DNA of 64,000 nt from Capnocytophaga sputigena (GTDB lineage: Bacteria; Bacteroidota; Bacteroidia; Flavobacteriales; Flavobacteriaceae). Positions within the stretch are counted from its first letter, which is position 1. Each line of letters opens with the position of its first letter. This document shows, piece by piece, positions 1 through 64,000 of the stretch. The translations under genes were made by a program, and so were the position numbers. The DNA is taken from positions 248,001-312,000 of the forward strand of contig NZ_UAVP01000007.1 of NCBI RefSeq assembly GCF_900446695.1, given 5' to 3'. Below the pieces are notes generated by a model. It was not told where the DNA came from. It made no database searches and saw nothing but the letters and a program-made list of their open reading frames with translations.

Positions 1-78
1 ATAGGAGCCCTTATTGTCCTCAGCATAGGAGTATTATATCTGTTGCTAATGAGCACCCGACTCAAAGCCAACGCCTAA
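1..78 (+). CDS. C-terminal end of a membrane protein, probably a sugar transporter (partial)
   Basis: An open frame enters from the left edge and stops at TAA 76-78. The 25 visible residues are one hydrophobic helix (IGALIVLSIGVLYLLLM) followed by a short basic tail, as at the end of a polytopic membrane protein. Fructokinase and a fructose-type hybrid sensor follow, and in Bacteroidota fructan loci an MFS sugar permease often sits beside these genes. The transporter identity is inferred from context only. Confidence 0.4.
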   Translation: MGALIVLSIGVLYLLLMSTRLKANA

Positions 79-103
79 CAATATAGTTGGAAAACTCTGC
101 CTT

Positions 104-166
104 GTCAGCCAAGTCTGCCTCGTCAGATAGTTCAGATAGCTCAGATAGTTCAGAAAACTCAGAAAA
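104..166. repeat. 9-nt degenerate tandem repeat (7 units)
   Basis: Seven consecutive 9-nt units of the type GTCAGATAG / TTCAGATAG / CTCAGAAAA lie between the transporter tail and the fructokinase. The same 9-nt family (GTCTGCCTC, GTCAGCCCC) recurs near 17944 and 19395. Confidence 0.75.
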
Positions 167-285
167 CAATAGAAATTCTCAAAAAGAATTTATAACTTTG
201 TACGCTGAAAAAGAAAAGAATTAACAACAACACTCTCGCCTCACACCCTTAGAGGAGGGCAGGGGAGAGGATAACATATAATACA

Positions 286-1164
286 ATGAAAAATACAGTA
301 GTAGGATTGGGAGAAATCCTTTGGGATGTCTTCCCTGAAAGAAAAGTATTAGGCGGTGCGCCCGCTAATTTCGCTTACCACGTGTCGCAATTCGGCTTCA
401 ACGGTTATACTGTGAGTGCCATTGGTGGCGACCTTCTCGGTAAGGAAATTCTAAAAAGTTTAGAAGAAAAAGAACTCAACTACATCATCGAAAAAACTGA
501 TTTTCCTACAGGTACCGTAAAAGTACAGTTAGACGGTCGCGGGGTGCCTACCTATGAGATTAGCGAAAATGTAGCGTGGGACAATATTCCATTCTCTTCG
601 CGTATCGAGAACTTAGCAAAGAACACGAATACCGTGTGCTTTGGCTCATTAGCGCAGCGCAATGAAGTATCGCGCGCTACTATCCACAAGTTCTTAGATT
701 TGATGCCTGCCGAGAGTCTGAAAGTATTCGATATCAACCTCCGCTTGAAATACTTCAGCAAAGAGGTAATCGCCGATTCTTTAGACAAGGCAACAGCCTT
801 AAAAATCAACGATGAGGAGATAGTAAAAATTGCCGAAATGTTCAATCTGCAAGGTAGTGATGAAGAAGTGTGCAAGCACTTGTTAGAGAAATGCAACCTC
901 AAATTCCTTATTTTAACGCAAGGCACGAGAGGTAGTTATGTATTCACGCCTAATGAAAAATCGTTCTTAGGGACACCTAAGGTTACCATTGCCGATACGG
1001 TAGGTGCAGGCGACTCGTTCACGGCTGCCTTTGTAGCCTCTTACCTCAATGGTCGCAGTATTGCCCAATCACATCAATTGGCGGTAGAAGTATCAGCTTA
1101 CGTATGTCAGCAACACGGTGCGATGCCTCGCCTCGCCGATGCTCATTTAGAGTTGTTTAGATAA
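286..1164 (+). CDS. Fructokinase, PfkB family carbohydrate kinase
   Basis: The 292-aa protein is a ribokinase/PfkB sugar kinase, predicted to phosphorylate fructose in the cytosol using ATP. The N-terminal substrate lid carries the LGGAPANFAYH signature (about residues 22-32). The C-terminal signature DTVGAGDSFTAAF holds the catalytic Asp243 and the anion-hole glycines. Length fits fructokinases of fructan loci. The next gene starts 1 bp after its stop, so the two are probably co-transcribed. That neighbour resembles the fructose-sensing hybrid regulator of Bacteroides fructan loci, which supports fructose as substrate. Another hexose or nucleoside substrate cannot be excluded from sequence. 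Confidence 0.88.
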   Translation: MKNTVVGLGEILWDVFPERKVLGGAPANFAYHVSQFGFNGYTVSAIGGDLLGKEILKSLEEKELNYIIEKTDFPTGTVKVQLDGRGVPTYEISENVAWDNIPFSSRIENLAKNTNTVCFGSLAQRNEVSRATIHKFLDLMPAESLKVFDINLRLKYFSKEVIADSLDKATALKINDEEIVKIAEMFNLQGSDEEVCKHLLEKCNLKFLILTQGTRGSYVFTPNEKSFLGTPKVTIADTVGAGDSFTAAFVASYLNGRSIAQSHQLAVEVSAYVCQQHGAMPRLADAHLELFR

Positions 1165-1165
1165 A

Positions 1166-3877
1166 ATGACTTTTAGAAGGTATCATATACTTTTCTTATA
1201 CTTCGCTCTCTTTGCTTGCCTCGCTTGCCAAAGGGAGCGAAACCCCCGTTATGTAATAGGGGTGTCGCAGTGCAGTGAAGACCTTTGGCGACAAACGATG
1301 AACGAGGAGTTAAAACGCGAAGTAGCCCTTTATCAGGCTGATGCTGAGGTGCTCATTCGCAGTGTGAAAGACGATACTCCCAAGCAAATTGCCGATATAG
1401 AGTGGTTCATAGAGCAAAAGGTAGATGTGCTCGTCGTTTCACCTAACGAGTCGGAAGCCTGTACCCCTGTGATTGAAAAGGCTTACCAGCAGGGTATTCC
1501 CGTGATTTTGGTCGATAGAAAAATCGCTACCGAGAGTTATACTGCCTATGTGGGAGCTAACAATTACCAAATAGGCAAAGAAGCAGGGCTTTATGCAATA
1601 GGCGTTCTCAAAGGCAAAGGCAATATCGCCGAAGTGCGTGGTACCAAAGGATCTACCTCCGATGCCGAGCGTCATAAAGGCTTTGTCGATGCCCTCAAAA
1701 ACGCCCCCGAAGTGCAAATAGTAGCCGAAACTTGGGGCAACTTCCTTCAAGCCGATGCCAAAACGCAAATGCAACAAATCTTCCAAGAGCACCCCCATAT
1801 CGACCTTGTCTTTGCGATGAACGACCCAATGGCAGCAGGTACGCACGAAGCTGCAATGCAGTTCAATGGCAAAATTCCTTTCATCATTGGCGTTGATGCC
1901 TTGCAACAAGTGGGCATACAAAATATAGAAAATAGCGTGCAAGATGCATCGTTTATCTACCCAACAGGCGGTGAAAAGGTGATAGAGCTCGCAATGAAAA
2001 TTCTCCATAAACAGCCTTTTCAGCGCGAGAATATTCTCAATACCACAGTGGTAGATAAGAGCAATGTGCGCATTTTGCAGCTACAAACCGAACAAATTGC
2101 TGAAAAGCAAACCAAAATAGAGAATATCAATAACCAACTGAGTGAGAGCCTTATCCAGCATACAAACCAACGAATGTTGCTCTACCTTTCTATTACGGCT
2201 ATTGTGCTTATCACCGTTTTCTTACTGATGGCTATTAGGGCTTATCGCGCTAAAAGTAAGACCAATAGCGAACTGAAACGCCAAAAAGAACAGTTGGAAA
2301 TCGTCTCTAAACAATTAGAAGAGGCGACCCAAGCCAAATTGCTTTTCTTTACCAATATCTCTCACGAATTTAAAACACCGCTGTCGCTTATCTTAGGACC
2401 TGTACAAACGCTCTTAGCGCACAATTCACTCCCTAAAGAAGAACAAGATTTGTTATTCCTCATCAAAAAGAATAGCAACCGACTTTTGCATCTCATTTCC
2501 GAAGTAATTGAGTTCCGCAGTTATGAGAATAACAAAATGCAAATGTATTTCACCAAAGGCAATTTGAAGAGCTTCCTCACCGAACTCAATTCTTTTTTCA
2601 CCGACCCTATCAAGCAAAAGAAACTCAATTTTCAGTTCCTTGCCGAAGATACTTCTTTTGAAATGCCTTTCGATAAGGAAAAAGTAGAGAAAATCTACTT
2701 CAACCTGCTTTCCAATGCGCTGAAGTTCACACCTCAAGAAGGACGTATTTCTGTATCTTTAGAAAAACAAGGAGAATATGCAGCTTTACGTGTGTTCAAC
2801 AGCGGTTCATATATCCCAAAAGACAAGCAAAATGAGGTGTTTGAACACTTCTACAAAATAAACCCCGATAGCGAAGGATCGGGTATTGGCTTGGCGTTGG
2901 TACAAGCCTTAGTAGCCTCACACAACGGTACTATCAGCGTGGAGAGTACAGAAGGCGAGGGGACAACCTTCGTCATTCGTCTGCCTTTCACTCAAGAACA
3001 AGTATCGGCAAAAGCGGTATACGACAGTAATTACATAGAAACCCACCTCGATTTATTGCCTTCATTACCAGCATCTGACGAAAAACTCAAATTGCCAACA
3101 GTTGTACCCTCAGCTCCTGAAAAACCTACCGTACTGATTGTGGAAGACAACGAGGATATGCGCCAGTTTATTCGCTATATCCTCAGTGATAGCTACAATC
3201 TTATAGAAGCCGAAAATGGTGAAGAAGGCTTTGAAGTCGCTAAAAAACACCTCCCCGATGTAGTGATTAGCGATGTGATGATGCCTAAAACCGATGGTTT
3301 TGATTTGTGTCAGTTACTGAAAACCAATGTAGCTACCAATCATATTCCCGTGATTTTGCTCACCGCCTATGCTTTAGACGAACAGAAACAAGTAGGCTTC
3401 GAGAGCGGTGCTGATGCCTATATCTCCAAGCCTTTCAACGTAAAACTGCTGAAAACACGAGTACGCAAACTTATCGAGAACCGTAAGAAAATACGTGAGA
3501 GTTTTAGTAATTTTCTCTTGAACGAAACCAAACAAGAGACTTTAGGCAAAGTAGAACAACAATTTATCACCGATTTCACCCAATATGTCGAAAACTCTAT
3601 CGCCAACCCCGAACTGAATATCGACGAAATTGCCGATGCCTTAGGCTTGTCGCGCTCTAACCTATACCGCAAAATCAAATCCCTCACCGACTATTCGCCT
3701 AACGAACTCATTCGCACCATACGAGTAAAATACGCCAAACAATTGCTCAACAGCAAAGCCAAGAGCATTTCCGAAGTCGCTTATGAAGTAGGCTTCTCCT
3801 CACCATCCTATTTTGCCAAATGCTTTAAAGATTTTTACAACGAAAGTCCAACAGAATATTTAGAACGCATTAGGTAA
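1166..3877 (+). CDS. Hybrid two-component system protein with periplasmic sugar-binding sensor (fructose-type HTCS)
   Basis: The 903-aa one-protein signalling system starts with a lipoprotein-like signal (LACQ, Cys21). A periplasmic-binding-protein domain of the LacI/ribose-binding class follows (about 29-315), then a predicted transmembrane helix near 338-362. The cytoplasmic part has a HisKA domain with phospho-accepting His400 in the HEFKTP motif, an HATPase domain (N box near NLLSNALKF, G box GSGIGLAL), a receiver with Asp703 in SDVMMPK, and an AraC-type DNA-binding domain (about 795-903). This order matches Bacteroides thetaiotaomicron BT1754, which binds fructose directly through a periplasmic-binding-type sensor and controls a fructan locus. 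Coupling to fructokinase fits that role. The ligand is inferred, not shown. Confidence 0.9.
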   Translation: MTFRRYHILFLYFALFACLACQRERNPRYVIGVSQCSEDLWRQTMNEELKREVALYQADAEVLIRSVKDDTPKQIADIEWFIEQKVDVLVVSPNESEACTPVIEKAYQQGIPVILVDRKIATESYTAYVGANNYQIGKEAGLYAIGVLKGKGNIAEVRGTKGSTSDAERHKGFVDALKNAPEVQIVAETWGNFLQADAKTQMQQIFQEHPHIDLVFAMNDPMAAGTHEAAMQFNGKIPFIIGVDALQQVGIQNIENSVQDASFIYPTGGEKVIELAMKILHKQPFQRENILNTTVVDKSNVRILQLQTEQIAEKQTKIENINNQLSESLIQHTNQRMLLYLSITAIVLITVFLLMAIRAYRAKSKTNSELKRQKEQLEIVSKQLEEATQAKLLFFTNISHEFKTPLSLILGPVQTLLAHNSLPKEEQDLLFLIKKNSNRLLHLISEVIEFRSYENNKMQMYFTKGNLKSFLTELNSFFTDPIKQKKLNFQFLAEDTSFEMPFDKEKVEKIYFNLLSNALKFTPQEGRISVSLEKQGEYAALRVFNSGSYIPKDKQNEVFEHFYKINPDSEGSGIGLALVQALVASHNGTISVESTEGEGTTFVIRLPFTQEQVSAKAVYDSNYIETHLDLLPSLPASDEKLKLPTVVPSAPEKPTVLIVEDNEDMRQFIRYILSDSYNLIEAENGEEGFEVAKKHLPDVVISDVMMPKTDGFDLCQLLKTNVATNHIPVILLTAYALDEQKQVGFESGADAYISKPFNVKLLKTRVRKLIENRKKIRESFSNFLLNETKQETLGKVEQQFITDFTQYVENSIANPELNIDEIADALGLSRSNLYRKIKSLTDYSPNELIRTIRVKYAKQLLNSKAKSISEVAYEVGFSSPSYFAKCFKDFYNESPTEYLERIR

Positions 3878-3946
3878 TAACTTTTTGCACTCAAAATAAT
3901 ATAAAAATTGGGTGGTGTTATAATAAGTATGATACCCCAGCTGGCG

Positions 3947-3961
3947 CGAGCTTGTAGCTCG
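3947..3961. repeat. Short palindrome at the left edge of the RHS region
   Basis: CGAGCTTGTAGCTCG forms a 6-bp stem with a TGT loop. A partial second copy (AGAGCTTGTAGCTCA) follows 15 nt later and runs into the start of the orphan RHS frame. It marks the junction between the fructose locus and the RHS remnants. Its function is unknown. Confidence 0.5.
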
Positions 3962-5325
3962 TGCCTACTATAAATAGAGCTTGTAGCTCACTTACAGTGC
4001 TCTCAGTTACTGATAACAGTGAAAAATACTTATACTTACACCGCGACTATCTCGGAAGCATTGTAATGCTCACCGATGAGAACGGCAATATAGCCGAGCG
4101 CAGATATTTTGACCCTTGGGGACAACCCATAAAAGTAGAAGATGCTGCAGGTAACACCTTAGACAAACTCACCCTATTAGATAGAGGTTTTACAGGGCAC
4201 GAACACCTGCAAACGGTAGGACTTATCAATATGAATGCTCGTTTGTACGACCCTGCGCTACACCGTTTCTTACAACCTGACAACTACGTACAAGACCCAT
4301 TCAACACTCAGAATTTTAATAGGTATGGGTATTGCTTAAATAATCCGTTGATGTATGTAGATCAGAATGGGGAAGAAATTATCACAGCAATTGTTGTAAT
4401 AGGTGCAATTGTAGGAGCTTATTTTGGGGGGGCACAAGCTAATGGTTCTTACAATCCGCTTGAATGGAATTACAGCAGACTAAGCTCTTGGTTAGGAATA
4501 GTAGGTGGTGCCGTTGTAGGGGGAGTTTCGGCAGGAGTAGGATCGGCTGTTGGTGGAACCATCGCGGGAGGAACTACTATTGTCTCTTCTATGGTAGGAG
4601 GAGGAGTAGGGAGTGCTATATCAGGTGGTGGGTTTGCAGTATTGCCAGGTGGGAATGGTAAGGTTTTACAAGGTATGGGGATTGGAGCTTTATCTGGAGT
4701 CATCGGAGGAGCAGCTGGATTTGCTGCTGGGAAAGGGACTAATGTACTTCTTCAAGGCGTTAATATAACAAGCCCTGTTGTTAAAGGATTTATAGCTGGA
4801 GCTATTGGAGGGGCTGCTGGAGGAGCTATAGGTGGATTTACTGCTGGTTATATTACAACAGGAAATCTTGATGCAGCTTGGAATAGTGCTGGGTCAGGAG
4901 CTATTTTTGGAGCAGGAGTGGGATCTGTTTCAGGATTTGCAGGAGGGTATAGGTATGCAAAAAAAGAAGGTTTAAACCCTTGGAATGGTAGGCTTATACC
5001 AAAAGAAGGAGAAACGATAGTAAGACATCATACAAGTCCAGAAAATATGGATTTAATAAAGAACCAACTAAAGTTAAATCCTTCAAGAGAATCTGATTAT
5101 AATTTTATTGGAGTAGATTTTGATGGTGCTCCTAAATTAGACTTAGGAATAGATTTTGGTAACTCAGGCAAAGGGGCTTTTATTGAATTGGCTTTACCAG
5201 TAAAATCCCTTACTCCAACTCCTATTCCTTATAAACAGTTCCATTTTAGAGTAAGAACAGGACTAGAAGGATTAAAAATATCTCCAGAATACAGACCTCA
5301 ATACTATTATAACATAAAGTTTTAA
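3961..5325 (+). CDS. Orphan RHS-repeat C-terminal tip with candidate polymorphic toxin domain
   Basis: The frame encodes only the end of an RHS protein. Residues about 24-128 carry the RHS-associated core, with YLHRDYLGSIVMLTDENG, RYFDPWGQ, GFTGHE and NARLYDPALHRFLQPDNY. A long glycine/alanine-rich hydrophobic stretch follows (about 140-325). The end is a distinct C-terminal domain (about 345-454) with RHHTSPENMDLI. The His-His-Thr-Ser start recalls the first motif of HYD1-type ADP-ribosyltransferase toxins, but that link is weak. Full RHS proteins exceed 1000 aa. Here an in-frame TAG lies just upstream of the GTG start, so this is a displaced tip cassette. The gene beginning 5 bp downstream is a candidate cognate immunity gene. 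Confidence 0.7.
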   Translation: MPTINRACSSLTVLSVTDNSEKYLYLHRDYLGSIVMLTDENGNIAERRYFDPWGQPIKVEDAAGNTLDKLTLLDRGFTGHEHLQTVGLINMNARLYDPALHRFLQPDNYVQDPFNTQNFNRYGYCLNNPLMYVDQNGEEIITAIVVIGAIVGAYFGGAQANGSYNPLEWNYSRLSSWLGIVGGAVVGGVSAGVGSAVGGTIAGGTTIVSSMVGGGVGSAISGGGFAVLPGGNGKVLQGMGIGALSGVIGGAAGFAAGKGTNVLLQGVNITSPVVKGFIAGAIGGAAGGAIGGFTAGYITTGNLDAAWNSAGSGAIFGAGVGSVSGFAGGYRYAKKEGLNPWNGRLIPKEGETIVRHHTSPENMDLIKNQLKLNPSRESDYNFIGVDFDGAPKLDLGIDFGNSGKGAFIELALPVKSLTPTPIPYKQFHFRVRTGLEGLKISPEYRPQYYYNIKF

Positions 5326-5330
5326 TCAAA

Positions 5331-6326
5331 ATGACTAAACAAGAAACTTTATTTTTAGCATTGCTTTATAGACAGATGTTTCTTTCTATAGATAGGTTCT
5401 CAGAAAATGAGATAGAGGAATACTATGCAATTTTTAAAGAGAATGAAAAGTACTATTTTTACGCCTTACACCTCTTAGAAACCAAAGTACTTAACTCACA
5501 GAAAGCTCAAAAAGGTTTCTTTTTAAAGCAATGCGTCTCTACCACTGATATGCTTTTACTGTATTTTGTATTAGATAAATACCTAAGTGCATTAGCCGAT
5601 AAAACTATTTTAGATAGGACTACAAGAGGAGAATTATGGGTATTTATTAGGAACGTATACAGCTATCTTACCCATGCAAAAATACCTTTTTACAAGGAAA
5701 AATATATAGATAAAGTACATTACTTTGGGAAGAACTATTTTGTGCCAATGCAAACTTTTCCAATAGATGCATTACTCAAAGAAATGCACTGTAAGGATGT
5801 ATTAAATGCTATTCAAGAGTATAAGGGCACTCCGAAGTATCTTATTGAGTCATACGAAAATGGAAGGGATAAGACAGATTCTTTCTTTTTCTTTTTGATC
5901 ATCAAGCAGTTGTATTATTCTATTCTCAACTACAAAAAGGAGGGTAATAATGGGTTTGTTACTTTCTATAAGGAAAGAGAAAAGTACTATCGCTTTGCAA
6001 GAGATTTTTCACAAGCAAAAAATTTTGGTTATGGCAGTGAATATGATAAAGATAATGGTATTTCTCAAGATCCCTTAATATACACTGCCTTAGAAAAGTA
6101 TATTCAGATGATTGAAAATCAATATATAGAATATAATTATGAGGAGACTAAAAATGATTTGCACACAGTTTATAAGCTCCTTGAAGATAAGGTGCGATTA
6201 TATTACAAAACAAATGACTTTGCTGTGGAGTATTATAGTATGAAAAATGAAGCAAAACCTATAAGTTTCTTTTTAAAAATGTATAATTACAATTACTTTT
6301 TAGATAGGATTAATAGATGGTACTAA
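5331..6326 (+). CDS. Unknown protein, candidate immunity protein for the RHS tip
   Basis: The 331-aa product is rich in Tyr, Phe and Lys, apparently all-helical, with no signal peptide or clear membrane segment. I do not recognise a family. It starts 5 bp after the stop of the orphan RHS tip, the usual position of the immunity gene for an RHS C-terminal toxin, and its lower GC resembles the toxin tip rather than the RHS core. The immunity role rests on position only. Confidence 0.5.
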   Translation: MTKQETLFLALLYRQMFLSIDRFSENEIEEYYAIFKENEKYYFYALHLLETKVLNSQKAQKGFFLKQCVSTTDMLLLYFVLDKYLSALADKTILDRTTRGELWVFIRNVYSYLTHAKIPFYKEKYIDKVHYFGKNYFVPMQTFPIDALLKEMHCKDVLNAIQEYKGTPKYLIESYENGRDKTDSFFFFLIIKQLYYSILNYKKEGNNGFVTFYKEREKYYRFARDFSQAKNFGYGSEYDKDNGISQDPLIYTALEKYIQMIENQYIEYNYEETKNDLHTVYKLLEDKVRLYYKTNDFAVEYYSMKNEAKPISFFLKMYNYNYFLDRINRWY

Positions 6327-6336
6327 TTTTTTTTTC

Positions 6337-6344
6337 TACCTTTG
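6337..6344 (+). promoter_or_regulatory. Predicted -7 promoter box (TACCTTTG)
   Basis: TACCTTTG matches the Bacteroidota TAnnTTTG -7 element and lies 46 bp before the second RHS fragment. No good ATG-started gene follows at once. It may be a relic or may drive the small genes beyond the fragment. Confidence 0.35.
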
Positions 6345-6389
6345 CATCGTGATTTAAGTACATATGAAATATTGAAAAATAAGTCCTGA

Positions 6390-6907
6390 GCAGTTGAGCG
6401 TATCACCTATTTGTACAATGCCTTTGGCGAGCGTTCACATTGCTATTACGGTAATGCTGAAGTAGAAAAAGCCAAACGCCCAATGCTAAAACACTACAGC
6501 CACGACGGTAGTGTAGAGATAGTATGTAATAAAACCGATAACAGCACCAAGTTTGTGTTTTACTTAGGAGGTGATGCCTATAGTGCCCCTGCGATACTCA
6601 TTTCGGACGGTGAAGCCTCAAAACTCTATTACTTACATAGAGATTATTTAGGCTCTATAGTAATGCTTACCGATGAGAACGGCAATATAGCTGAGCGCAG
6701 ATATTTTGACCCTTGGGGACAACTCATAAAAGTAGAAGATGCTGCAGGTAACACCTTAGACAAACTCACCCTATTAGACCGTGGTTTTACAGGACACGAA
6801 CACCTGCAAACCGTAGGGCTTATCAATATGAATGCTCGTTTGTACGACCCTGTGTTACACCGTTACAACCTGACAACTACATACAAGACCCCTTAAATAG
6901 TAAATAA
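6390..6907 (+). pseudogene. Second truncated and frameshifted RHS core fragment
   Basis: The frame opens after TGA 6387-6389 and encodes an RHS segment starting AVERITYLYNAFGERSHCYYGN. It then repeats the same core as the first tip (YLHRDYLGSIVMLTDENG to NARLYDPVLHR) at roughly 90% nucleotide identity. Relative to the first copy, four bases (TTCT) are missing right after CACCGT. The frame therefore switches and ends TAA at 6894-6896; the original frame would end at 6905-6907. No toxin tip follows; instead a small gene begins at 6909. This is a decayed cassette and a possible recombination donor. Confidence 0.75.
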
Positions 6908-6908
6908 T

Positions 6909-7276
6909 ATGGAATTAACAGATAAATTAATAGCACTACTAAAAAAAGGAGCTCCTGTATATGGAACAATACAAAAATCTTTTTCAAAGAATGATGCCTT
7001 AGAGATTTTAGAAGAGTGTCTAAAGAGTAGAATTGCTGTTTTGGGAGGAGATGTAGTCAATATTAATAATAATGGTTATTTTGAATATAATTATGACAAT
7101 TGGAGTTATAATAGAAAAAAGCAGAAAGCGAGGTAGATTATGTATTAAGAAGTATAGAAAAAGCCATTAAATATATATCTAATTATAAACTAAATAATGT
7201 TTATTTTTGTATCTCATTTGATATAAAAGACAGTAATACAAATAAATATTTCTTTTTTAAGAATATAACTTTATGA
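6909..7276 (+). pseudogene. Frameshifted paralogue of the 8599-8949 gene (orphan immunity-like)
   Basis: The first about 70 codons are nearly identical to those of the 8599-8949 gene (shared DKLIALLK, GAPVYGTIQKSFSKNDAL, ILEECLKSRI). After RKK the frame breaks and stops at 7134-7136. Reading one base over restores homology (ESEVDYVLRSIEKAIKYI) to TGA 7274-7276. The break falls in an A-rich run near 7115-7122, as expected from loss of one A. It is a real pseudogene or a sequencing indel. Family and function are unknown; position beside RHS tips suggests an orphan immunity gene. Confidence 0.65.
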
Positions 7277-7731
7277 TGAGATATTCAAAAGAAATTGTAA
7301 ATCAAATAAAGATAATAGACGAAGTGCTCTATTCTCTGAACTTACCTTCAATTTTGAAGAATGAATATCTTGTAACAGACGCTATAAACTGTGAAAATTA
7401 TTTAAAGTTACATTATAATAAACCTAATAACATTTTCTTTTCAATAGTATTAAATTCATTTGGAGTACAAATAGATATTGATGAAGCAAAAGAAATATTA
7501 GATTTATCACTTTCCTCTTCAAAAGAAGAAAAAAACTTTAAAGAATTTATAAAAATTCTTTTTACATCTTTTATTAGAATAAAAAAATACGGTAAATATT
7601 ATATTAAAATTACTTTTTTCAATCAGAAAAGAGAATGTATTAAAACGATTAGATACACTGAAATTAATTCTTTTTCTTTAAATTTTAAAGCTACTTTAAA
7701 AGAATATCCACCTTTGTATTTATCTTGGTAA
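7273..7731 (+). CDS. Hypothetical protein, AT-rich, immunity-like context
   Basis: The 152-aa protein starts at an ATG overlapping the stop of the preceding frameshifted gene. It is rich in Lys, Ile and Asn, with no signal peptide or membrane helix. Its base composition is clearly more AT-rich than the flanking metabolic genes, suggesting acquisition with the RHS cassette material. No family recognised. Confidence 0.5.
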   Translation: MMRYSKEIVNQIKIIDEVLYSLNLPSILKNEYLVTDAINCENYLKLHYNKPNNIFFSIVLNSFGVQIDIDEAKEILDLSLSSSKEEKNFKEFIKILFTSFIRIKKYGKYYIKITFFNQKRECIKTIRYTEINSFSLNFKATLKEYPPLYLSW

Positions 7732-7802
7732 AAAACATTCATATAAGACTATAAGAAAAGTTCTGGTTTAAAATTTCGTACGTTTACCTTGAAAAGGACA
7801 AT

Positions 7803-8549
7803 TTGAAAAATATCAAAGAAATTATAAAGGTTATAAAGTTTTTAAAATCAAACCATAATAGTATGAAAATAGACAGAGAACTGAAACAAGAAATTAACAA
7901 AGAATGGCAAAGTGCTTTCCCTCAGTTAGGGAGCTATACTCAAAATAAATTTTATAAAGTTTTAGGGACTCTTATTGTTGGTATAGAATTGATAAAGGTT
8001 TCTTTTATGGAGCAATATAGACCTCATTTTGTTATCTATACTCTGTTTGATAAAGATTTAGGCACAAACCTCTCTGAAGAAATATTATTACAAGAGTTTT
8101 ATAATAAGAAAGGGTTTCAGTGTGATATACCTTATTTAAAACACAATGAGTATTTTAAAGAAGTGGTAAGTTGTATTGATAAACAACTTCCAATTTCTTT
8201 AGAAGTAGACATACAAATTGATAAAATAAATGTTCTTTTAGAAAGTTATATTAGAAAAGCCCCTTTTAATGGAGGAGCTACTAACTCTTTCAGTTATGCA
8301 AAATATCAAGAAATTAAAATGAAGATAGCCTTGTATCTGAATAAAGAAAGAGCTCAACAAGTATTTAGAGATATTTATAATGTAAAATGGGATAATAAAT
8401 CTTTTGAAGAATCTAATTGTTCTATAAATAGTTGGTTACTCTCTTTGCAAGAAGTGATAGATAATAGGGATACTTTTCTAAGACAAATTGAAATCAACAA
8501 ACAAAGTAAAAAGATTTTAAAATTACCTTATTCAGAGATTGTTTTATAG
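7803..8549 (+). CDS. Hypothetical protein in the RHS-associated cassette
   Basis: The 248-aa frame begins with TTG at 7803; an ATG 20 codons downstream (7863) is an alternative start. The protein is soluble and alpha-rich, with repeated charged helices, and no motif I can name. It lies between two copies of the same small immunity-like gene in an AT-rich block that ends in a third RHS remnant. A role as orphan immunity or cargo gene is plausible but unproven. Confidence 0.5.
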   Translation: MKNIKEIIKVIKFLKSNHNSMKIDRELKQEINKEWQSAFPQLGSYTQNKFYKVLGTLIVGIELIKVSFMEQYRPHFVIYTLFDKDLGTNLSEEILLQEFYNKKGFQCDIPYLKHNEYFKEVVSCIDKQLPISLEVDIQIDKINVLLESYIRKAPFNGGATNSFSYAKYQEIKMKIALYLNKERAQQVFRDIYNVKWDNKSFEESNCSINSWLLSLQEVIDNRDTFLRQIEINKQSKKILKLPYSEIVL

Positions 8550-8598
8550 CTGTAAAATATTCGTAAAAGTTAGGTAATGTGATAACAATAGTTTTCTT

Positions 8599-8949
8599 AT
8601 GAATTTAACAGATAAATTAATAGCACTACTAAAAAGAGGAGCTCCTGTATATGGAACAATACAAAAATCTTTTTCAAAGAATGATGCCTTAGAGATTTTA
8701 GAAGAGTGTCTAAAGAGTAGAATTACAGTTTTTGGAGGGGATGTAGTAGAGTATAAAAATAATTATTTTGAACATAATTATGACAATTGGAGTTGCGAAA
8801 GGAAAAAAAATGAGTCTGATGCTGATTATGCTTTGAGAAGTGCTAAAAGAGCTATTAAATACATTTTAGAATATAAAAAGGATAATGCTTATTTTATCCT
8901 TGTACTTAATGTAAAAGATGAAACTATTAAACAACATCTTTTTTTTTAA
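8599..8949 (+). CDS. Small immunity-like protein, intact paralogue of the 6909 pseudogene
   Basis: The 116-aa soluble protein begins MNLTDKLIALLKRGAPVYGT and closely matches the frameshifted gene at 6909 over its first 70 codons. Similarity continues more weakly to the C-terminus when the other copy is read across its frameshift. It is followed by an RHS remnant. Two copies on either side of unrelated small genes are typical of immunity genes left behind when RHS toxin tips are exchanged. Family unknown. Confidence 0.6.
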   Translation: MNLTDKLIALLKRGAPVYGTIQKSFSKNDALEILEECLKSRITVFGGDVVEYKNNYFEHNYDNWSCERKKNESDADYALRSAKRAIKYILEYKKDNAYFILVLNVKDETIKQHLFF

Positions 8950-8964
8950 TGAGATGATTTTGTA

Positions 8965-9199
8965 ATCTATCACCAACGAAGCAGGCGATACCCATTTAGA
9001 AAAATACCCTTTCCCTGCTATTCGCTACAATGCTTTTAAAGCTCCTGCTCAGATATATGTAAAAGACAAAGAACGCATTAGCTTTGAATATGATGCTTTT
9101 GAGAGCAGAGCCGCGATGTACTACGGCAATACAGACCTTAAAAAACAAAAACGCCGTTATGTTAAACATTATAAGATGGTACTATGGAAAACCTTCTAA
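8965..9199 (+). pseudogene. Third RHS fragment (remnant)
   Basis: An open stretch without a start codon encodes ITNEAGDTHLEKYPFPAIRYNAF, then KERISFEYDAFESRAAMYYGN, ending in TAA 9197-9199. The YDAF...YYGN...KHY pattern matches the upstream part of the second RHS fragment (YNAFGERSHCYYGN, LKHY). It is an RHS repeat segment cut off from any tip, so a relic. Confidence 0.7.
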
Positions 9200-9244
9200 A
9201 TCCAATGAATATTTTTGGAATTATTTTTATGAAAATTATGGCAA

Positions 9245-9649
9245 ATGATGGACGTGCTTTATTATTATATTTATCTTTTTTATGTGAAGGTTATATCTGA
9301 TAATCAGCCTCATTCAAACACTATTTGGGCATTAGGTTTTCTTTTTTCTTTGATAATCAATTGTCCGCTTGATATGGGGTTGGCATATTTTTTCAGTTAT
9401 ACTTTAAGTATTTTTCAATTGATAAGTATAACAGCACTTCTAATGCTTTTGTTCTACTTTAAGTATTACAAAAGTGGTAGAGGAAAACAAATTGTTAAAA
9501 AAGAGAAACCTAAGTTTTTTGGTAGCAATACAGCTTCCATAATACTAACTATTTTATTCTTTTTGATAAGTATGTCATTCTTATTTCTTGGTCCGGATAT
9601 AGTAAGAGAAATATTAGAGATGAAAAAAGCTGCTACCTCACCTATGTAA
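9245..9649 (+). CDS. Small integral membrane protein, unknown function
   Basis: The 134-aa protein has about three to four hydrophobic segments: an N-terminal one, two around residues 27-70, and one near 95-115. A basic loop between them contains KSGRGKQIVKKEKPK. No family recognised. It lies just after the last RHS remnant and before the GH92 promoter. It could be a further orphan immunity protein (several are membrane proteins) or an unrelated small gene. Confidence 0.5.
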   Translation: MMDVLYYYIYLFYVKVISDNQPHSNTIWALGFLFSLIINCPLDMGLAYFFSYTLSIFQLISITALLMLLFYFKYYKSGRGKQIVKKEKPKFFGSNTASIILTILFFLISMSFLFLGPDIVREILEMKKAATSPM

Positions 9650-9730
9650 GTGATAAAACTTTAGCATTTAAACTCAATTCGATATAGCAAAAAGAGGGTA
9701 GATTTTTAAAAGCAAATACCGCAAAAAATC

Positions 9731-9758
9731 GTCATTCGTAACTCGTCATTCGTAATTA
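9731..9758. repeat. 7-nt degenerate tandem repeat (GTCATTC type)
   Basis: Four 7-nt units (GTCATTC, GTAACTC, GTCATTC, GTAATTA) end just before the -7 box of the GH92 gene. Confidence 0.75.
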
Positions 9759-9763
9759 TTTAT

Positions 9764-9771
9764 TATCTTTG
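9764..9771 (+). promoter_or_regulatory. -7 promoter box for the GH92 gene (TATCTTTG)
   Basis: TATCTTTG matches the Bacteroidota -7 consensus and lies 26 bp upstream of the ATG at 9798, giving a short leader. Confidence 0.6.
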
Positions 9772-9797
9772 CCCCAATTAAATTAATTATTATTACA

Positions 9798-12062
9798 ATG
9801 AAGTTAAAACATATCACCCTTTTAGCAGTGGCATCCTTAGTGCTTGCTGCCTGCAACAATCCCCAAAATCCTATACAAAAAGAAGCACAAACCCCTCAAA
9901 AACCGTTGATTAGCTATGTAGACCCATTCATCGGTACGGGCGGACACGGACATACTTACCCTGGGGCAACTACGCCTTTCGGTATGATACAAGTTAGCCC
10001 CGTGAATGGTCTTAGTCACTGGGATTGGTGCTCTGGTTACCACTATTCCGATAGCCTTATGGTAGGTTTTGGACATTTGAGCCTTAGTGGTACAGGGATA
10101 GGCGACCTAAACGACATCTTGCTAATGCCTACTACTAAAGAATATGATCTTAGCGTACTGAAATACGGTCGCAAAGAGCAATATCCTGTGAATGCCCAAG
10201 AGTTCCGCGATATGGTGCCTTACAAATCAAAGTACAGCCATAAGAACGAAAAAGCAGAACCTGGCTATTACCAAGTGTATTTAGAAGACCCCAAAGTGAA
10301 TGTAGAACTTACTGCAGCACAACGTTATGCTGTACATCGTTATACCTTTGAAAAAGGTGCAGAGCAATCAGTGATTCTGAACTTAGGATTTGCTATCAAT
10401 TGGGATAGCCCTACCAAAACTTCTTTTAGCAAATCGGATAAGAAGTTAGACGCTAATAACAACGACAATATTATCACAGGGTATCGTTATAGCACAGGAT
10501 GGGCTGAAAACCAAAAAGTGTTCTTCGCAATACAGTTTTCTAAACCTATAAAAAACATTACCTATCAAAAACACAAAGATGATGTTACCTCAGGGCAAAT
10601 CTTCTTTGATAATACCGATGAGAAGTTAGAGGTAAAAGTAGCCGTTTCGTCAGTAAGTGAAGAAAATGCTTTAGATAACTTGGAGTTATACAACGCTCCT
10701 AATTTTGATAAAACCAAATCATTAGCACAACAACAATGGGAAAAGACCCTCAGCAGTATAGTAGTAGAAACTCCTGTTGATTCTCTCAAAACAATTTTCT
10801 ATACTGCCCTCTATCACGCACAAGTAGCCCCTGTAACTTTCTCCGATAAGAATGGTCAATTCCGCTTGCAAAACGATGAGATTGCACAAGCCGAAGGTAC
10901 TGCTTATTCTACCCTTTCTCTGTGGGATACTTTCCGCGCCGAGCACCCACTGCTCACGCTTTTGCAACCCAAAGTAACCGCTGATATCATCAACTCAATG
11001 TTAGCCTACTATCAAGTGCACAAAGTGTTACCCGTTTGGACGCTCTACGGTAATGAAACCAATACAATGACCGGCTATCACTCGGTAGCAGTGATTGCCG
11101 AAGCCTATCTAAAAGGCGTACGTGGTTTTGATGCTGAAAAGGCTTACGAGGCAATGAAAACTACAATGATGCAAGATGATCGCGGACTCAAAGCGTACAA
11201 AAAATATGGTTACATTCCTTATAACGCAGGGGTAGACGAGTCGGTTACCATTACCCTTGAATACGCTTACGACGACTGGTGTGTAGCGCAAATGGCGAAA
11301 GCCTTAGGCAAAACCGAAGATGCTGATTTCTTTACCAAACGTTCTGAAGCCTATGCTCACTTATTCGATAAAGAAACGGGCTTTATGCGTGGTAAAAGTA
11401 CCAATGGCAAATGGCGCACACCTTTTGACCCTAAACGCTCCGACCACCGCGAAAATACTGACTATACCGAAGGTAATGCTTGGCAACACAGTTGGTTTGT
11501 GCCTCACAACGTACAAGGACTTATCAACTTATTTGGAGGCAATGAACCTTTTGTAACACACTTAGAAAAACTCTTTACCGAAAGTTCTGAAATCACTGGT
11601 GATAACACCTCTCCTGATATTTCAGGACTCATAGGGCAATATGCACACGGCAATGAGCCTAGCCACCATATTGCCTATATGTTCAACGTAGCAGGACAAC
11701 CTAAGAAAACCCAATATTGGGTAGATCGCATCTTGCAAACTCAGTACAACACTACCCCTAACGGACTTAGTGGCAATGAGGATTGCGGACAGATGTCGGC
11801 TTGGTACATTTGGAGTGCTATGGGCTTATACCCTATGAACCCAGCTTCTACCGAGTATCAATTTGGTCGTCCACTATTTGATAAAGTAACCATACACTTG
11901 CCTAACGGAAAAACGTTTACAATCATTGCTAAAAATGTCTCTAAGGACAATAAATATATCCAATCTGTAAAACTCAACGGCAAGGAATACTCTCAATGGC
12001 ATATTTCTCACCAAGACCTTCTAAAAGGCGGTGAATTAGTTTTTGAAATGACAAACAAATGA
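9798..12062 (+). CDS. GH92 family alpha-mannosidase-type lipoprotein
   Basis: The 754-aa protein has a lipoprotein signal peptide (LVLAACNNP, Cys19), so it is probably surface- or periplasm-anchored. It carries the GH92 start motif DPFIGTGGHGHTYPGATTPFG (about residues 43-63) and the late family motif GNEDCGQMSAWYIWSAMGLYPMNP. GH92 enzymes are calcium-dependent exo-acting alpha-mannosidases that trim mannose from host N-glycans. Length is normal for the family. rmlB overlaps its stop codon by four bases, so they share a transcript, although no metabolic link is obvious. Linkage specificity cannot be read from sequence. Confidence 0.9.
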   Translation: MKLKHITLLAVASLVLAACNNPQNPIQKEAQTPQKPLISYVDPFIGTGGHGHTYPGATTPFGMIQVSPVNGLSHWDWCSGYHYSDSLMVGFGHLSLSGTGIGDLNDILLMPTTKEYDLSVLKYGRKEQYPVNAQEFRDMVPYKSKYSHKNEKAEPGYYQVYLEDPKVNVELTAAQRYAVHRYTFEKGAEQSVILNLGFAINWDSPTKTSFSKSDKKLDANNNDNIITGYRYSTGWAENQKVFFAIQFSKPIKNITYQKHKDDVTSGQIFFDNTDEKLEVKVAVSSVSEENALDNLELYNAPNFDKTKSLAQQQWEKTLSSIVVETPVDSLKTIFYTALYHAQVAPVTFSDKNGQFRLQNDEIAQAEGTAYSTLSLWDTFRAEHPLLTLLQPKVTADIINSMLAYYQVHKVLPVWTLYGNETNTMTGYHSVAVIAEAYLKGVRGFDAEKAYEAMKTTMMQDDRGLKAYKKYGYIPYNAGVDESVTITLEYAYDDWCVAQMAKALGKTEDADFFTKRSEAYAHLFDKETGFMRGKSTNGKWRTPFDPKRSDHRENTDYTEGNAWQHSWFVPHNVQGLINLFGGNEPFVTHLEKLFTESSEITGDNTSPDISGLIGQYAHGNEPSHHIAYMFNVAGQPKKTQYWVDRILQTQYNTTPNGLSGNEDCGQMSAWYIWSAMGLYPMNPASTEYQFGRPLFDKVTIHLPNGKTFTIIAKNVSKDNKYIQSVKLNGKEYSQWHISHQDLLKGGELVFEMTNK

Positions 12063-13051
12063 AAAGAAACATCTTAATCACAGGAGGAGCTGGTTTTATA
12101 GGCTCTCACGTCGTAAGGCTATTTGTAAACAAATACCCTAACTATCACATTTTTAACTTAGACAAACTTACTTACGCTGGTAACTTAGAAAACGTTGCCG
12201 ATGTAGCCAATGCCCCTAACTACACCTTTATACAAGCGGATATTTGCGACTACGAGCGTATGAAAGCCCTCATCGCTGAACATCACATCGATGGAATCAT
12301 TCACCTCGCTGCCGAAAGTCACGTGGATAGAAGTATTGAAGACCCTTTTATCTTCGCGAAAACGAACGTGATGGGTACTTTGAGCCTCTTGCAAGCAGCT
12401 CGTGAAGCGTGGAAAGATAATATGCAGGGCAAACGCTTTTATCACGTTTCTACCGATGAGGTATATGGAGCTTTAGAAATGGATAATACCCTCTTTACAG
12501 AGCAAACTCCTTACGACCCTCAATCACCTTATTCGGCTTCTAAAGCCTCATCCGACCATTTTGTGAGAGCTTATCACAACACTTACAAATTGCCTGTAGT
12601 GATTTCAAACTGCTCTAACAACTATGGTTCTCACCAATACCCTGAAAAATTGATACCAGTGTGCATCTACAATATTGTGGATAATAAACCACTACCAATC
12701 TATGGCAAAGGTGAGAATATCCGCGATTGGCTTTTTGTGGAAGATCACGCTCGCGCTATCGATACCATTTTCCACCAAGGAAAAGATGGTGATACCTACA
12801 ATATTGGAGGCTTTAACGAATGGCGTAATATCGATTTGGTGAAGGTAATCATCAAAGAAGTAGATAAGCAATTAGGTCGCCCCGAAGGTACTTCCGAAAA
12901 ACTCATCACTTTCGTAACCGACCGTGCTGGTCACGACCTCCGTTACGCTATTGATGCTACTAAATTGAAAAATGAACTCGGTTGGGAACCTTCCTTGCAG
13001 TTTGAAGAAGGTATCCAAAAAACCGTAAAATGGTACCTTTCTAATAGATAA
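12059..13051 (+). CDS. rmlB: dTDP-glucose 4,6-dehydratase
   Basis: This 330-aa extended short-chain dehydrogenase converts dTDP-glucose to dTDP-4-keto-6-deoxyglucose, the second step to dTDP-rhamnose and related envelope sugars. Visible are the NAD-binding GGAGFIGSH loop (about residues 8-16), the STDEVYG motif and the YSASKAS catalytic Tyr-Lys pair. Its ATG overlaps the TGA of the GH92 gene (ATGA). RmlA, RmlC and RmlD are not in the window, so the pathway is completed elsewhere. A strong hairpin terminator follows. Confidence 0.9.
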   Translation: MKRNILITGGAGFIGSHVVRLFVNKYPNYHIFNLDKLTYAGNLENVADVANAPNYTFIQADICDYERMKALIAEHHIDGIIHLAAESHVDRSIEDPFIFAKTNVMGTLSLLQAAREAWKDNMQGKRFYHVSTDEVYGALEMDNTLFTEQTPYDPQSPYSASKASSDHFVRAYHNTYKLPVVISNCSNNYGSHQYPEKLIPVCIYNIVDNKPLPIYGKGENIRDWLFVEDHARAIDTIFHQGKDGDTYNIGGFNEWRNIDLVKVIIKEVDKQLGRPEGTSEKLITFVTDRAGHDLRYAIDATKLKNELGWEPSLQFEEGIQKTVKWYLSNR

Positions 13052-13070
13052 GAGGTAAGAAATAAGAGAT

Positions 13071-13110
13071 AAAAAAACAGAGGCTACTCATTAGTAACCT
13101 CTGTTTTTTT
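13071..13110 (+). terminator. Rho-independent terminator after rmlB
   Basis: A 12-bp stem with one mismatch (ACAGAGGCTACT / AGTAACCTCTGT) has a CATT loop and is flanked by A7 on the left and T7 on the right. It can also act on leftward transcripts. Confidence 0.8.
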
Positions 13111-13152
13111 ATTCGTCATTCGTCATTCGTCACTCGTCATTCGTCATTTGTT
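13111..13152. repeat. 7-nt tandem repeat (ATTCGTC), 6 units
   Basis: ATTCGTC occurs three times, then ACTCGTC, ATTCGTC and ATTTGTT in perfect 7-nt register. The tract lies between the terminator and the stop codon of ftsQ (minus strand), which it touches. Confidence 0.85.
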
Positions 13153-13853
13153 TATCGTCTACACACCACTTGGTTCATATATTTTAGATTTACGACGCTG
13201 TATTCGTTCAGTTTGTTAGTTTTTTCTAACTGTTTATAGAAGGCTTTGAGATTAGCTTTCTTAAGCGCTTCGTCTTCAAACTTGCCAAAAACAACTTTAA
13301 AAGTAGGCACACGCATCAAAAATTCGTATTCGCCATTAGGTTTTACCAATACTTCAGTGATATTCTCAGCCATCCATTGGTCGTTTTGTATAAACTGCAT
13401 CAGTGCGTAGGAGGCTTGCCAATACTGCTCGGTATTACCTCTAAGTACAGGCACTCGCGCCGAGTAAGAACTTGAGAGTGGCATCTTCTTTCCTTGGGTA
13501 TCCATATAGTACACTCCCGCTCCGTCGTACACACGAGCGATAGGTTCTCGCTGTTTAATTTTAGCATTTAGAGTGCCATCAATAGTGCAAAACACTTCCG
13601 ATTTCTCAATCATCACATTGTTGTCTAAGAGCTTTTCAATTTCATTTAGCCGAAGAAGCCCCATAGGGTGTTGTGCTTGAGGATCTTTGAAGATAGTGCG
13701 GCGTATAGCCTCATCGGTAACGTACATATTCTCATCCTGATGGTCTACCACCACCTCTTTCACTACACGCATCTTGTTGCGCCCCGATGCAAATATTTGT
13801 ATGCAAAAGGGCAAAAAGATGATTACAAGTATTTTTAGTATCTTTTTTATCAT
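13152..13853 (-). CDS. ftsQ: Cell division protein FtsQ-like
   Basis: The 233-aa protein has one N-terminal transmembrane anchor (about residues 4-22). A periplasmic part follows with a POTRA-like beta-rich segment (NEIEKLLDNNVMIEKSEVFCTIDGTLNAKIKQREPIARVY) and the C-terminal VVNLKYMNQVVCRR typical of Bacteroidota FtsQ. FtsQ connects early and late divisome proteins at the septum. It usually lies between murC and ftsA in the dcw cluster; here it is downstream of era, 37 kb from rsmH-ftsL-ftsI-murE, and probably in an operon with era. Confidence 0.8.
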   Translation of the reverse strand: MIKKILKILVIIFLPFCIQIFASGRNKMRVVKEVVVDHQDENMYVTDEAIRRTIFKDPQAQHPMGLLRLNEIEKLLDNNVMIEKSEVFCTIDGTLNAKIKQREPIARVYDGAGVYYMDTQGKKMPLSSSYSARVPVLRGNTEQYWQASYALMQFIQNDQWMAENITEVLVKPNGEYEFLMRVPTFKVVFGKFEDEALKKANLKAFYKQLEKTNKLNEYSVVNLKYMNQVVCRR

Positions 13854-13892
13854 AACATAATCGACAGATTAACAAATCGGCAAATCAATAAA

Positions 13893-14774
13893 TCAATTAG
13901 TATCGTAGCCAAAACGCCTCAATTGTCGCACATTGCTACGCCAGTCTTTATTTACTTTTACAAAGAGCTCTAAGTGTATTTGTTTGCCAAAAAACTTCTC
14001 TAAATCAGTGCGAGCTTCCACACCTACCCGTTTTAAGGCTTCTCCTTTATGCCCTATGATGATGCCCTTTTGGCTTTCGCGCTCTACCATTATCACCGAG
14101 CGAATGTGGATAATCGTCTCGCTATCGGCAAAACTTTCAGTCTCTACTTCTACTGAATAGGGGATTTCCTTCTTGTAGTGCAATAGAATTTTCTCACGTA
14201 TAATTTCATTTACAAAAAAACGCTCTGGTTTATCGGTGAGTTGGTCTTTAGGGAAGAACGCAGGCGACTCGGGCAAAAGTTCTATAATGCGGTTGAACAC
14301 TACCTCTGTCTGGAAGTTGCGCAAAGCCGAAATAGGAAAAATTTCGGCACGAGGCACTTTTTCCTTCCAATAAGCTACTTGTTCTTCCAATGTACTTTGG
14401 TCGGAAGTATCCACTTTGTTGATGAGCAACAACACAGGAACTTCCAGTTTATTGATGCGATTAAAAAAAACTTCATCTTTCAGTTCTTTTTCGCCTATTT
14501 CTACCATATAGATGAGAATGTCAGCATCTTCAAAAGCACTTTTCACAAAGTCCATCATCGAGGCTTGTAAGGCGTATGAGGGTTTGATAATCCCAGGAGT
14601 GTCCGAAAAAACTACCTGAAAATCATCACCACTTACGATCCCAAAAATGCGGTGTCGTGTAGTTTGTGCTTTAGAGGTGATAATAGAAAGTTTTTCGCCT
14701 ACAAAGGCGTTCATAAGGGTAGATTTCCCTACATTAGGGTTCCCTATAATATTTACAAATCCAGCTTTATGCAT
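13893..14774 (-). CDS. era: GTPase Era
   Basis: The 293-aa ribosome-assembly GTPase acts in 30S maturation near the 16S 3' end. G1 is GNPNVGKST (residues 12-20), G3 is DTPG and G4 is NKVD. The C-terminal KH domain has the RNA-binding loop GIIIGHKGEALKRVG. Length is normal. ftsQ follows after 39 bp of AT-rich repeat-like spacer, and a small secreted protein gene lies just upstream on the same strand. Confidence 0.95.
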   Translation of the reverse strand: MHKAGFVNIIGNPNVGKSTLMNAFVGEKLSIITSKAQTTRHRIFGIVSGDDFQVVFSDTPGIIKPSYALQASMMDFVKSAFEDADILIYMVEIGEKELKDEVFFNRINKLEVPVLLLINKVDTSDQSTLEEQVAYWKEKVPRAEIFPISALRNFQTEVVFNRIIELLPESPAFFPKDQLTDKPERFFVNEIIREKILLHYKKEIPYSVEVETESFADSETIIHIRSVIMVERESQKGIIIGHKGEALKRVGVEARTDLEKFFGKQIHLELFVKVNKDWRSNVRQLRRFGYDTN

Positions 14775-14776
14775 CT

Positions 14777-14804
14777 GTTAATTGTTAATTGTCAATTGTT
14801 AATT
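14777..14804. repeat. 7-nt tandem repeat (GTTAATT)
   Basis: GTTAATT, GTTAATT, GTCAATT, GTTAATT lie between era and the next minus-strand gene. The last codons and stop of that gene (at 14792) are inside the repeat. Confidence 0.8.
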
Positions 14805-15412
14805 GATTGTATCATTCCTTTCCCCCAATGTGGGTGATTAGGCGTTTTAGGAGTGAAATGGTTAAATTTTTCTAAGGCTATTTTAACTATAGGTGCTGCT
14901 TTTTCCTTGCCGCCACCTAATATTTTAGGTTTATAGTAAATTCCGATAGCACGAATCACATAAGGACGTGGGTTTTCGGTATTTGCCTTGATAGCTTTTT
15001 CAATGTATGCTTTACATATTTTTCCGTATTTAGCCCCGCGAAACATCGGGTTTACTTTCACTTTAGCACTGTTCAGATAGGCGTATAAAGCATTGATTTC
15101 CGATACATCGGCATCAGGTTGTTTTTCAGCTATCTTCAAATATTTCTCCGCCTGATTGCAATAACTATCGATCATATCTCCCTGCGACATATCAGCGAGG
15201 CGTATGTTCACATAAGCCGCATAGTAATTTGTAAGCCAATGTGAAGCCACTGAGGTAGCAAGAGTCTCAAAATCTTTAGCTAAAGTCTGTAATTCTTTAG
15301 TAGTATAGCTTTTGTCAAGGAGTTTTACTTTTTCAGTAAGTATAGCCTCCACATCCTGCCCCCAAACCACAGAACAAACTAATAGCAGAAAAAAAGTAAT
15401 ATATCTACTCAT
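14792..15412 (-). CDS. Secreted protein with TPR-like helical repeats, unknown function
   Basis: The 206-aa protein has a signal peptide (MSRYITFFLLLVCSVVWGQ), so it is predicted periplasmic. The rest is helical with TPR-like A/Y pattern (YYAAYVNIRLADM, CNQAEKYLKIAEKQPD, YIEKAIKANTENPRPYVIRAIGIYY). Such proteins mediate protein contacts; no partner can be named. The C-terminal residues SINN and the stop come from a 7-nt repeat, so the end may have been shaped by repeat expansion. Confidence 0.6.
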   Translation of the reverse strand: MSRYITFFLLLVCSVVWGQDVEAILTEKVKLLDKSYTTKELQTLAKDFETLATSVASHWLTNYYAAYVNIRLADMSQGDMIDSYCNQAEKYLKIAEKQPDADVSEINALYAYLNSAKVKVNPMFRGAKYGKICKAYIEKAIKANTENPRPYVIRAIGIYYKPKILGGGKEKAAPIVKIALEKFNHFTPKTPNHPHWGKGMIQSINN

Positions 15413-15434
15413 TCGTCATTCGTAATTTGTCATT
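15411..15434. repeat. 7-nt tandem repeat (ATTCGTC type)
   Basis: ATTCGTC, ATTCGTA, ATTTGTC, ATT fill the gap between two minus-strand genes and touch the stop codon at 15433. Confidence 0.75.
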
Positions 15435-16263
15435 ATCTCCTTCCTTTCGGTTTTTTAGCAGGTGCCGATGGGGTAGGAGAGGAGGTAGTTTTAGGAGTTT
15501 CTGCCTCTTCTTTCTTTTTCTCCTTTTTGTAAAGAGGAATCAGGTAGCTGAGTGTGTAGTTGAATCCTACGCCAAATCGGCTTCCTTCGTGTACCCTGCC
15601 AAAAGCAGGAATATAGTAGTTAGGGAAACCGCTGTTGTTCGTTTGTGCAACCAATAGCCCTACGCGCACACTTGCCCCTGCATAGAGGTTGCGCAAGAGT
15701 TCCGCTTTGATGCCTACAACTAATTCCAACCAATGTGCCGTGCGACCATCGTATTTTTTCAAAAAAGAGGGATCAGAACCTATGATATTTTCAGTCCAAT
15801 ATTGGTTATCCTTGTGAATTGTATAGGAAGTGAGGTCTTGTGAGAAGAGCGAAATACCATAGCGAGCCCCTGCGTAAATCATATTTTCCATACCATACCA
15901 ATTGCCATAGGTATTATAATCAAAACCCGCACGCAAAAACTGACCTTGGGTAGTATAAGTATAAAAATCCTCGTTTTTACTTCTCTTTTCGTGACCTAAT
16001 TCTGCTGCAAAATAGTAGTTGGTTGTCAAGCGGTAATCGCCTACCAACTCAAGTCCGTAGTAATCTTTATCAAAAAAAGGACGTACCAACTTACTCAAGT
16101 CGGCACCCACGCGCAACCCATACCGTTGTTTGTACACGGGGGCTTCTTGTTTTTCGGGTAAGGCGATGGTAGTTTGTGAAGTCGTACGGGTAGCTGTTTG
16201 TGCCTTTAAGCCTGCAACCCACAACATACTAATGATACAAATGTATATGAGCTCTTTTTTCAT
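15433..16263 (-). CDS. Outer-membrane beta-barrel-like protein (resembles DUF6048)
   Basis: The 276-aa protein has a signal peptide ending near GLKAQ and alternating aromatic beta strands (YGLRVGADLSKLV, YYGLELVGDYRL, YYFAAELGHEKR). Its tail is low-complexity basic Ser/Pro/Lys (KKEKKKEEAETPK...KKPKGRR). It resembles DUF6048 outer-membrane proteins of Bacteroidota, which lie next to a DUF6452 lipoprotein, as here: the upstream gene overlaps by about 35 bp. Function unknown. The disordered basic tail after the barrel is unusual. Confidence 0.65.
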   Translation of the reverse strand: MKKELIYICIISMLWVAGLKAQTATRTTSQTTIALPEKQEAPVYKQRYGLRVGADLSKLVRPFFDKDYYGLELVGDYRLTTNYYFAAELGHEKRSKNEDFYTYTTQGQFLRAGFDYNTYGNWYGMENMIYAGARYGISLFSQDLTSYTIHKDNQYWTENIIGSDPSFLKKYDGRTAHWLELVVGIKAELLRNLYAGASVRVGLLVAQTNNSGFPNYYIPAFGRVHEGSRFGVGFNYTLSYLIPLYKKEKKKEEAETPKTTSSPTPSAPAKKPKGRR

Positions 16264-16711
16264 TATCTACGGTAGTGTTCTTGATGTTCAGACCTTTCAG
16301 CCAAGAGTTGCTTGCATCTTGAATAGTAGCTGAAAGAGTGTTGTAAGTGATTTTTACCCCGCAAGCCTTGCTTACGAATGTTTGTTCGGGAGTATAAGTG
16401 AGTGTAAGAGTTGCTGTGCTGGTAGTTGTGCCCGAAACCACTGTTTGAAACAGATAAGTGGTAGGAGATTCCAAGCGCAAGGGCAAGGCAAGTGAATCTA
16501 AAGTAGTGTTGCTCACCAAAGGAGTCGTGTTACCCTCGCCATACACTGTAAGATTTGCTATGCTAAAAGGCGTACGAGTGTTGTTTTGGTTATAGAATCG
16601 CACCACCAAGCGAGGCGTATTTACGTTGTGGTCGCAAAGATCATCCGACTCACAGCTTATCAATGCTGAAAGTGAGAGAATTAAAAAGGATATGAAGATA
16701 GTTTTTTTCAT
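16229..16711 (-). CDS. Lipoprotein resembling DUF6452
   Basis: Starting at ATG 16711 the 160-aa product has a lipoprotein signal (LSALISCES, lipid Cys about 20). The mature part is beta-rich and includes CDHNVNTPRLVVRFYN and a late CGVKITYNT. A longer frame from 16747 is rejected because the -7 box lies inside it. It overlaps the following beta-barrel gene, matching the DUF6452/DUF6048 pairing seen across Bacteroidota. An envelope role is likely; the exact function is unknown. Confidence 0.65.
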   Translation of the reverse strand: MKKTIFISFLILSLSALISCESDDLCDHNVNTPRLVVRFYNQNNTRTPFSIANLTVYGEGNTTPLVSNTTLDSLALPLRLESPTTYLFQTVVSGTTTSTATLTLTYTPEQTFVSKACGVKITYNTLSATIQDASNSWLKGLNIKNTTVDNEKRAHIHLYH

Positions 16712-16731
16712 CAAAAAATATAAAGTTGGCG

Positions 16732-16739
16732 CAAAGATA
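16732..16739 (-). promoter_or_regulatory. -7 promoter box (TATCTTTG) for the lipoprotein/beta-barrel pair
   Basis: On the minus strand TATCTTTG lies 20 bp upstream of ATG 16711. It fixes the start at 16711 rather than 16747. Confidence 0.6.
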
Positions 16740-16783
16740 CAAAACAATTGATAATTAACAATTGCTTATAAACAATTATTTAC

Positions 16784-16791
16784 TATCTTTG
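16784..16791 (+). promoter_or_regulatory. -7 promoter box (TATCTTTG) for the ankyrin gene
   Basis: TATCTTTG stands 32 bp before ATG 16824, after an AT-rich stretch with AACAATT repeats. It is the first promoter of the immunity-like gene run. Confidence 0.6.
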
Positions 16792-16823
16792 TCCTTTCAA
16801 CTATTCAGTTTTAACTAATACAG

Positions 16824-17876
16824 ATGGCAAAGAAAAAGAAAACCCTCCCTGCTAATTTCTACGAACTGTTAGAAGCTAAAGATTTAGAAGCGCTTAAAGC
16901 CGTTTTCAACGAATGTGAATTGAATGCTTACGATCGCCGTTCATTCAAGAAACCTGCGCTTTCTTTTTATGAAATCCCCTTAAAGTTAATGGATTGGCTC
17001 ATCACTCAAGGCGCTGACATCAATGCGAGAGATGAATACGAGTGCACGCCGCTACACTATCACGCTCAGGTGAATAATGTAGAAAAAGTAGCACTTCTAT
17101 TAGAAAAAGGGGCTGATATAGAGGCGCAAGATAAATATAAGAACACTCCTTTACACTTTGCTGAGTATAATGCCGAAGCAGCCCAGCTACTCATTGAAAA
17201 AGGTGCTGATATCAAAGCAAAAGATAATATGGGGCATAATGTAATGGAGCGTATGCTTGCCAGATTAAGCAATGGTTATCTTGTAAAAGCTGCTAAAGCT
17301 GCTGAGGTATACCTCAAAGCAGGATTGAAGCCTAATAAATTTGCCAAAGAACAAGTTACTCATGTAGGCGAGGATTTTGAGTTTCACCGCAACAATTTCA
17401 ACCCAGAGTATTTGGAGGAAACCGATGCTGCGCTCCAAGAACTATACAAGCTCTTTGATGTGCCTCCTGTACCTCGCCATATACAACACGATGGCAAATC
17501 CGCTATTGTACTGGCAGGTGATACGTGGGAAAAGCGTTACGAGCAGGCGTGGACACTTTTGGTGCCCGGTAGTGGTAGCGCAACTACGGTACAAGGTGAG
17601 GTAGTACGTATTGCAGGTAGGGTGAATGATGAACTCCTGCGCAACGCTATGGGCAACTGGGATAAGGAATACCGCAAGATGCTCACTGCTATTAGCGGTT
17701 ACCTACAACAAGGTAATCCCCTCTCGGAGAGTGAACTCGCCGAAGTAGCTGATATTCAAAAACATATTTTGGATGATGACGGCTCTGGCACCCAACGCTT
17801 GTGCGAATTGGCGACCACTTGGGTAGTACAGAACCCAGAGCCTATTGCCTTAGGTAAAGTGAATTATAAGTGTTAG
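16824..17876 (+). CDS. Ankyrin-repeat protein
   Basis: The 350-aa cytosolic protein contains about three ankyrin repeats (about residues 52-150): ADINARDEYECTPLHYHA, GADIEAQDKYKNTPLHFAE and GADIKAKDNMGHNVMERM. The C-terminal 200 residues carry no motif I recognise and include an ITAISGYLQQ segment. Ankyrin repeats mediate protein binding. The gene opens a run of SMI1/KNR4 and DUF4272 genes, a combination found in bacterial polymorphic-toxin immunity loci, so an immunity or toxin-binding role is plausible but inferred. Confidence 0.75.
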   Translation: MAKKKKTLPANFYELLEAKDLEALKAVFNECELNAYDRRSFKKPALSFYEIPLKLMDWLITQGADINARDEYECTPLHYHAQVNNVEKVALLLEKGADIEAQDKYKNTPLHFAEYNAEAAQLLIEKGADIKAKDNMGHNVMERMLARLSNGYLVKAAKAAEVYLKAGLKPNKFAKEQVTHVGEDFEFHRNNFNPEYLEETDAALQELYKLFDVPPVPRHIQHDGKSAIVLAGDTWEKRYEQAWTLLVPGSGSATTVQGEVVRIAGRVNDELLRNAMGNWDKEYRKMLTAISGYLQQGNPLSESELAEVADIQKHILDDDGSGTQRLCELATTWVVQNPEPIALGKVNYKC

Positions 17877-17878
17877 GG

Positions 17879-17970
17879 GTCAGGTATCAGGTGTCAGGTG
17901 TCAGGCATTAGGCATTAGTTGTCAGGGGATAGCCATCCGATTTGTCTGCCTCGTCTGCCCCGTCTGATGT
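17879..17970. repeat. 7-nt then 9-nt degenerate tandem repeats
   Basis: 17879-17927 holds seven 7-nt units of GTCAGGT/ATTAGGC type. 17944-17970 holds three 9-nt units of GTCTGCCTC type. They fill the gap between the ankyrin and SMI1 genes. Confidence 0.75.
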
Positions 17971-18009
17971 CTATTATTAACAAGATTTTTAATTTAAAAC
18001 ACATACAAA

Positions 18010-18621
18010 ATGACCTTAGTAGAACAATACCTTGAAGGCTTGAAACAAGCCTATATCGATAACGGTGGAGAAGAAGCGTGGCAAAACCTTATGGCTACAG
18101 CCCACGGCGCTACCGAAGCCAATTTGCAAGTCCTCCGCAATCGTTACCCACAAGTGCCTGAGAGTTTGCTGGACTTACTTCGCCGTATTGACGGCACTTA
18201 TTGGCGTGAATATGAAAAAGGCACAGTGAGCGATCTTATTTTAGGCGCTGATGAAGCTATGGGAGATTATCCTTATTATCTGCTTTCGGCTCACCAGATT
18301 GTGGAAACTCAAAATGAAGCCTTTGATTTTTATGCTGATTATATCAATCGAGAGTATGAAGAGGTAGAGATAGACAATCGCATTACGAGTGATGCTTCAC
18401 AACTTCATAATTGGTTACATTTTTCTGATTGTATGAACAATGGCGGTACCTCACAGCTTTTTATAGACTTTTCGCCTTCTGCTACAGGTAAAGTAGGGCA
18501 AGTAGTACGATTCCTTCACGACCCCGATGAAATGGTAGTCATAGCCGACAGCTTTGACGATTACCTGAAAATGCTTATGAAAAATGGCTATTGCTTTGTA
18601 GATGAAATGAATTTTGAGTAA
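18010..18621 (+). CDS. SMI1/KNR4 (SUKH) family protein
   Basis: The 203-aa protein has the SMI1/KNR4 pattern: a helical start, LRNRYPQVPESLLDLLRRIDGTYWREY (an E/P-x-x-hydrophobic-x-x-hh block), and a late LFIDFSPSATGKVGQVVRF strand block. SUKH proteins are common bacterial immunity proteins against nuclease-type polymorphic toxins. It is one of three SUKH-like genes in this region. The toxin it might bind is not in the window. Confidence 0.8.
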   Translation: MTLVEQYLEGLKQAYIDNGGEEAWQNLMATAHGATEANLQVLRNRYPQVPESLLDLLRRIDGTYWREYEKGTVSDLILGADEAMGDYPYYLLSAHQIVETQNEAFDFYADYINREYEEVEIDNRITSDASQLHNWLHFSDCMNNGGTSQLFIDFSPSATGKVGQVVRFLHDPDEMVVIADSFDDYLKMLMKNGYCFVDEMNFE

Positions 18622-18651
18622 TAAAATGAAAAACCTCAATATCTAAATCTT

Positions 18652-19356
18652 ATGAATAATAAAACAATTACTGCGCAAGAGCGCAAAAACAGAAGTATTG
18701 CAATACTACAAGCACAAAAAGTACCTTATATAGAACATTTGCCCTTTCGTTATGAAACAGAGGAAGTAACCCCTCGTGATAAAAAAGAAGTCATTGAGCG
18801 GGCAGTATGCTCATTTGCTTCTATAATGTGTGCTTTATCTATCAGTGAAGGTGAATATTCCGAAGAGGATAGAGTATATGCAGAAGATTTTCTTTCGGAA
18901 AAATACAATGCCCTCGAGTTGCTAACTCCTATGGAACAGCAGGTGATTGCAGGTACTATAAGTGAGGCAGGAGCTATGAATGCCACTTGGAAATACGAAG
19001 CTGTATGGGTATTACTATGGGCTCTGGGCATCGTAGAAGAACTATCATTCCCCAATGAGATTTGCGATTGCGATTTGATAATGGATACAATGGGCGAGTT
19101 TGAGGGGCTTGATGACTTTATGGCACATACCACCCTGCGCCCCATAGAAGAAATCTTACAAGCCTTAGACTTGCACTATCGCTACCACTGGACAACAGTA
19201 AATGCTCGTATATACGGTTCAGACTTAGCAGGTTTAGACGAAGATATCGTAATGGAACGCCGTGCAGGTTTAGAATGGTTGTGTTGCAAAGGACAAGAGA
19301 ACGACAACCTTACTGATACTTACAACGCTTGGGATTATCCCGAACTAGGCACTTAA
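18652..19356 (+). CDS. DUF4272 domain protein
   Basis: The 234-aa protein matches DUF4272: an N-terminal RKNRSIAILQAQKVPYIEHLP start, RDKKEVIERAVC, and the core TWKYEAVWVLLWALGIVEELSFP near residue 110. DUF4272 is found in immunity-type arrays and its biochemical function is unknown. It follows the SMI1 gene by 30 bp, so the two are probably co-transcribed. Confidence 0.75.
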   Translation: MNNKTITAQERKNRSIAILQAQKVPYIEHLPFRYETEEVTPRDKKEVIERAVCSFASIMCALSISEGEYSEEDRVYAEDFLSEKYNALELLTPMEQQVIAGTISEAGAMNATWKYEAVWVLLWALGIVEELSFPNEICDCDLIMDTMGEFEGLDDFMAHTTLRPIEEILQALDLHYRYHWTTVNARIYGSDLAGLDEDIVMERRAGLEWLCCKGQENDNLTDTYNAWDYPELGT

Positions 19357-19394
19357 TAATTTAGAAGATAAGGAATAGGAATTAAAAGATGTTC

Positions 19395-19463
19395 CTCAGA
19401 CTTGTCAGCCCCGTCCGATTTGTCTGACCCCTAACCCCTATCCCCTGAAACCTAACTCCTAAA
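19395..19463. repeat. 9-nt and 7-nt tandem repeats before the 19465 gene
   Basis: Four 9-nt units (CTCAGACTT, GTCAGCCCC, GTCCGATTT, GTCTGACCC) pass directly into five 7-nt units (CTAACCC, CTATCCC, CTGAAAC, CTAACTC, CTAAAAA) ending at the start codon. This is the only place where both unit lengths are fused without a gap. Confidence 0.75.
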
Positions 19464-19464
19464 A

Positions 19465-20142
19465 ATGAAAATCATTTCTAAATTCAAAGATTACTACGAT
19501 TATAAAGTCGCTGAGTACGGCATAGATGAAAACCTCGTCTATGACCGCCGTTTGCCACCAGAGGTAGGGATGAGCCTCCCTCAGAGAAGTTGGCTCACCT
19601 TTGACGACCCTACCGATGATGAGGCACTGCACTCAGCACTCTATGTGGGCACTGCACTTGTGCACCTCTTTGCTACACGCTCTAAAATATACACTCATTG
19701 GGATTTTGCCGATCCTGAGGATTGGCATTACAACCTATTTGATTTGTGGTATGGCGACCGTTATGTACTGATGAATGATGGGAAAGAAATTAGGATAACC
19801 TCCTACTTATCGGCTACTTGTGATACTCTGCTGGAACAAATGGAAGCCCCACGTGAGCAGAATATCTTTAAGCTGGAAGACCGACCCCCTTGGCTGGTGT
19901 TAAAAAGTCCGTTGTTGCTCATTTACAACAAAGACTATAGAGGAGATAATAGGGCAACCCATTATATAAATTTGCAGGAATTAGGGGTATATCTCGACCC
20001 CGATTTTGTATGGCAGCACATCGTGCAATACCTTTCCGACCTGAAAACCCAAGCCGAGCAGTCACCCGAACTGTCCAACGACTTGAAAATAGACAGTAAA
20101 GGCTTTGACAAAAAACGCTCTTTCCGCCCCAAAATGAAGTAA
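19465..20142 (+). CDS. Conserved hypothetical protein (C-terminal GFDKKxSFR motif)
   Basis: The 225-aa protein begins MKIISKFKDYYDYKVAEYGIDE and ends with KIDSKGFDKKRSFRPK. This pairing of a KFKDYYDY start with a GFDKK-x-SFR end is a pattern I associate with a widespread uncharacterised protein family found in many bacteria and some phages. No enzymatic motif is visible. It lies inside the immunity-like array, preceded by a repeat tract that reaches its start codon. Function unknown. Confidence 0.65.
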   Translation: MKIISKFKDYYDYKVAEYGIDENLVYDRRLPPEVGMSLPQRSWLTFDDPTDDEALHSALYVGTALVHLFATRSKIYTHWDFADPEDWHYNLFDLWYGDRYVLMNDGKEIRITSYLSATCDTLLEQMEAPREQNIFKLEDRPPWLVLKSPLLLIYNKDYRGDNRATHYINLQELGVYLDPDFVWQHIVQYLSDLKTQAEQSPELSNDLKIDSKGFDKKRSFRPKMK

Positions 20143-20337
20143 TTTGTTAATTGCCAAAGTTTTAATTGCTCGTCGTGCTACGACCTTTGGCAAAGTTGAA
20201 TACTCTGATAATCAATCATTTTTGAAGTATGTTATGTAGGAAAGCCAGCGATAGCTGGGTATGTGCTGCAAACGCCCTTCTATTAATAAAACCTTTTGGA
20301 CACTCTTGTTAATTGTTAATTATTAATCGTTAATTGA
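20143..20337. other. Intergenic gap with hairpins, a dispersed inverted repeat and a 7-nt repeat
   Basis: The 195-bp gap contains GCCAAAG and CTTTGGC arms around an inner GTCGT-GCT-ACGAC hairpin (about 20152-20190). At about 20200-20245, its reverse complement matches 47342-47386 with several substitutions. CCAGC-gata-GCTGG and GCAAACGCCC follow. At 20308-20335 there are four 7-nt units (GTTAATT type) just before the next start codon. No gene is seen. Confidence 0.55.
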
Positions 20338-20955
20338 ATGAATTATCTAAAAGAAATACAAACCCTTAAAACCGAGCTGGATATTCCTCTGCAGAAAGCC
20401 AAAACCCTATTAGAGCAAACAGCAGGCGATATCCCCGCCGCCATAGCCCTCTATCACCAAGAAAATATAACCACTATAATGGCAGAAACCGAGTGCGAGT
20501 ATTGGGAAGCCGAAAGCGTATACAAGCGATTCAACTACAATGTCGAAAAAGCCGTAAAACACATTTTTAGCACTTCATTAACTATAAGTGTTGAAGATAA
20601 AAGAGATACTAGCGAAAGAGGTATGGGCTACCTCGTCAGTGCCTTAGATACCGATTTGAACAATGTTTCCAAGCGCTCTATCTTCATCCCAATAGAAGAT
20701 TTTGATCAATATCTTTTAGAAGATTTCAAGTCCGTATTTCCCCTATACCAACCTCAATGGAATAAAATAGAACCCCATTTCAATTGTACAACCAGCAATG
20801 TCTTCGACCCTACTCTGTGCCAAAAAATCATCACACAACTGCGCCAACGTACATTTACCGATGATAAAGTAAAGATTTTTATACAGAAAATTATCGCCGA
20901 TGTAGAAGAAAAACTCCCCACCTGCGGCTATATAGAGGTCTATGGGAATATATAA
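20338..20955 (+). CDS. Hypothetical protein with UBA-like N-terminus
   Basis: The 205-aa protein has two consecutive short three-helix patterns near residues 12-40 and 43-75 (PLQKAKTLLEQTAGDIPAAIALYH; CEYWEAESVYKRFNYNVEKAVKHIF). These resemble the UBA-like fold also seen at the start of EF-Ts. The rest is unrecognised. Its end overlaps or abuts the next gene, so they are co-transcribed. A protein-binding role is likely; anything more is speculation. Confidence 0.55.
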   Translation: MNYLKEIQTLKTELDIPLQKAKTLLEQTAGDIPAAIALYHQENITTIMAETECEYWEAESVYKRFNYNVEKAVKHIFSTSLTISVEDKRDTSERGMGYLVSALDTDLNNVSKRSIFIPIEDFDQYLLEDFKSVFPLYQPQWNKIEPHFNCTTSNVFDPTLCQKIITQLRQRTFTDDKVKIFIQKIIADVEEKLPTCGYIEVYGNI

Positions 20956-20965
20956 AAATAAACCA

Positions 20966-22315
20966 ATGAAAGAACAACTCCACCGCATTCAGCAAAAGCT
21001 TGCCCAAGCCAAAGCCGCTGATAAAAACTTAGACGTATTTGGTGCCGATGCTCACCAGTACCACCTCAACCCTCCCGTAAGCGAGGCGGAAGTCCTTGCT
21101 TTTGAGAAGAAATATGGCGTACAACTCCCCAAATGCTATCGTGCCTTTATGCTTACTATTGGCGATGCCAAAGCTAAAAAATCAGACTTTATAGCAGGAC
21201 CTTATTTCGGTTTGTACGCCTTTGGAACTTCTGTAGATAGCCTACTCTACGAAAAAATAGAAACCTACCTCAAAGCGCCTTGCAACCTTTCTCCTGATAT
21301 GACTCAAGAAGAATGGGAAACGCTATCTGATCCACTATTGTCCTCTGAGGAAGAGGAAGAAGAAGACGATGATAAGTATTTTGCCGAACGAGCAAAAGTA
21401 TTTGGCGGACTCTTGCCTCTCGGAAGTCAGGGCTGTACCTATGAACACGCCTTGGTGCTCAATGGCAAATATGCCGGTCGCGTAGTAAATGTTGATTTAG
21501 ACCTCGCGCAACCCAAATTTGCTTTCGAAACGAACTTCTTAGATTGGTACGAACGCTACCTCGATGAGGTCATTTCGGGGCAACTTATAGACGACCGTCC
21601 TACTTGGTTTGGCTACCATCGTGGCGAACCCGCTGAGGTGCTCCTCAATGAATATGAACACACTACCGACCGCAAAACTCAAACCGACTGCCTCGAGGGG
21701 GTATATCATAAAAAACCACCTTTAGAACCTACACTATTAGACAAGATAGAAAAGCTCATTGCCTTAGATAATGAAGATAGAACCTTCTTAATTGAAATTC
21801 TTAGCCAATCCTCTTATGAGCGAGCCAAACCTTACTTGCAAGATTTGGTAAACAAAGATCCTAAAAAGGTATTTCAGTTCGTATGGTGGTATGCAAAAGA
21901 CCATTGTGCCGACTGGGTGTCTGTTGTAAAAGAGCTATTGCCTACCATTACCGACGAAAGAACCTTTGATTTTGCTACCTACCTCCTTACGGAAGGAGAT
22001 GACAATTTCGAGGAAGTGATCCTGCCCTTCACCGATGATGAGAATCCTCAAATACGTAGCACTGCCTACTATACACTCGGCAAAAGCAAGAAGAAAGAAC
22101 AATACCTCGATACCTTTATCAAAGGGCTACAAGAGACCGATACCGGTGTCCTTTGCACAGTTATGCAAGCCCTTTCTGGGGTGGAAGACAAACGCTTATT
22201 GCCCTATTACAAACAGATAGCCAAACGTTTCCCTGAAGAGAAAGACTATGTCCTCTCTAACTTAGAACACCGCTTAGCTTCTTTTGGTCTCACCATTGAA
22301 GAAGCAAGAAAATAA
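20966..22315 (+). CDS. SMI1/KNR4 domain fused to HEAT-like repeats
   Basis: The N-terminal half (to about residue 200) is an SMI1/KNR4 domain: PPVSEAEVLAFEKKYGVQLPKCYRAFMLTIGDA, then GGLLPLGSQGCTYEHALVLNGKYAGRVVNVD. An acidic stretch (EEEEEEDDD) interrupts it near residue 125. The second half carries HEAT-like repeats (ENPQIRSTAYYTLGKSKKKEQYLDTFIKGLQETD). I chose ATG 20966, which follows the previous stop; an ATG at 20942 overlaps the previous gene. SUKH-HEAT fusions suit an immunity or scaffold role. Confidence 0.75.
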   Translation: MKEQLHRIQQKLAQAKAADKNLDVFGADAHQYHLNPPVSEAEVLAFEKKYGVQLPKCYRAFMLTIGDAKAKKSDFIAGPYFGLYAFGTSVDSLLYEKIETYLKAPCNLSPDMTQEEWETLSDPLLSSEEEEEEDDDKYFAERAKVFGGLLPLGSQGCTYEHALVLNGKYAGRVVNVDLDLAQPKFAFETNFLDWYERYLDEVISGQLIDDRPTWFGYHRGEPAEVLLNEYEHTTDRKTQTDCLEGVYHKKPPLEPTLLDKIEKLIALDNEDRTFLIEILSQSSYERAKPYLQDLVNKDPKKVFQFVWWYAKDHCADWVSVVKELLPTITDERTFDFATYLLTEGDDNFEEVILPFTDDENPQIRSTAYYTLGKSKKKEQYLDTFIKGLQETDTGVLCTVMQALSGVEDKRLLPYYKQIAKRFPEEKDYVLSNLEHRLASFGLTIEEARK

Positions 22316-22319
22316 AAAG

Positions 22320-22517
22320 ATGCAACTAAAAAAGACCATAGAAAACCTTTGGATTACTAAACTCCTCGTTGAAGGACTTAACAAAGCCTTTGCCTATAAC
22401 GAGCACTTGGGTTGCTTTTTGATGATAACTATTTTCTGTATTATCTATGTGCTAATATTCCCTATAATGTTAGTGGCATTACCAATTCTTGGGTTAGTGA
22501 ATTTGTTTAGGAAATAA
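22320..22517 (+). CDS. Small membrane protein (65 aa), first of a pair
   Basis: One long hydrophobic segment (about residues 33-58) is preceded by a soluble helix. The protein ends ALPILGLVNLFRK, nearly the same ending as its downstream neighbour (GLPILGLVNLFKK). The start is ATG 22320, 2 bp after the previous stop. Function unknown. Confidence 0.55.
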   Translation: MQLKKTIENLWITKLLVEGLNKAFAYNEHLGCFLMITIFCIIYVLIFPIMLVALPILGLVNLFRK

Positions 22518-22527
22518 ATAGTGAAGA

Positions 22528-22731
22528 ATGAACCTAAATAGAATAATACATTCAAGGCTCTTAAATACCACTATTGATAAAGTAATCAAAATCAATGCCT
22601 ACAACCCATTATTAGGTTTAGTTGTAATAACAATAGCTCTTTTTGTTTTCTTTATACTCGTAATCCTTTCAATAATAGTAGGATTACCTATACTTGGCTT
22701 AGTGAATTTGTTTAAAAAATTGATAAAATAA
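22528..22731 (+). CDS. Small membrane protein (67 aa), second of a pair
   Basis: It begins 10 bp after the first small membrane gene and shares a hydrophobic helix and the LPILGLVNLFKK ending. The two are probably a tandem duplication. They could be membrane immunity proteins or small membrane partners of the adjacent genes; no direct evidence. Confidence 0.55.
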   Translation: MNLNRIIHSRLLNTTIDKVIKINAYNPLLGLVVITIALFVFFILVILSIIVGLPILGLVNLFKKLIK

Positions 22732-22734
22732 AAT

Positions 22735-23640
22735 ATGGAAATACAACATTTGTTGGGCAGACCTATCCATTCTCCCGAAATAAAAGAATTTTTTGCAAAA
22801 TATCATTTACCGCAAAACCCTAATCCTGAATATGATGCTTACGGCAACTTGTTTTGGGTACCAGTTAATAATGAAGAAAAGACCATTCGCTGCCTCTTTA
22901 CTGGGTATGTGAGATATGCTCCCGCTTATGGAGAGCCTATTGGTAATTATAACAAGGAAAAAGACCAACTTATTTTGCATCAAATCACCATTGATTCTGA
23001 GAATGCACCCGATGGAAAAATTTCTGATATAAACCTGCCTTTTGGATTGAACATTGGCGATGATAAAACAACCATTGAACAGAAAATAGGCAAGAAGCTT
23101 ACGCGTAAAGAAGTGAGTGATTATGGTTCTACTTATGATGTTTTATTTGAGGAATTTAGCTTGTTAGTGGCTCTGAATCCTCAGGAACAACTGGACAGGC
23201 TAATGTTATTCAAATTAGAACTCTATGAAAAGAAACGCATCCGCCTAAAAGCCCTCCTCAAATCACAAAACAAAAACATAGACCCTAATCGTATTCCTGA
23301 AATACAAGCCTTTCTCTCCGAAATCCCTATCCCTCAATGGCGCCAGCGTATGGCTGAGGGCGATGATATGTTTTCAGAAGAAAGCATCACAGCCGTAGAA
23401 ACAGCCCTTACGGAATATGTGCAAACACTTTGTGAAGCGGTGCAAAAGAAAAATGCGACTACCGTTTATAACTCTATGGGCAAATTGGTAAAGAAAATCA
23501 ATAAAATCAATGACAAATACGGACTTATAGAAACAATGGAGCGTGAAGAACTTTGCGAGTGGCTCAATACACTCATTCGCAAAACAGGTTTAGAATTAGC
23601 CGATAATGTAGATATCACCGATGAATACCGCGAGTGGTAA
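22735..23640 (+). CDS. Hypothetical protein in the immunity-like array
   Basis: The 301-aa soluble protein has a beta-rich N-terminal part (about 1-160; ITIDSENAPDGKISDINLPFGLNIGDDKTTIEQKIGKKL), then a helical C-terminal part (about 180-300). In the N-terminal part the pattern 'LPFGL--GD--TTIEQKIGKK' resembles unassigned immunity-type domains. It starts 3 bp after the preceding small gene. No known family could be assigned. Confidence 0.55.
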   Translation: MEIQHLLGRPIHSPEIKEFFAKYHLPQNPNPEYDAYGNLFWVPVNNEEKTIRCLFTGYVRYAPAYGEPIGNYNKEKDQLILHQITIDSENAPDGKISDINLPFGLNIGDDKTTIEQKIGKKLTRKEVSDYGSTYDVLFEEFSLLVALNPQEQLDRLMLFKLELYEKKRIRLKALLKSQNKNIDPNRIPEIQAFLSEIPIPQWRQRMAEGDDMFSEESITAVETALTEYVQTLCEAVQKKNATTVYNSMGKLVKKINKINDKYGLIETMEREELCEWLNTLIRKTGLELADNVDITDEYREW

Positions 23641-23654
23641 AAAATACAGAAACA

Positions 23655-24122
23655 ATGAAAAAATCATTAGAAAACCTTTTAGAAAAACAAGGTATTGCCT
23701 TACTCAATACCCTCTCTAAAGAAGAGCGACGCGCTCGTACCGAAACTATCAAAGCGCGCTATCGCGAGGCAGGCTATGACGATTTGCCTCACGAACTCGT
23801 TACCTTCCTTACTGTATTCGACGGCAAGGATATCAAGCGCAACGACGGCTATATGGCTTTTATATACTCACAAAACCTCCCTACTCGCCAAGAGATGCTA
23901 TACTATGAATCAGACGCAGGGGTTACCGAGCTTATTCCCTTTGGCGATGTCAATGCCGATGAAGTTCTCTGTATCGATAGTGTAGGTAGTGTATGGGGTG
24001 TGCTTGACCTTTCCTCTTGGACGCCTCGCAAAACCTATCACTATTTCTATGGGGGCGACCTCTATACCGCCCTTGAAAATATCATCAAAGGCAAAGTAGA
24101 AGAAACAATTATACGACCTTAA
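23655..24122 (+). CDS. SMI1/KNR4 (SUKH) family protein
   Basis: From ATG 23655 the 155-aa protein shows a compact SUKH domain: RYREAGYDDLPHELVTFLTVFDGKDI near the N-terminus and ELIPFGDVNADEVLCIDSVGSVWGVLDL in the middle. A GTG seven codons upstream overlaps the previous gene and is less likely. It is the third SUKH-type gene in about 6 kb. Predicted cytosolic immunity protein; cognate toxin unknown. Confidence 0.75.
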   Translation: MKKSLENLLEKQGIALLNTLSKEERRARTETIKARYREAGYDDLPHELVTFLTVFDGKDIKRNDGYMAFIYSQNLPTRQEMLYYESDAGVTELIPFGDVNADEVLCIDSVGSVWGVLDLSSWTPRKTYHYFYGGDLYTALENIIKGKVEETIIRP

Positions 24123-24134
24123 AAACACAATACT

Positions 24135-24944
24135 ATGGCAATAGACGGCGTAAAAATCATAGATAGCGATAGTGGCTACGACATTTACAACAACATCACC
24201 GAACGCTATAAAGATGGTGAGGATGTAGAGAAAATCAGACAAGATTGGCTCAATGAGGAAGTTAATTTCTGTATTGATGAATTGTATACTGAAATCTATT
24301 GGACGGCTTTTGCGTATTCCCTTTGGAAAATAGGCTATCCAAAAGATGAAGTGCGCACCAAAGCTTTGCAACTCATAGAACGAGGAGCAACACCGCTCTG
24401 GAATGAGATAGACAGCAAAGCCCAAAAACAACGACAGAAAGCACTTGATAAGCTCAAACTACAACTGCAAGAGGATAACCCCAAACCTCTTGTGAAACCT
24501 ACCCTAAAGAAACCTAAAACACCTTATTTTGAAGTAGGAGATGTGTTGGCGGTAACCATTGGTGAACGTTATGGTATCTGCTTTGTCTCAGCTGTAGAGG
24601 TTACTCCCCGAAAAATAGAGTATCATCTTGCTCCTACTCGATATTTAGCCCCTACTTATCCTACAATGACCGACTTTCTGCAAAGCGAACTCGCCTGTGG
24701 GAAAAACAACCAAGATTTCGCCCTCAAAACCGATTGCTGGTTCAATCATAAAGATTTAGGAGTGATACTGCCTTCCCTTAAAAAAATAGGGATAATACAG
24801 TTGAAACCTTATAGTTTATGGACACTCTCACCCGCTCATAGCATAGAGGATATCTATGAAAAAATCATAGAAGACAAAAAATATTTTGGAGGGAAACTCA
24901 AGAAAGTAGAGGAGTTGATAGACACTATTAAAGAGCAATTATAA
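24135..24944 (+). CDS. Hypothetical protein with Imm26-like C-terminal segment
   Basis: The 269-aa protein has a helical N-terminal part (about 1-115). A beta-rich segment starts PYFEVGDVLAVTIGERYGICFVSAVEV (about 132-160), a pattern recalling immunity family Imm26 (a GDvhav...yg-g-V start). The match is weak. The gene lies 12 bp after a SUKH gene and continues the run. Confidence 0.5.
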   Translation: MAIDGVKIIDSDSGYDIYNNITERYKDGEDVEKIRQDWLNEEVNFCIDELYTEIYWTAFAYSLWKIGYPKDEVRTKALQLIERGATPLWNEIDSKAQKQRQKALDKLKLQLQEDNPKPLVKPTLKKPKTPYFEVGDVLAVTIGERYGICFVSAVEVTPRKIEYHLAPTRYLAPTYPTMTDFLQSELACGKNNQDFALKTDCWFNHKDLGVILPSLKKIGIIQLKPYSLWTLSPAHSIEDIYEKIIEDKKYFGGKLKKVEELIDTIKEQL

Positions 24945-24964
24945 AACCTTAAAAAGAAGTTATT

Positions 24965-25498
24965 ATGCACTTATATCCTTCTATATCTTCAGAGTTAGAA
25001 CTGGCAGGGAAACTTATAATTCCTTTGTTAGTATTTCTCTTAATTGCTTTCGTGGCAAAAAAAGTAGAGAATAAATCTATTTTCTCTCTACTTGAAATCT
25101 TATTAGCATTGGGCATAATGGTCTATAATATAGCTGTAGGAATCTTTTTATTCCGGTGTGTGCGACCAATAATTCCCTATTGGGAGTTAGATCTTATAGA
25201 ATGGTATCCTGTACCTCTATTTTTTGCGTTTTTCATTTTAGTATTTAACATCCTTTTCTTGCTCAGGTATAGAAATAAACTCTATGAAAATGTATTGTTT
25301 GTGCTGAGTTTAGGATTGCTGTTATTTACGCTCTATGAGTTTGTAGTTACCAAACCTTTTAAGCAACAAGATGGAGCTGAATTCTTATTAGATGAAACTC
25401 TTTTAGAACACGCTCCACTACTAAATTTTATAATTAATATAGCAGTAAGTTTGTGTTTTATACTATTTATTATATTCAAAAGAAAATCAAAACTATGA
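24965..25498 (+). CDS. Membrane protein with about five predicted helices
   Basis: The 177-aa protein is highly hydrophobic, with helices near residues 15-35, 42-65, 80-100, 105-125 and 150-170. No soluble domain or recognised family is present. Its stop overlaps the next start by four bases (ATGA), indicating translational coupling within the array. Function unknown. Confidence 0.55.
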   Translation: MHLYPSISSELELAGKLIIPLLVFLLIAFVAKKVENKSIFSLLEILLALGIMVYNIAVGIFLFRCVRPIIPYWELDLIEWYPVPLFFAFFILVFNILFLLRYRNKLYENVLFVLSLGLLLFTLYEFVVTKPFKQQDGAEFLLDETLLEHAPLLNFIINIAVSLCFILFIIFKRKSKL

Positions 25499-25995
25499 AA
25501 AACACCCTTTGGCTTTATAAAAATCCTTATCAGATAGAGATAAGAGAAAAGGAAGCACACCCACCACAAGTAGCGGTTTATCTCTATCAGACAGAAGAGG
25601 AGATTAAAAACATAGTCCTCACGGGAGGAGGGAGCGTGAGCAGTCTGTGGGAGAAAAGTGCGCTGTTAGACGGTGATAGGTTGCTCATAGCTTGTGGCAA
25701 TGAGGTATTTTGTATCCTCTTGCCTACATTAGAACTCCTTTGGCATACGCAGGTGGATATGGCTACTTGCTTTGAAATAGTCGCCTATCAAGATGATTAC
25801 ATTACCCACGGCGAGGTGGAGATATCGCGCCTCAATAAGCAGGGAGAAATCCTCTGGCAGTTCAGTGGCAAGGATATTTTTGTCTCACCCATAGAGCGCA
25901 CTCCCGCTTTTAAGACAACCCCACAAGGTATTGATTTAGTAGATTTTAATTATGAGGAATACCACATTGATTACAATGGGAAATTAATGAAGTAA
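25495..25995 (+). CDS. Hypothetical soluble protein, translationally coupled
   Basis: From ATG 25495 the 166-aa product is beta-rich (LYKNPYQIEIREKE, QVAVYLYQTEEEIKNIVLTGGG, EVFCILLPTLELLWHTQVDMATCFEI), resembling a two-blade WD/PQQ-like sheet, with no signal peptide. An earlier GTG at 25453 lies within the preceding gene and is rejected because of the ATGA overlap. It is the last gene of the array. Function unknown. Confidence 0.55.
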   Translation: MKNTLWLYKNPYQIEIREKEAHPPQVAVYLYQTEEEIKNIVLTGGGSVSSLWEKSALLDGDRLLIACGNEVFCILLPTLELLWHTQVDMATCFEIVAYQDDYITHGEVEISRLNKQGEILWQFSGKDIFVSPIERTPAFKTTPQGIDLVDFNYEEYHIDYNGKLMK

Positions 25996-26019
25996 CGTGA
26001 GTTCGATATAACAAAATAC

Positions 26020-26027
26020 TATATTTG
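26020..26027 (+). promoter_or_regulatory. Possible -7 box (TATATTTG) in a gene-less gap
   Basis: The TATATTTG motif lies 240 bp before the helicase gene and is followed at 26053-26069 by a 7-bp hairpin (AAACAGC-gaa-GCTGTTT). It could start a long leader for the restriction island. A second, better placed -7 box exists at 26229. Confidence 0.3.
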
Positions 26028-26228
26028 TATTGCGGTCTGTGCGAGATTTTAAAAACAGCGAAGCTGTTTATCTATTTAACTAATAAGTAATTTAATTATC
26101 CTACATCGAACTTGCGTTAATTATTTTTATTTTGCTAAGTAAAAATGTTTTTAGTAAGGATGGAACAGTTTAAAATCCCTCTGCAAATAGGAAATAGAAA
26201 AAAGTTTTTGATTTCTGATAAAATTGTG

Positions 26229-26236
26229 TACTTTTG
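26229..26236 (+). promoter_or_regulatory. -7 promoter box (TACTTTTG) for the PLD-helicase gene
   Basis: TACTTTTG is located 26 bp upstream of ATG 26263 and matches the TAnnTTTG consensus. It is the likely promoter for helicase plus methyltransferase. Confidence 0.55.
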
Positions 26237-26262
26237 TCGCGTAGCATAGCAAAATTAGTGAA

Positions 26263-29200
26263 ATGATGCATAATAACCTTATAGATAATTCTTCTGATGC
26301 ACTCTCTATGCAGCGATATCTCAAGAGATGCATCTTGGCTGAAGGGGTTGATAAAATTCAGATTGCAACAGGATATTGGGATATTCCAGGGATGACTCTT
26401 GTTCTCAATGAACTTAAAAGTTTCTTAGAACGAGAGGAAACTTCATTTGAACTTCTTATTGGTAAAGATCCTTATGTTTATACTTCAATGATTAAAAATC
26501 CTAAGTACAAAGATGCTACTTATCCTTATGATTTTATACGCACAGATATACACGATCTTGAAATAAAAGAGGAATATGAAGATGTTATCAAGCTATTACT
26601 CAAATATGGCGGAAGTAGCAAAATTCAGATACGCATATACACTAAAAATTCAAAAGAAGAAGATGAATTTTTACACTCTAAATGCTATATTTTTTCAGGA
26701 TCTTCACATTCTTTTGGTATTGTAGGAAGTTCGAACTTTACAAAGAAGGGATTGTTAGGAAATGCAGAATTAAATTATCTTGAAACTGACCCTGCACGTA
26801 TTACAGCTCGACCTACACACGGCTCCAATGCAAAAGGACATATTTGTTGGTTTGAAGAAAAGTGGAAACTTTCAAAAGAATGGACACAAGAGTTTTTGGA
26901 GCAAATTATTAAGAAATCGCCTATCTATATTGATATACAAAAAAATACTGCGCAAGAATTCACTCCCTACGAACAATATATCAAATTACTTCAACTGCAA
27001 TTTGGGGATGTTGTAGATAAGAACTTAGGACAAGAAATAGAGAGCTATCTTCCTCCTAAAGTACATAAATTGGACTATCAAATAGAAGCCGTAAAACGCT
27101 GTATCAGTATTATGCACGAACACGGAGGCTTTATGTTGGCAGATGTTGTGGGACTTGGTAAGACAATTATCGGAACCCTCATTATCAAACGTTTCCTTTC
27201 GGTACCAGAAAATGATGGGAGAGAACGTAAAGTTTTAATCATCACCCCCCCTGCCATTCAGTCGGGATGGAAGAAAACAATTGCTATGTTTGACAAAGAT
27301 TCTGATGAGAAGATCGCTCCGTATATCGACTTCATAACTACAGGACGTATCGCGAATGTAACCGAGGAGGATGATTGGGAAGAAAATGATGATGATAGTG
27401 CTGATTCTGGAGAATTTGTTGGAACCCTCCAAGATAAGAATTATGGATTTATCATTATTGACGAAAGCCATAAATTCCGCAATAGTACTACTTTTATGTA
27501 CCGATCACTTGATGAATTGATCATAAAGATTGGTTCCAACACGGGGGTATATCCATACATTGGACTGCTGTCGGCTACCCCTCAGAATAACCGCCCTAAC
27601 GACTTGAAAAATCAGATATACCTCTTTGAACGCAATCGTAATGATAGCACTCTAAAAAAAGCAGAGAGCGGTAATATTGAAAAATTCTTCGCTGATGTAA
27701 ATCGTGAATATGATCTACTGATAAACAATAGAAGTAATATTACTGAAGAGGAACGTAAACAACGTTTAGAGGCTGTTTCAAAGAAATTACGTGACTGTGT
27801 GCTAAGTGATATATTAGAACGCAGAACAAGAACGGATGTCGAGAAGTATTACAAAGAAGATATGGAGTCTCAAGGTTTGGTATTTCCAAAAATTGTAGGT
27901 CCTAATATTCTTAAATACATAATGGACGATGAATTGGCGCAACTATTCTCAGATACTATGACAATTATTGCACCAAATCAGAATGAAAGGTTACTTACGA
28001 ACGAATGGCTCAAGTATTCTCGTTATCGCGCCATTGAATATTTTGTTGATCCAGCTAATGAACAAAAACATACTGGTCGAGGCAACCGTGGTGTTAGTGA
28101 TGTGGCAAGACAGATGGCTACTATTATGCAAATTCTTCTTGTAAAGCGCCTTGAAAGTTCGTTCACGGCTTTTACTCAATCATTATTCAATTTGCGTCGT
28201 TATACTGAGAATATGATTAGGATGTGGGAAAACAACACCATCTTTGTTTGTCCACAAATTAATGTAAACCAAGAACTCGACTATGAAGCAAAAACTAAGA
28301 AGCGAGGAGAAAAAGTTTCTTTTAATGATTGTGTGGAAGAAATTAGAGTCAAAATTCAGAAACTCACAAACCAAGGCCGAAATGAGAGAGGGCAGAATGC
28401 CGAATATAAACGCAATGATTTTAAAGAGGAATACTATAGCCAATTAAAAGAAGACTACAACCTCATTTCTAACCTCTGCGATCGTTGGGCTAAGAACTCT
28501 CAAGACCCGAAGTTCGATGCTTTCAAGGAAAATATAAAACCTGAATTATTCAATCCAGAAAAAAACACTTCTGGAAAGTTGGTTATTTTCTCAGAGGCAA
28601 TTGATACCGTTCAAGCTCTTGCAAGAGCTGTTAAGGCAAAAGGCTATAAACCACTTGTTATTACAGCTGCCAATCGCGATGAAATGGAAAAAACAATTGA
28701 AGAAAATTTTGATGCTAACTACGAAGGAGAATGGAAGGATGAATACAATGTGATCATCACAACCGAAGTTTTGGCAGAAGGGGTAAACCTTCACCGTGCC
28801 AATGTTATTCTGAACTATGATACCCCTTGGAATTCCACTCGCCTGATGCAACGTATAGGGCGTGTAAATCGTATCGGTAGCAAAGAACCTTTTGTTTATG
28901 TTTACAACTTTATGCCAAGTGCCGAAGGTGATGCTCAAATAGAGTTAGTACGAAAGGCACATACTAAACTGCAATCATTCCATATTCTATTTGGTGAGGA
29001 CAGCAAGATTTTCTCCGATGAAGAAAGCGTTGTACATTATGATATAGCAAAGGCTATTGAAGGAGAGGAGTCGCCAATGCAGCAATATGTATACGAACTG
29101 AAACAATACAAAGAAACACATCCTGAGCGTTATAAGCAAATAGAGCAGACTAATGAGGGGTGGGAAATAGCGCAGGCAACAAATGGCACGGCATACTTTA

Positions 29201-29718
29201 TTGTGAAAGCCCCTCGATCGGCAAAACTTGCCATTAGCATACACACAGCCGAAGATAGTCAATCAAAAGCCCAAATAATTTCTTTACTTGAACTGCTTGA
29301 AGCGATGCGAGTGGATGAGAGTGCCCAGCGTATTGCATTGCCAGATAATTGGCATCAACTCTCAGCTGATGCCATAAAAACATATAATCAATATTTTGTC
29401 CACATCAACAAGTCAAGAGCTGGCGACAAGCGTACTCAAGCTCTTCAGATAATTGTAAAGCTATATAATAATGATACAATTTCTGAAAAATCGAAAGAAC
29501 TCCTAAAAAATACAAGAAAACTTGTTGATAAAGGAAGCCTCGATATCATCAAAAAAATATTAGCTATCGGACAGGAATTGGAAGAAAAAAAACCAAGACT
29601 ATTCAATATTGAACAACAAGATATTGACGAAATTCTCAAGCGGGAAATCGGTAAACTCGTCACCAATGTAGAAAGTAAACAAGGAGAAGCATCAATTATA
29701 TTAGCAACCATTAAGTAA
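26263..29718 (+). CDS. PLD-type nuclease fused to SNF2-family helicase (restriction/translocase subunit)
   Basis: The 1151-aa protein has an N-terminal phospholipase-D-like nuclease domain (about 1-180) with the HKD-type core H138-x-K140 and a GSSNFTKKG turn. The SF2/SNF2 ATPase core has DVVGLGKT with Walker A Lys300, the DESH box at 400-403, and motif VI QRIGRVNR at 863-870 in the second RecA domain. The C-terminal about 250 residues are unassigned. A methyltransferase begins 10 bp downstream, so this is probably the restriction or effector arm of a DNA-modification system. The pairing recalls class 1 DISARM (SNF2-like DrmD plus adenine methylase DrmMI), but drmA, drmB and drmE are absent and the PLD domain is fused. 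Nuclease activity is inferred. Confidence 0.85.
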   Translation: MMHNNLIDNSSDALSMQRYLKRCILAEGVDKIQIATGYWDIPGMTLVLNELKSFLEREETSFELLIGKDPYVYTSMIKNPKYKDATYPYDFIRTDIHDLEIKEEYEDVIKLLLKYGGSSKIQIRIYTKNSKEEDEFLHSKCYIFSGSSHSFGIVGSSNFTKKGLLGNAELNYLETDPARITARPTHGSNAKGHICWFEEKWKLSKEWTQEFLEQIIKKSPIYIDIQKNTAQEFTPYEQYIKLLQLQFGDVVDKNLGQEIESYLPPKVHKLDYQIEAVKRCISIMHEHGGFMLADVVGLGKTIIGTLIIKRFLSVPENDGRERKVLIITPPAIQSGWKKTIAMFDKDSDEKIAPYIDFITTGRIANVTEEDDWEENDDDSADSGEFVGTLQDKNYGFIIIDESHKFRNSTTFMYRSLDELIIKIGSNTGVYPYIGLLSATPQNNRPNDLKNQIYLFERNRNDSTLKKAESGNIEKFFADVNREYDLLINNRSNITEEERKQRLEAVSKKLRDCVLSDILERRTRTDVEKYYKEDMESQGLVFPKIVGPNILKYIMDDELAQLFSDTMTIIAPNQNERLLTNEWLKYSRYRAIEYFVDPANEQKHTGRGNRGVSDVARQMATIMQILLVKRLESSFTAFTQSLFNLRRYTENMIRMWENNTIFVCPQINVNQELDYEAKTKKRGEKVSFNDCVEEIRVKIQKLTNQGRNERGQNAEYKRNDFKEEYYSQLKEDYNLISNLCDRWAKNSQDPKFDAFKENIKPELFNPEKNTSGKLVIFSEAIDTVQALARAVKAKGYKPLVITAANRDEMEKTIEENFDANYEGEWKDEYNVIITTEVLAEGVNLHRANVILNYDTPWNSTRLMQRIGRVNRIGSKEPFVYVYNFMPSAEGDAQIELVRKAHTKLQSFHILFGEDSKIFSDEESVVHYDIAKAIEGEESPMQQYVYELKQYKETHPERYKQIEQTNEGWEIAQATNGTAYFIVKAPRSAKLAISIHTAEDSQSKAQIISLLELLEAMRVDESAQRIALPDNWHQLSADAIKTYNQYFVHINKSRAGDKRTQALQIIVKLYNNDTISEKSKELLKNTRKLVDKGSLDIIKKILAIGQELEEKKPRLFNIEQQDIDEILKREIGKLVTNVESKQGEASIILATIK

Positions 29719-29728
29719 AAACACCCCT

Positions 29729-32700
29729 ATGAATAAGGAGTTATTAAAAGAGTATTTAAGCAATCGTTATCAAGGCTGGGAATCATTTCTCAATAACATT
29801 ATTTTTCCCATTTTTGGCAAAGATGATTTTGAGGATGGTTACGAAGCAGAACTTTTGGATAGTCAGCCTGAACGCAGAAAATTAGCAACAATCACAGGAA
29901 TACGCAGTATCAAGCAAGTAGGAAAGATATATGTAGGCGTTGAACCATTGCAAATTTTCGATGTGACAGTCAGCGATCGGGTGATGATGGAGCGCAATCG
30001 CGTAAACATCCAACGGCTTATTCGCACAGTGATGGATCAGTTCTCTTGTGCTTTTATGCTATTTCATTACGAAGATGACACACGTTGGGATTGGCGTTTT
30101 ACTTATTGTCGAAAAAGTGCTAAAAAGGAAGAAACTACCGATAACAAACGATTTACTTTCTTACTTGGTCCTGGACAGTCTTGCCGTACAGCAGCTGATA
30201 ACTTTATAGCTCTTTACGAGAAAAGAGAATCCCTTGAAATTAAAAATATAGAGGAAGCTTTCAACGTTGAGGCACTCTCCCAAGAGTTTTTTGGTAAGTA
30301 TAAAGCACAGTACGAGGCATTTGTAAATTATATGGTTGACCCAGCCAACGGAATGCGTCAGGACTTTATCGATATGCACTTTGACCACAGTAGTATGACT
30401 GCCGACAAGATTCGTGATCGTGAAGAAAAGCCTATTCGTGACTATGTAAAGAAACTTCTTGGGCGCATTGTATTCTTACACTTTCTCCAAAAGAAAGGAT
30501 GGCTTGGTGTTCCTGCTGGCAAGGAATGGGGTGAAGGCGACCGCGATTTTATGCTTAAGCTTTTTGAAAATGCTTCTCCAGAACAAAAAGAAAACTTCCT
30601 TGATGAGGTGTTAGAAGGCTTGTTTGCAAATGGTTTAGATACTAACCGATCGGACAACGGAGATGTATATAATACAAGAGTGCAGGGCTTTTGCAATTGC
30701 AGAATCCCCTATTTGAATGGAGGATTGTTTGAACGTGATGCGTTAGACGAAAAAACAAGTCGCTTTCCTGCTAAATACTTTGAAAGTTTGCTTACAATGC
30801 TCTCCCAATATAACTTTACCATTGATGAAAACGACCCGAACGATGCAGAAGTGGGAGTTGATCCCGAAATGCTTGGACGCATCTTTGAGAATCTTTTGGA
30901 GGACAATAAGGATAAAGGGGCTTTCTACACACCTAAGGAAATAGTGCAATATATGTGTCGTGAAAGCCTGATTGCTTATCTGCAAACCGACCAAAAGGAA
31001 GATGATAAAGAACGTATTCGCCAGTTTGTTACCACACATGATGTGGACTTACTTGGAGAGTTGAAAGAAGAGATCGAACAAAAACTTATCGATGTTAAAA
31101 TATGTGACCCAGCTATTGGTTCAGGAGCTTTCCCAATGGGATTGCTGCGTGAATTATTTTTCTGCCGTTCGGCTATCGAACCTAATATTGTGGAGAAAGC
31201 GGCTGATATCAAACGACATATCATACAGAATAATATCTACGGCGTTGATATTGAACGAGGTGCAGTAGAGATTGCCCGATTGCGTTTTTGGCTTGCTTTG
31301 ATTGTAGACGAAAAATCACCAGAGGTGCTACCTAACCTTGATTTTAAGATTATGCAAGGAAATTCGTTACTTGAGAGTTATGAAGGTATAGATTTGAGTA
31401 AATTAGCAACAATGTCGGATGTACAAATATATGAACCACAGCTTAATTTGTTTGGAGAGATGGAAGCCCCTCAGCCGAAAGTAATTTATACTCAAACCGA
31501 TAAACTTAAAGAGTTTCAAGCAAATTTAAAACGATATTTTGAACCTATTACTCACGAAGAACGGACGCGCCTCCGCAATTCTATCGACGACTATGTAAGG
31601 CATACGATTACCTATACACTTGAAGTACATAAACAATCTGAAGAGAGGAAGAAAGAACAGATATGTTTGTCTACTACGTTTACTGAAAAACAAAAGAAAG
31701 CCATTGCTGAGGCAGAAGCAAATATGGTTCATCTCAACGAGATGATAGAGAATGTTCAAAATATGGAATTGATCAACTCCGATTTTTTCCTATGGCATAC
31801 TTGGTTCCACGATGTTTTTTCTCGCCCCTCTAAAGAGGGCTTCGACATTGTCATCGGTAACCCACCATATGGAGCGAAGATCGATAACAACCAAAAAACT
31901 ATCATTAAGAGAAATTATACTGTTGCCAATACGAGTAATGGTATCAAAGGTTCAACTGACACCTTTTGTGTATTCATAGAGAAAGGTTTTAACTTGCTCA
32001 GAAAGGATGGAACCCTAACTTATATTATACCTATGTCTTTCACTTCAAGCGATGCTATGGGGCAGGTTCATCGCTTGTTATTTGGAAATTGTGACACCCT
32101 AAGGGTTTCTTCTTTCTCTAATCGCCCAAAACAAATTTTTGAGGATGCTGGATTACGTGTGTCAATCATCTCGTTTACCAGATCAGAAACTCCTATGAAG
32201 CATCTCCTTACAACTAAAATGATGAGAAGAAGAAAAGAAGAGTCTATGAAGCTGTTGATGGACAATCTGCAATTCGCAGAATCTTTACCATACGTCCTGC
32301 CAGCAAGACTACCAAAAGTTGGTTCAAATGATGAAATGCAAGTGTTAAATAAAATTTTAGAATTACCCCACAGAGTCAAGTCTTTTTTTGTCAATGATGG
32401 TAAACCTTTGTATTACAGAGCAGCAGGAGGAAGATACTTTAATGTTGTTACCGATTATAGTACATTCACATCAGCAGAAAAGCAACTAAATTTAAGGTAT
32501 CATAGACAAATTGGATTATGTCTTTCTTCAACATTATTTTGGTTTTATCAGCAAGTCTATACTGATGGATTAAATTTAAAACAATCAGAAATAAAGAACT
32601 TCCCTCTTCCTAATTTTGACAAGATGCCGAAAGAAACACTTTCAGAACTCAACAAATTGTATAGCCGTTATCTTGAAGATATTGAGACTAAGGCAAACCG

Positions 32701-32881
32701 ACGTATTGCCTCTGGTGATTCCAGCTACAATGTTGATTCATTCAAGGAATACAAGATTGTACGATCTAAAAGAATCATTGATGAGATAGATGATTATATC
32801 TGCCCACTATACGGCTTGACTCAGGAAGAAACGGACTTCATAAAGAACTATGAATTGGAGTTCAGGTTGGCTGGAGAATAA
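29729..32881 (+). CDS. Eco57I-like N6-adenine DNA methyltransferase with invertible C-terminal half
   Basis: The 1050-aa methyltransferase has an N-terminal helical part, then GAFYTPKEIVQYM, motif I DPAIGSGAF (Asp460) for S-adenosylmethionine binding, and catalytic motif IV NPPY (711-714), the signature of N6-adenine enzymes. The last 336 residues form the target-recognition half, with a Lys-rich C-terminus. A 49-bp segment coding SRPSKEGFDIVIGNPPY (31822-31870) is repeated inverted at 34030-34078. Inversion would replace everything after Tyr714 with the silent copy. The gene follows the PLD-helicase by 10 bp and is predicted to protect host DNA at, and set, the recognition sequence. Confidence 0.9.
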   Translation: MNKELLKEYLSNRYQGWESFLNNIIFPIFGKDDFEDGYEAELLDSQPERRKLATITGIRSIKQVGKIYVGVEPLQIFDVTVSDRVMMERNRVNIQRLIRTVMDQFSCAFMLFHYEDDTRWDWRFTYCRKSAKKEETTDNKRFTFLLGPGQSCRTAADNFIALYEKRESLEIKNIEEAFNVEALSQEFFGKYKAQYEAFVNYMVDPANGMRQDFIDMHFDHSSMTADKIRDREEKPIRDYVKKLLGRIVFLHFLQKKGWLGVPAGKEWGEGDRDFMLKLFENASPEQKENFLDEVLEGLFANGLDTNRSDNGDVYNTRVQGFCNCRIPYLNGGLFERDALDEKTSRFPAKYFESLLTMLSQYNFTIDENDPNDAEVGVDPEMLGRIFENLLEDNKDKGAFYTPKEIVQYMCRESLIAYLQTDQKEDDKERIRQFVTTHDVDLLGELKEEIEQKLIDVKICDPAIGSGAFPMGLLRELFFCRSAIEPNIVEKAADIKRHIIQNNIYGVDIERGAVEIARLRFWLALIVDEKSPEVLPNLDFKIMQGNSLLESYEGIDLSKLATMSDVQIYEPQLNLFGEMEAPQPKVIYTQTDKLKEFQANLKRYFEPITHEERTRLRNSIDDYVRHTITYTLEVHKQSEERKKEQICLSTTFTEKQKKAIAEAEANMVHLNEMIENVQNMELINSDFFLWHTWFHDVFSRPSKEGFDIVIGNPPYGAKIDNNQKTIIKRNYTVANTSNGIKGSTDTFCVFIEKGFNLLRKDGTLTYIIPMSFTSSDAMGQVHRLLFGNCDTLRVSSFSNRPKQIFEDAGLRVSIISFTRSETPMKHLLTTKMMRRRKEESMKLLMDNLQFAESLPYVLPARLPKVGSNDEMQVLNKILELPHRVKSFFVNDGKPLYYRAAGGRYFNVVTDYSTFTSAEKQLNLRYHRQIGLCLSSTLFWFYQQVYTDGLNLKQSEIKNFPLPNFDKMPKETLSELNKLYSRYLEDIETKANRRIASGDSSYNVDSFKEYKIVRSKRIIDEIDDYICPLYGLTQEETDFIKNYELEFRLAGE
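31822..31870 (+). repeat. 49-bp inverted repeat, left copy (methyltransferase inversion site)
   Basis: The segment is identical, base for base, to the reverse complement of 34030-34078. It contains CCCTCT-AA-AGAGGG (31826-31839), a palindromic pair of 6-bp half-sites around an asymmetric AA dinucleotide, the layout used by serine invertases of the Hin type. It codes for the linker plus motif IV, so exchange keeps the reading frame. Confidence 0.95.
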
Positions 32882-32895
32882 TATGGAAAGGGTAA

Positions 32896-34033
32896 TCAAA
32901 GCCCCTCCATATATTTCATTTCTTTATCTGATAAACCATAAATACTATATATTAATCTGTCAATTTTGTTTTCTTCTGAGGAAATGTCTTTTTCAATGTT
33001 ATCTCTCGTTAAGTCTAATATTTCTGTAACTAAGTTGGATATCTCATTCCTTTGTTCTTCGTTTGTCTGAGGAATAGGTATGTTCTCAATTTCTCGTGTT
33101 CCAATATTCAAATATCCCCCTGCCATTTTTATGGAATTATATAAAATGTTTATAGAGAAGGATACTAATTTGCTGTTGAGCAATCCTAACAAGAATCTTA
33201 ATTCATCTCCTAAAATAATGGTTGTTGATTTTCCTCCTAAAGTTTCACCTACATCATAGACTGCTTCAATTCGCGATGACATTCCCGCAACAATAAGTTT
33301 TTCGCTCATAGATTGGGACAATCGTCGTTCACTTATATTGTTAAGGTCTGATTGACTAACTCTTGGAAAATGGTATTTCCCTTTAATATATTGCATAGCC
33401 TTATAGCCCCATAATGATTTATATGGATCTATAGTTCCAGTATTGATAACTTTCAAAGAATCATCGGACTCTTTAGCATCATAAAGAACATTTTTTATCT
33501 CATATGCTTCTGCAACAGTTGCTGAACCAATAACATTCCACTCATCTCTTATTATAGATTTTGAGGCAAGGAATCTTTTGATAATGGAGAATTCAATCTC
33601 GCTTCTAAAAAACACATCCCAATACTCGCTTCCTATGATTTCTTGAAGGGAGACATTTTTTCGCTCTATTCTCTTGACTGTCTTCATAACGATGAAACGA
33701 CATGAATTATAGTCATTTGAGGCTAATGTCCTACGACCAACTATCGTACAAGGATAAACAGCTGCATTTATAAAAACAGGAAGTCTACTGTAGTCACGAA
33801 TTTCAATAATGTCATTTGCGACAATCTGTTCTCGCAATTTAGATGTGTATTTTGCTGCTATAAGTTTGTTTGGTAAGATAAAACTATATATTCCCTCAAA
33901 TGAACATAATTTGATACCCTTTTCGACGAAGATAACAAACATATCCCAATTTCCTCTAGCACAAGTGAAAATTTGGGAGTATTGCTTTCTTAATTCGGGC
34001 ATAATATTTGTCATTGTTTCTGAATCAATATAT
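32896..34033 (-). pseudogene. Silent alternative 3' half of the methyltransferase (invertible cassette)
   Basis: This is an open frame without its own promoter or true start. Reading leftwards from the right repeat it continues NPPY with IDSET, then the 372 codons from ATG 34014. Content is a methyltransferase C-terminal half: FVIFVEKGIKL and FILPNKLIAAKY aligned to the expressed copy's FCVFIEKGFNL and YIIPMSFTS, then the specificity-type ending IPIPQTNEEQRNEISNLVTEIL. The two cassettes share the framework but differ in the recognition part. After inversion it would complete a 1091-aa enzyme. It is a stored allele, not a dead gene. Confidence 0.9.
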
Positions 34034-34078
34034 GGTGGGTTACCGATGACAATGTCGAAGCCCTCTTTAGAGGGGCGA
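34030..34078 (-). repeat. 49-bp inverted repeat, right copy
   Basis: Perfect inverted partner of 31822-31870. The crossover core CCCTCT-TT-AGAGGG lies at 34061-34074. The recombinase gene ends 11 bp beyond, outside the invertible segment. Confidence 0.95.
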
Positions 34079-34089
34079 TCTCACAAGAA

Positions 34090-34743
34090 TCAATGGTATA
34101 TTCCATATTCTTTCCATCCTTCTTGTTGACAATTGATTGGGGTATGTAATCCTGTATATACGAGGTAACGATAGAAGGTTGTCTTTGATACTTTTAGTTT
34201 TTTAGTAATGATTTTTTTCTGCGTACCCTTTTCTAATTCTTTGACGATCCATTCGTGTTTCTCGGTACATTTTGGGTTGAGCCTACAGCGGAAACCTCTT
34301 TGTCTACCAAGTACCACCCCCTCTGCTTTTTTGCGAGCAAGTGCTTCTTTGGTGCGCTGACTGATAAGGTTGCGCTCAATCTCGGCTGATAGACCAAAAG
34401 CAAAAGCAAGCACTTTGCTCTGTATGTCATCTCCTAAGCGGTAATTGTCTTTAATAGTCCATACACGGCACTCTTTGGTCATACATATATTGAGAATTTC
34501 CATTATCATAAACAAGTTACGCCCTAACCGTGACAGTTCACTGCAAATGATAATATCTTCTTTGCCTACCTTTTTCAGTAACTTTCCCAATTGACGTTTG
34601 TTATAATTTTTGGTGCCGCTAATGGTTTCTTCAATCCAGTCGTCTATTAACAATCCTTTTTTCTCACAAAAGTTTGTAATTTCAAATCGCTGGTTCTCTA
34701 TTGTTTGTTTGTCACTACTCACCCGAATATATCCGTATATCAT
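34090..34743 (-). CDS. Serine recombinase (invertase/resolvase family), likely methyltransferase invertase
   Basis: The 217-aa protein has the resolvase start YIRVSSDKQT (catalytic Ser9), the SELSRLGRN loop, the EIERNLISQRTKEALARKKAEG helix, and a C-terminal helix-turn-helix (KKIITKKLKVSKTTFYRYL). Size fits small DNA invertases such as Hin and Pin. It lies 11 bp outside the right 49-bp repeat and reads away from uvrA towards the invertible segment. This strongly suggests that it catalyses the methyltransferase switch. Its gene begins 10 bp after the stop of the upstream carboxylase, so it may be partly read through from that gene. Confidence 0.9.
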   Translation of the reverse strand: MIYGYIRVSSDKQTIENQRFEITNFCEKKGLLIDDWIEETISGTKNYNKRQLGKLLKKVGKEDIIICSELSRLGRNLFMIMEILNICMTKECRVWTIKDNYRLGDDIQSKVLAFAFGLSAEIERNLISQRTKEALARKKAEGVVLGRQRGFRCRLNPKCTEKHEWIVKELEKGTQKKIITKKLKVSKTTFYRYLVYTGLHTPINCQQEGWKEYGIYH

Positions 34744-34753
34744 AATGAGACGT

Positions 34754-36382
34754 CTAAACTTGTATCACTCCTAAGTTAAACGCTTTTTCAATGGGGGCAT
34801 TGTTGGCAGCTTCTATACCCATTGCTATCCATTGGCGGGTTTCTAATGGGTCGATGATGGCATCCGTCCAAAGGCGAGCAGCAGCATAGTAAGGTGATAT
34901 TTGCTCGTCGTATTGCTCTTTGATATGTGCAAAAAGGGCAGCTTCTTTTTCGGGAGTGAGCTCTTCACCTTTTTTCTTTAGGTTAGCGGTTTCTATCTGC
35001 AAGAGTACTTTAGCAGCTTGTGCGCCCCCCATTACCGAAATGTTTCCACTGTGCCACGATACGATAAGACGCGGGTCGTAAGCCTTACCACACATTGCGT
35101 AGTTGCCTGCGCCGTACGAATTGCCTATGACCACTGTAAATTTAGGTACAACTGAGTTCGCAACCGCATTCACGAGTTTAGCCCCATCTTTGATAATCCC
35201 TCCGTGTTCTGATTTAGAGCCTACCATAAAACCGGTAACATCTTGCAAAAAGAGCAAAGGTATTTTCTTTTGGTTGCAATTGGCAATAAAGCGGGTCGCC
35301 TTGTCGGCACTATCCGAGTAGATAACCCCTCCAAACTGCATTTCCCCTTTTTTAGTTTTCACTACCTTGCGCTGGTTGGCAACAATGCCTACTGCCCAAC
35401 CCTCAATACGCGCATAGCCCGTTAGGATGGTTTGTCCGTAACCTTCTTTATATTCGTCAAATTCTGAATTGTCTACCAATCGGAGGATGATGTCTTTCAT
35501 ATCATAAGGCTCTGAGCGCAATTTAGGCAAGATACCGTAAATTTCATTAGGGTCTTTCAGCGGTTTGTGTGCTTCAATGCGGTTAAAGCCCGCTTTTTCG
35601 GCATCGGCGAGTTTAGCCATTGTACGGCGCACACGGTCAAGGGCATCTTTATCATCGGTTGCCTTATAGTCGGTTACCCCGCTAATTTCACAATGAGTAG
35701 TGGCGCCGCCTAAGGTTTCATTATCGATATTTTCTCCTATAGCAGCTTTTACCAAATAGCTGCCCGCCAAAAAGATACTTCCCGTTTTATCTACTATCAG
35801 TGCCTCGTCGCTCATTATAGGCAGATAAGCCCCTCCTGCCACACAACTGCCCATTACTACGGCTATTTGGGTGATGCCCATACTGCTCATCAGGGCGTTG
35901 TTGCGAAAGATGCGACCAAAGTGTTCCTTATCGGGGAAAATCTCGTCCTGCAAAGGTAAGTACACCCCTGCGCTATCTACTAAATAGATGATAGGCAAGC
36001 GATTTTCCATTGCAATTTCTTGAGCGCGTAGGTTCTTTTTAGCTGTAATAGGAAACCACGCACCTGCCTTTACAGTAGCGTCATTGGCTACTACTACACA
36101 TTGTTTGCCAGCAACATAGCCTATCACTACCACTACACCTGCCGAGGGACAGCCGCCGTGTGCTTCGTACATTCCCTCACCAGCAAAAGCGCCTATTTCT
36201 ATTTGAGGTTTATCTTTGTCTAACAGATATTCTATGCGTTCACGAGCCGAGAGTTTGCCTTGGCTGTGTAATTTTTCGAGGTTCTTTTTGCCCCCGCCTT
36301 CTTTTACCTTTTTCAAGCGTTTACGCAACTCGCTAAGGGCTAATTTATTGTAATCTTCGTTTGTATTGAATTGAATGTCCAT
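34754..36382 (-). CDS. Acyl-CoA carboxylase, carboxyltransferase (beta) subunit
   Basis: The 542-aa carboxyltransferase moves CO2 from biotin to an acyl-CoA (propionyl-CoA or 3-methylcrotonyl-CoA type). The N half shows KLSARERIEYLLD, GGCPSAGVVVVIG and VDSAGVYLPLQDEIFPD; the C half shows a second crotonase-like domain with DVTGFMVGSKSEHGGIIKDGAKL and GNSYGAGNYAMCGKAY. The biotin-carboxylase alpha subunit is not in the window. The methylcrotonyl-like features (GVYLPLQDEIFPD) favour that class, but substrate is not certain. Confidence 0.85.
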   Translation of the reverse strand: MDIQFNTNEDYNKLALSELRKRLKKVKEGGGKKNLEKLHSQGKLSARERIEYLLDKDKPQIEIGAFAGEGMYEAHGGCPSAGVVVVIGYVAGKQCVVVANDATVKAGAWFPITAKKNLRAQEIAMENRLPIIYLVDSAGVYLPLQDEIFPDKEHFGRIFRNNALMSSMGITQIAVVMGSCVAGGAYLPIMSDEALIVDKTGSIFLAGSYLVKAAIGENIDNETLGGATTHCEISGVTDYKATDDKDALDRVRRTMAKLADAEKAGFNRIEAHKPLKDPNEIYGILPKLRSEPYDMKDIILRLVDNSEFDEYKEGYGQTILTGYARIEGWAVGIVANQRKVVKTKKGEMQFGGVIYSDSADKATRFIANCNQKKIPLLFLQDVTGFMVGSKSEHGGIIKDGAKLVNAVANSVVPKFTVVIGNSYGAGNYAMCGKAYDPRLIVSWHSGNISVMGGAQAAKVLLQIETANLKKKGEELTPEKEAALFAHIKEQYDEQISPYYAAARLWTDAIIDPLETRQWIAMGIEAANNAPIEKAFNLGVIQV

Positions 36383-36425
36383 ATTTGATTAATATTGTAC
36401 ATTTTACATTTTGCCATCATTGGCA

Positions 36426-36450
36426 GTTATCCGAAAATCTTGGATAACTC
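36426..36450. other. Hairpin between uvrA and carboxylase
   Basis: AGTTATCC and GGATAACT form an 8-bp stem around a 9-nt loop, with no good T-run. It may be a weak terminator or an RNA structure at the uvrA-carboxylase junction. Confidence 0.35.
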
Positions 36451-36474
36451 AATTTTTACCTAACTCTTTCATCG

Positions 36475-39231
36475 CTATTTCAGTTTTAAGTATTTACCTG
36501 TGTAGCTTTGTTTGTTTTTAGCGATTTCCTCAGGGGTGCCAGTCGCTACGAGATTGCCTCCTTTGGCGCCGCCTTCTAAACCTAAATCTATTACATAGTC
36601 GGCTGATTTGATCATTTCGGTATTGTGTTCGATAATGATAACTGAATGCCCTTTTTCTATAAGGGCTTGCAATGAATCTAAGAGTTTGCGAATGTCGTGA
36701 AAGTGCAAACCAGTGGTTGGCTCATCAAAAATGAACAGCACTTTTTCTTTGCTATCCGATTTTGATAGGAAAGAAGCCAATTTTATCCGTTGGGCTTCCC
36801 CTCCCGATAGGGTAGAGGAGGACTGCCCCAGTGTTACATACCCCAACCCTACATCTTGCAAGGGTTTGAGTTTTTCGGCTATTTTGGTTTGTTTGTGCTT
36901 TTGGAAAAAGGCTACAGCATCATCGATAGTAGTGTTTAGCAGGTCATCGATGTTTTTGCCTTCGTACATCACCTCAAGGACTTCTTTTTTGAAGCGTTTG
37001 CCGCCACAAGCCTCACAAGTGAGGTGCACATCAGCCATAAATTGCATTTCTATGGTTACTTCACCTTCGCCTTTGCACACTTCACAACGACCTCCATCTA
37101 CGTTGAATGAGAAGTGTTTAGATTGGAAATTGCGCATCTTTGCCAATTTCTGATTTGCAAAGAGGGCGCGAATATCGTCGTAAGCCTTGATATAGGTAAT
37201 AGGATTTGAACGAGTTGATTTGCCAATAGGGTTTTGGTCTACAAATTCCACACTTTGCAAGTGCTTGTATTTTCCCTCTATTTTGGTAAACTGACCGATT
37301 TTCTCTCCGCCTAAGTCTAATTCTTTTTGAATAGCAGGATAGAGCAATTTTTTCACCAAAGTAGATTTTCCGCTACCCGATACCCCTGTAACTACCGTGA
37401 GCATATCCAAAGGAAAAGTAACATCTATGTTCTTAAGGTTGTTCTCGCGGCAGCCTACCAAAGTGATGTGTTGCGGAGAGGTGCGCCGTTTTTTGGGTAC
37501 TTCAATTGCTAAACGTCCGCTGAGGTATTTCCCCGTAAGAGTATCGGCTTTTAGAAGTTCTTTATAAGTGCCTGCCGCTACCACTTCACCGCCGTGCGTT
37601 CCGGCTTCAGGACCTATATCGATAATATAGTCGGCAGCTTTCATAATATCCTCGTCGTGTTCTACCACAATCACCGTATTGCCTAAATCGCGCAAGGATT
37701 TTAGTACGCCTATCAGTCGTTCGGTATCGCGTGGATGCAAGCCGATACTGGGCTCATCGAGTATGTACATAGAGCCTACCAAACTACTGCCCAACGAGGT
37801 CGCTAAGTTGATGCGCTGGCTTTCTCCCCCTGAGAGCGTGTTCGATTTTCGGTTGAGGGTTAAATAGCCTAAGCCCACATCGGCAAGGAATTGCAGACGG
37901 TTGTTGATTTCTAACAACAATCGTTTGGCTACCTCTTGCTCGTAATCGTTGAGCTTGAGTTCTTTAAAGAAAATTTGTAGTTCTTCAATAGGCAATTCTA
38001 CCAAGTCCGAAATGCTTTTACCTGCTATTTTCACGTAGTTAGCCTCTTTGCGCAAACGTTTGCCGTGGCATTCGTGACAACGCGTTTTTCCGCGATAGCG
38101 CGCCAAGAGTACTCGGTTTTGTATTTTATAACTTTTGTCCTCTAACTCTTTGAAGAAATCGGTGAGTCCCGTGAAATACTTATTGCCGTCCCAAACCAAT
38201 TGTTTCTGTTTATCAGTGAGTTCAAACCAAGGTTTGTGTATGGGAAAATCAAATTTATAAGCATTGTTCACTAATTGGTCGAGATACGAGCCCATCGTCT
38301 CGCCACGCCAAGGGTAAATAGCTTTTTCGTAAACCGAAAGTCCTGTGTTAGGTACGATAAGATCTTCGTCAAGACCAATAGTATCGCCATAACCGTCGCA
38401 TTGGGGGCAAGCTCCATAAGGGTTATTGAAGCTGAACAAGTGTACGTTAGGCTCTAAAAAAGTGATGCCGTCCAACTCAAACCGATTGCTGAAATGCGTT
38501 TGCACCACCCCGTCTATTTCCTGAATATAGCACTCGCCTTTGCCTTCAAAAAAAGCGGTATCTACAGCATCGGCAAGGCGGTGCTGAAAATCCTCGTCGT
38601 GACGCACAATCACCCTATCTACTACCAATTGGAAATTGTCGAGATTCTTAGGCAAGTTGTCTTCCTCAAGGCGGATGATTTCTTCTTTGTGCAGAATGCG
38701 TGCATAGCCTTGTTGTAAGAGGAGTTTGAGCACTTGCTCTACCGTACGGTCTTTAGGGATATTCACAGGTGCCAAAAGCAATAGTTTTGTACCTTCGGGA
38801 TACTGCATTACTGCATCTACCACATCGGTAACGGTATGTTTTTTTACCTCTTGACCTGAAATAGGTGAATACGTTTTCCCGATACGTGCGAAGAGTAATT
38901 TTAAGTAGTCGTACACCTCGGTAGAAGTGCCCACGGTAGAACGCGGGTTAGAGGTGTTTACTTTCTGTTGAATAGCAATAGCAGGGGCTATCCCTATGAT
39001 ATTGTCTACTTTTGGTTTGTCTAACTTACCCAAAAACTGACGTGCGTACGACGAGAGGCTCTCCACATAGCGGCGTTGCCCTTCGGCGTAAAGCGTATCA
39101 AAAGCCAATGATGATTTACCTGAGCCTGAAAGCCCTGTAATCACTACCAACTTGTTGCGGGGAATCCCCACCGTAATATCTTTAAGATTGTGCAGTTTAG
39201 CACCTTTTATAAGGATTTCTTCGGTTTTCAT
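36475..39231 (-). CDS. uvrA: UvrABC system protein A (excinuclease ATPase)
   Basis: Starting at ATG 39231 the 918-aa protein is UvrA, the damage-recognition ATPase of nucleotide excision repair. It shows two ABC cassettes (Walker [10 protein letters not shown] and GVSGSGKST, signatures LSGGESQR and LSGGEAQR) and zinc-finger cysteines ([35 protein letters not shown]). An ATG three codons earlier (39240) would leave almost no leader after the -7 box at 39250-39257, so I prefer 39231. Length and motifs are normal. Confidence 0.95.
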
Positions 39232-39249
39232 TTTTAACAATCAAGGGGG

Positions 39250-39257
39250 CAAAGGTA
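39250..39257 (-). promoter_or_regulatory. -7 promoter box (TACCTTTG) for uvrA
   Basis: Minus-strand TACCTTTG lies 18 bp upstream of the chosen ATG. No LexA-type operator was recognised. Confidence 0.5.
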
Positions 39258-39290
39258 CGACTAATTTGCTAATTAGCCAATACTTACGTG

Positions 39291-39336
39291 ATATAAAAAA
39301 GAACTACCCAAAAAAGTGTCCTTTTTTAGGTAGTTC
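39291..39336 (-). terminator. Terminator of the susC-susD operon
   Basis: A 15-bp stem with one mismatch is formed by GAACTACC-c-AAAAAAG and CTTTTTT-a-GGTAGTTC with a TGTC loop. It is followed on the minus strand by CTTTTTTATAT. It separates susD from the uvrA promoter. Confidence 0.8.
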
Positions 39337-39361
39337 GTGTCTATTTAGGTTTTTATGTTTT

Positions 39362-40828
39362 TTATTCGTTTTGCACCATTTGTGAGTTTGATTCTATTTC
39401 ATCTTGTGGTATTTGGTATACCCAACGTTTATCGCCAGCGGGTACTGTTACCATAAAAGTATGGTTGCTGCCAGCCTCATTTCGGTTTACCCCTAAATGC
39501 CAACGTTTGAAATCGAAGAAGCTAGTGCCTTCACCCCATAGCTCTATGCGGCGCTGAGTGCGTACTTCGTCTCGCATAGCCGCTTGAGTGGTAGCAGTGA
39601 GCGTGTAAGAAGGGTCGCGATAGTCGTGCATAAAGTCTTCAAGGGCAGTTTTAGCAGCGCTCAAATTGTTCTGTTCTACCAAAGCCTCTACATACAAAAA
39701 GAAAGGGTCTTCTATGCGTATGAAGCAGTAATCACTTAAGAAACGCTGGTCGGTAGCGTATTTCACATTGGCGTAATTGGGTAATCCATAACGATCGGCG
39801 ATTGTGGGGAAAAGTGTACTATTGATATATATTTTCTTACGTACATCAGTATCGGCTATCTTAGCATAGAGGTTGCTGTACATATTTTTATAAGCTCCTG
39901 AACCCCCAGCATAGCCTTGTGTTATGGTATTATCGATATGCGAATAGAAAGACCCAAAGGAAGTTGTAGTCTGCTGAGTGATATCATACCCCCAAAGCCA
40001 AGAGGTATTACTGATATCCCATTTAGCTCCTTGCACTTCAGCCATAGAAGTATAATTGAAATCGGTTGCGTTGAGTACAATTTGGGCGTATTGGGCTACC
40101 TTTGCCCACTCCTCTTTGTGTGCATACACTTTGGCAAAATAAGCAGCGGCGACAGCTTTGTCTACATCTTCTTTGCTTTCGGTGATGGTAAAGCGGGCAT
40201 CATCTACCACTGATAGGTCTTCTTCCATTTGACGATATACTTCGGCTACTGTGGCACGCGGTAGTTTGCCATCGGTAGGTTTGAGCATTAGGGGCACCCC
40301 TAATTTAGACTCGTTGCCTTTGTAAGAATGTTGATACAAATTCACCAAATAGAAATAGTAAATCGCGCGTAACGACTTGAGTTCAGCATATTTTTGATAG
40401 AGCACTTGCTCAGCGGGAACTTCCGAAAAATAATCGGCTAAAATCGTGTTGATAGCACTGATTTGTCGATAGAGGAAAGACCACATAAAGCTAGTGCGCG
40501 AATAGTTTGCATTGCGCATATCGAAATAATAGTCATAGCCAAACCAGTGATATGATGCTTGTACCATATCAAGCCCTGTAAGGTCTGACGACAGATGGAT
40601 AGACTTCAGCCCAAACGAATCGTGATAGTTACTCTGTAGTGCTACATTGTTGTTGTAAATACCGTTGAGTTCTACTTGTAGGAGGTTGGCTTTAGTTTGT
40701 ACATCGGCTTTGAGTTCCTCTTTGCGTTGGTCGGTGAGGTACTCGTTTACCTTGGGGTCGAAATCACTCTTAGAACAAGCAGTAATAAGCAGTGATAGAA
40801 AAGCGGCGGAAAGTATATATTTTTTCAT
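39362..40828 (-). CDS. SusD/RagB family nutrient-binding lipoprotein
   Basis: The 488-aa protein has a lipoprotein signal peptide (LLITACSKS, Cys18) and the SusD architecture: helical SusD-N region ([22 protein letters not shown]...[13 protein letters not shown]) and a C-terminal SusD/RagB domain ending with [21 protein letters not shown], a family hallmark. It is predicted to bind nutrient at the cell surface as the lid on the SusC transporter. It lies 13 bp after susC. No glycoside hydrolase, peptidase or regulator is next to the pair, so the substrate cannot be named. Confidence 0.9.
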
Positions 40829-40841
40829 AGCTTTTACGATT

Positions 40842-43800
40842 TTAAAAATTGAGTGTTAATCCCATTGATACCGTGCGGATTGGGCTATATACTGCATAGT
40901 CATTGCTACCTGCCAAGCTGGTGCGGGGGTCTAATCCTTTGCGTTTGCTCCACAAATATACGTTGTCGGCAGTGATGTAGTAACGCAGTTTTGTGAGTCC
41001 TAATTTTTCAATTACTTCACGGTTGAAAGTGTAGCCTAAACTCACATTGCGCAGTGATAAATAGTCTGATGATACTATAAAACGATCGGAAAGACTAAGC
41101 ACCTTTTGGTTTGCAAACTCCAATCGAGGAATGTCGGAGGTAGTGTTTTCAGGAGTCCAACGATTGCGAATATCAGTATGCCAAGTTCTACCCAAGTCGC
41201 CAGAGTGCATTAGGTTAGCGTACTGAGAGTCGTAGAATTTACCACCGAATTGGTAAGAAAATTGTACCGCAAGGTCGAAATTATAGGCGCTAAGCGTTGT
41301 GCCAAAGCCTCCTTGCAAATCGGGGATAGAGGTGCCAACATATTGTTTGCTAGAACTATCGTAATCAGCACTGCCTTTTAGTTCATATTCACCCGTAGTC
41401 GCATTTTTTACATAAAATTGCGCATCACCATTAGCGGGATTTACGCCTCCCCATTTCACCATATAGAAATCGTAGATACTACCACCCTCTTTTAGTATTT
41501 GATAGCCGCTTGAGAGTCCTTTTTCGCGCAATTCTTCAGGTAGGCGAGTGATTTCGTTTTTGTAGTGCAATCCGTTTAGCGAGATTGTCCACTGCACATT
41601 GTCGGTGCGTACTGGGGTTATTCCTAGTGAAAATTCAAATCCTTTGTTCATCATATCGGCAACGTTGCGCGGTTCTGAAGAAAAACCAGTAGAAGCAGGC
41701 AGCGGCATATTGAATAACAAATCTTTAGTTTTCTTTACAAAATAGTCAGCCTCTAAGGTAAGTCGGTTTCTAAAGAACCCTAGTTCTATCCCTGCATTGA
41801 GGTTGCCACTCTCTTCCCAAGTAATATTGCGATTACCTTTATAGCTGGCTTCAAGCCCTGGGGTATTACCATTGGTACTTACGCTATAGAGCGTCATATA
41901 AGGTACGTACGAACGCCCACCTCCAGGGAGGTAAAGAGCATCGTTACCTTGTACCCCATAGCTGAGTTTTAGTTTTATCAAATCAACGAATTTCGCTTTT
42001 TCTAAGAATTTTTCTTCGCTGAGCAACCACGATGCCCCAACTGACCAGAAAGTACCCCAACGATTTTCGGGGGCAAATACCGAAGACCCATCGCGGCGCA
42101 AACTGCCTGATAGATAATACTTATGTTTATAATTAGCATTTATCTGACCGAAGTAGCCTTCTACAAAATAACGACGAGAGTATGAAGTGAGCGAACTGAG
42201 TACAGCCGCGTTGTTGAACTCACTATTGCGCGGATCTACAAAATTTTTCTTAGATCCTTCAATGGTACCAAAACGCTTCAGATAAGTTTCGTGTCCTAAA
42301 AAGGCTTCAAAACCATAGTCGTCCCAGTTTTTATTATAGCGCAACAATTGGTTGAAGGTCATTACTATATTATCCGATTTGTACTTAGTAGATGAGCCAC
42401 CATAGTTCTTGCCAGCTCCTCCTAATGGGGTAGTGAAGTAATTCACATCGTAGAAATTGGCATAGAAATTACCATTGGCAGAAAGGGTAAGATTTTTATG
42501 TAGTGTTGCATCTAATGAAAGCGACTGATTGAAATAGTAATCGCGATTGTAGTTCAAGTTCTCGCGTTGTGTTGCCACGGGATTGGTATTATCGTTGAAT
42601 TTTCGGGTAATCCCATAGTCGTAAGTACTCAAGCGATTGCCATTGGCATCGTGTTCATAGATGGGGTAAATAGGAGCGATAGTGCGCGTCCACGCAAAAG
42701 GGTTGTCATAACCATTATCTTCTGTACTTCCTTGTTGTTCAGTATAAGTAATCATAGAGGAAGCATTGGTCTTAAGCCAAGAAGTGATATCCCCCTTATA
42801 AGAAAAACGAGTTGCATAGCGATTGAAATAAGTATTCATATTATACCCTTCATCGCCTAAATAACCAAAAGAAAAATAGAAACTATTGTGTTCTGTACCT
42901 TTGGTCATACTCAAATTGTGTTCTTTGCGCACACGGTTGTTGAAGAGCGCTTTCTCCCACTGGTTGAAAGTTGCCGCATCGGAATATTTGATAGAAGCAG
43001 CAGGGTTGAGTTTACCGTTAGGGAGCACCACTTGGTCATCGGCTACATTATAGATGTTGTAACCACTACCCACATTGCCAATGAGCGACTTACTAGCATT
43101 GCTGCGCGCCAAGGCATCAGCCTGATTTTGAGTGTACAAATTCTGATTGTAGAGTGCAGACCAAAGGGTTTCGTAGTATTCGGATGGGCTGCTGATGATA
43201 TCGTACTCAGGAATACCGCGATAGTTGAAGCCCAACTTACTGTCTAAAGTGATAGATAAGCGACCTTTAGAACCACTTTTGGTAGTGATGAGTACCACCC
43301 CATTAGCGCCACGAGCCCCATAAAGTGCTGAAGAAGAAGCATCTTTTAGTACGTTCACACTCTCTATGTCGCTGTTGTTGATGGCGTTGAGTGTTCCTTC
43401 AAAAGGTACGCCATCTAAGATGATAAGTGGAGAACTAGAAGCATTGATAGAGCCAATCCCCCTAATGCGGATAGCCGAACTACTCCCTGGTTGCCCTGAA
43501 GAAGTGGAGATTTGTACCCCTGCTACAGCCCCCTCTAAAGTTTTGGCTACATCGGTAGTTTGTTTAGCCTGAATAGTTTCGGCTTTGATAGTAGCCATAG
43601 AGCCTGTAAACGATTTTTTATCGGTAGTACCATAAGCGACAGCTACTACCTCAGTACCTTCAAGCTCAAGTACATCAACAGAAAGAACGATGTTTAGGTT
43701 GTGTTCCTTACCTACTTTTACCTCTTTAGGAGCATAGCCGATAGTTGAGAATACCAAAATATCCCCCTGATGAGCTTTGATTTCAAAGTTTCCATTCCAA

Positions 43801-43967
43801 TCGGTAGCCATACCTTTATTGGTGCCTTTGATAACAATAGCAGCCCCAGGCAATTCTAGACCGTCCTGATCTTTTACGGTACCTTTGATAGTTACTTCCT
43901 GGGCTATTAGCCAAAAAGGAAAAAGTAAACAGAAGATAAACGAAGCGATTTTGTGTGTGTTATCCAT
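40842..43967 (-). CDS. SusC/RagA family TonB-linked outer-membrane transporter
   Basis: The 1041-aa protein has a signal peptide, an N-terminal carboxypeptidase-like plug extension (VTIKGTVKDQDGLELPGAAIVIKGT), a TonB-box-containing plug (GAVAGVQISTSSGQPGSSSAIRIRGIGSI; ILDGVPFEG), and a long beta-barrel ending in an aromatic residue (NF). It moves oligosaccharides or peptides across the outer membrane with SusD, driven by TonB. Length matches the family. Promoter at 43990-43997. Confidence 0.93.
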   Translation of the reverse strand: MDNTHKIASFIFCLLFPFWLIAQEVTIKGTVKDQDGLELPGAAIVIKGTNKGMATDWNGNFEIKAHQGDILVFSTIGYAPKEVKVGKEHNLNIVLSVDVLELEGTEVVAVAYGTTDKKSFTGSMATIKAETIQAKQTTDVAKTLEGAVAGVQISTSSGQPGSSSAIRIRGIGSINASSSPLIILDGVPFEGTLNAINNSDIESVNVLKDASSSALYGARGANGVVLITTKSGSKGRLSITLDSKLGFNYRGIPEYDIISSPSEYYETLWSALYNQNLYTQNQADALARSNASKSLIGNVGSGYNIYNVADDQVVLPNGKLNPAASIKYSDAATFNQWEKALFNNRVRKEHNLSMTKGTEHNSFYFSFGYLGDEGYNMNTYFNRYATRFSYKGDITSWLKTNASSMITYTEQQGSTEDNGYDNPFAWTRTIAPIYPIYEHDANGNRLSTYDYGITRKFNDNTNPVATQRENLNYNRDYYFNQSLSLDATLHKNLTLSANGNFYANFYDVNYFTTPLGGAGKNYGGSSTKYKSDNIVMTFNQLLRYNKNWDDYGFEAFLGHETYLKRFGTIEGSKKNFVDPRNSEFNNAAVLSSLTSYSRRYFVEGYFGQINANYKHKYYLSGSLRRDGSSVFAPENRWGTFWSVGASWLLSEEKFLEKAKFVDLIKLKLSYGVQGNDALYLPGGGRSYVPYMTLYSVSTNGNTPGLEASYKGNRNITWEESGNLNAGIELGFFRNRLTLEADYFVKKTKDLLFNMPLPASTGFSSEPRNVADMMNKGFEFSLGITPVRTDNVQWTISLNGLHYKNEITRLPEELREKGLSSGYQILKEGGSIYDFYMVKWGGVNPANGDAQFYVKNATTGEYELKGSADYDSSSKQYVGTSIPDLQGGFGTTLSAYNFDLAVQFSYQFGGKFYDSQYANLMHSGDLGRTWHTDIRNRWTPENTTSDIPRLEFANQKVLSLSDRFIVSSDYLSLRNVSLGYTFNREVIEKLGLTKLRYYITADNVYLWSKRKGLDPRTSLAGSNDYAVYSPIRTVSMGLTLNF

Positions 43968-44177
43968 ACTTTTATTTGTTTTAACGGCTCAAAAGTATCA
44001 ATATCTTTCGTAATAACAAAACAAAAGTTTCAAAATTAACAAAGATTAACTTTTTAACACTTTTTTATAACATTCTTGATTTTTAACAGAATATCAAAAT
44101 AGGAGTCATTGTAAAGATATTTTTTGAAAGATTGTCAGTTTTGAAGGTTGTTTACTGAAGAAAACGCAAAAATAATG

Positions 44178-44254
44178 ACGAATTACGAATTACGAATGAC
44201 GAGGGACGAATGATGAATTACGAATTACGAATGACGAGGGACGAATGACGAATT
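44178..44254. repeat. 7-nt tandem repeat array (ACGAATT type), 11 units with a 5-unit higher-order block
   Basis: Eleven 7-nt units in perfect register (ACGAATT, ACGAATG, ACGAGGG, ATGAATT). The order ACGAATT-ACGAATG-ACGAGGG-ACGAATG recurs, giving a 35-nt higher-order repeat. Longest such array in the window. Confidence 0.85.
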
Positions 44255-44289
44255 TTTAAAGGTGTATATATAGTTTCTCAATAATTTCG

Positions 44290-44297
44290 TACATTTG
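44290..44297 (+). promoter_or_regulatory. -7 promoter box (TACATTTG) for the WYL gene
   Basis: TACATTTG is 25 bp upstream of ATG 44323. The GTATCA palindrome found at the neighbouring unit promoters is absent here. Confidence 0.5.
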
Positions 44298-44322
44298 CCT
44301 CATAAACTAAAAAAAACAAAAA

Positions 44323-45216
44323 ATGGATAAATTACTACGTATCATACACCTATTGCGATTTATACGCGATTGTAATAGAAAGGGAATTTACCCTAACTAC
44401 CAACAAATCTACAAAGAAATGGATAGTTATTTAGCTGAAAAAGGGTATAACCGACAATTATTTGAGCGCGACAAAGAGACAATACGCGATGAATGGCACT
44501 ATGATTTGAGATTTGAGGATGAAACTTATGCGCTATACGAAGATGAAAATCAGCTGATAGTAGACGACCTATTGGCAGCTTACATCTTGTTTACCGTGCA
44601 AAACCAAGACGGCAAACTACCTGAATGCGTGATTACAGAAACTCGTCAGCATACGGGTACAAACCATATAGCCGACTGTATAGAGGCTATAGAAGCACAT
44701 AAAGAACTACACATTACTTACTACGACTACCGCGATGAGCAAACCAAAGCCTATACGCTACAGCCTTACAAACTAAAACATAAAGACTATAAATGGTATG
44801 TGTTGGCAGTAGATAAACAAGATAACAGTGTGCCTTTTAAAGCTTTTGCCTTAGAGCGTGTGCGTTCGTTAGAAATAGGTGCTACCTTCCGCCCTAATAA
44901 GCAATTAGACTTCTACAGTCCGTATTACAATGCTTTTGGGATGTTTACCGATGCCAAAGCCGAAAAGGTAGTGCTACAGTTTGAACACCGTGATGGCAAC
45001 TATCTCAAAGCCTCACCTATTCACCACTCACAGCGGGTTATAGCTGAAACAGCAACGCATATCACCTTTGAACTCTATGTAAAACCCACTCTTGACTTTA
45101 TTATGGAATTGATGAAACGCAGTTGGTCGCTTACTATATTAGAACCTACTCACTTGCGAGATACTTTTGTAAAATATTGGCAAGAAGCAGTGAAGAGAAA
45201 TTTGGAAGTGCGTTAA
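44323..45216 (+). CDS. WYL-domain transcriptional regulator
   Basis: The 297-aa protein has an N-terminal winged-helix-like part (about 1-75, MDKLLRIIHLLRFIRDCNRKGIYPNYQQIY), then a WYL domain (about 125-190: HITYYDYRDEQTKAYTLQPYKLKHKDYKWYVLAVDKQD) and a C-terminal WCX-like extension. WYL regulators sense nucleic-acid ligands or nucleotides and often control defence genes. It runs convergently into the first FtsK-like unit, whose stop overlaps its own TAA. It is therefore a candidate regulator of the GTATCA operator units next door, by location only. Confidence 0.85.
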   Translation: MDKLLRIIHLLRFIRDCNRKGIYPNYQQIYKEMDSYLAEKGYNRQLFERDKETIRDEWHYDLRFEDETYALYEDENQLIVDDLLAAYILFTVQNQDGKLPECVITETRQHTGTNHIADCIEAIEAHKELHITYYDYRDEQTKAYTLQPYKLKHKDYKWYVLAVDKQDNSVPFKAFALERVRSLEIGATFRPNKQLDFYSPYYNAFGMFTDAKAEKVVLQFEHRDGNYLKASPIHHSQRVIAETATHITFELYVKPTLDFIMELMKRSWSLTILEPTHLRDTFVKYWQEAVKRNLEVR

Positions 45217-45872
45217 TTTGTTGATTGCAGTTTTAAAAAGTTTTGCACTTCATCTGCTTTTATTATAGGAAGTTCTATAGTATTGCGATTGATTTTTTGA
45301 TGGTATAAATTATGCCATTCTTGTAAAGTTATTTTGAGTAAGTTGGCTCTTTGTACTAAATTATCAGCGACTATTAGAAGATAGTTACACAGTCCTAATA
45401 ACTTAAAATAGTGTTTCTTTTCTATTTTACCAATTGATAATACGAAGTAAATTCCTACTTTCTGACTTATTTTGAAGATGTTTTTTTAAGTCTCAAAGTG
45501 AGTAAAGGCAAAGTTCTCTATATTTTCTATAAACAAAATGATATGAGGAACTTTATAGAGCTCTTTATGCTGTTTTTTATATCGATTTGCTATTTCTTTT
45601 TGTAAAATAGCAAGCGTTTCAAGCGTTTTTCTTTCATCTTGTGCATTGATAGAGAACATTCGTACATTTTTAGAATGCTTATGGTAGAGCATTGTCCAGC
45701 GTATTTCTTGTACTAATAGTTCTCTTTCATCAGGGTTATTTCCTTCAATAAGTATAGGACTTATTTTAGCAATATCTACGAATTTCACTTCTTTGATAAA
45801 TACACCTAAAGGTACGGGGAGTGTCATTTTTTTTGGAGCTCTAACTTGTAAAAGTTCTTGAAAGGTTTTCAT
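45213..45872 (-). pseudogene. Degenerate FtsK-like gene copy, interrupted by one in-frame TAA
   Basis: Codons from ATG 45872 give a FtsK-like module: LPVPLGVFIKEVKFVDIAKISPILIEGNN, then TMLYHKH, then HIILFIENIENF in the Walker B position. A TAA at 45486-45488 ends it after THFET. The same frame continues for 90 codons (KNIFKISQKVGIYFVLSIG...) to TAA 45213-45215. That segment aligns without gap to the 579-aa FtsK-like protein at 48571 (KDSQAQGIYIVGIS). A TTA-to-TAA change would explain the break. Walker A is missing (EGNNPDERE). Confidence 0.75.
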
Positions 45873-45900
45873 ATTGTGTGATATTATAAGTTATTGAGGG

Positions 45901-45908
45901 CAAAGATA
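45901..45908 (-). promoter_or_regulatory. -7 box (TATCTTTG) of unit 3
   Basis: Minus-strand TATCTTTG lies 28 bp upstream of ATG 45872 and 11 bp from the palindromic operator at 45920. Confidence 0.65.
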
Positions 45909-45919
45909 ATATAGGAGGT

Positions 45920-45936
45920 GTATCATTTTGTGATAC
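45920..45936 (-). promoter_or_regulatory. Palindromic operator of unit 3
   Basis: GTATCATTTTGTGATAC, 6-bp arms around 5 nt. Identical arms and the same 11-bp spacing to the -7 box occur at 47405 and 50355. It occupies the place of a normal -33 box (no TTG visible there). Confidence 0.75.
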
Positions 45937-45944
45937 TATGGTAA

Positions 45945-45983
45945 AAAAAAGAGTGCCAAGAATTGTTCTTGGCACTCTTTTTT
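45945..45983. terminator. Bidirectional terminator after the 46001 gene
   Basis: AAAAAAGAGTGCCAAGAA pairs with its complement TTCTTGGCACTCTTTTTT around a 3-nt loop. A near copy is found at 47428. Confidence 0.85.
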
Positions 45984-46000
45984 ATTGTTAAGAATGAGAA

Positions 46001-47080
46001 TTATTCATTTAATAATGAATAAATCCAGTCAATAAAAATTGGACGATTATCTCTATTGCTTGCTTTGCCTTCTTTCTTTTCATACCAATCATTGGTTACG
46101 TAGTATTCCTTACCATTGTATTGAAAAAAAGGTTTAGCATAATATCTATCCTCTAAATCCTTGTTATTGCTGATATTTTCCTTTGTGTTTTCAAGCAAGA
46201 TAGGAAAATAATGTCCTAAAGTTTCTTTACACTCTTGTCCATTAGTGAGAGTAGAGAGATTATCTTCTAACAATCCATACTCATCCATAAGTTTAAGGCA
46301 TTCAAAAGCAAATTCTTTGTTTTTAAGCTTATTAATTTTTTCAAAGGTTTTATCTTCTAAATCATCAAAAATAATTTTTTGTTCAGAAGATGATTCTGGT
46401 TTCCTTTTTAAAAAATGAATCCAACCCTCATTATGAGCCTTTTTAGCTAATTCAAAAAAATCTTTAGAAGGTTTCTCTACTTCAATTTTATTATTCATTA
46501 AAGTATCTGGATGGTACAATTCAATACAAATAGCTTTGATAAGTTTTTGTATTTTGCCATTTATAGGGTCTTGTGTTTCTGGTTTATCCATTATATAATT
46601 TAGATAGTTAGGGATTACCACTATATTCCATAATGAACTAAAATAGTAAGGGTTGTGTGTAGTGTTAGACCATACATGAGAAAGGGTATAATTAAAGAAA
46701 TCACTATTATTACCATTAATAGTATAACCTGTCGCTTTTTCAATAGCAGTAACAACTGTTTGATTTCCATTACCATCAATAGCAACTTTGACTTTACCAT
46801 CTTTAAAGAATAAGGAGTATTGACTAGCTATTTTCTTAATTTTTGCTTTATCTTTTTTCTTTAAAGCATTTTTTTTAGGTTCAGCTTCAAATTCATCAAG
46901 GTATTTTTTGCCAAACCTAATATTGATTTTAGCGTTATTGCTAATGTCAGAGAGCATTTCTTTTGCTCTTTTCTCCACCTCTTTTTTTTCAATAAAAAGG
47001 CAAGATTTTACAAAATGTTCAATGAAAGCGTCTTCATTTCCATTGAAAAGAGTTTTAATAAATTCTTGGGTTCCGTTCAT
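46001..47080 (-). CDS. Putative HNH-like nuclease of unit 2
   Basis: The 359-aa protein has an N-terminal helical Lys-rich part (about 1-90) and a central SHVWSNTTHNPYYFSSLWNIVVIPNYL block (134-160). The His135, the NPYYF turn and the WN-x-V-x-IPN segment resemble divergent HNH-family nuclease cores seen in restriction-type proteins. C-terminal 200 residues are helical and end in YYAKPFFQYNGKEYYVTNDWY. Catalytic assignment is tentative. Promoter and terminator are near copies of those of the HNH gene 1.4 kb away, so it occupies the nuclease slot of a duplicated unit. Confidence 0.6.
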   Translation of the reverse strand: MNGTQEFIKTLFNGNEDAFIEHFVKSCLFIEKKEVEKRAKEMLSDISNNAKINIRFGKKYLDEFEAEPKKNALKKKDKAKIKKIASQYSLFFKDGKVKVAIDGNGNQTVVTAIEKATGYTINGNNSDFFNYTLSHVWSNTTHNPYYFSSLWNIVVIPNYLNYIMDKPETQDPINGKIQKLIKAICIELYHPDTLMNNKIEVEKPSKDFFELAKKAHNEGWIHFLKRKPESSSEQKIIFDDLEDKTFEKINKLKNKEFAFECLKLMDEYGLLEDNLSTLTNGQECKETLGHYFPILLENTKENISNNKDLEDRYYAKPFFQYNGKEYYVTNDWYEKKEGKASNRDNRPIFIDWIYSLLNE

Positions 47081-47100
47081 AAATTTGTGATGATTTAAAT

Positions 47101-47270
47101 TAACGCCCCAAAAGTACTAACTATTTTTCTTGCTACCAAATATAAAATGTTAAAATTTGGGACGTTAGGATAATTTTTTTACTGTTCATTCACTAAATGA
47201 AAATAAATAGTCTTTCTATTTCTACAAAGAGTATATTGCAAACTTTCTCAAAGTGCGGAACTTCGTAAAG
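47101..47270 (-). repeat. Promoter-region duplication, copy A
   Basis: About 170 bp nearly matching 48401-48540. It includes the -7 box, TTGGTA...CAAG...AAAATAGTTAGTAC, and an upstream TAACGTCCCAAATTTTAACA segment. Both copies drive a nuclease-like gene. Confidence 0.75.
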
Positions 47271-47385
47271 CCGAATACTCTTTCCACTCTTAAAAGAAGC
47301 TGTCTAAAAAGTTCTATTTGTGTGGGCGTTTGCAAAACGCCCTTACATAGTATACTTTAAAAGTAATTGATTATCATAGTAATGG

Positions 47386-47393
47386 CAAAGGTA
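47386..47393 (-). promoter_or_regulatory. -7 box (TACCTTTG) of the empty unit 2
   Basis: Minus-strand TACCTTTG is 11 bp from operator 47405. No coding frame follows, so this promoter seems to have lost its FtsK-like gene. Confidence 0.6.
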
Positions 47394-47404
47394 ATATAGA
47401 AGGT

Positions 47405-47421
47405 GTATCATTTTGTGATAC
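47405..47421 (-). promoter_or_regulatory. Palindromic operator of unit 2
   Basis: GTATCATTTTGTGATAC, identical to the operator at 45920 over all 17 bases. Confidence 0.75.
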
Positions 47422-47427
47422 AATGAT

Positions 47428-47466
47428 AAAAAAGAGTGCCAAGAATTTTTCTTGGCACTATTTTTT
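47428..47466. terminator. Bidirectional terminator after the HNH gene
   Basis: AAAAAGAGTGCCAAGAA pairs with TTCTTGGCACTATTTTTT (one mismatch). It is a near copy of 45945-45983. Confidence 0.85.
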
Positions 47467-47484
47467 GATTGTTAAGAATGAGAA

Positions 47485-48375
47485 TTATTGCTGCTTGTAC
47501 TCTTTGTATGCTGCTAAAACAATTTTTTCTGTATTACTCCAAAGCTTTACCATTCTTTGTTGTCCTTTATAATATACTTCAAAAACCTTTCCGTGATTAT
47601 TGTCATAAATTTCAGTCATAGGTTTAAAATTACCTTGAAAATTTTTATGAAAACCTTTGTTCTTAGCAACTTCTTCTTCTAATTGCTCTACTGAAACCTC
47701 ATTAGATTTTTCATAAAGTTTTAAAAAAGCTAATAAAATAATTGAATTTTGTTGATGTGTGTCTTTTAACCATTTAGGAACTCTCCTTTTCACCTTCAAT
47801 TTTTCATTAACAATGAGATTTTTTTCAAATGATTCTAATACATTTTTATTTAAATCCAACTCTTTTTCAGCTTTAGGGGGTTCTGTATATAGAAACTCTA
47901 ATACATAAGTGTTTATAATTCCCTCTACTTCACTGTAAATCTCAGCAAGTCTGTTGGTAAAATCTTTTGTGACAATATCTTTTGGATATTCAAAATCCTT
48001 TTGATATTCTTTAAGTCTATCAATTACCTCTTGTTTCTTTTCTTTAGGGAAAAGATCGTTATTCCTCTCATCGTTGATGAACTCAATGAAATCTTTACCA
48101 CTTTTCTTAGCATTGATCTCTTTTGAAGTAGGAACTAAGTTACCTGCTAAGTATAATCCTCCATACTTTCTATTACAAGGAATAAGGTGGTCAAAAACGA
48201 CTTCTTCCTTTTTTAGTTTCTTTCCTGTGTAGGCACACTTATAGTTGAAATATTTTAGTATATTTTCCATTGTGCTACCGTCTAAAGTTCCCATTTTTTC
48301 ACTAATATTGTTAAGAATAGATCTAACAATAGAGTTTTGAGCATTTGAAATAGGATAATTTTTTCTTTTTGCCAT
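47485..48375 (-). CDS. HNH endonuclease
   Basis: The 296-aa protein has a clear HNH core: YKCAYTGKKLKKEEVVFDHLIPCNRKYGG (45-73) with Asp62-His63, Asn79 in GNLVP, and the INAKKS tail (Asn88). The second half is helical, with no recognised recognition domain. The 46001 gene and this one share promoter and terminator sequence. It probably nicks or cuts DNA within a system with the FtsK-like ATPase encoded just upstream. The target is unknown. Confidence 0.8.
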   Translation of the reverse strand: MAKRKNYPISNAQNSIVRSILNNISEKMGTLDGSTMENILKYFNYKCAYTGKKLKKEEVVFDHLIPCNRKYGGLYLAGNLVPTSKEINAKKSGKDFIEFINDERNNDLFPKEKKQEVIDRLKEYQKDFEYPKDIVTKDFTNRLAEIYSEVEGIINTYVLEFLYTEPPKAEKELDLNKNVLESFEKNLIVNEKLKVKRRVPKWLKDTHQQNSIILLAFLKLYEKSNEVSVEQLEEEVAKNKGFHKNFQGNFKPMTEIYDNNHGKVFEVYYKGQQRMVKLWSNTEKIVLAAYKEYKQQ

Positions 48376-48400
48376 TTTTAATTTTGTTTTTTAATGTTGT

Positions 48401-48540
48401 TAATGCGCCCCAAAGGTACTAACTATTTTCCTTGTTACCAAATATAAAATGTTAAAATTTGGGACGTTAGGGTGATTTTTTTGTTGTTTATTCAACAACT
48501 TTTCTATTTCTAAAAAAGAGTGTATTGCAAAGTTTTCTTA
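48401..48540 (-). repeat. Promoter-region duplication, copy B
   Basis: Near copy of 47101-47270, with the -7 box TACCTTTG on the minus strand at 48411-48418, upstream of the HNH gene start at 48375. Confidence 0.75.
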
Positions 48541-48570
48541 ATTTTATTATTAAGAGCTTGAGAACGCTTT

Positions 48571-50310
48571 CTAACTACCTACTGCTGACTTTTGACGGCA
48601 TCTAAGAAACTTCTTGTTAATCAGCTCAAAATTAACTTGCGACAATAGGATTTCTATTTCCGAAAGCAATGCTATAGGTGAAAGCTGCCAAGTGAAAATT
48701 GAATTGTTAAAAAGCTTGTGTACTAACAGTGCTTTCTCTTCTAAATTAGAAGGTATTGGCTCAACTTCTCGTAACTTCTTTACAATAAGGCTCAACTGTG
48801 GATAAGTAGCATTAGGTAAAGTGTCTAACAATGGGCATACCACTTTCTCAGGAGTGACGGCTATTGGGTTGAGTATATCATAGTCATCTTCTACAATAAA
48901 AGGCGCTAAACTATCTCCTATAGAGTGAGTGTGTAAGGGTTCACCATCAATAAGTATCTGTTTGCTTTCTTTAAGTATTTCAAAATGAGTTATACTACCT
49001 AACTTCTTAGGTGTTTCTCCTGCAAAATAGGTAATATTATCCATAACTCTGCCAAGCATTTCATTAAATAGTTTCGTTTGTAATAATCGAGAAAAATACC
49101 CTCTAATTACATTTAGTGGAAGAACTATTGCACCATCTGTACTACACAGCAGGCTTCTCATTACCAAGGGGGTATGCAAAGACTTTTTAAGGTCTTTTAA
49201 AGTCTTTCGTTCTAAAAGAATATTACTCCTATTTTCTAATATCTGTGCTATTTGTTTTTGTAAGGTTTCAGCTCTCTCTGAAAGCAATTCTTCTGGTGGT
49301 ACTTTTATTTTTCCTTCTCTAAATTGTATGATCTTGTCAAAAACCTCTTCTTCAAAGAAGGGTAACAGAAGAGAAGTGCGCTCATAGCCTATTGCTCCAT
49401 CTTCGTGAACCCATAGCAAATTGTTAAAGAGCAAACGATAATCAAGTAGCTGTTTTACAGTAATGCTTTTCCTCTCAAATACTTCCGAAATACCCACAAT
49501 ATAAATACCCTGTGCTTGGCTATCTTTCAAAGCATTTAAAAGTAGAAAATGTTTCTCAAAAAGCGTATCAGCCTCATTGATAAAGACTACTATATATGGT
49601 GAAGAAAGAGCATTTTCTGTGCGTTTTTGGTTTTCATCTACTAAGGATTGCAAAATTTCTTCAGTATCAGTAGCGGTGCTAAACGCATAAGGTGTTATAA
49701 CTTGCAACATCGCAGGCGGGCAATCGTCAGCTCCTCCTATCCACACTATTTTGAGCGTTTCTGGACTGTGTTTGTAAAGCAAGGATAGCAATACAAGCTG
49801 TTGTAATTTGCGTTGATAGGTAGGGTCATCCGCTTGAATAGCCAAATGTGCTTCAGTCGTTAAATCAATCAAATGAAGGTCTTCTTCATTCATTCCTAAA
49901 GCAATAGGTAAAAGCATTGTAGAATGTTTGAATTGCTTGGAGTCCAAAATTTCACTCAGATATACAAAATGAGTAGTTTTATTAGGGATAGCTATCTGTA
50001 CGAAACGTGAAGTTACCTCTTCGCCTACAAAATTGTAATGAGGTAATACATAACCTTTCGGGAAGGCTTTTTGTACTTTTTCAAAATCATCTTCACTGAA
50101 ATAAGGCTTCATCTTTATTGAAAAGACAGTTTTTCTTCTGTCTATTTTTGGGTGTAAAGAGCCTTTAAAAGGTATCTCAATAGCTTTGAGAGTTTCTTTA
50201 ATATAACACTCTTGTTGTGCTACTTCGCGCTCTAAAAGTGCACGCATCGTTACTTTAGACTTACTGAGCAGCGCTATAGGCAACTGCAATGATAGTGTAT
50301 TTTTTTCCAT
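48571..50310 (-). CDS. FtsK-like protein with degenerate ATPase motifs
   Basis: The 579-aa protein resembles the FtsK beta-alpha core: VQIAIPNKTTHFVYLSEILDSK (105-125) matches the FtsK IGIE-hP-N region, LLPIALGM matches the LGkdi-G segment, and SPYIVVFINEADTL (237-250) sits at Walker B. Walker A is replaced by QADDPTYQRK (159-168), with no GxxGxGKS, and the Walker B acidic pair is Asn-Glu. It is probably not an active motor. C-terminal 200 residues are unassigned. Transcribed from the operator promoter at 50336-50371, upstream of an HNH gene. Confidence 0.7.
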   Translation of the reverse strand: MEKNTLSLQLPIALLSKSKVTMRALLEREVAQQECYIKETLKAIEIPFKGSLHPKIDRRKTVFSIKMKPYFSEDDFEKVQKAFPKGYVLPHYNFVGEEVTSRFVQIAIPNKTTHFVYLSEILDSKQFKHSTMLLPIALGMNEEDLHLIDLTTEAHLAIQADDPTYQRKLQQLVLLSLLYKHSPETLKIVWIGGADDCPPAMLQVITPYAFSTATDTEEILQSLVDENQKRTENALSSPYIVVFINEADTLFEKHFLLLNALKDSQAQGIYIVGISEVFERKSITVKQLLDYRLLFNNLLWVHEDGAIGYERTSLLLPFFEEEVFDKIIQFREGKIKVPPEELLSERAETLQKQIAQILENRSNILLERKTLKDLKKSLHTPLVMRSLLCSTDGAIVLPLNVIRGYFSRLLQTKLFNEMLGRVMDNITYFAGETPKKLGSITHFEILKESKQILIDGEPLHTHSIGDSLAPFIVEDDYDILNPIAVTPEKVVCPLLDTLPNATYPQLSLIVKKLREVEPIPSNLEEKALLVHKLFNNSIFTWQLSPIALLSEIEILLSQVNFELINKKFLRCRQKSAVGS

Positions 50311-50335
50311 TTGTTAGAAGTTTTTTTTGATGCGG

Positions 50336-50343
50336 CAAAGGTA
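50336..50343 (-). promoter_or_regulatory. -7 box (TACCTTTG) of unit 1
   Basis: Minus-strand TACCTTTG lies 25 bp upstream of ATG 50310 and 11 bp from the operator. Confidence 0.65.
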
Positions 50344-50354
50344 AAGGGGGAAGT

Positions 50355-50371
50355 GTATCATTTCGTGATAC
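50355..50371 (-). promoter_or_regulatory. Palindromic operator of unit 1
   Basis: GTATCATTTCGTGATAC: same arms as at 45920 and 47405, with one base of the loop different, and the same 11-bp spacing. Confidence 0.75.
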
Positions 50372-50416
50372 AGTATAAAAAAACTTTGCTAAGAGTCCTA
50401 AAACTCTTAGCAAAGT
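50371..50416 (-). terminator. Terminator of the rsmH-ftsL-ftsI-murE operon
   Basis: A perfect 14-bp stem (ACTTTGCTAAGAGT / ACTCTTAGCAAAGT) has a 6-nt loop and is followed on the minus strand by T7. It separates murE from the FtsK-like unit. Confidence 0.9.
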
Positions 50417-50430
50417 CTAACTTCTATTTT

Positions 50431-50458
50431 CTAATTCCTAACTCCTAACTCCTACTTC
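50431..50458. repeat. 7-nt tandem repeat (CTAACTC type)
   Basis: CTAATTC, CTAACTC, CTAACTC, CTACTTC. The murE stop (TAG, 50452-50454) lies inside. Confidence 0.75.
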
Positions 50459-51912
50459 TTGTACAATTCTAAAAACTCTCGGACGGTTTCAAAGTCGTCA
50501 AAATGGTGTTTTACGCCTTTAATTTCTTGGTAAGTTTCGTGTCCCTTACCGGCGATGAGGATGATATCACCTTTTTTGGCATTCTTACAAACGGATTGTA
50601 TTGCTTGACGACGGTCGGTGATGGTTTGTACTTTGTGGAAGTGTTGTGGCTGTACCCCTTGTTCCATTTCGGCAAGAATCGTCTCAGGTTCTTCGTTGCG
50701 AGGGTTGTCGGAAGTGAGGATGACATTATCGCTGAGGGTTGTAGCGATATCAGCCATTATAGGGCGTTTGCCTTTGTCGCGATTGCCGCCACAGCCCACT
50801 ACAGTAGTGAGTGTCTCGTTGTGAGTGCGTATATCGTTGATGGTTTTTAGAACGTTTTCAAGGGCATCGGGGGTATGAGCGTAATCTACGATGGTAATTA
50901 CTCCCGTAACCGATACGGCGTACTGGAAACGCCCAGCTACGGGCTCTATAGCACTGATGAGTGTAAGCGCCTCAAGTTCGTCAATACCTAAAAGTGTAGC
51001 TGCTGCATATACCGCCAAAAGGTTATAGGCATTGAACTCCCCTATGAGTTTTGTCCATACCTCGTGCTGATTGATGCGCAACAACAAGCCGTCAAATCTG
51101 CTTTCGATGATATAAGCTTTATAATCTGAATAGGTTTTGAGAGCGTAAGTTTTCTTTTGGGCTTTGGTGTTTTGTAGCATAAAAGCCCCGTTCTTATCAT
51201 CGTTGTTTACTAAGGCAAAAGCGGTAGCAGGCAATGCATCGAAAAAGCGTTTTTTTACATCGCGATAGGCAGCGAAGGTTTTGTGATAGTCGAGGTGATC
51301 GCGGGTGAGGTTAGTGAAAATACCACCTGCAAACTGTAGTCCTTCGGTGCGATGCTGGTCGATACCGTGTGAACTGACCTCCATAAAGCAGTATTTCACC
51401 CCTTGTTCTACCATTAAGTGTAGATAATGATTTAGTTGAAGAGGGTCGGGGGTGGTGTGAGTTGCTTCAAAACGTTGGTTGTCTATGTATACTGCTACGG
51501 TAGAGAGCAAGCCTGCTTTTTGTCCTGCTTTTCTAAACAATTGGTAGAGAAGCGTTGCAATAGTAGTCTTTCCGTTAGTGCCTGTAACACCTACTAAGGT
51601 AAGTTTTTCGGAAGGATTGCCATAGAAGTTAGCCGCGATAAGAGCTAAGGCACTATGGGTATTAGGTACAATGATATAGCTCACGTCGGGGAAAAGCAAT
51701 TGGGGTAATTGCTCACAGACGATAGCGGTTGCCCCACTGCGAGTGGCTTGGTCTATATATTCGTGTCCGTTAGATTGAGTGCCAGAGATAGCAACAAACA
51801 TACTTCCTTTTTCTACCTTGCGAGAATCAAAGCAAACGGAAGTAATAGGTTTGTCTTCTTCATAAAGAGAAGCTTTTATAGAGATGTTTTTAAGTAATGT
51901 TTTTAAATTCAT
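50452..51912 (-). CDS. murE: UDP-N-acetylmuramoyl-L-alanyl-D-glutamate--2,6-diaminopimelate ligase
   Basis: The 486-aa cytosolic Mur ligase adds the third peptide residue to the peptidoglycan precursor. It shows GTNGKTTIATLL (ATP loop), TNLTRDHLDYH, GRFQ and the DNPRNEEP motif, whose DNPR selects meso-diaminopimelate. It lies 5 bp after ftsI in the dcw order rsmH-ftsL-ftsI-murE. A terminator and an unrelated locus follow at once, so mraY, murD and ftsW have moved elsewhere. Confidence 0.93.
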   Translation of the reverse strand: MNLKTLLKNISIKASLYEEDKPITSVCFDSRKVEKGSMFVAISGTQSNGHEYIDQATRSGATAIVCEQLPQLLFPDVSYIIVPNTHSALALIAANFYGNPSEKLTLVGVTGTNGKTTIATLLYQLFRKAGQKAGLLSTVAVYIDNQRFEATHTTPDPLQLNHYLHLMVEQGVKYCFMEVSSHGIDQHRTEGLQFAGGIFTNLTRDHLDYHKTFAAYRDVKKRFFDALPATAFALVNNDDKNGAFMLQNTKAQKKTYALKTYSDYKAYIIESRFDGLLLRINQHEVWTKLIGEFNAYNLLAVYAAATLLGIDELEALTLISAIEPVAGRFQYAVSVTGVITIVDYAHTPDALENVLKTINDIRTHNETLTTVVGCGGNRDKGKRPIMADIATTLSDNVILTSDNPRNEEPETILAEMEQGVQPQHFHKVQTITDRRQAIQSVCKNAKKGDIILIAGKGHETYQEIKGVKHHFDDFETVREFLELYKK

Positions 51913-51916
51913 AATG

Positions 51917-53935
51917 TTAATTAGTTAATTCTCCACATTGTAAAACTACTATGGTATTGTTCGCTACTTTGGTGCCTTTAGCAACTGACTGGCTACTTAC
52001 CTTGCCTTCGCCCGAAAATTTTACTCGTAAGCCCATATTTTCGAGTAGGGCAATAGCGTCCATTACATTCATACCCGTAAGATCGGGCATTACAGTTTTG
52101 TATTTTGCAGCCTTAGCGTAGTAATCTTCATAGTTTTTAGTAGTCTTTTCCGATACATTTTCTACATCTTCTACGGTGTCCATCAACAGTGAGTTAGTAT
52201 AGATTTTATGGGCTATACTTTTGAAAACAGGTCCCGATACATCGGCACCGTAAATCCCTACACTGCGGTCGGGTTCGTGAATGACTACTATACAAGAGTA
52301 TTTGGGGTTATCTACTGGGAAAAAACCTGCAAATGAGGATATATAACTCAGTTTGCTTGCATCGGCATTGGCGTAGTTCTTACGAGCAGTTCCTGTTTTG
52401 CCTGCCATCGAAAAATCGGGAGAATAGAGGCGATGTCCCGATCCGTATGAGCGCCTCACCACATCGGCAAGCATTCCTTTAGCTTTATCAGCTGTTTGTT
52501 TAGAACACACTTTTCCGTTGATAATCTCAACATTAAACTTTTCTATCGTCTTATTCCATTCTTTTACTTCCTTGATCATTCGGGGTTTTACCATTACTCC
52601 GCCATTGGCAATAGCATTGTAGAAAGCTAAGCTCTGTAAGGGGGTGATTTTCACAGCATAACCTATTGACATAGATTCGAGGGTTACCCCACTCCACAGT
52701 TTGTCGCGAGGTGTAGGAATAAAAGGCTCTCCTTCTCCTAATATGGGCAAACCTAACTGCTGGTTGAGGTTCATACTTAGCAATTGAGTGGTAAAATCCG
52801 AAGGGTTTTTCGCAAATAGTGAGTGTACTAACTCGGTCATCCCCACGTTTGAGGATACCGAAAAGGCTTTGTTTAAGCTAATACGCCCTGTGAAGTGATG
52901 TTGTGAATCCTGAAAAGTCTTATCGTAGTACTGTTGTTTCCCGTCTTTTATATCCACTACATAAGTGGTGTCGATATTGCGGGTTTCCATAGCAGCGACA
53001 ACTGTCATCAATTTGAATACAGATCCAGGTTCGTGAGCTTCGCCTATAGCAAAGTTATAACGCTCAGTGTAAGTGTCACTTTTCTTGTTCAATTCGAGGT
53101 TAGAAATAGCTTTTATCTCACCTGTACTCACTTCCATTACAATCACGCAACCGTGTTGCGCTTTGTATTTTTTAAGCTGGGTGAGCAGAGCGTGGTGTGC
53201 AATATCTTGTATGTTGATGTTGATAGTAGAGACTACATCATAACCATCTTTAGGTTCTATAATATCAAACCCACTGGCGAGTTTCCACTGTCCTTTGGCA
53301 ATTTTCTGTTCTAAACGTCGTCCTTTGGTGCCCAAAAGGTAATTGGCATAAGCACCTTCAAGCCCTACGCGGGTAGTGTAACCAGTTTCATCGGTACGGG
53401 CATAACCAATACTGCGGTGGGCAATTCCACCTAACGGATATTCGCGTTTGATGTTTTTCTCTATAATAATTCCCCCTTTGTAAGGACCTTTGTCAAATAG
53501 TGGAAATTTTTTGATACGCGCGTATTCACTATAACCTAAATTGCTAGCTATCAGCAGGTATCTATTCTTTAAATTGCGCTCTTTTTTTAGTAGATTCAAA
53601 TAGTAGTTACTTGGACGACCAAACATTTTTGAAAGTGAATCGCTCAACGGCTTTACATATTTGTTGAAATTGGCTTTAGAAGGGGCTATCCCATCCCAAC
53701 GAATATCGTAACGAGTTACCGAGGTAGCCAATAAACTCCCATCATCGGAGTATAAATTGCCCTGACTGGGAATAATATCAGCCTCGCGCAAGGTAGTTTC
53801 GTCTACTTTGGCGCGATATTCCTCTCCCTCTATTTGTATTTTGATAAGTTTTATGGCAATCACTACAATCATTAGCAGGATTACCAATGCTACGAAATAA
53901 GTGCGAGCTGTTATTTTTTTGTCGCTTTTTTCCAA
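51917..53935 (-). CDS. ftsI: Septal peptidoglycan transpeptidase FtsI (PBP3) with PASTA domain
   Basis: The 672-aa division transpeptidase has one N-terminal transmembrane anchor (about 12-30), a pedestal domain and a transpeptidase domain with Ser305-x-x-Lys308 (EPGSVFK), SSN (SVSSNVG) and KTG (AGKTGTARKNY). The C-terminal PASTA domain starts near MPDLTGMNVMDAI. A PASTA domain is usual in Bacteroidota FtsI. It lies 23 bp after ftsL. Confidence 0.93.
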   Translation of the reverse strand: MEKSDKKITARTYFVALVILLMIVVIAIKLIKIQIEGEEYRAKVDETTLREADIIPSQGNLYSDDGSLLATSVTRYDIRWDGIAPSKANFNKYVKPLSDSLSKMFGRPSNYYLNLLKKERNLKNRYLLIASNLGYSEYARIKKFPLFDKGPYKGGIIIEKNIKREYPLGGIAHRSIGYARTDETGYTTRVGLEGAYANYLLGTKGRRLEQKIAKGQWKLASGFDIIEPKDGYDVVSTININIQDIAHHALLTQLKKYKAQHGCVIVMEVSTGEIKAISNLELNKKSDTYTERYNFAIGEAHEPGSVFKLMTVVAAMETRNIDTTYVVDIKDGKQQYYDKTFQDSQHHFTGRISLNKAFSVSSNVGMTELVHSLFAKNPSDFTTQLLSMNLNQQLGLPILGEGEPFIPTPRDKLWSGVTLESMSIGYAVKITPLQSLAFYNAIANGGVMVKPRMIKEVKEWNKTIEKFNVEIINGKVCSKQTADKAKGMLADVVRRSYGSGHRLYSPDFSMAGKTGTARKNYANADASKLSYISSFAGFFPVDNPKYSCIVVIHEPDRSVGIYGADVSGPVFKSIAHKIYTNSLLMDTVEDVENVSEKTTKNYEDYYAKAAKYKTVMPDLTGMNVMDAIALLENMGLRVKFSGEGKVSSQSVAKGTKVANNTIVVLQCGELTN

Positions 53936-53958
53936 TGCTTTATCTCCTTTTTGTTATG

Positions 53959-54285
53959 TTATTCTTCTACGATTACTTTAATTTTTTGTGGTGGTTTCTC
54001 TGGCTGTTTCAGTCCTTTAGAATCTAATTGCTCTAATAGTGATGATTCTAATCGCACTTTCTGCAAACGCGAACGCACATCCACAAACTGACTTTTGAGT
54101 TCATTCACCTCTTCATTCAGTTTGGCTATTTGGTGTACTTTAGCATCTACCCGCTGTGAGCTGGTAATCACTATGATAATCAGCACAAACAGAAAGCCTA
54201 CAAACATCCAGCTTTTAAAAGCGTCTTTGCCTACAAAAAACTTTCCGCGTAGTATATTTTTAATTTCGTCGGTAGCTCTTCCCAT
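53959..54285 (-). CDS. FtsL-like cell division protein
   Basis: The 108-aa protein has one membrane helix (about 27-46, WMFVGFLFVLIIIVITSS), then a coiled coil (HQIAKLNEEVNELKSQFVDVRSRLQKVRLESSLLEQL), the architecture of FtsL. It sits in its canonical slot between rsmH and ftsI, where such bitopic coiled-coil proteins act with the divisome. The C-terminal KPPQKIKVIVEE is typical of the Bacteroidota form. Confidence 0.85.
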   Translation of the reverse strand: MGRATDEIKNILRGKFFVGKDAFKSWMFVGFLFVLIIIVITSSQRVDAKVHQIAKLNEEVNELKSQFVDVRSRLQKVRLESSLLEQLDSKGLKQPEKPPQKIKVIVEE

Positions 54286-54306
54286 TTTTTATCTAAAAGT
54301 TAAGAA

Positions 54307-55221
54307 TTAAGCGTTTATGCGTTCAGCAATGCGAAGTTTAGCACTGCGCGCTCGGTTATTCATTGCAATTTCACTATCGGTAGGAGTGATAAGTCCGCCT
54401 ACTTTTTTAAACGGAACTGACACATTGCCAAACCAATCTTTTTCGGGAGTACCTTCTAATTGTCCGTCGCGTATAAAGCGTTTCACGGCACGGTCTTCAA
54501 GCGAGTGATAACTGATGAGACTGATGCGTCCCCCAAGTTTTACCACATCGGGCAGTTGTAATAAAAACGATTCTAAAGCCTCCATTTCGCCATTTACCTC
54601 TATGCGTATCGCCTGATAGATTTGCGCTAACACTTTGTTTTCTTTGAACTTGGGTAGAAAACTCTTTACAGCTTCTTGTAACTCACTGCCTAATTGAATA
54701 GGCTTTTGTGCTCTATAATTGATAATCGCTCGAGCGATAGCTTTGGCATTTTTTAGTTCGCCATAGTTGAAAAACAATCGGCTTAAATCTTCTTCATCAT
54801 ATTCATTTACAATTTCTTTAGCCGAAACCGTTGCATTTTGGTTCATACGCATATCCAAAGTACCTTCAAAACGAGTAGAAAAACCGCGTTCGGCTACATC
54901 AAATTGATGAGAAGAAACCCCAAAATCACCTAAAACCCCGTCTACTTGCGTAACACCATAGAAACGCAAGTATTGTCGCAAATATTTGAAATTCTGCTGA
55001 ATGAGTGTAAAACGGTCGTCGGCTATTGCATTGGCAGCTGCATCAGTATCTTGGTCGAAAGCAAAAAGTCGCCCCTCATTGCCTAAATGTTTGAGGATTT
55101 CACGCGAATGACCGCCGCCGCCAAAGGTGACATCTACATAAGTGCCATTGGGCTTAATTGCCAAACCCTCAACACTTTGTTGCAACAAAACGGGAATGTG
55201 ATAAGAGGAATTATCGTTCAT
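54307..55221 (-). CDS. rsmH: 16S rRNA (cytosine(1402)-N(4))-methyltransferase
   Basis: The 304-aa enzyme methylates N4 of C1402 in 16S rRNA. It shows VDVTFGGGGHSREIL (SAM motif), DGVLGDFGVSSHQFD and SLISYHSLEDRAVKRF. Normally mraZ precedes it in the dcw cluster. Here the minus-strand promoter at 55248-55255 lies 27 bp upstream and a nitroreductase gene runs the other way, so mraZ is absent at this site. Confidence 0.95.
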   Translation of the reverse strand: MNDNSSYHIPVLLQQSVEGLAIKPNGTYVDVTFGGGGHSREILKHLGNEGRLFAFDQDTDAAANAIADDRFTLIQQNFKYLRQYLRFYGVTQVDGVLGDFGVSSHQFDVAERGFSTRFEGTLDMRMNQNATVSAKEIVNEYDEEDLSRLFFNYGELKNAKAIARAIINYRAQKPIQLGSELQEAVKSFLPKFKENKVLAQIYQAIRIEVNGEMEALESFLLQLPDVVKLGGRISLISYHSLEDRAVKRFIRDGQLEGTPEKDWFGNVSVPFKKVGGLITPTDSEIAMNNRARSAKLRIAERINA

Positions 55222-55247
55222 ATTACAGAATGTTCTAAATCAAAGGG

Positions 55248-55255
55248 CAAAGGTA
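55248..55255 (-). promoter_or_regulatory. -7 box (TACCTTTG) of the dcw operon
   Basis: Minus-strand TACCTTTG, 26 bp upstream of the rsmH ATG. Confidence 0.55.
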
Positions 55256-55304
55256 CAAATAATTAGCAAATTAGCAATAGTTTGTTTTTTTCAGTTTCTT
55301 TTTG

Positions 55305-55312
55305 TAAATTTG
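55305..55312 (+). promoter_or_regulatory. Possible -7 box (TAAATTTG) for the nitroreductase gene
   Basis: TAAATTTG matches the consensus and is 65 bp upstream of ATG 55378, divergent from the rsmH promoter. Confidence 0.4.
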
Positions 55313-55377
55313 CTGCCATAAACTAAAAATTGACAAGAAATGTCGGTAATTTTAGCTGACTGCTAAACACTAATCCT

Positions 55378-56097
55378 ATGTTAAAAGATATTTTAAATTT
55401 CCGCAGGGCGGTACGTTATTTCGCTCCTACGCCCATTAGTGAGGAAAAGGTGCGTGAATGCCTTAGGCTCGCTACACTAGCACCTAGTGGTTTCAACATG
55501 CAACTGTATGAGTTTTATCATATTACTGATAAAACTTTGTTAGAAAAATTAGCACAAGTCTGTTTGGGGCAGCTTTCAGCAACCACGGCACAACAGATGG
55601 TCGTTTTCGTGACTCGACAAGACAAACACCGTCAGCACGCTGAGATGATTTTGGAATTTGAGCGCGGTAATATACAGCGCAACAGTCCGCCTGAACGTCA
55701 AGCCAAACGCATTAAAGATAGAGAGAGGTATTACGGCAAACTAATCCCCTTTGTATACAGTCGTTTTTTCGGCTTACTAGGTGCTTTTCGCAAACTGTTT
55801 GGGGTGGTCATCAGTTGGTTTCGCCCTATGGTGCGAGAACTCTCTGAAAGTGATATGCGCGTGGATGTACATAAAAGCTGCGGGCTTGTAGCGCAAACTT
55901 TTATGTTAGCAATGGCAGAGGAAGGGTATGATACTTGTCCCTTAGGTGGGTATGATAGCCGTCGTATTAAGAAACTTTTGCACTTGCCTTATGGGGCTGA
56001 GGTGACTATGGTTGTAGCTTGTGGCCTTCGCGAAGAACGCGGTATATGGGGTGAAAGGTTTAGATTGCCTTTCGAAGAAGTGTATAGGCATAAATAA
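55378..56097 (+). CDS. Nitroreductase family protein
   Basis: The 239-aa flavoprotein-type oxidoreductase has the nitroreductase start FRRAVRYFAPTPISEEKVRECLRLATLAPSGFNMQLYEF (FMN-binding Arg/Ser cluster) and a late GYDTCPLGGYDSRRIKKLL. A more basic and hydrophobic insert sits at about residues 110-150 (RERYYGKLIPFVYSRFFGLLGAFRKLFG), larger than in the minimal family. The substrate is not predictable. Confidence 0.8.
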   Translation: MLKDILNFRRAVRYFAPTPISEEKVRECLRLATLAPSGFNMQLYEFYHITDKTLLEKLAQVCLGQLSATTAQQMVVFVTRQDKHRQHAEMILEFERGNIQRNSPPERQAKRIKDRERYYGKLIPFVYSRFFGLLGAFRKLFGVVISWFRPMVRELSESDMRVDVHKSCGLVAQTFMLAMAEEGYDTCPLGGYDSRRIKKLLHLPYGAEVTMVVACGLREERGIWGERFRLPFEEVYRHK

Positions 56098-56105
56098 CAG
56101 AAAAT

Positions 56106-56543
56106 ATGAATTTACTCACTAAAAATATAAAGCGTAATGGCTATATTGTGGTAATTTGCTATATAATATTAGTTTGTCTTTACAATGTATTCAATCATAT
56201 AACAAAATTAGGAATGCCTGAGTTACATTCCTTTTCATTAGAAGGATTACAAGCCCTTGTAGGAACTTTTGCTGTACCTATGATGCTGCTCTTTGAATCG
56301 TATAGACATGGTGATTGGGTGCTGAATACCCTCAACAAACTCTTAGTTATTGCTCCATTCCTACTTTATATACTCCTCCCTATTGTTCTAAAAAAGAAAA
56401 CTTCTTTCAATTCCAAAAACTATTTTCTCACCATAGATGTTATCACATTTTTGATATACGGACTTATAATGCTACCTACTTTAGCTGTGGGTTTATCGGC
56501 TGTTATAGCAATTCCTGCCTATATTTTTATGCTGCATTATTGA
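56106..56543 (+). CDS. Small four-helix membrane protein
   Basis: The 145-aa protein has hydrophobic segments near residues 13-33, 45-65, 80-100 and 115-140. It starts 8 bp after the nitroreductase stop, suggesting one transcript. No family recognised. Confidence 0.55.
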   Translation: MNLLTKNIKRNGYIVVICYIILVCLYNVFNHITKLGMPELHSFSLEGLQALVGTFAVPMMLLFESYRHGDWVLNTLNKLLVIAPFLLYILLPIVLKKKTSFNSKNYFLTIDVITFLIYGLIMLPTLAVGLSAVIAIPAYIFMLHY

Positions 56544-56582
56544 AATCAACAGTATAAGAAAGGACTATTTAATTGAAAAAAA

Positions 56583-56610
56583 CGTCATTCATTATTCGTC
56601 ATTCGTAATT
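56583..56610. repeat. 7-nt tandem repeat (CGTCATT type)
   Basis: CGTCATT, CATTATT, CGTCATT, CGTAATT. It resembles the tract at 9731, including its location just before a TATCTTTG promoter box. Confidence 0.75.
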
Positions 56611-56616
56611 ATTTAT

Positions 56617-56624
56617 TATCTTTG
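56617..56624 (+). promoter_or_regulatory. -7 promoter box (TATCTTTG) for manA
   Basis: TATCTTTG is 28 bp before ATG 56653. The preceding sequence is nearly the same as at the GH92 promoter (9731-9771). Confidence 0.6.
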
Positions 56625-56652
56625 CCCTGTTTAATTAACAACCTTAATAAAA

Positions 56653-57615
56653 ATGTATCCAATAAAATTTAAACCCATCCTCAAAGAACGTCTTTGGGGA
56701 GGCACTAAGCTAAAAACATTATTCAACAAACCTATTGAAAGTGATATTACAGGCGAAAGCTGGGAAGTATCAGGAGTACCAGGCGATATCTCCATAGTAG
56801 CCAACGGCGCTCTTGAAGGTAAAAGTCTCCAAGAACTTATTGATTTGTACCCTAATGAACTATTAGGCAAACACGTACACCAGCGTTTTGGTCGCGATTT
56901 CCCTATCCTTATTAAATTTATAGATGCACGTGAAGACCTCTCTATACAAGTACATCCTAACGATAAATTGGCAAAAGAACGCCACAATTCTTTTGGTAAA
57001 ACCGAAATGTGGTATGTGCTTCACGCTGATGCAGGTGCTGAATTGATTGTAGGATTCAACAAAACGGTTACCAAAGAAGAGTATCAACAGCATTTAGACA
57101 ATGGTACGCTTACTGATATTCTCAACTATGAAAAAGTGAAAGACGGCGATACTTTCTTCATCAATACAGGCAAAGTGCACGCCATAGGTAAGGGAATTAT
57201 CATTGCCGAAATACAACAAACTAGCGACATCACCTACCGCGTGTACGACTTCAACCGTCGCGATAAAAATGGCAACTTGCGTGAACTCCACACTGAACTC
57301 GCTCTCGATGCCATCGACTATGAGAAGAAAGACGACTTTAAAGTGCAGTACACTCAAAATGCTAATGAGGTGAACAAAGTGGTGAATTGCCCTTATTTTA
57401 TTACTAATTTATTGCCTCTTACAGCAGGTTTTGAGAAGTCGCTTGCTCAAGATGATTCTTTCCATATCTATATGTGCGTAAAAGGTGAAGGTACCATCGG
57501 TGATGGCACTACCGAATTGCCTATCAAACAAGGTGAAACAGTGCTTTTCCCTGCTTCTTGCCACAAGTTAGAGGTGAAAACTAAAGGGATGGATTTATTA
57601 GAAGTGTTTATTTAG
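56653..57615 (+). CDS. manA: Mannose-6-phosphate isomerase, class I
   Basis: The 320-aa zinc isomerase interconverts mannose-6-P and fructose-6-P. It shows ESWEVSGVPGDIS, IQVHPND (zinc-binding His), HNSFGKTEMWYVL, and GKVHAIGKGIIIAEIQQTSDITYRVYDFNR (second His and conserved Arg). Length fits the short class I form. It can feed mannose released by the GH92 enzyme 45 kb away into glycolysis or supply GDP-mannose synthesis. Confidence 0.93.
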   Translation: MYPIKFKPILKERLWGGTKLKTLFNKPIESDITGESWEVSGVPGDISIVANGALEGKSLQELIDLYPNELLGKHVHQRFGRDFPILIKFIDAREDLSIQVHPNDKLAKERHNSFGKTEMWYVLHADAGAELIVGFNKTVTKEEYQQHLDNGTLTDILNYEKVKDGDTFFINTGKVHAIGKGIIIAEIQQTSDITYRVYDFNRRDKNGNLRELHTELALDAIDYEKKDDFKVQYTQNANEVNKVVNCPYFITNLLPLTAGFEKSLAQDDSFHIYMCVKGEGTIGDGTTELPIKQGETVLFPASCHKLEVKTKGMDLLEVFI

Positions 57616-57634
57616 ACAACTAAAAACTAAAAAT

Positions 57635-58642
57635 ATGTATACATCAAGAATTAAGGGATTAGGATTTTATGTCCCTGACAATGTAGTTACTAACGACGAC
57701 TTGTCGAAACTAATGGATACTAGCGATGAATGGATTCAAGAACGCACCGGTATTCAGCAACGTCGTCACGCATTAAGAGGTTCTGATACTACTACCTCAA
57801 TGGGAGTGAAAGCGAGTTTAAAAGCTATTGAAGCCGCTAAAATCAATAAAGAAGAAATAGACTTTATTGTGTTTGCAACCCTCAGTCCCGACTTTTATTT
57901 CCCTGGTTGCGGGGTGTTAGTACAAAAAGAATTAGGTTTGCCTACTGTAGGGGCTCTCGATATTCGCAACCAATGTTCGGGCTTTATCTATGCCCTTTCA
58001 GTAGCCGATCAGTATATTAAAACGGGTATGTACAAAAATATCCTTGTGATAGGTGCTGAAACCCAATCACCTGCCTTAGATATGAGCACACGCGGTCGCA
58101 ATATGGCAGTGCTTTTTGGTGATGGCGCAGGTGCTGCTATCGTTTCTCGCTCCGATGACCCCGAACGCGGCATTCTCTCTACTCACTTGCACAGCCAAGG
58201 CGAGCACGCCGAGCAATTAGCAATGATAACTCCAGGGGTAGGTACCAAATGGGTAACCGAATTATTAGCTGAAAACGACCCCGATGATGTGAGTTATTAT
58301 CCTAATATGAACGGTCAGTTTGTATTTAAAAATGCTGTAGTGCGCTTTGCCGAAGTGATTGAAGAAGGACTAAAAACTAACGGACTTTCTCGCGAAGATA
58401 TCAATATGCTGATTCCTCACCAAGCTAATTTGCGTATCTCACAATTTGTACAACACCAATTCAAACTCACTGATGAGCAGGTGTTTAACAATATAATGAA
58501 ATACGGTAACACTACCGCCGCTTCTGTGCCTATTGCTCTTACTGAAGCAGTTCAACAAGGCAAAATCAAGGACGGCGACCTCGTAGTACTTGCTGCCTTT
58601 GGTAGTGGTTTCACTTGGGCAAGTGCCATCATTCGTTGGTAG
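57635..58642 (+). CDS. fabH: 3-oxoacyl-[ACP] synthase III (FabH)
   Basis: The 335-aa condensing enzyme starts fatty-acid synthesis from acyl-CoA and malonyl-ACP. It shows Cys114 in RNQCSGFIYAL, DGAGAAIV, His in PHQANLRISQFV and the Asn in YGNTTAASVP, giving the Cys-His-Asn triad. It is 20 bp after manA. In branched-chain organisms such as Capnocytophaga it would use branched starters, but this cannot be read here. Confidence 0.92.
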   Translation: MYTSRIKGLGFYVPDNVVTNDDLSKLMDTSDEWIQERTGIQQRRHALRGSDTTTSMGVKASLKAIEAAKINKEEIDFIVFATLSPDFYFPGCGVLVQKELGLPTVGALDIRNQCSGFIYALSVADQYIKTGMYKNILVIGAETQSPALDMSTRGRNMAVLFGDGAGAAIVSRSDDPERGILSTHLHSQGEHAEQLAMITPGVGTKWVTELLAENDPDDVSYYPNMNGQFVFKNAVVRFAEVIEEGLKTNGLSREDINMLIPHQANLRISQFVQHQFKLTDEQVFNNIMKYGNTTAASVPIALTEAVQQGKIKDGDLVVLAAFGSGFTWASAIIRW

Positions 58643-58661
58643 CCACAGCGTGGCAGACAAT

Positions 58662-58705
58662 AAAAAAAAGCTGTTGAACATTACAATTTGTTCAACAGCT
58701 TTTTT
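58662..58705. terminator. Bidirectional terminator between fabH and xth
   Basis: AAAAAGCTGTTGAAC pairs with GTTCAACAGCTTTTT around a 10-nt loop, flanked by A and T runs. It serves the convergent fabH and xth transcripts. Confidence 0.9.
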
Positions 58706-58709
58706 CTAT

Positions 58710-58730
58710 CTCCTAACTTCTAATTTCTAA
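58710..58730. repeat. 7-nt tandem repeat (CTCCTAA type)
   Basis: CTCCTAA, CTTCTAA, TTTCTAA. The xth stop (58713-58715) and the codons for its last residues lie in it. Confidence 0.65.
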
Positions 58731-59477
58731 TACAATAGGACAGTGGTCGCTGTGTTTTGCCTCAGGGAGTATAAGCGCACGCTCCATTCGGTTTTCTAAA
58801 GGGGTAGATACTAAATGATAGTCAATCCGCCAACCTTTGTTGTTGTTGCGAGCATTAGCGCGATAGCTCCACCACGAGTACTGATGTGGCTCTTTGTGAA
58901 AGTAACGAAAACTGTCAATAAAACCACTCTTCATAAACTTGTCTAACCACTCGCGCTCTACGGGCAAGAAGCCTGATACTGTAGCATTGCGCACGGGGTC
59001 GTGTATATCGATTGCCTCGTGACAGATGTTGTAATCACCACAGATAACGAGGTTAGGCACTGTTTGTTTGAGCTTATCAATGTACTTTTGGAAGTCAGCC
59101 ATAAAAGTGAGTTTGAAATCCAAACGATCAATGTTGGTGCCTGAGGGCAAATAGAGACTCATTACTGAGAGTGTCTCAAAATCAGCACGAAGCACCCGTC
59201 CTTCCTTGTCCATATAATCAATTCCTGTGCCCACTTCCACGTGTTTGGGTGCTATTTTGGAAAGAATAGCCACACCACTATAACCTTTCTTTTCGGCACT
59301 GTGATAATATTGGTAAGTATACCCTAATTCGGTAAATATTTCTGTAGGTATTTGGTCTTCAAGGGCTTTTATCTCTTGCAGACATAATACATCGGGATTA
59401 GCACTTTTCAGCCAATCGGCAAAGCCTTTGGTGAGGGCAGCCCGTATGCCATTTACATTGTAACTGATAATCTTCAT
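58713..59477 (-). CDS. xth: Exodeoxyribonuclease III
   Basis: The 254-aa base-excision-repair AP endonuclease/3'-exonuclease shows SYNVNGIRAAL, LQEIKA (metal Glu), GDYNICHEAIDIHDP and the final SDHCPIVLEI (catalytic Asp-His). It overlaps the stop of deoC by one base (TAATG), so it is coupled to deoC. C-terminal LEIRS lies in the 7-nt repeat. Confidence 0.93.
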   Translation of the reverse strand: MKIISYNVNGIRAALTKGFADWLKSANPDVLCLQEIKALEDQIPTEIFTELGYTYQYYHSAEKKGYSGVAILSKIAPKHVEVGTGIDYMDKEGRVLRADFETLSVMSLYLPSGTNIDRLDFKLTFMADFQKYIDKLKQTVPNLVICGDYNICHEAIDIHDPVRNATVSGFLPVEREWLDKFMKSGFIDSFRYFHKEPHQYSWWSYRANARNNNKGWRIDYHLVSTPLENRMERALILPEAKHSDHCPIVLEIRS

Positions 59478-60139
59478 TAGTAGCCGGTTCCTTTCTCTCC
59501 TTTTAAGATAGCAATTCCGTTAGAAGTACCTATGCGTTCTACGCCAAGGTTTACGTATTGCATAGCTGTTTCATAGTCGCGTATACCTCCAGAGGCTTTC
59601 ACTTTAGCCTTGTGTTGCACACATTCTTTCATCAGTTTTACATCGTCGAGTGTTGCACCCCCCGTACCGAAGCCTGTAGAAGTTTTCACAAAATCGGCTT
59701 TAGCATCAAGGGCTAAACGGCAAGCCAAGCGTTTCTCTTCATCAGTAAGGTAACAAGTTTCGAGGATAACTTTCAGCACGCGGTTTTCACCCACACAGCG
59801 TTTAAGAGCGATAATTTCATCCAATACTTGATTGGTTTTCCCTGATTTAAGCCAACCTACATTCAGCACCATATCAATCTCATCAGCACCATCGGCAAGG
59901 GCTTCACCTGTTTCAAAATATTTAGCTTTAGCCGACATTGCTCCTAAGGGGAAGCCTACTACGCTACACACCTTGATATCAGTGCCAGCTAAGAATTTTT
60001 TAGCAGTTGCTACATAGCCGCTATTCACACATACCGAATAAAAATCGTAGTCCACAGCCTCTTTACAAAGAGTTTCAATCTCGCTAATGGTAGCTGTAGC
60101 TTTTAGAAGCGTGTGGTCAATTAGTTTGTTTAATTCCAT
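59477..60139 (-). CDS. deoC: Deoxyribose-phosphate aldolase
   Basis: The 220-aa class I aldolase splits 2-deoxyribose-5-P to glyceraldehyde-3-P and acetaldehyde in deoxynucleoside breakdown. Starting at ATG 60139 (MELNKLIDHTLLK) it has Schiff-base Lys152 in KADFVKTSTGF and the second lysine Lys181 in KVKASGGIRD. A longer frame to 60202 is rejected because its extra codons extend into the 7-nt repeat. It is coupled to xth. Confidence 0.92.
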   Translation of the reverse strand: MELNKLIDHTLLKATATISEIETLCKEAVDYDFYSVCVNSGYVATAKKFLAGTDIKVCSVVGFPLGAMSAKAKYFETGEALADGADEIDMVLNVGWLKSGKTNQVLDEIIALKRCVGENRVLKVILETCYLTDEEKRLACRLALDAKADFVKTSTGFGTGGATLDDVKLMKECVQHKAKVKASGGIRDYETAMQYVNLGVERIGTSNGIAILKGEKGTGY

Positions 60140-60182
60140 AGTTTTTTTAGTTAAGAGGTAAGAGATAAGAAAGTGTGATGTT

Positions 60183-60224
60183 TGATACCTGATGTCTAAC
60201 ACCTGAAACCTAATCCCTAATACC
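60183..60224. repeat. 7-nt tandem repeat (TGATACC/TAATCCC type), 6 units
   Basis: Six 7-nt units. The stop codon of the lipoprotein (60210) and its last codons (KIGIRD) lie inside. Confidence 0.75.
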
Positions 60225-60983
60225 TATTTTAATATATTCTCGTTGATTGTAATTTTCTTTAAATGTTATAGATATATACAGATAGTTGTTTTTGCTAAAG
60301 AATATTGGTTCTTTTTCATTGTAATCAATTGTCCAATATTGAGGGGTAACAGTAATAAGTTCTTTTAAAGTGAATGATTTTGCTTGTTTTACTTTATAAA
60401 ACATTAAAAATGTTCCCAAAGCATTGCTATGTGTTCCTATTACATAGTTTTTATCAGGTGATAAGAGCGGTTCGCCCTCCATTTTAGTCTGATTACCTGT
60501 TTGTTTATCAATAAAAAGAATTTCTTGAGCTCTATAAACCGTGTATCTCACTACATATTGATTTAAATCAGGTATTTCACCTAAATAATCATATATTTCA
60601 GCATCTCCATCATTTTCAGATTGCTCAGTGTCTTCCATTCTAACGATTTTATTTTTACAAGGAAGTTCAATCACACCATCTTGTTTTTCAATTCTTAAAT
60701 TGTTGTTAGTGAAGAAATAATAGCGATGTTTCAATGCTTGTAGATATTCCTGCTTTGAAATCTTTGCTATAGTAAAATATTTCCCAAAATCCTTAGTGTC
60801 AGAAGTATCTCCCATTGTTTCTAAAAGCTCTTTTTCTGTAAGTTTAACCTCTTTAGCAGAAGTTTCTGTTTGTATTTGAGGTTCTTCAGTAAGAGCTACA
60901 TCTTGCTCTGCCTGCTGTTGCCCTTGAAAAAGGTTACAGCCAGCAAACAATAGTGTTAAAATAAGAGAGATAAAGTATTTCAT
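60210..60983 (-). CDS. Lipoprotein of unknown function, copy 2 of a tandem pair
   Basis: The 257-aa protein has a lipoprotein signal (LLFAGCNLFQGQQ, Cys16). The mature part shares with its upstream neighbour the pattern YLQAL..Y, LPCKNK.V.M, LG.IP.LNQYVV, DKQTGNQT, PLLSPDKNYVIG and EPIFFSKN.YLY. It resembles a beta-propeller-like or immunity-type surface lipoprotein; no family assigned. It is 29 bp from the paralogue. Confidence 0.65.
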   Translation of the reverse strand: MKYFISLILTLLFAGCNLFQGQQQAEQDVALTEEPQIQTETSAKEVKLTEKELLETMGDTSDTKDFGKYFTIAKISKQEYLQALKHRYYFFTNNNLRIEKQDGVIELPCKNKIVRMEDTEQSENDGDAEIYDYLGEIPDLNQYVVRYTVYRAQEILFIDKQTGNQTKMEGEPLLSPDKNYVIGTHSNALGTFLMFYKVKQAKSFTLKELITVTPQYWTIDYNEKEPIFFSKNNYLYISITFKENYNQREYIKIGIRD

Positions 60984-61005
60984 AGATTAGTTATAATGCT
61001 GTTTA

Positions 61006-61026
61006 CTAATTTCTAATTTCTAATTC
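61006..61026. repeat. 7-nt tandem repeat (CTAATTT type)
   Basis: CTAATTT, CTAATTT, CTAATTC. It encodes the end (IGIRN and stop at 61013) of the upstream lipoprotein, just as the tract at 60183 does for its paralogue. Confidence 0.7.
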
Positions 61027-61966
61027 CTATCTTGATATACATTCGCTGTTTGTTAGGATTATTATGCTCGTCAAAAAAGTTTGGGATAACATTCATCGGG
61101 GCGTATAAGAAACCATTTTTACTAAAAAAGATGGGTTCTTTATCAAAATCATAGGCTGCCCACCATTTTGTGTATTCATTTACTAAAGTTTCAATCACAA
61201 ATGGTTTAATGCTTTTTATGCGATACAAAGAAATCGTTCCCACTAAATCCTCATAAGCTCTCCCTATTGTAATGATATACTTCTTATCGGGAGAGAGAAA
61301 GGGAAAACGCTCAAAATCAGTTTGCTTACCAGTGGTTTTATCTATAAAAATATAAGCATAAAAATCTTCAGAATCTTCAAAAACTAAATATTGATTGAGA
61401 ATAGGAACATTCCCTACATAAGCATAGGTTGTAGAAAAAGGATCTTCAACGTTATCAGACTGGTCTTTTAGATAAACTGTTTTATGCTCACAAGGGAAGG
61501 TAAGTTTGCTATTCTTTTTTACAATTGCAAGGGTGTCTTCTATGAGAAAATCTATCTTATTTCTAAGAGCTTCTTGATATTCTTTATAAGAAATTTGATC
61601 TATACTCAGGTATTTAGAGATACTATCGTTAGAATTTCCGTTAATATCTACGTTTTTTATAAGATCATCCCCAGTGATTTTAGTTTTCAGGGTATTCCAA
61701 TCGCCTACATCTTTCTTTTTTATATAATCTCCTCTGTTAGTTTTGTAAAACTCAGTTCCTTCTGCACTTATTTTTATTTTCTCTCCGAAAAGATAATAAT
61801 CTTCCCGTTCTTCCTTATCAATGACATACAACTCCTTCTCCACTGGCACAAACGTTTCTACCTGCTTTTCCTCTACTATAGCACTTCCCTCTGCTGGTTG
61901 TTGCCCTTGAAAGAGGTTACAGCCTATGAGATAAAATAATGATATGTAAAGTGTAAGGAGTTTCAT
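61013..61966 (-). CDS. Lipoprotein of unknown function, copy 1 of a tandem pair
   Basis: The 317-aa protein begins with a lipoprotein signal (LFYLIGCNLFQGQQP, Cys16). It carries an extra N-terminal segment (about 40-105) not in the shorter paralogue. The rest matches that copy (YLSIDQISYKEYQEALRN, FPCEHKTVYLKD, VGNVPILNQYLVF, DKTTGKQTDF, LSPDKKYIITIG, EPIFFSKNGFLY). A tandem duplication with divergence. Function unknown. Confidence 0.65.
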   Translation of the reverse strand: MKLLTLYISLFYLIGCNLFQGQQPAEGSAIVEEKQVETFVPVEKELYVIDKEEREDYYLFGEKIKISAEGTEFYKTNRGDYIKKKDVGDWNTLKTKITGDDLIKNVDINGNSNDSISKYLSIDQISYKEYQEALRNKIDFLIEDTLAIVKKNSKLTFPCEHKTVYLKDQSDNVEDPFSTTYAYVGNVPILNQYLVFEDSEDFYAYIFIDKTTGKQTDFERFPFLSPDKKYIITIGRAYEDLVGTISLYRIKSIKPFVIETLVNEYTKWWAAYDFDKEPIFFSKNGFLYAPMNVIPNFFDEHNNPNKQRMYIKIGIRN

Positions 61967-61970
61967 TTCT

Positions 61971-61998
61971 CGTCATTCATAACTCGTAACTCGTCATT
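61971..61998. repeat. 7-nt tandem repeat (CGTCATT type)
   Basis: CGTCATT, CATAACT, CGTAACT, CGTCATT. It ends at the stop codon of the S46 peptidase (61997-61999). Confidence 0.7.
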
Positions 61999-64000
61999 AT
62001 TTTACCAGTTTCATTTCGTTTAACAGATAGCCTGCTCCAGCGTATTTATCAATGATGAAAAGCACATAGCGCATATCTACCATTATGTTGCGACATATTT
62101 TAGGATCGTAGTGAATATCACTCATTGTGCCTTCCCATACGCGGTCGAAATTAAGCCCGATGAGGTTGCCTTGCGCATCAATAGCAGGACTTCCTGAGTT
62201 TCCTCCTGTGGTGTGATTGGTCGCTATAAAGCACACTGGCATTTTACCATTAACGCCATAGATGCCATAGTCCTTTTTCTCGTAGAGTTCACGCAATTTA
62301 GCAGGTACATCAAACTCGTAATCGTTCGGTACATATTTTTCCATTACCCCATCTAAATAAGTCATATAATCATAAGTTACAGCGTCTAAAGGTGAATAGC
62401 CCGCTACCTTGCCATAAGTAACGCGCAAGGTGCTATTAGCATCGGGGAAGATACGGTCTTGAGGTTTAGAAAACTCTAAAATGGCTTTCATATAGGTACG
62501 TTGTAGAGCTGTAATTTCATCATCTAAGTTTTGATAAGTAGGCATTACAGTTTCGTAGAAATGAGAGATGATTTGCTCTACAAACTGCACTCCCACATCG
62601 TTTTTGAGGCGTTTTTCAAAAGCATCATCGGGGAGGTTAAGCACTTTATCCATTTCGGCTTTAGAGGCTAAAAACGATTCTTTGTAGAGTTTATCAGCCA
62701 AAGTGTGCGCGTCAAATTGCTGAAGATTAGGAGATAGCAAGGCTTTAGGCATTGTTTTAGCGTAGTAGTTAATCGCTTGTTCAAACACAGCTTTATCTAC
62801 ATTGAGGTCGTAGTTTTTAAATACAGTTTCAAAGTTGTTTAAAAGGTTTTTCTTGCGATCAACGAACGATTGAGAGCCTTTTTCGCGTAGCGCATTGCGA
62901 AGTTGGAGTATTTTGTAACCATTGGCAATTAGGTCGATATTGCGTTGAGCGAGTTCCCAATAGAGGTCGGCTGCTAAAGCATAATCTTGTATTTTAGCAT
63001 ATTTTTCAGCAAATTGAGGTAAAATATGTCCGTATTCAGCAGTTTTACCGCGTTTTTCAACTTCTTTTATAAATTTCTGTTCTTGAGCGCGTTTGATAGC
63101 CACAGCATTCGATTTTTTCAAACCTTGAGTTTCGCCTATCCATTTTTTCCAATAGTTAGCAACACTGGCATATTTAGAGGCATATTTGATTTTTATTTCG
63201 TTATTGGCGCGCATAAATCCGTCTTGGGTTTTGAGAATCACATCGCGAATACCTATTTTAGCAGGGTTGAGTACATTCACAATTTGCTCTACGGCTACGG
63301 CAGGAAGGTACTCTTCAGTACGACCTGGATAGCCAAAGACCATTGTGAAATCACCGGCTTTCACGCCTTTGAGTGAGATGGGGAAGAAGTGTTTAGGGCG
63401 ATAGGGGACATTGTCTTTGGAGTACTCGGCAGGGCGATTGTTTTTATCGGCATAGACACGGAAGAGAGAGAAGTCACCCGTATGGCGAGGCCACACCCAG
63501 TTATCAGTGTCAGAACCAAATTTACCAATAGAGGAAGGGGGAGCGCCTACTAAGCGTACATCTTTAAAGGTCTCAACTATAAAAAGGATATATTGGTTGC
63601 CTTCATAAAAGGCACGAATGCGGTTTTCTTGCCAGCTTTCTTTAGGTGAGTTTTTTACTAAAGAGGCAATATTTCTTTGTATTTGGGCTTTACGTAGGGT
63701 TTCATCACTGAGGTTTTGTGTGTCGGCGAGTACTTTTTTGGTTACATCTTCAATGCGAACGATAAAGGTAACTACCAAATTCTTGTTAGGTAATTCTTCC
63801 GATAGATTTTTAGCCCAAAAACCATCAGTAAGATAGTCGTTTTGCACAGACGAATGTGCCTGTATTTGTCCGTAACCACAGTGGTGGTTTGTAAGCAAGA
63901 GTCCTTGATTAGAAATTATTTCGGCAGTACAACCGCCATTGAAATGAGGTACAGCATCTTTCAAGCTTGATTTGTTGATGCTATAAATATCGCTTACTGA
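61997..64000 (-). CDS. S46 family dipeptidyl-peptidase, DPP11-type (partial, 5' end outside)
   Basis: The visible 667 codons lack only the N-terminus. They begin SVSDIYSINKSSLKDAVPHFNGGCTAEIIS and show the catalytic His loop LLLTNHHCGYGQ, the long helical insert of S46 enzymes, and the Ser loop GGNSGSPAIDAQG. The residue 18 positions after the catalytic Ser is Arg (GLNFDRVWEG), the position where Porphyromonas DPP11 has Arg673 and DPP7 has Gly. This points to cleavage after Asp/Glu at P1. It is a periplasmic peptidase releasing dipeptides. An earlier TTG at 63964 is internal, not the start. Confidence 0.9.
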   Translation of the reverse strand, partial: SVSDIYSINKSSLKDAVPHFNGGCTAEIISNQGLLLTNHHCGYGQIQAHSSVQNDYLTDGFWAKNLSEELPNKNLVVTFIVRIEDVTKKVLADTQNLSDETLRKAQIQRNIASLVKNSPKESWQENRIRAFYEGNQYILFIVETFKDVRLVGAPPSSIGKFGSDTDNWVWPRHTGDFSLFRVYADKNNRPAEYSKDNVPYRPKHFFPISLKGVKAGDFTMVFGYPGRTEEYLPAVAVEQIVNVLNPAKIGIRDVILKTQDGFMRANNEIKIKYASKYASVANYWKKWIGETQGLKKSNAVAIKRAQEQKFIKEVEKRGKTAEYGHILPQFAEKYAKIQDYALAADLYWELAQRNIDLIANGYKILQLRNALREKGSQSFVDRKKNLLNNFETVFKNYDLNVDKAVFEQAINYYAKTMPKALLSPNLQQFDAHTLADKLYKESFLASKAEMDKVLNLPDDAFEKRLKNDVGVQFVEQIISHFYETVMPTYQNLDDEITALQRTYMKAILEFSKPQDRIFPDANSTLRVTYGKVAGYSPLDAVTYDYMTYLDGVMEKYVPNDYEFDVPAKLRELYEKKDYGIYGVNGKMPVCFIATNHTTGGNSGSPAIDAQGNLIGLNFDRVWEGTMSDIHYDPKICRNIMVDMRYVLFIIDKYAGAGYLLNEMKLVK

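Follow-up and report, generated by a model that had tools for sequence, protein, structure and literature searches.

A putative invertase-driven switch of methyltransferase specificity in a two-gene locus of Capnocytophaga sputigena

Known inversion systems and the C. sputigena locus

Specificity switching by DNA inversion is already known for hsdS, and also for pglX and Type II systems. Ben-Assa reportedly described invertible hsdS in Bacteroides fragilis in 2020, and Goldfarb is said to have reported the invertible pglX of BREX in 2015. Inversions in Type II restriction-modification genes were reportedly predicted by Milman, Yelin and Kishony in 2023 (NAR), with confirmation of some by long reads. 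The cassette described here is located in a 64-kb window, the whole stretch of C. sputigena DNA that was analysed. It fits this class of gene-altering programmed inversions in Type II systems, with in-frame inverted repeats within a gene and an opposite partial copy. Among the literature matches listed, no paper on the cassette family was recognised from titles and the starts of abstracts, and unpublished status is not claimed.

Invertible hsdS genes in Type I restriction-modification are described for, e.g., Streptococcus pneumoniae (PMC4948785, PMC7394358), and hsdS loci may encode their own recombinase (PMC11868660). As in hsdS systems, coding inverted repeats would swap target-recognition segments, silent copies adjoin and a recombinase may be present in the locus. 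Type I systems have HsdS as a separate specificity subunit, whereas here the exchanged segments form part of the methyltransferase chain: its own C-terminal half would be exchanged, joined at catalytic motif IV. The recombinase also differs, being an Mpi-family serine invertase.

PglX is portrayed as a large adenine methyltransferase of the gamma class that recognises its target through the C-terminal part (PMC11341690). The window's enzyme is likewise a large adenine methyltransferase with recognition placed C-terminally, and its nearest solved structure by sequence is PglX/BrxX (8c45, E=3.9e-6). The NCBIfam BREX-1 PglX score is 72 bits, below the cut-off of 500. Unlike in BREX, the partner is a PLD-SNF2 protein, and no BREX genes were recognised beside the methyltransferase among the neighbouring ORFs listed, four of which were scanned with Pfam. 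The DISARM class 1 DrmD helicase scored 129.1 bits against a cut-off of 610. Helicase and methyltransferase are two ORFs, in contrast to the single chain of Type ISP (LlaBIII).

B. fragilis Mpi is presented as a master recombinase that inverts at least thirteen regions, including polysaccharide loci (PMC5903667). The window's invertase resembles it in matching the NCBIfam master DNA invertase Mpi family. Unlike the master recombinase, the window gene is local and its proposed sites are located in coding sequence.

Gene pair, inverted repeats and invertase

The initial annotation had paired an Eco57I-like enzyme with a PLD-SNF2 protein. The PLD-SNF2 helicase/nuclease-like partner (1151 aa; 26263..29718, plus strand) matched Pfam PLDc_2, SNF2-rel_dom and Helicase_C as well as PADLOC 'HKD+Snf2' (141 bits). 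Its gene ends 10 bases before the start of the methyltransferase gene. The expressed form of the Eco57I-like adenine methyltransferase has 1050 aa (29729..32881, plus strand) and matched Pfam Eco57I with 110 bits (cut-off 25.3), Pfam N6_Mtase and PADLOC REase_MTase_IIG with 256 bits. A Pfam scan at E<=0.001 detected no nuclease domain in this chain, which matches PADLOC IIG models.

The constant part 5' of the repeat (29729..31821, plus strand) contains SAM-binding motif I (DPAIGSGAF). D460, A462, G464, S465 and G466 are invariant in 8/8 aligned enzymes. Through the repeats, the 714 constant residues can be continued by either of the two C-terminal halves. The expressed half (336 aa; 31871..32881, plus strand) comprises the remaining methyltransferase domain and the recognition region. 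The silent half (377 aa; 32896..34029, minus strand) continues in frame from the right repeat, matches the Eco57I tail and the TaqI_C specificity domain (Pfam TaqI_C, 29.7 bits, cut-off 26.5), and has an internal ATG at 34014. Both halves are open along their full length. Their alignment has 34% identity across 115 columns, of which 16 are repeat-coded, and after that just a weak match near the end.

The left repeat (31822..31870, plus strand) equals the reverse complement of the right repeat (34030..34078, minus strand) at 49/49 bases, and the two arms are separated by 2159 nt. No exact inverted repeat of the window is longer, the runner-up having 20 nt, and about 7e-20 perfect 49-nt pairs are expected by chance. 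With at most three mismatches, the 49-mer has two copies in the 3.05-Mb genome, one per strand. The repeat codes for residues R699-Y714 (RPSKEGFDIVIGNPPY), which include motif IV (NPPY), in the expressed and the silent copy with the frame kept, and third codon positions are identical in 9/9 cases. The initial annotation had described these repeats and frames correctly, together with the 377 codons of the silent half after NPPY (IDSET and 372 more) and the 1091-aa open frame that replaces the 1050-aa frame upon inversion, which was reproduced in silico. It had left out the adjacent gene of an Mpi-family invertase. Motif IV lies inside the repeat, and the constant catalytic core of that annotation was not retained: the whole core is not constant because the swapped sequence after NPPY retains conserved methyltransferase positions. 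D744, F749, G761 and I766 of the expressed enzyme, all in the swapped part, are invariant in 8/8 aligned enzymes.

The likely crossover site is CCCTCTAAAGAGGG, two 6-bp arms around a central AA, at 31826..31839 (plus strand), as suggested by the dyad and by the exchange mapped in relatives. The second copy has the coordinates 34061..34074 (minus strand). The genome contains CCCTCNAANGAGGG at three places, two of which are the 49-nt repeats. The dyad is clear only in the clade of the window, with none convincing in the repeats of other invertase clades; one dyad common to all invertase clades was sought in the repeats and not found.

The Mpi-family serine DNA invertase (217 aa; 34090..34743, minus strand) has its stop codon 11 bp away from the outer end of the right repeat. 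It belongs to NCBIfam NF009949 ('master DNA invertase Mpi family') with 342.6 bits (cut-off 272), covers positions 1-200 of the 203 of this family and matched Pfam Resolvase with 117.8 bits. It matched a single other gene in its own genome (E<=1e-20), which is likewise located beside a methyltransferase.

AlphaFold models were poor, with a mean pLDDT of 57.6 for the expressed enzyme (from 8 sequences) and of 47.7 for the silent half (from 12); therefore, the recognition region was placed from the alignment only. BrxX/PglX, CamA, MmeI, DrdV and LlaBIII were among the best 50 Foldseek matches listed for the expressed-enzyme model, at TM-scores of about 0.2-0.47; this result was used only in so far as it agrees with the search by sequence. 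Phage records searched with the enzyme gave no match at E<=1e-30.

Inversion and repeat identity in related loci

Three-half cassettes of Bacteroides propionicigenes (L026) and Paraprevotella xylaniphila (L028) have opposite orientations, so both orientations exist in nature. In BLAST, the flanks are collinear (98.3% identity left, 91.3% right) and 10942-14322 is inverted at 94.8%. The segments align at 94.7% inverted versus 54.2% uninverted, and the 500 nt preceding the repeat are identical (500/500). All four junctions recombined within the common 11-bp CGACCCTCAAA, the equivalent of the window's CCCTCTAAAGAGGG site, and the sites diverge just after it. The exchange lies inside an 11-bp stretch common to both sites and is therefore site-specific. 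The cassettes originate from different species; thus, the inversion is seen between lineages and not in one culture. A half that one genome of a pair expresses is silent in the other, with 99.4% identity for L026/L028 and 97.4% for another pair, L053/L054. L054 expresses a relative (31.6% identity) of the silent half of the window.

Long perfect repeats among relatives found through the methyltransferase sequence alone were present in 8/9 loci with an invertase and 0/37 without, two sets taken together. The first set, with perfect repeats of at least 34 nt in 5/6 versus 0/15 loci (p=0.0003), is a 24-locus table that further omits the window, L053 and L054, which either constitute the finding or came from a query containing repeats and invertase. 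The full 24-locus table has 8/9 versus 0/15 (p=1.2e-5); it omits L024, which is near a contig edge, L029 and L034, whose contigs end in the repeat, and the invertase-derived loci L052 and L055-L061, and includes L016, L032 and L033 with just 2147, 2800 and 787 nt downstream. An independent set of viral contigs has 3/3 versus 0/22 (p=0.0004), with L082, which has a 25.7%-identical resolvase upstream, scored as without invertase, and with L092, in which N bases follow the repeat. Repeat copies are on average 97.9% identical over 42 nt within a locus (n=8) and 76.3% between loci (n=112, highest 97.6%). Judged by these identities, the copies appear to be homogenised within loci, which supports a switch.

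Twenty genomes of the genus were searched for the window DNA, and the whole stretch was found in its own genome only. One further genome (G669) has the invertase end at 91% identity without the rest of the cassette. Within the same genus, 4/13 loci of the invertase family had no methyltransferase-like ORF in the stretch examined (L052, L056, L058, L059); the last two are cut short because the invertase is near a contig end. The paralogue in the window's own genome (L021) has an invertase, a second half decayed to 135 aa and an imperfect repeat with no perfect stretch above 17 nt. Such cassettes can therefore freeze despite the presence of an invertase.

Prevotella nigrescens DSM 13386 has three circular 'plasmids' of 2630, 2697 and 2697 bp that are cut inside the repeats and are 100% identical to cassette pieces in a 567,798-bp record of FDAARGOS_1486. 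They are no more than suggestive of mixed orientations, as a short-read graph stuck at a repeat would explain the cut positions too. The MAG contigs L029 and L034 terminate inside the first repeat. L034 is a k141 contig, a length above that of the repeat, and its end is compatible with a fork between two orientations. A repeat-pattern search of both genomes found no further cassette piece, and an invertase search found a 67%-identical gene in the L029 genome and none in the L034 genome. These contig ends are a suggestive hint of two orientations.

Proposed switch, alternatives and meaning

An invertase-driven swap of the methyltransferase C-terminal half, acting as a self-contained specificity switch of a two-gene restriction-modification-like system, is very probable. 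The invertible recognition-half segment proposed in the initial annotation is the best-supported reading, given the adjacent Mpi-family invertase, the inversion and half exchange in relatives and the homogenised repeats. The operon-like pair, PLD-SNF2 protein followed by methyltransferase, begins outside the segment, presumably with its promoter there. The methyltransferase would be constant from its N-terminus to motif IV and exchangeable in its C-terminal half, which would carry the rest of the fold and target recognition. The second half lies tail to tail behind the methyltransferase, severed from the N-terminal part. The two CCCTCTAAAGAGGG sites are within the coding repeat, shortly before motif IV; their recombination by the invertase would flip the 2.2-kb piece with the frame kept, and the 1050-aa enzyme would give way to one of 1091 aa that carries the other half. 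Flipping probably takes place in the C. sputigena strain of the window, and its own invertase is the likely catalyst judging from sequence. Since the methyltransferase carries the recognition region, a flip is expected to alter the motif that is methylated. The PLD-SNF2 partner may share this targeting; if it acts through the methyltransferase, the restricted motif should change too.

A once-invertible segment that is now frozen, with the repeat as a relic and only the expressed half of importance, is unlikely. The paralogue L021 resembles such a decayed form in its 135-aa second half and imperfect repeat, but in the window both halves are open, the repeats are identical down to the third codon positions (49/49 bases, 9/9 positions) and the invertase matches its family at full length (1-200 of 203). 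The main job of the invertase might also be elsewhere, with the methyltransferase as a by-target of a master invertase of surface genes, as the at least thirteen regions inverted by B. fragilis Mpi suggest (PMC5903667). This is quite improbable in a genome in which two of the three CCCTCNAANGAGGG occurrences are these repeats, the 49-mer (at most three mismatches) is present here only and the sole other invertase match (E<=1e-20) also adjoins a methyltransferase.

It is very unlikely that the silent half is translated as a separate specificity subunit in trans, besides or in place of swapping. The silent ORF starts past motif IV and thus lacks motifs I and IV, it is opposed to the operon direction, and a frame-keeping repeat would be needless for such a subunit; the internal ATG at 34014 and the annotation of comparable halves as CDS in P. 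nigrescens speak for translation. Finally, the repeats may stem from a recent duplication of a methyltransferase fragment, and any inversion would be functionless homologous recombination. Rare general recombination is possible across 49 nt of identity, yet this origin is hardly credible: outside the repeat, neither half is a recent copy of the other (34% over 115 columns, 16 repeat-coded), the exchanging sites of L026 and L028 have an identical stretch of just 11 bp in common, and perfect repeats track the invertase across loci.

The self-contained specificity switch may belong to a widespread, horizontally moving 'shufflon' of single-chain methyltransferases, a view that we consider evenly balanced between right and wrong. 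A local Mpi-type invertase would recombine at the coding sequence of motif IV, or in other lineages at the sequence leading into the recognition domain, and pick among two to three halves; each flip would retarget methylation and PLD-SNF2 attack together. If this is true, the set of sites that the cell protects would change abruptly, and the cell has to survive that. The cassette takes inversion switching beyond separate specificity subunits, to one-chain methyltransferases whose family has an invertase of its own, and the exchange is pinned in relatives to a short site beside a catalytic coding motif. Two questions become testable: whether this locus lets one bacterial population maintain several methylomes at the same time, and how cells survive when a restriction-capable system switches its target in a single step. 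The halves resemble modules that are interchangeable by nature and could aid the engineering of methyltransferase specificity.

Cassette architecture and the exchanged part

The PLD-SNF2 protein (26263-29718) and the Eco57I-like methyltransferase (29729-32881) form an operon-like pair. Downstream of the methyltransferase and in the opposite direction lies a silent half (32896-34029). The segment is bounded by a perfect inverted repeat: as the initial annotation had claimed, 31822-31870 and 34030-34078 match in 49/49 bases. The arms are spaced by 2159 nt. The pair is the longest exact inverted repeat within the 64-kb window (runner-up 20 nt), with a chance expectation of about 7e-20 perfect 49-nt inverted pairs in the window. 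Allowing up to 3 mismatches, the 49-mer has exactly two copies genome-wide, both in the window. The two copies translate in a common frame into RPSKEGFDIVIGNPPY. The frame is kept on inversion, also as first proposed: after scripted inversion, the open frame is 1091 aa long instead of 1050 aa.

A gene missing from the initial description is located at 34090-34743 on the minus strand. It encodes a serine invertase of the Mpi family (342.6 bits, cut-off 272), and its stop codon is 11 bp outside the right repeat. A cluster upstream of the operon-like pair (20942-25995) encodes a protein with SUKH/SMI1-KNR4 and HEAT matches; three further ORFs scanned there gave zero Pfam matches. Judged by eye, the cluster resembles an array of immunity genes.

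Between the expressed and the silent half, 115 columns align with 34% identity, including the 16 repeat-coded residues. A second, weak match is located near the end, and the middle is dissimilar. The silent half has a Pfam match to a TaqI-type specificity domain, and its nearest solved structure by sequence is M.TaqI (E=3.2e-5; residues 5-85, motif IV plus the following part). The alignment suggests a common end of the methyltransferase fold and a differing recognition region. Motif IV (NPPY) sits within the repeat, and four residues after it, D744, F749, G761 and I766 (numbering of the first aligned enzyme), are conserved in 8/8 aligned enzymes. The rest of the methyltransferase domain thus swaps together with the recognition region. 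Of the earlier proposal, the changing specificity part is supported, but the catalytic core is not entirely constant.

Repeats accompany Mpi-family invertases

Perfect repeats of at least 34 nt were present in 8/9 loci with an Mpi-family gene and in 0/15 without, where the longest was 18 nt. Leaving out the window and two loci found through an invertase-containing query, the counts were 5/6 versus 0/15 (p=0.0003). Viral contigs, scanned independently with the methyltransferase alignment as query, yielded 25 loci: 3/3 with an Mpi-family gene had repeats (101, 118 and 261 nt) versus 0/22 without (p=0.0004; longest repeat 17). The sole exception among the nine Mpi-bearing loci is L021, a paralogous SNF2, methyltransferase and Mpi locus of the same genome (C1:228000-247000). 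Its second half has decayed to about 135 aa, and a 39-nt inverted repeat of 85% lies near the methyltransferase frame end.

Repeat copies agreed on average by 97.9% over 42 nt within one locus (n=8 loci) versus 76.3% between loci (112 pairs, maximum 97.6%). Third positions of nine codons matched on average in 8.1/9 versus 4.9/9 cases. Inside each genome the copies thus stay alike, a pattern that repeated exchange would give.

In four of 13 genus loci with an Mpi-family gene (L052, L056, L058, L059), a methyltransferase-like ORF was not found in the inspected stretch, two being shortened by contig ends. At L052:7867-9169, an Mpi gene that shares 94% identity with the one in the window adjoins a second one, with no methyltransferase recognised alongside; by eye, the two seem to lie in a mobile element. 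At L057:10192-13957, same genus, two proteins encoded near an Mpi gene, one of 732 aa with NPPx and one of 530 aa, could be a methyltransferase/specificity pair.

Natural inversion and exchange point in relatives

A single scan of the genome contig collection with the window's enzyme yielded ten loci. Two of them have nearly identical three-half cassettes: L026 (Bacteroides propionicigenes) and L028 (Paraprevotella xylaniphila). Their flanks are collinear (left 98.3%, right 91.3%), and the 500 nt preceding the first repeat are identical (500/500). Between them, 10942-14322 is inverted with 94.8% identity; the segment aligns with 94.7% when inverted versus 54.2% uninverted. L026 has the order constant-A, then B and C reversed, and L028 has constant-C, B forward and A reversed. 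The difference is a single inversion between the outer sites.

Both outer sites share the identical 11-base stretch CGACCCTCAAA, directly followed by A-type AGAGGGCTTCG or C-type TGGGGGCGG. In L026 the constant flank leads into A, in L028 into C, with the reversed pattern at the right flank, so the exchange falls within the 11 shared bases. Homologous recombination needs more than 11 identical bases; the exchange was therefore site-specific. The window equivalent, CCCTCTAAAGAGGG, has 6-bp arms and a central AA, the layout anticipated for a serine invertase that cuts with a 2-bp overlap. Its copies at 31826-31839 and 34061-34074 are candidate crossover sites. Genome-wide there are three occurrences of the general form CCCTCNAANGAGGG, two of them at these repeats. 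Inspection of the repeats of other clades revealed no convincing dyad.

In two of three viral-contig loci, L084 (11288-11548/12838-13098) and L087 (11461-11578/13042-13159), the repeat lies >120 residues beyond NPPY and encodes a motif resembling SWVILSPIEQSIKKKIEAVGT(PLKDWD). The same holds for a diverged 81% repeat in L055 (5518-5730/7104-7316). All three methyltransferases are accompanied by an Mpi gene. The repeat of the third viral-contig locus, L092, starts similarly and continues into N bases. Repeats thus occupy two coding places, and one kind of invertase appears to go with both: one place is motif IV, and the other, judging from its position, leads into the recognition domain.

Halves joined to the constant part, as read from sequence alone, are counted as expressed. 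The half expressed in L026 is silent in L028 (99.4%), and that expressed in L053 is silent in L054 (97.4%). A relative (31.6%) of the half that is silent in the window is expressed in L054; L020, L053 and L054 belong to the window's genus. Relatives of the window's expressed half (46-50% identical) are present in L031, L032 and L035 (Selenomonadaceae, Selenomonadales and Spirochaetales records). These enzymes have neither an invertase nor a long repeat, and their N-terminal part is more diverged.

A three-half cassette of P. nigrescens has a CDS annotated as 'ATP-binding protein' (L047:13832-15091) flanked by two silent halves. For P. nigrescens DSM 13386, three records deposited as 'plasmids' (NZ_CP133468.1, NZ_CP133467.1, NZ_CP133466.1; 2.6-2.7 kb) are methyltransferase-cassette pieces cut within repeats and 100% identical to FDAARGOS_1486. 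They are probably assembly fragments rather than plasmids.

Known systems and proposed mechanism

PglX/BrxX is the nearest solved structure of the whole enzyme by sequence (E=3.9e-6), but the model cut-offs of PglX for BREX and DrmD for DISARM were not reached. Unlike in Type I systems, the enzyme is no HsdS. Inversion of hsdS genes is well established. Goldfarb reportedly published BREX pglX inversions in 2015, and Milman is said to have published inversions in Type II restriction-modification genes in 2023. The principle of the switch is therefore already known, and the window's cassette family may already be listed by Milman and colleagues (2023).

It is highly probable that an invertase flips the segment bounded by the two coding sites and thereby exchanges the recognition half. 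Recombination of the sites would invert the segment and join the other half to the constant part. The window's own invertase is the presumed catalyst, and flipping is presumably still active in this strain. Inversion would change the methylation motif, and the PLD-SNF2 partner may be retargeted jointly with the methyltransferase.
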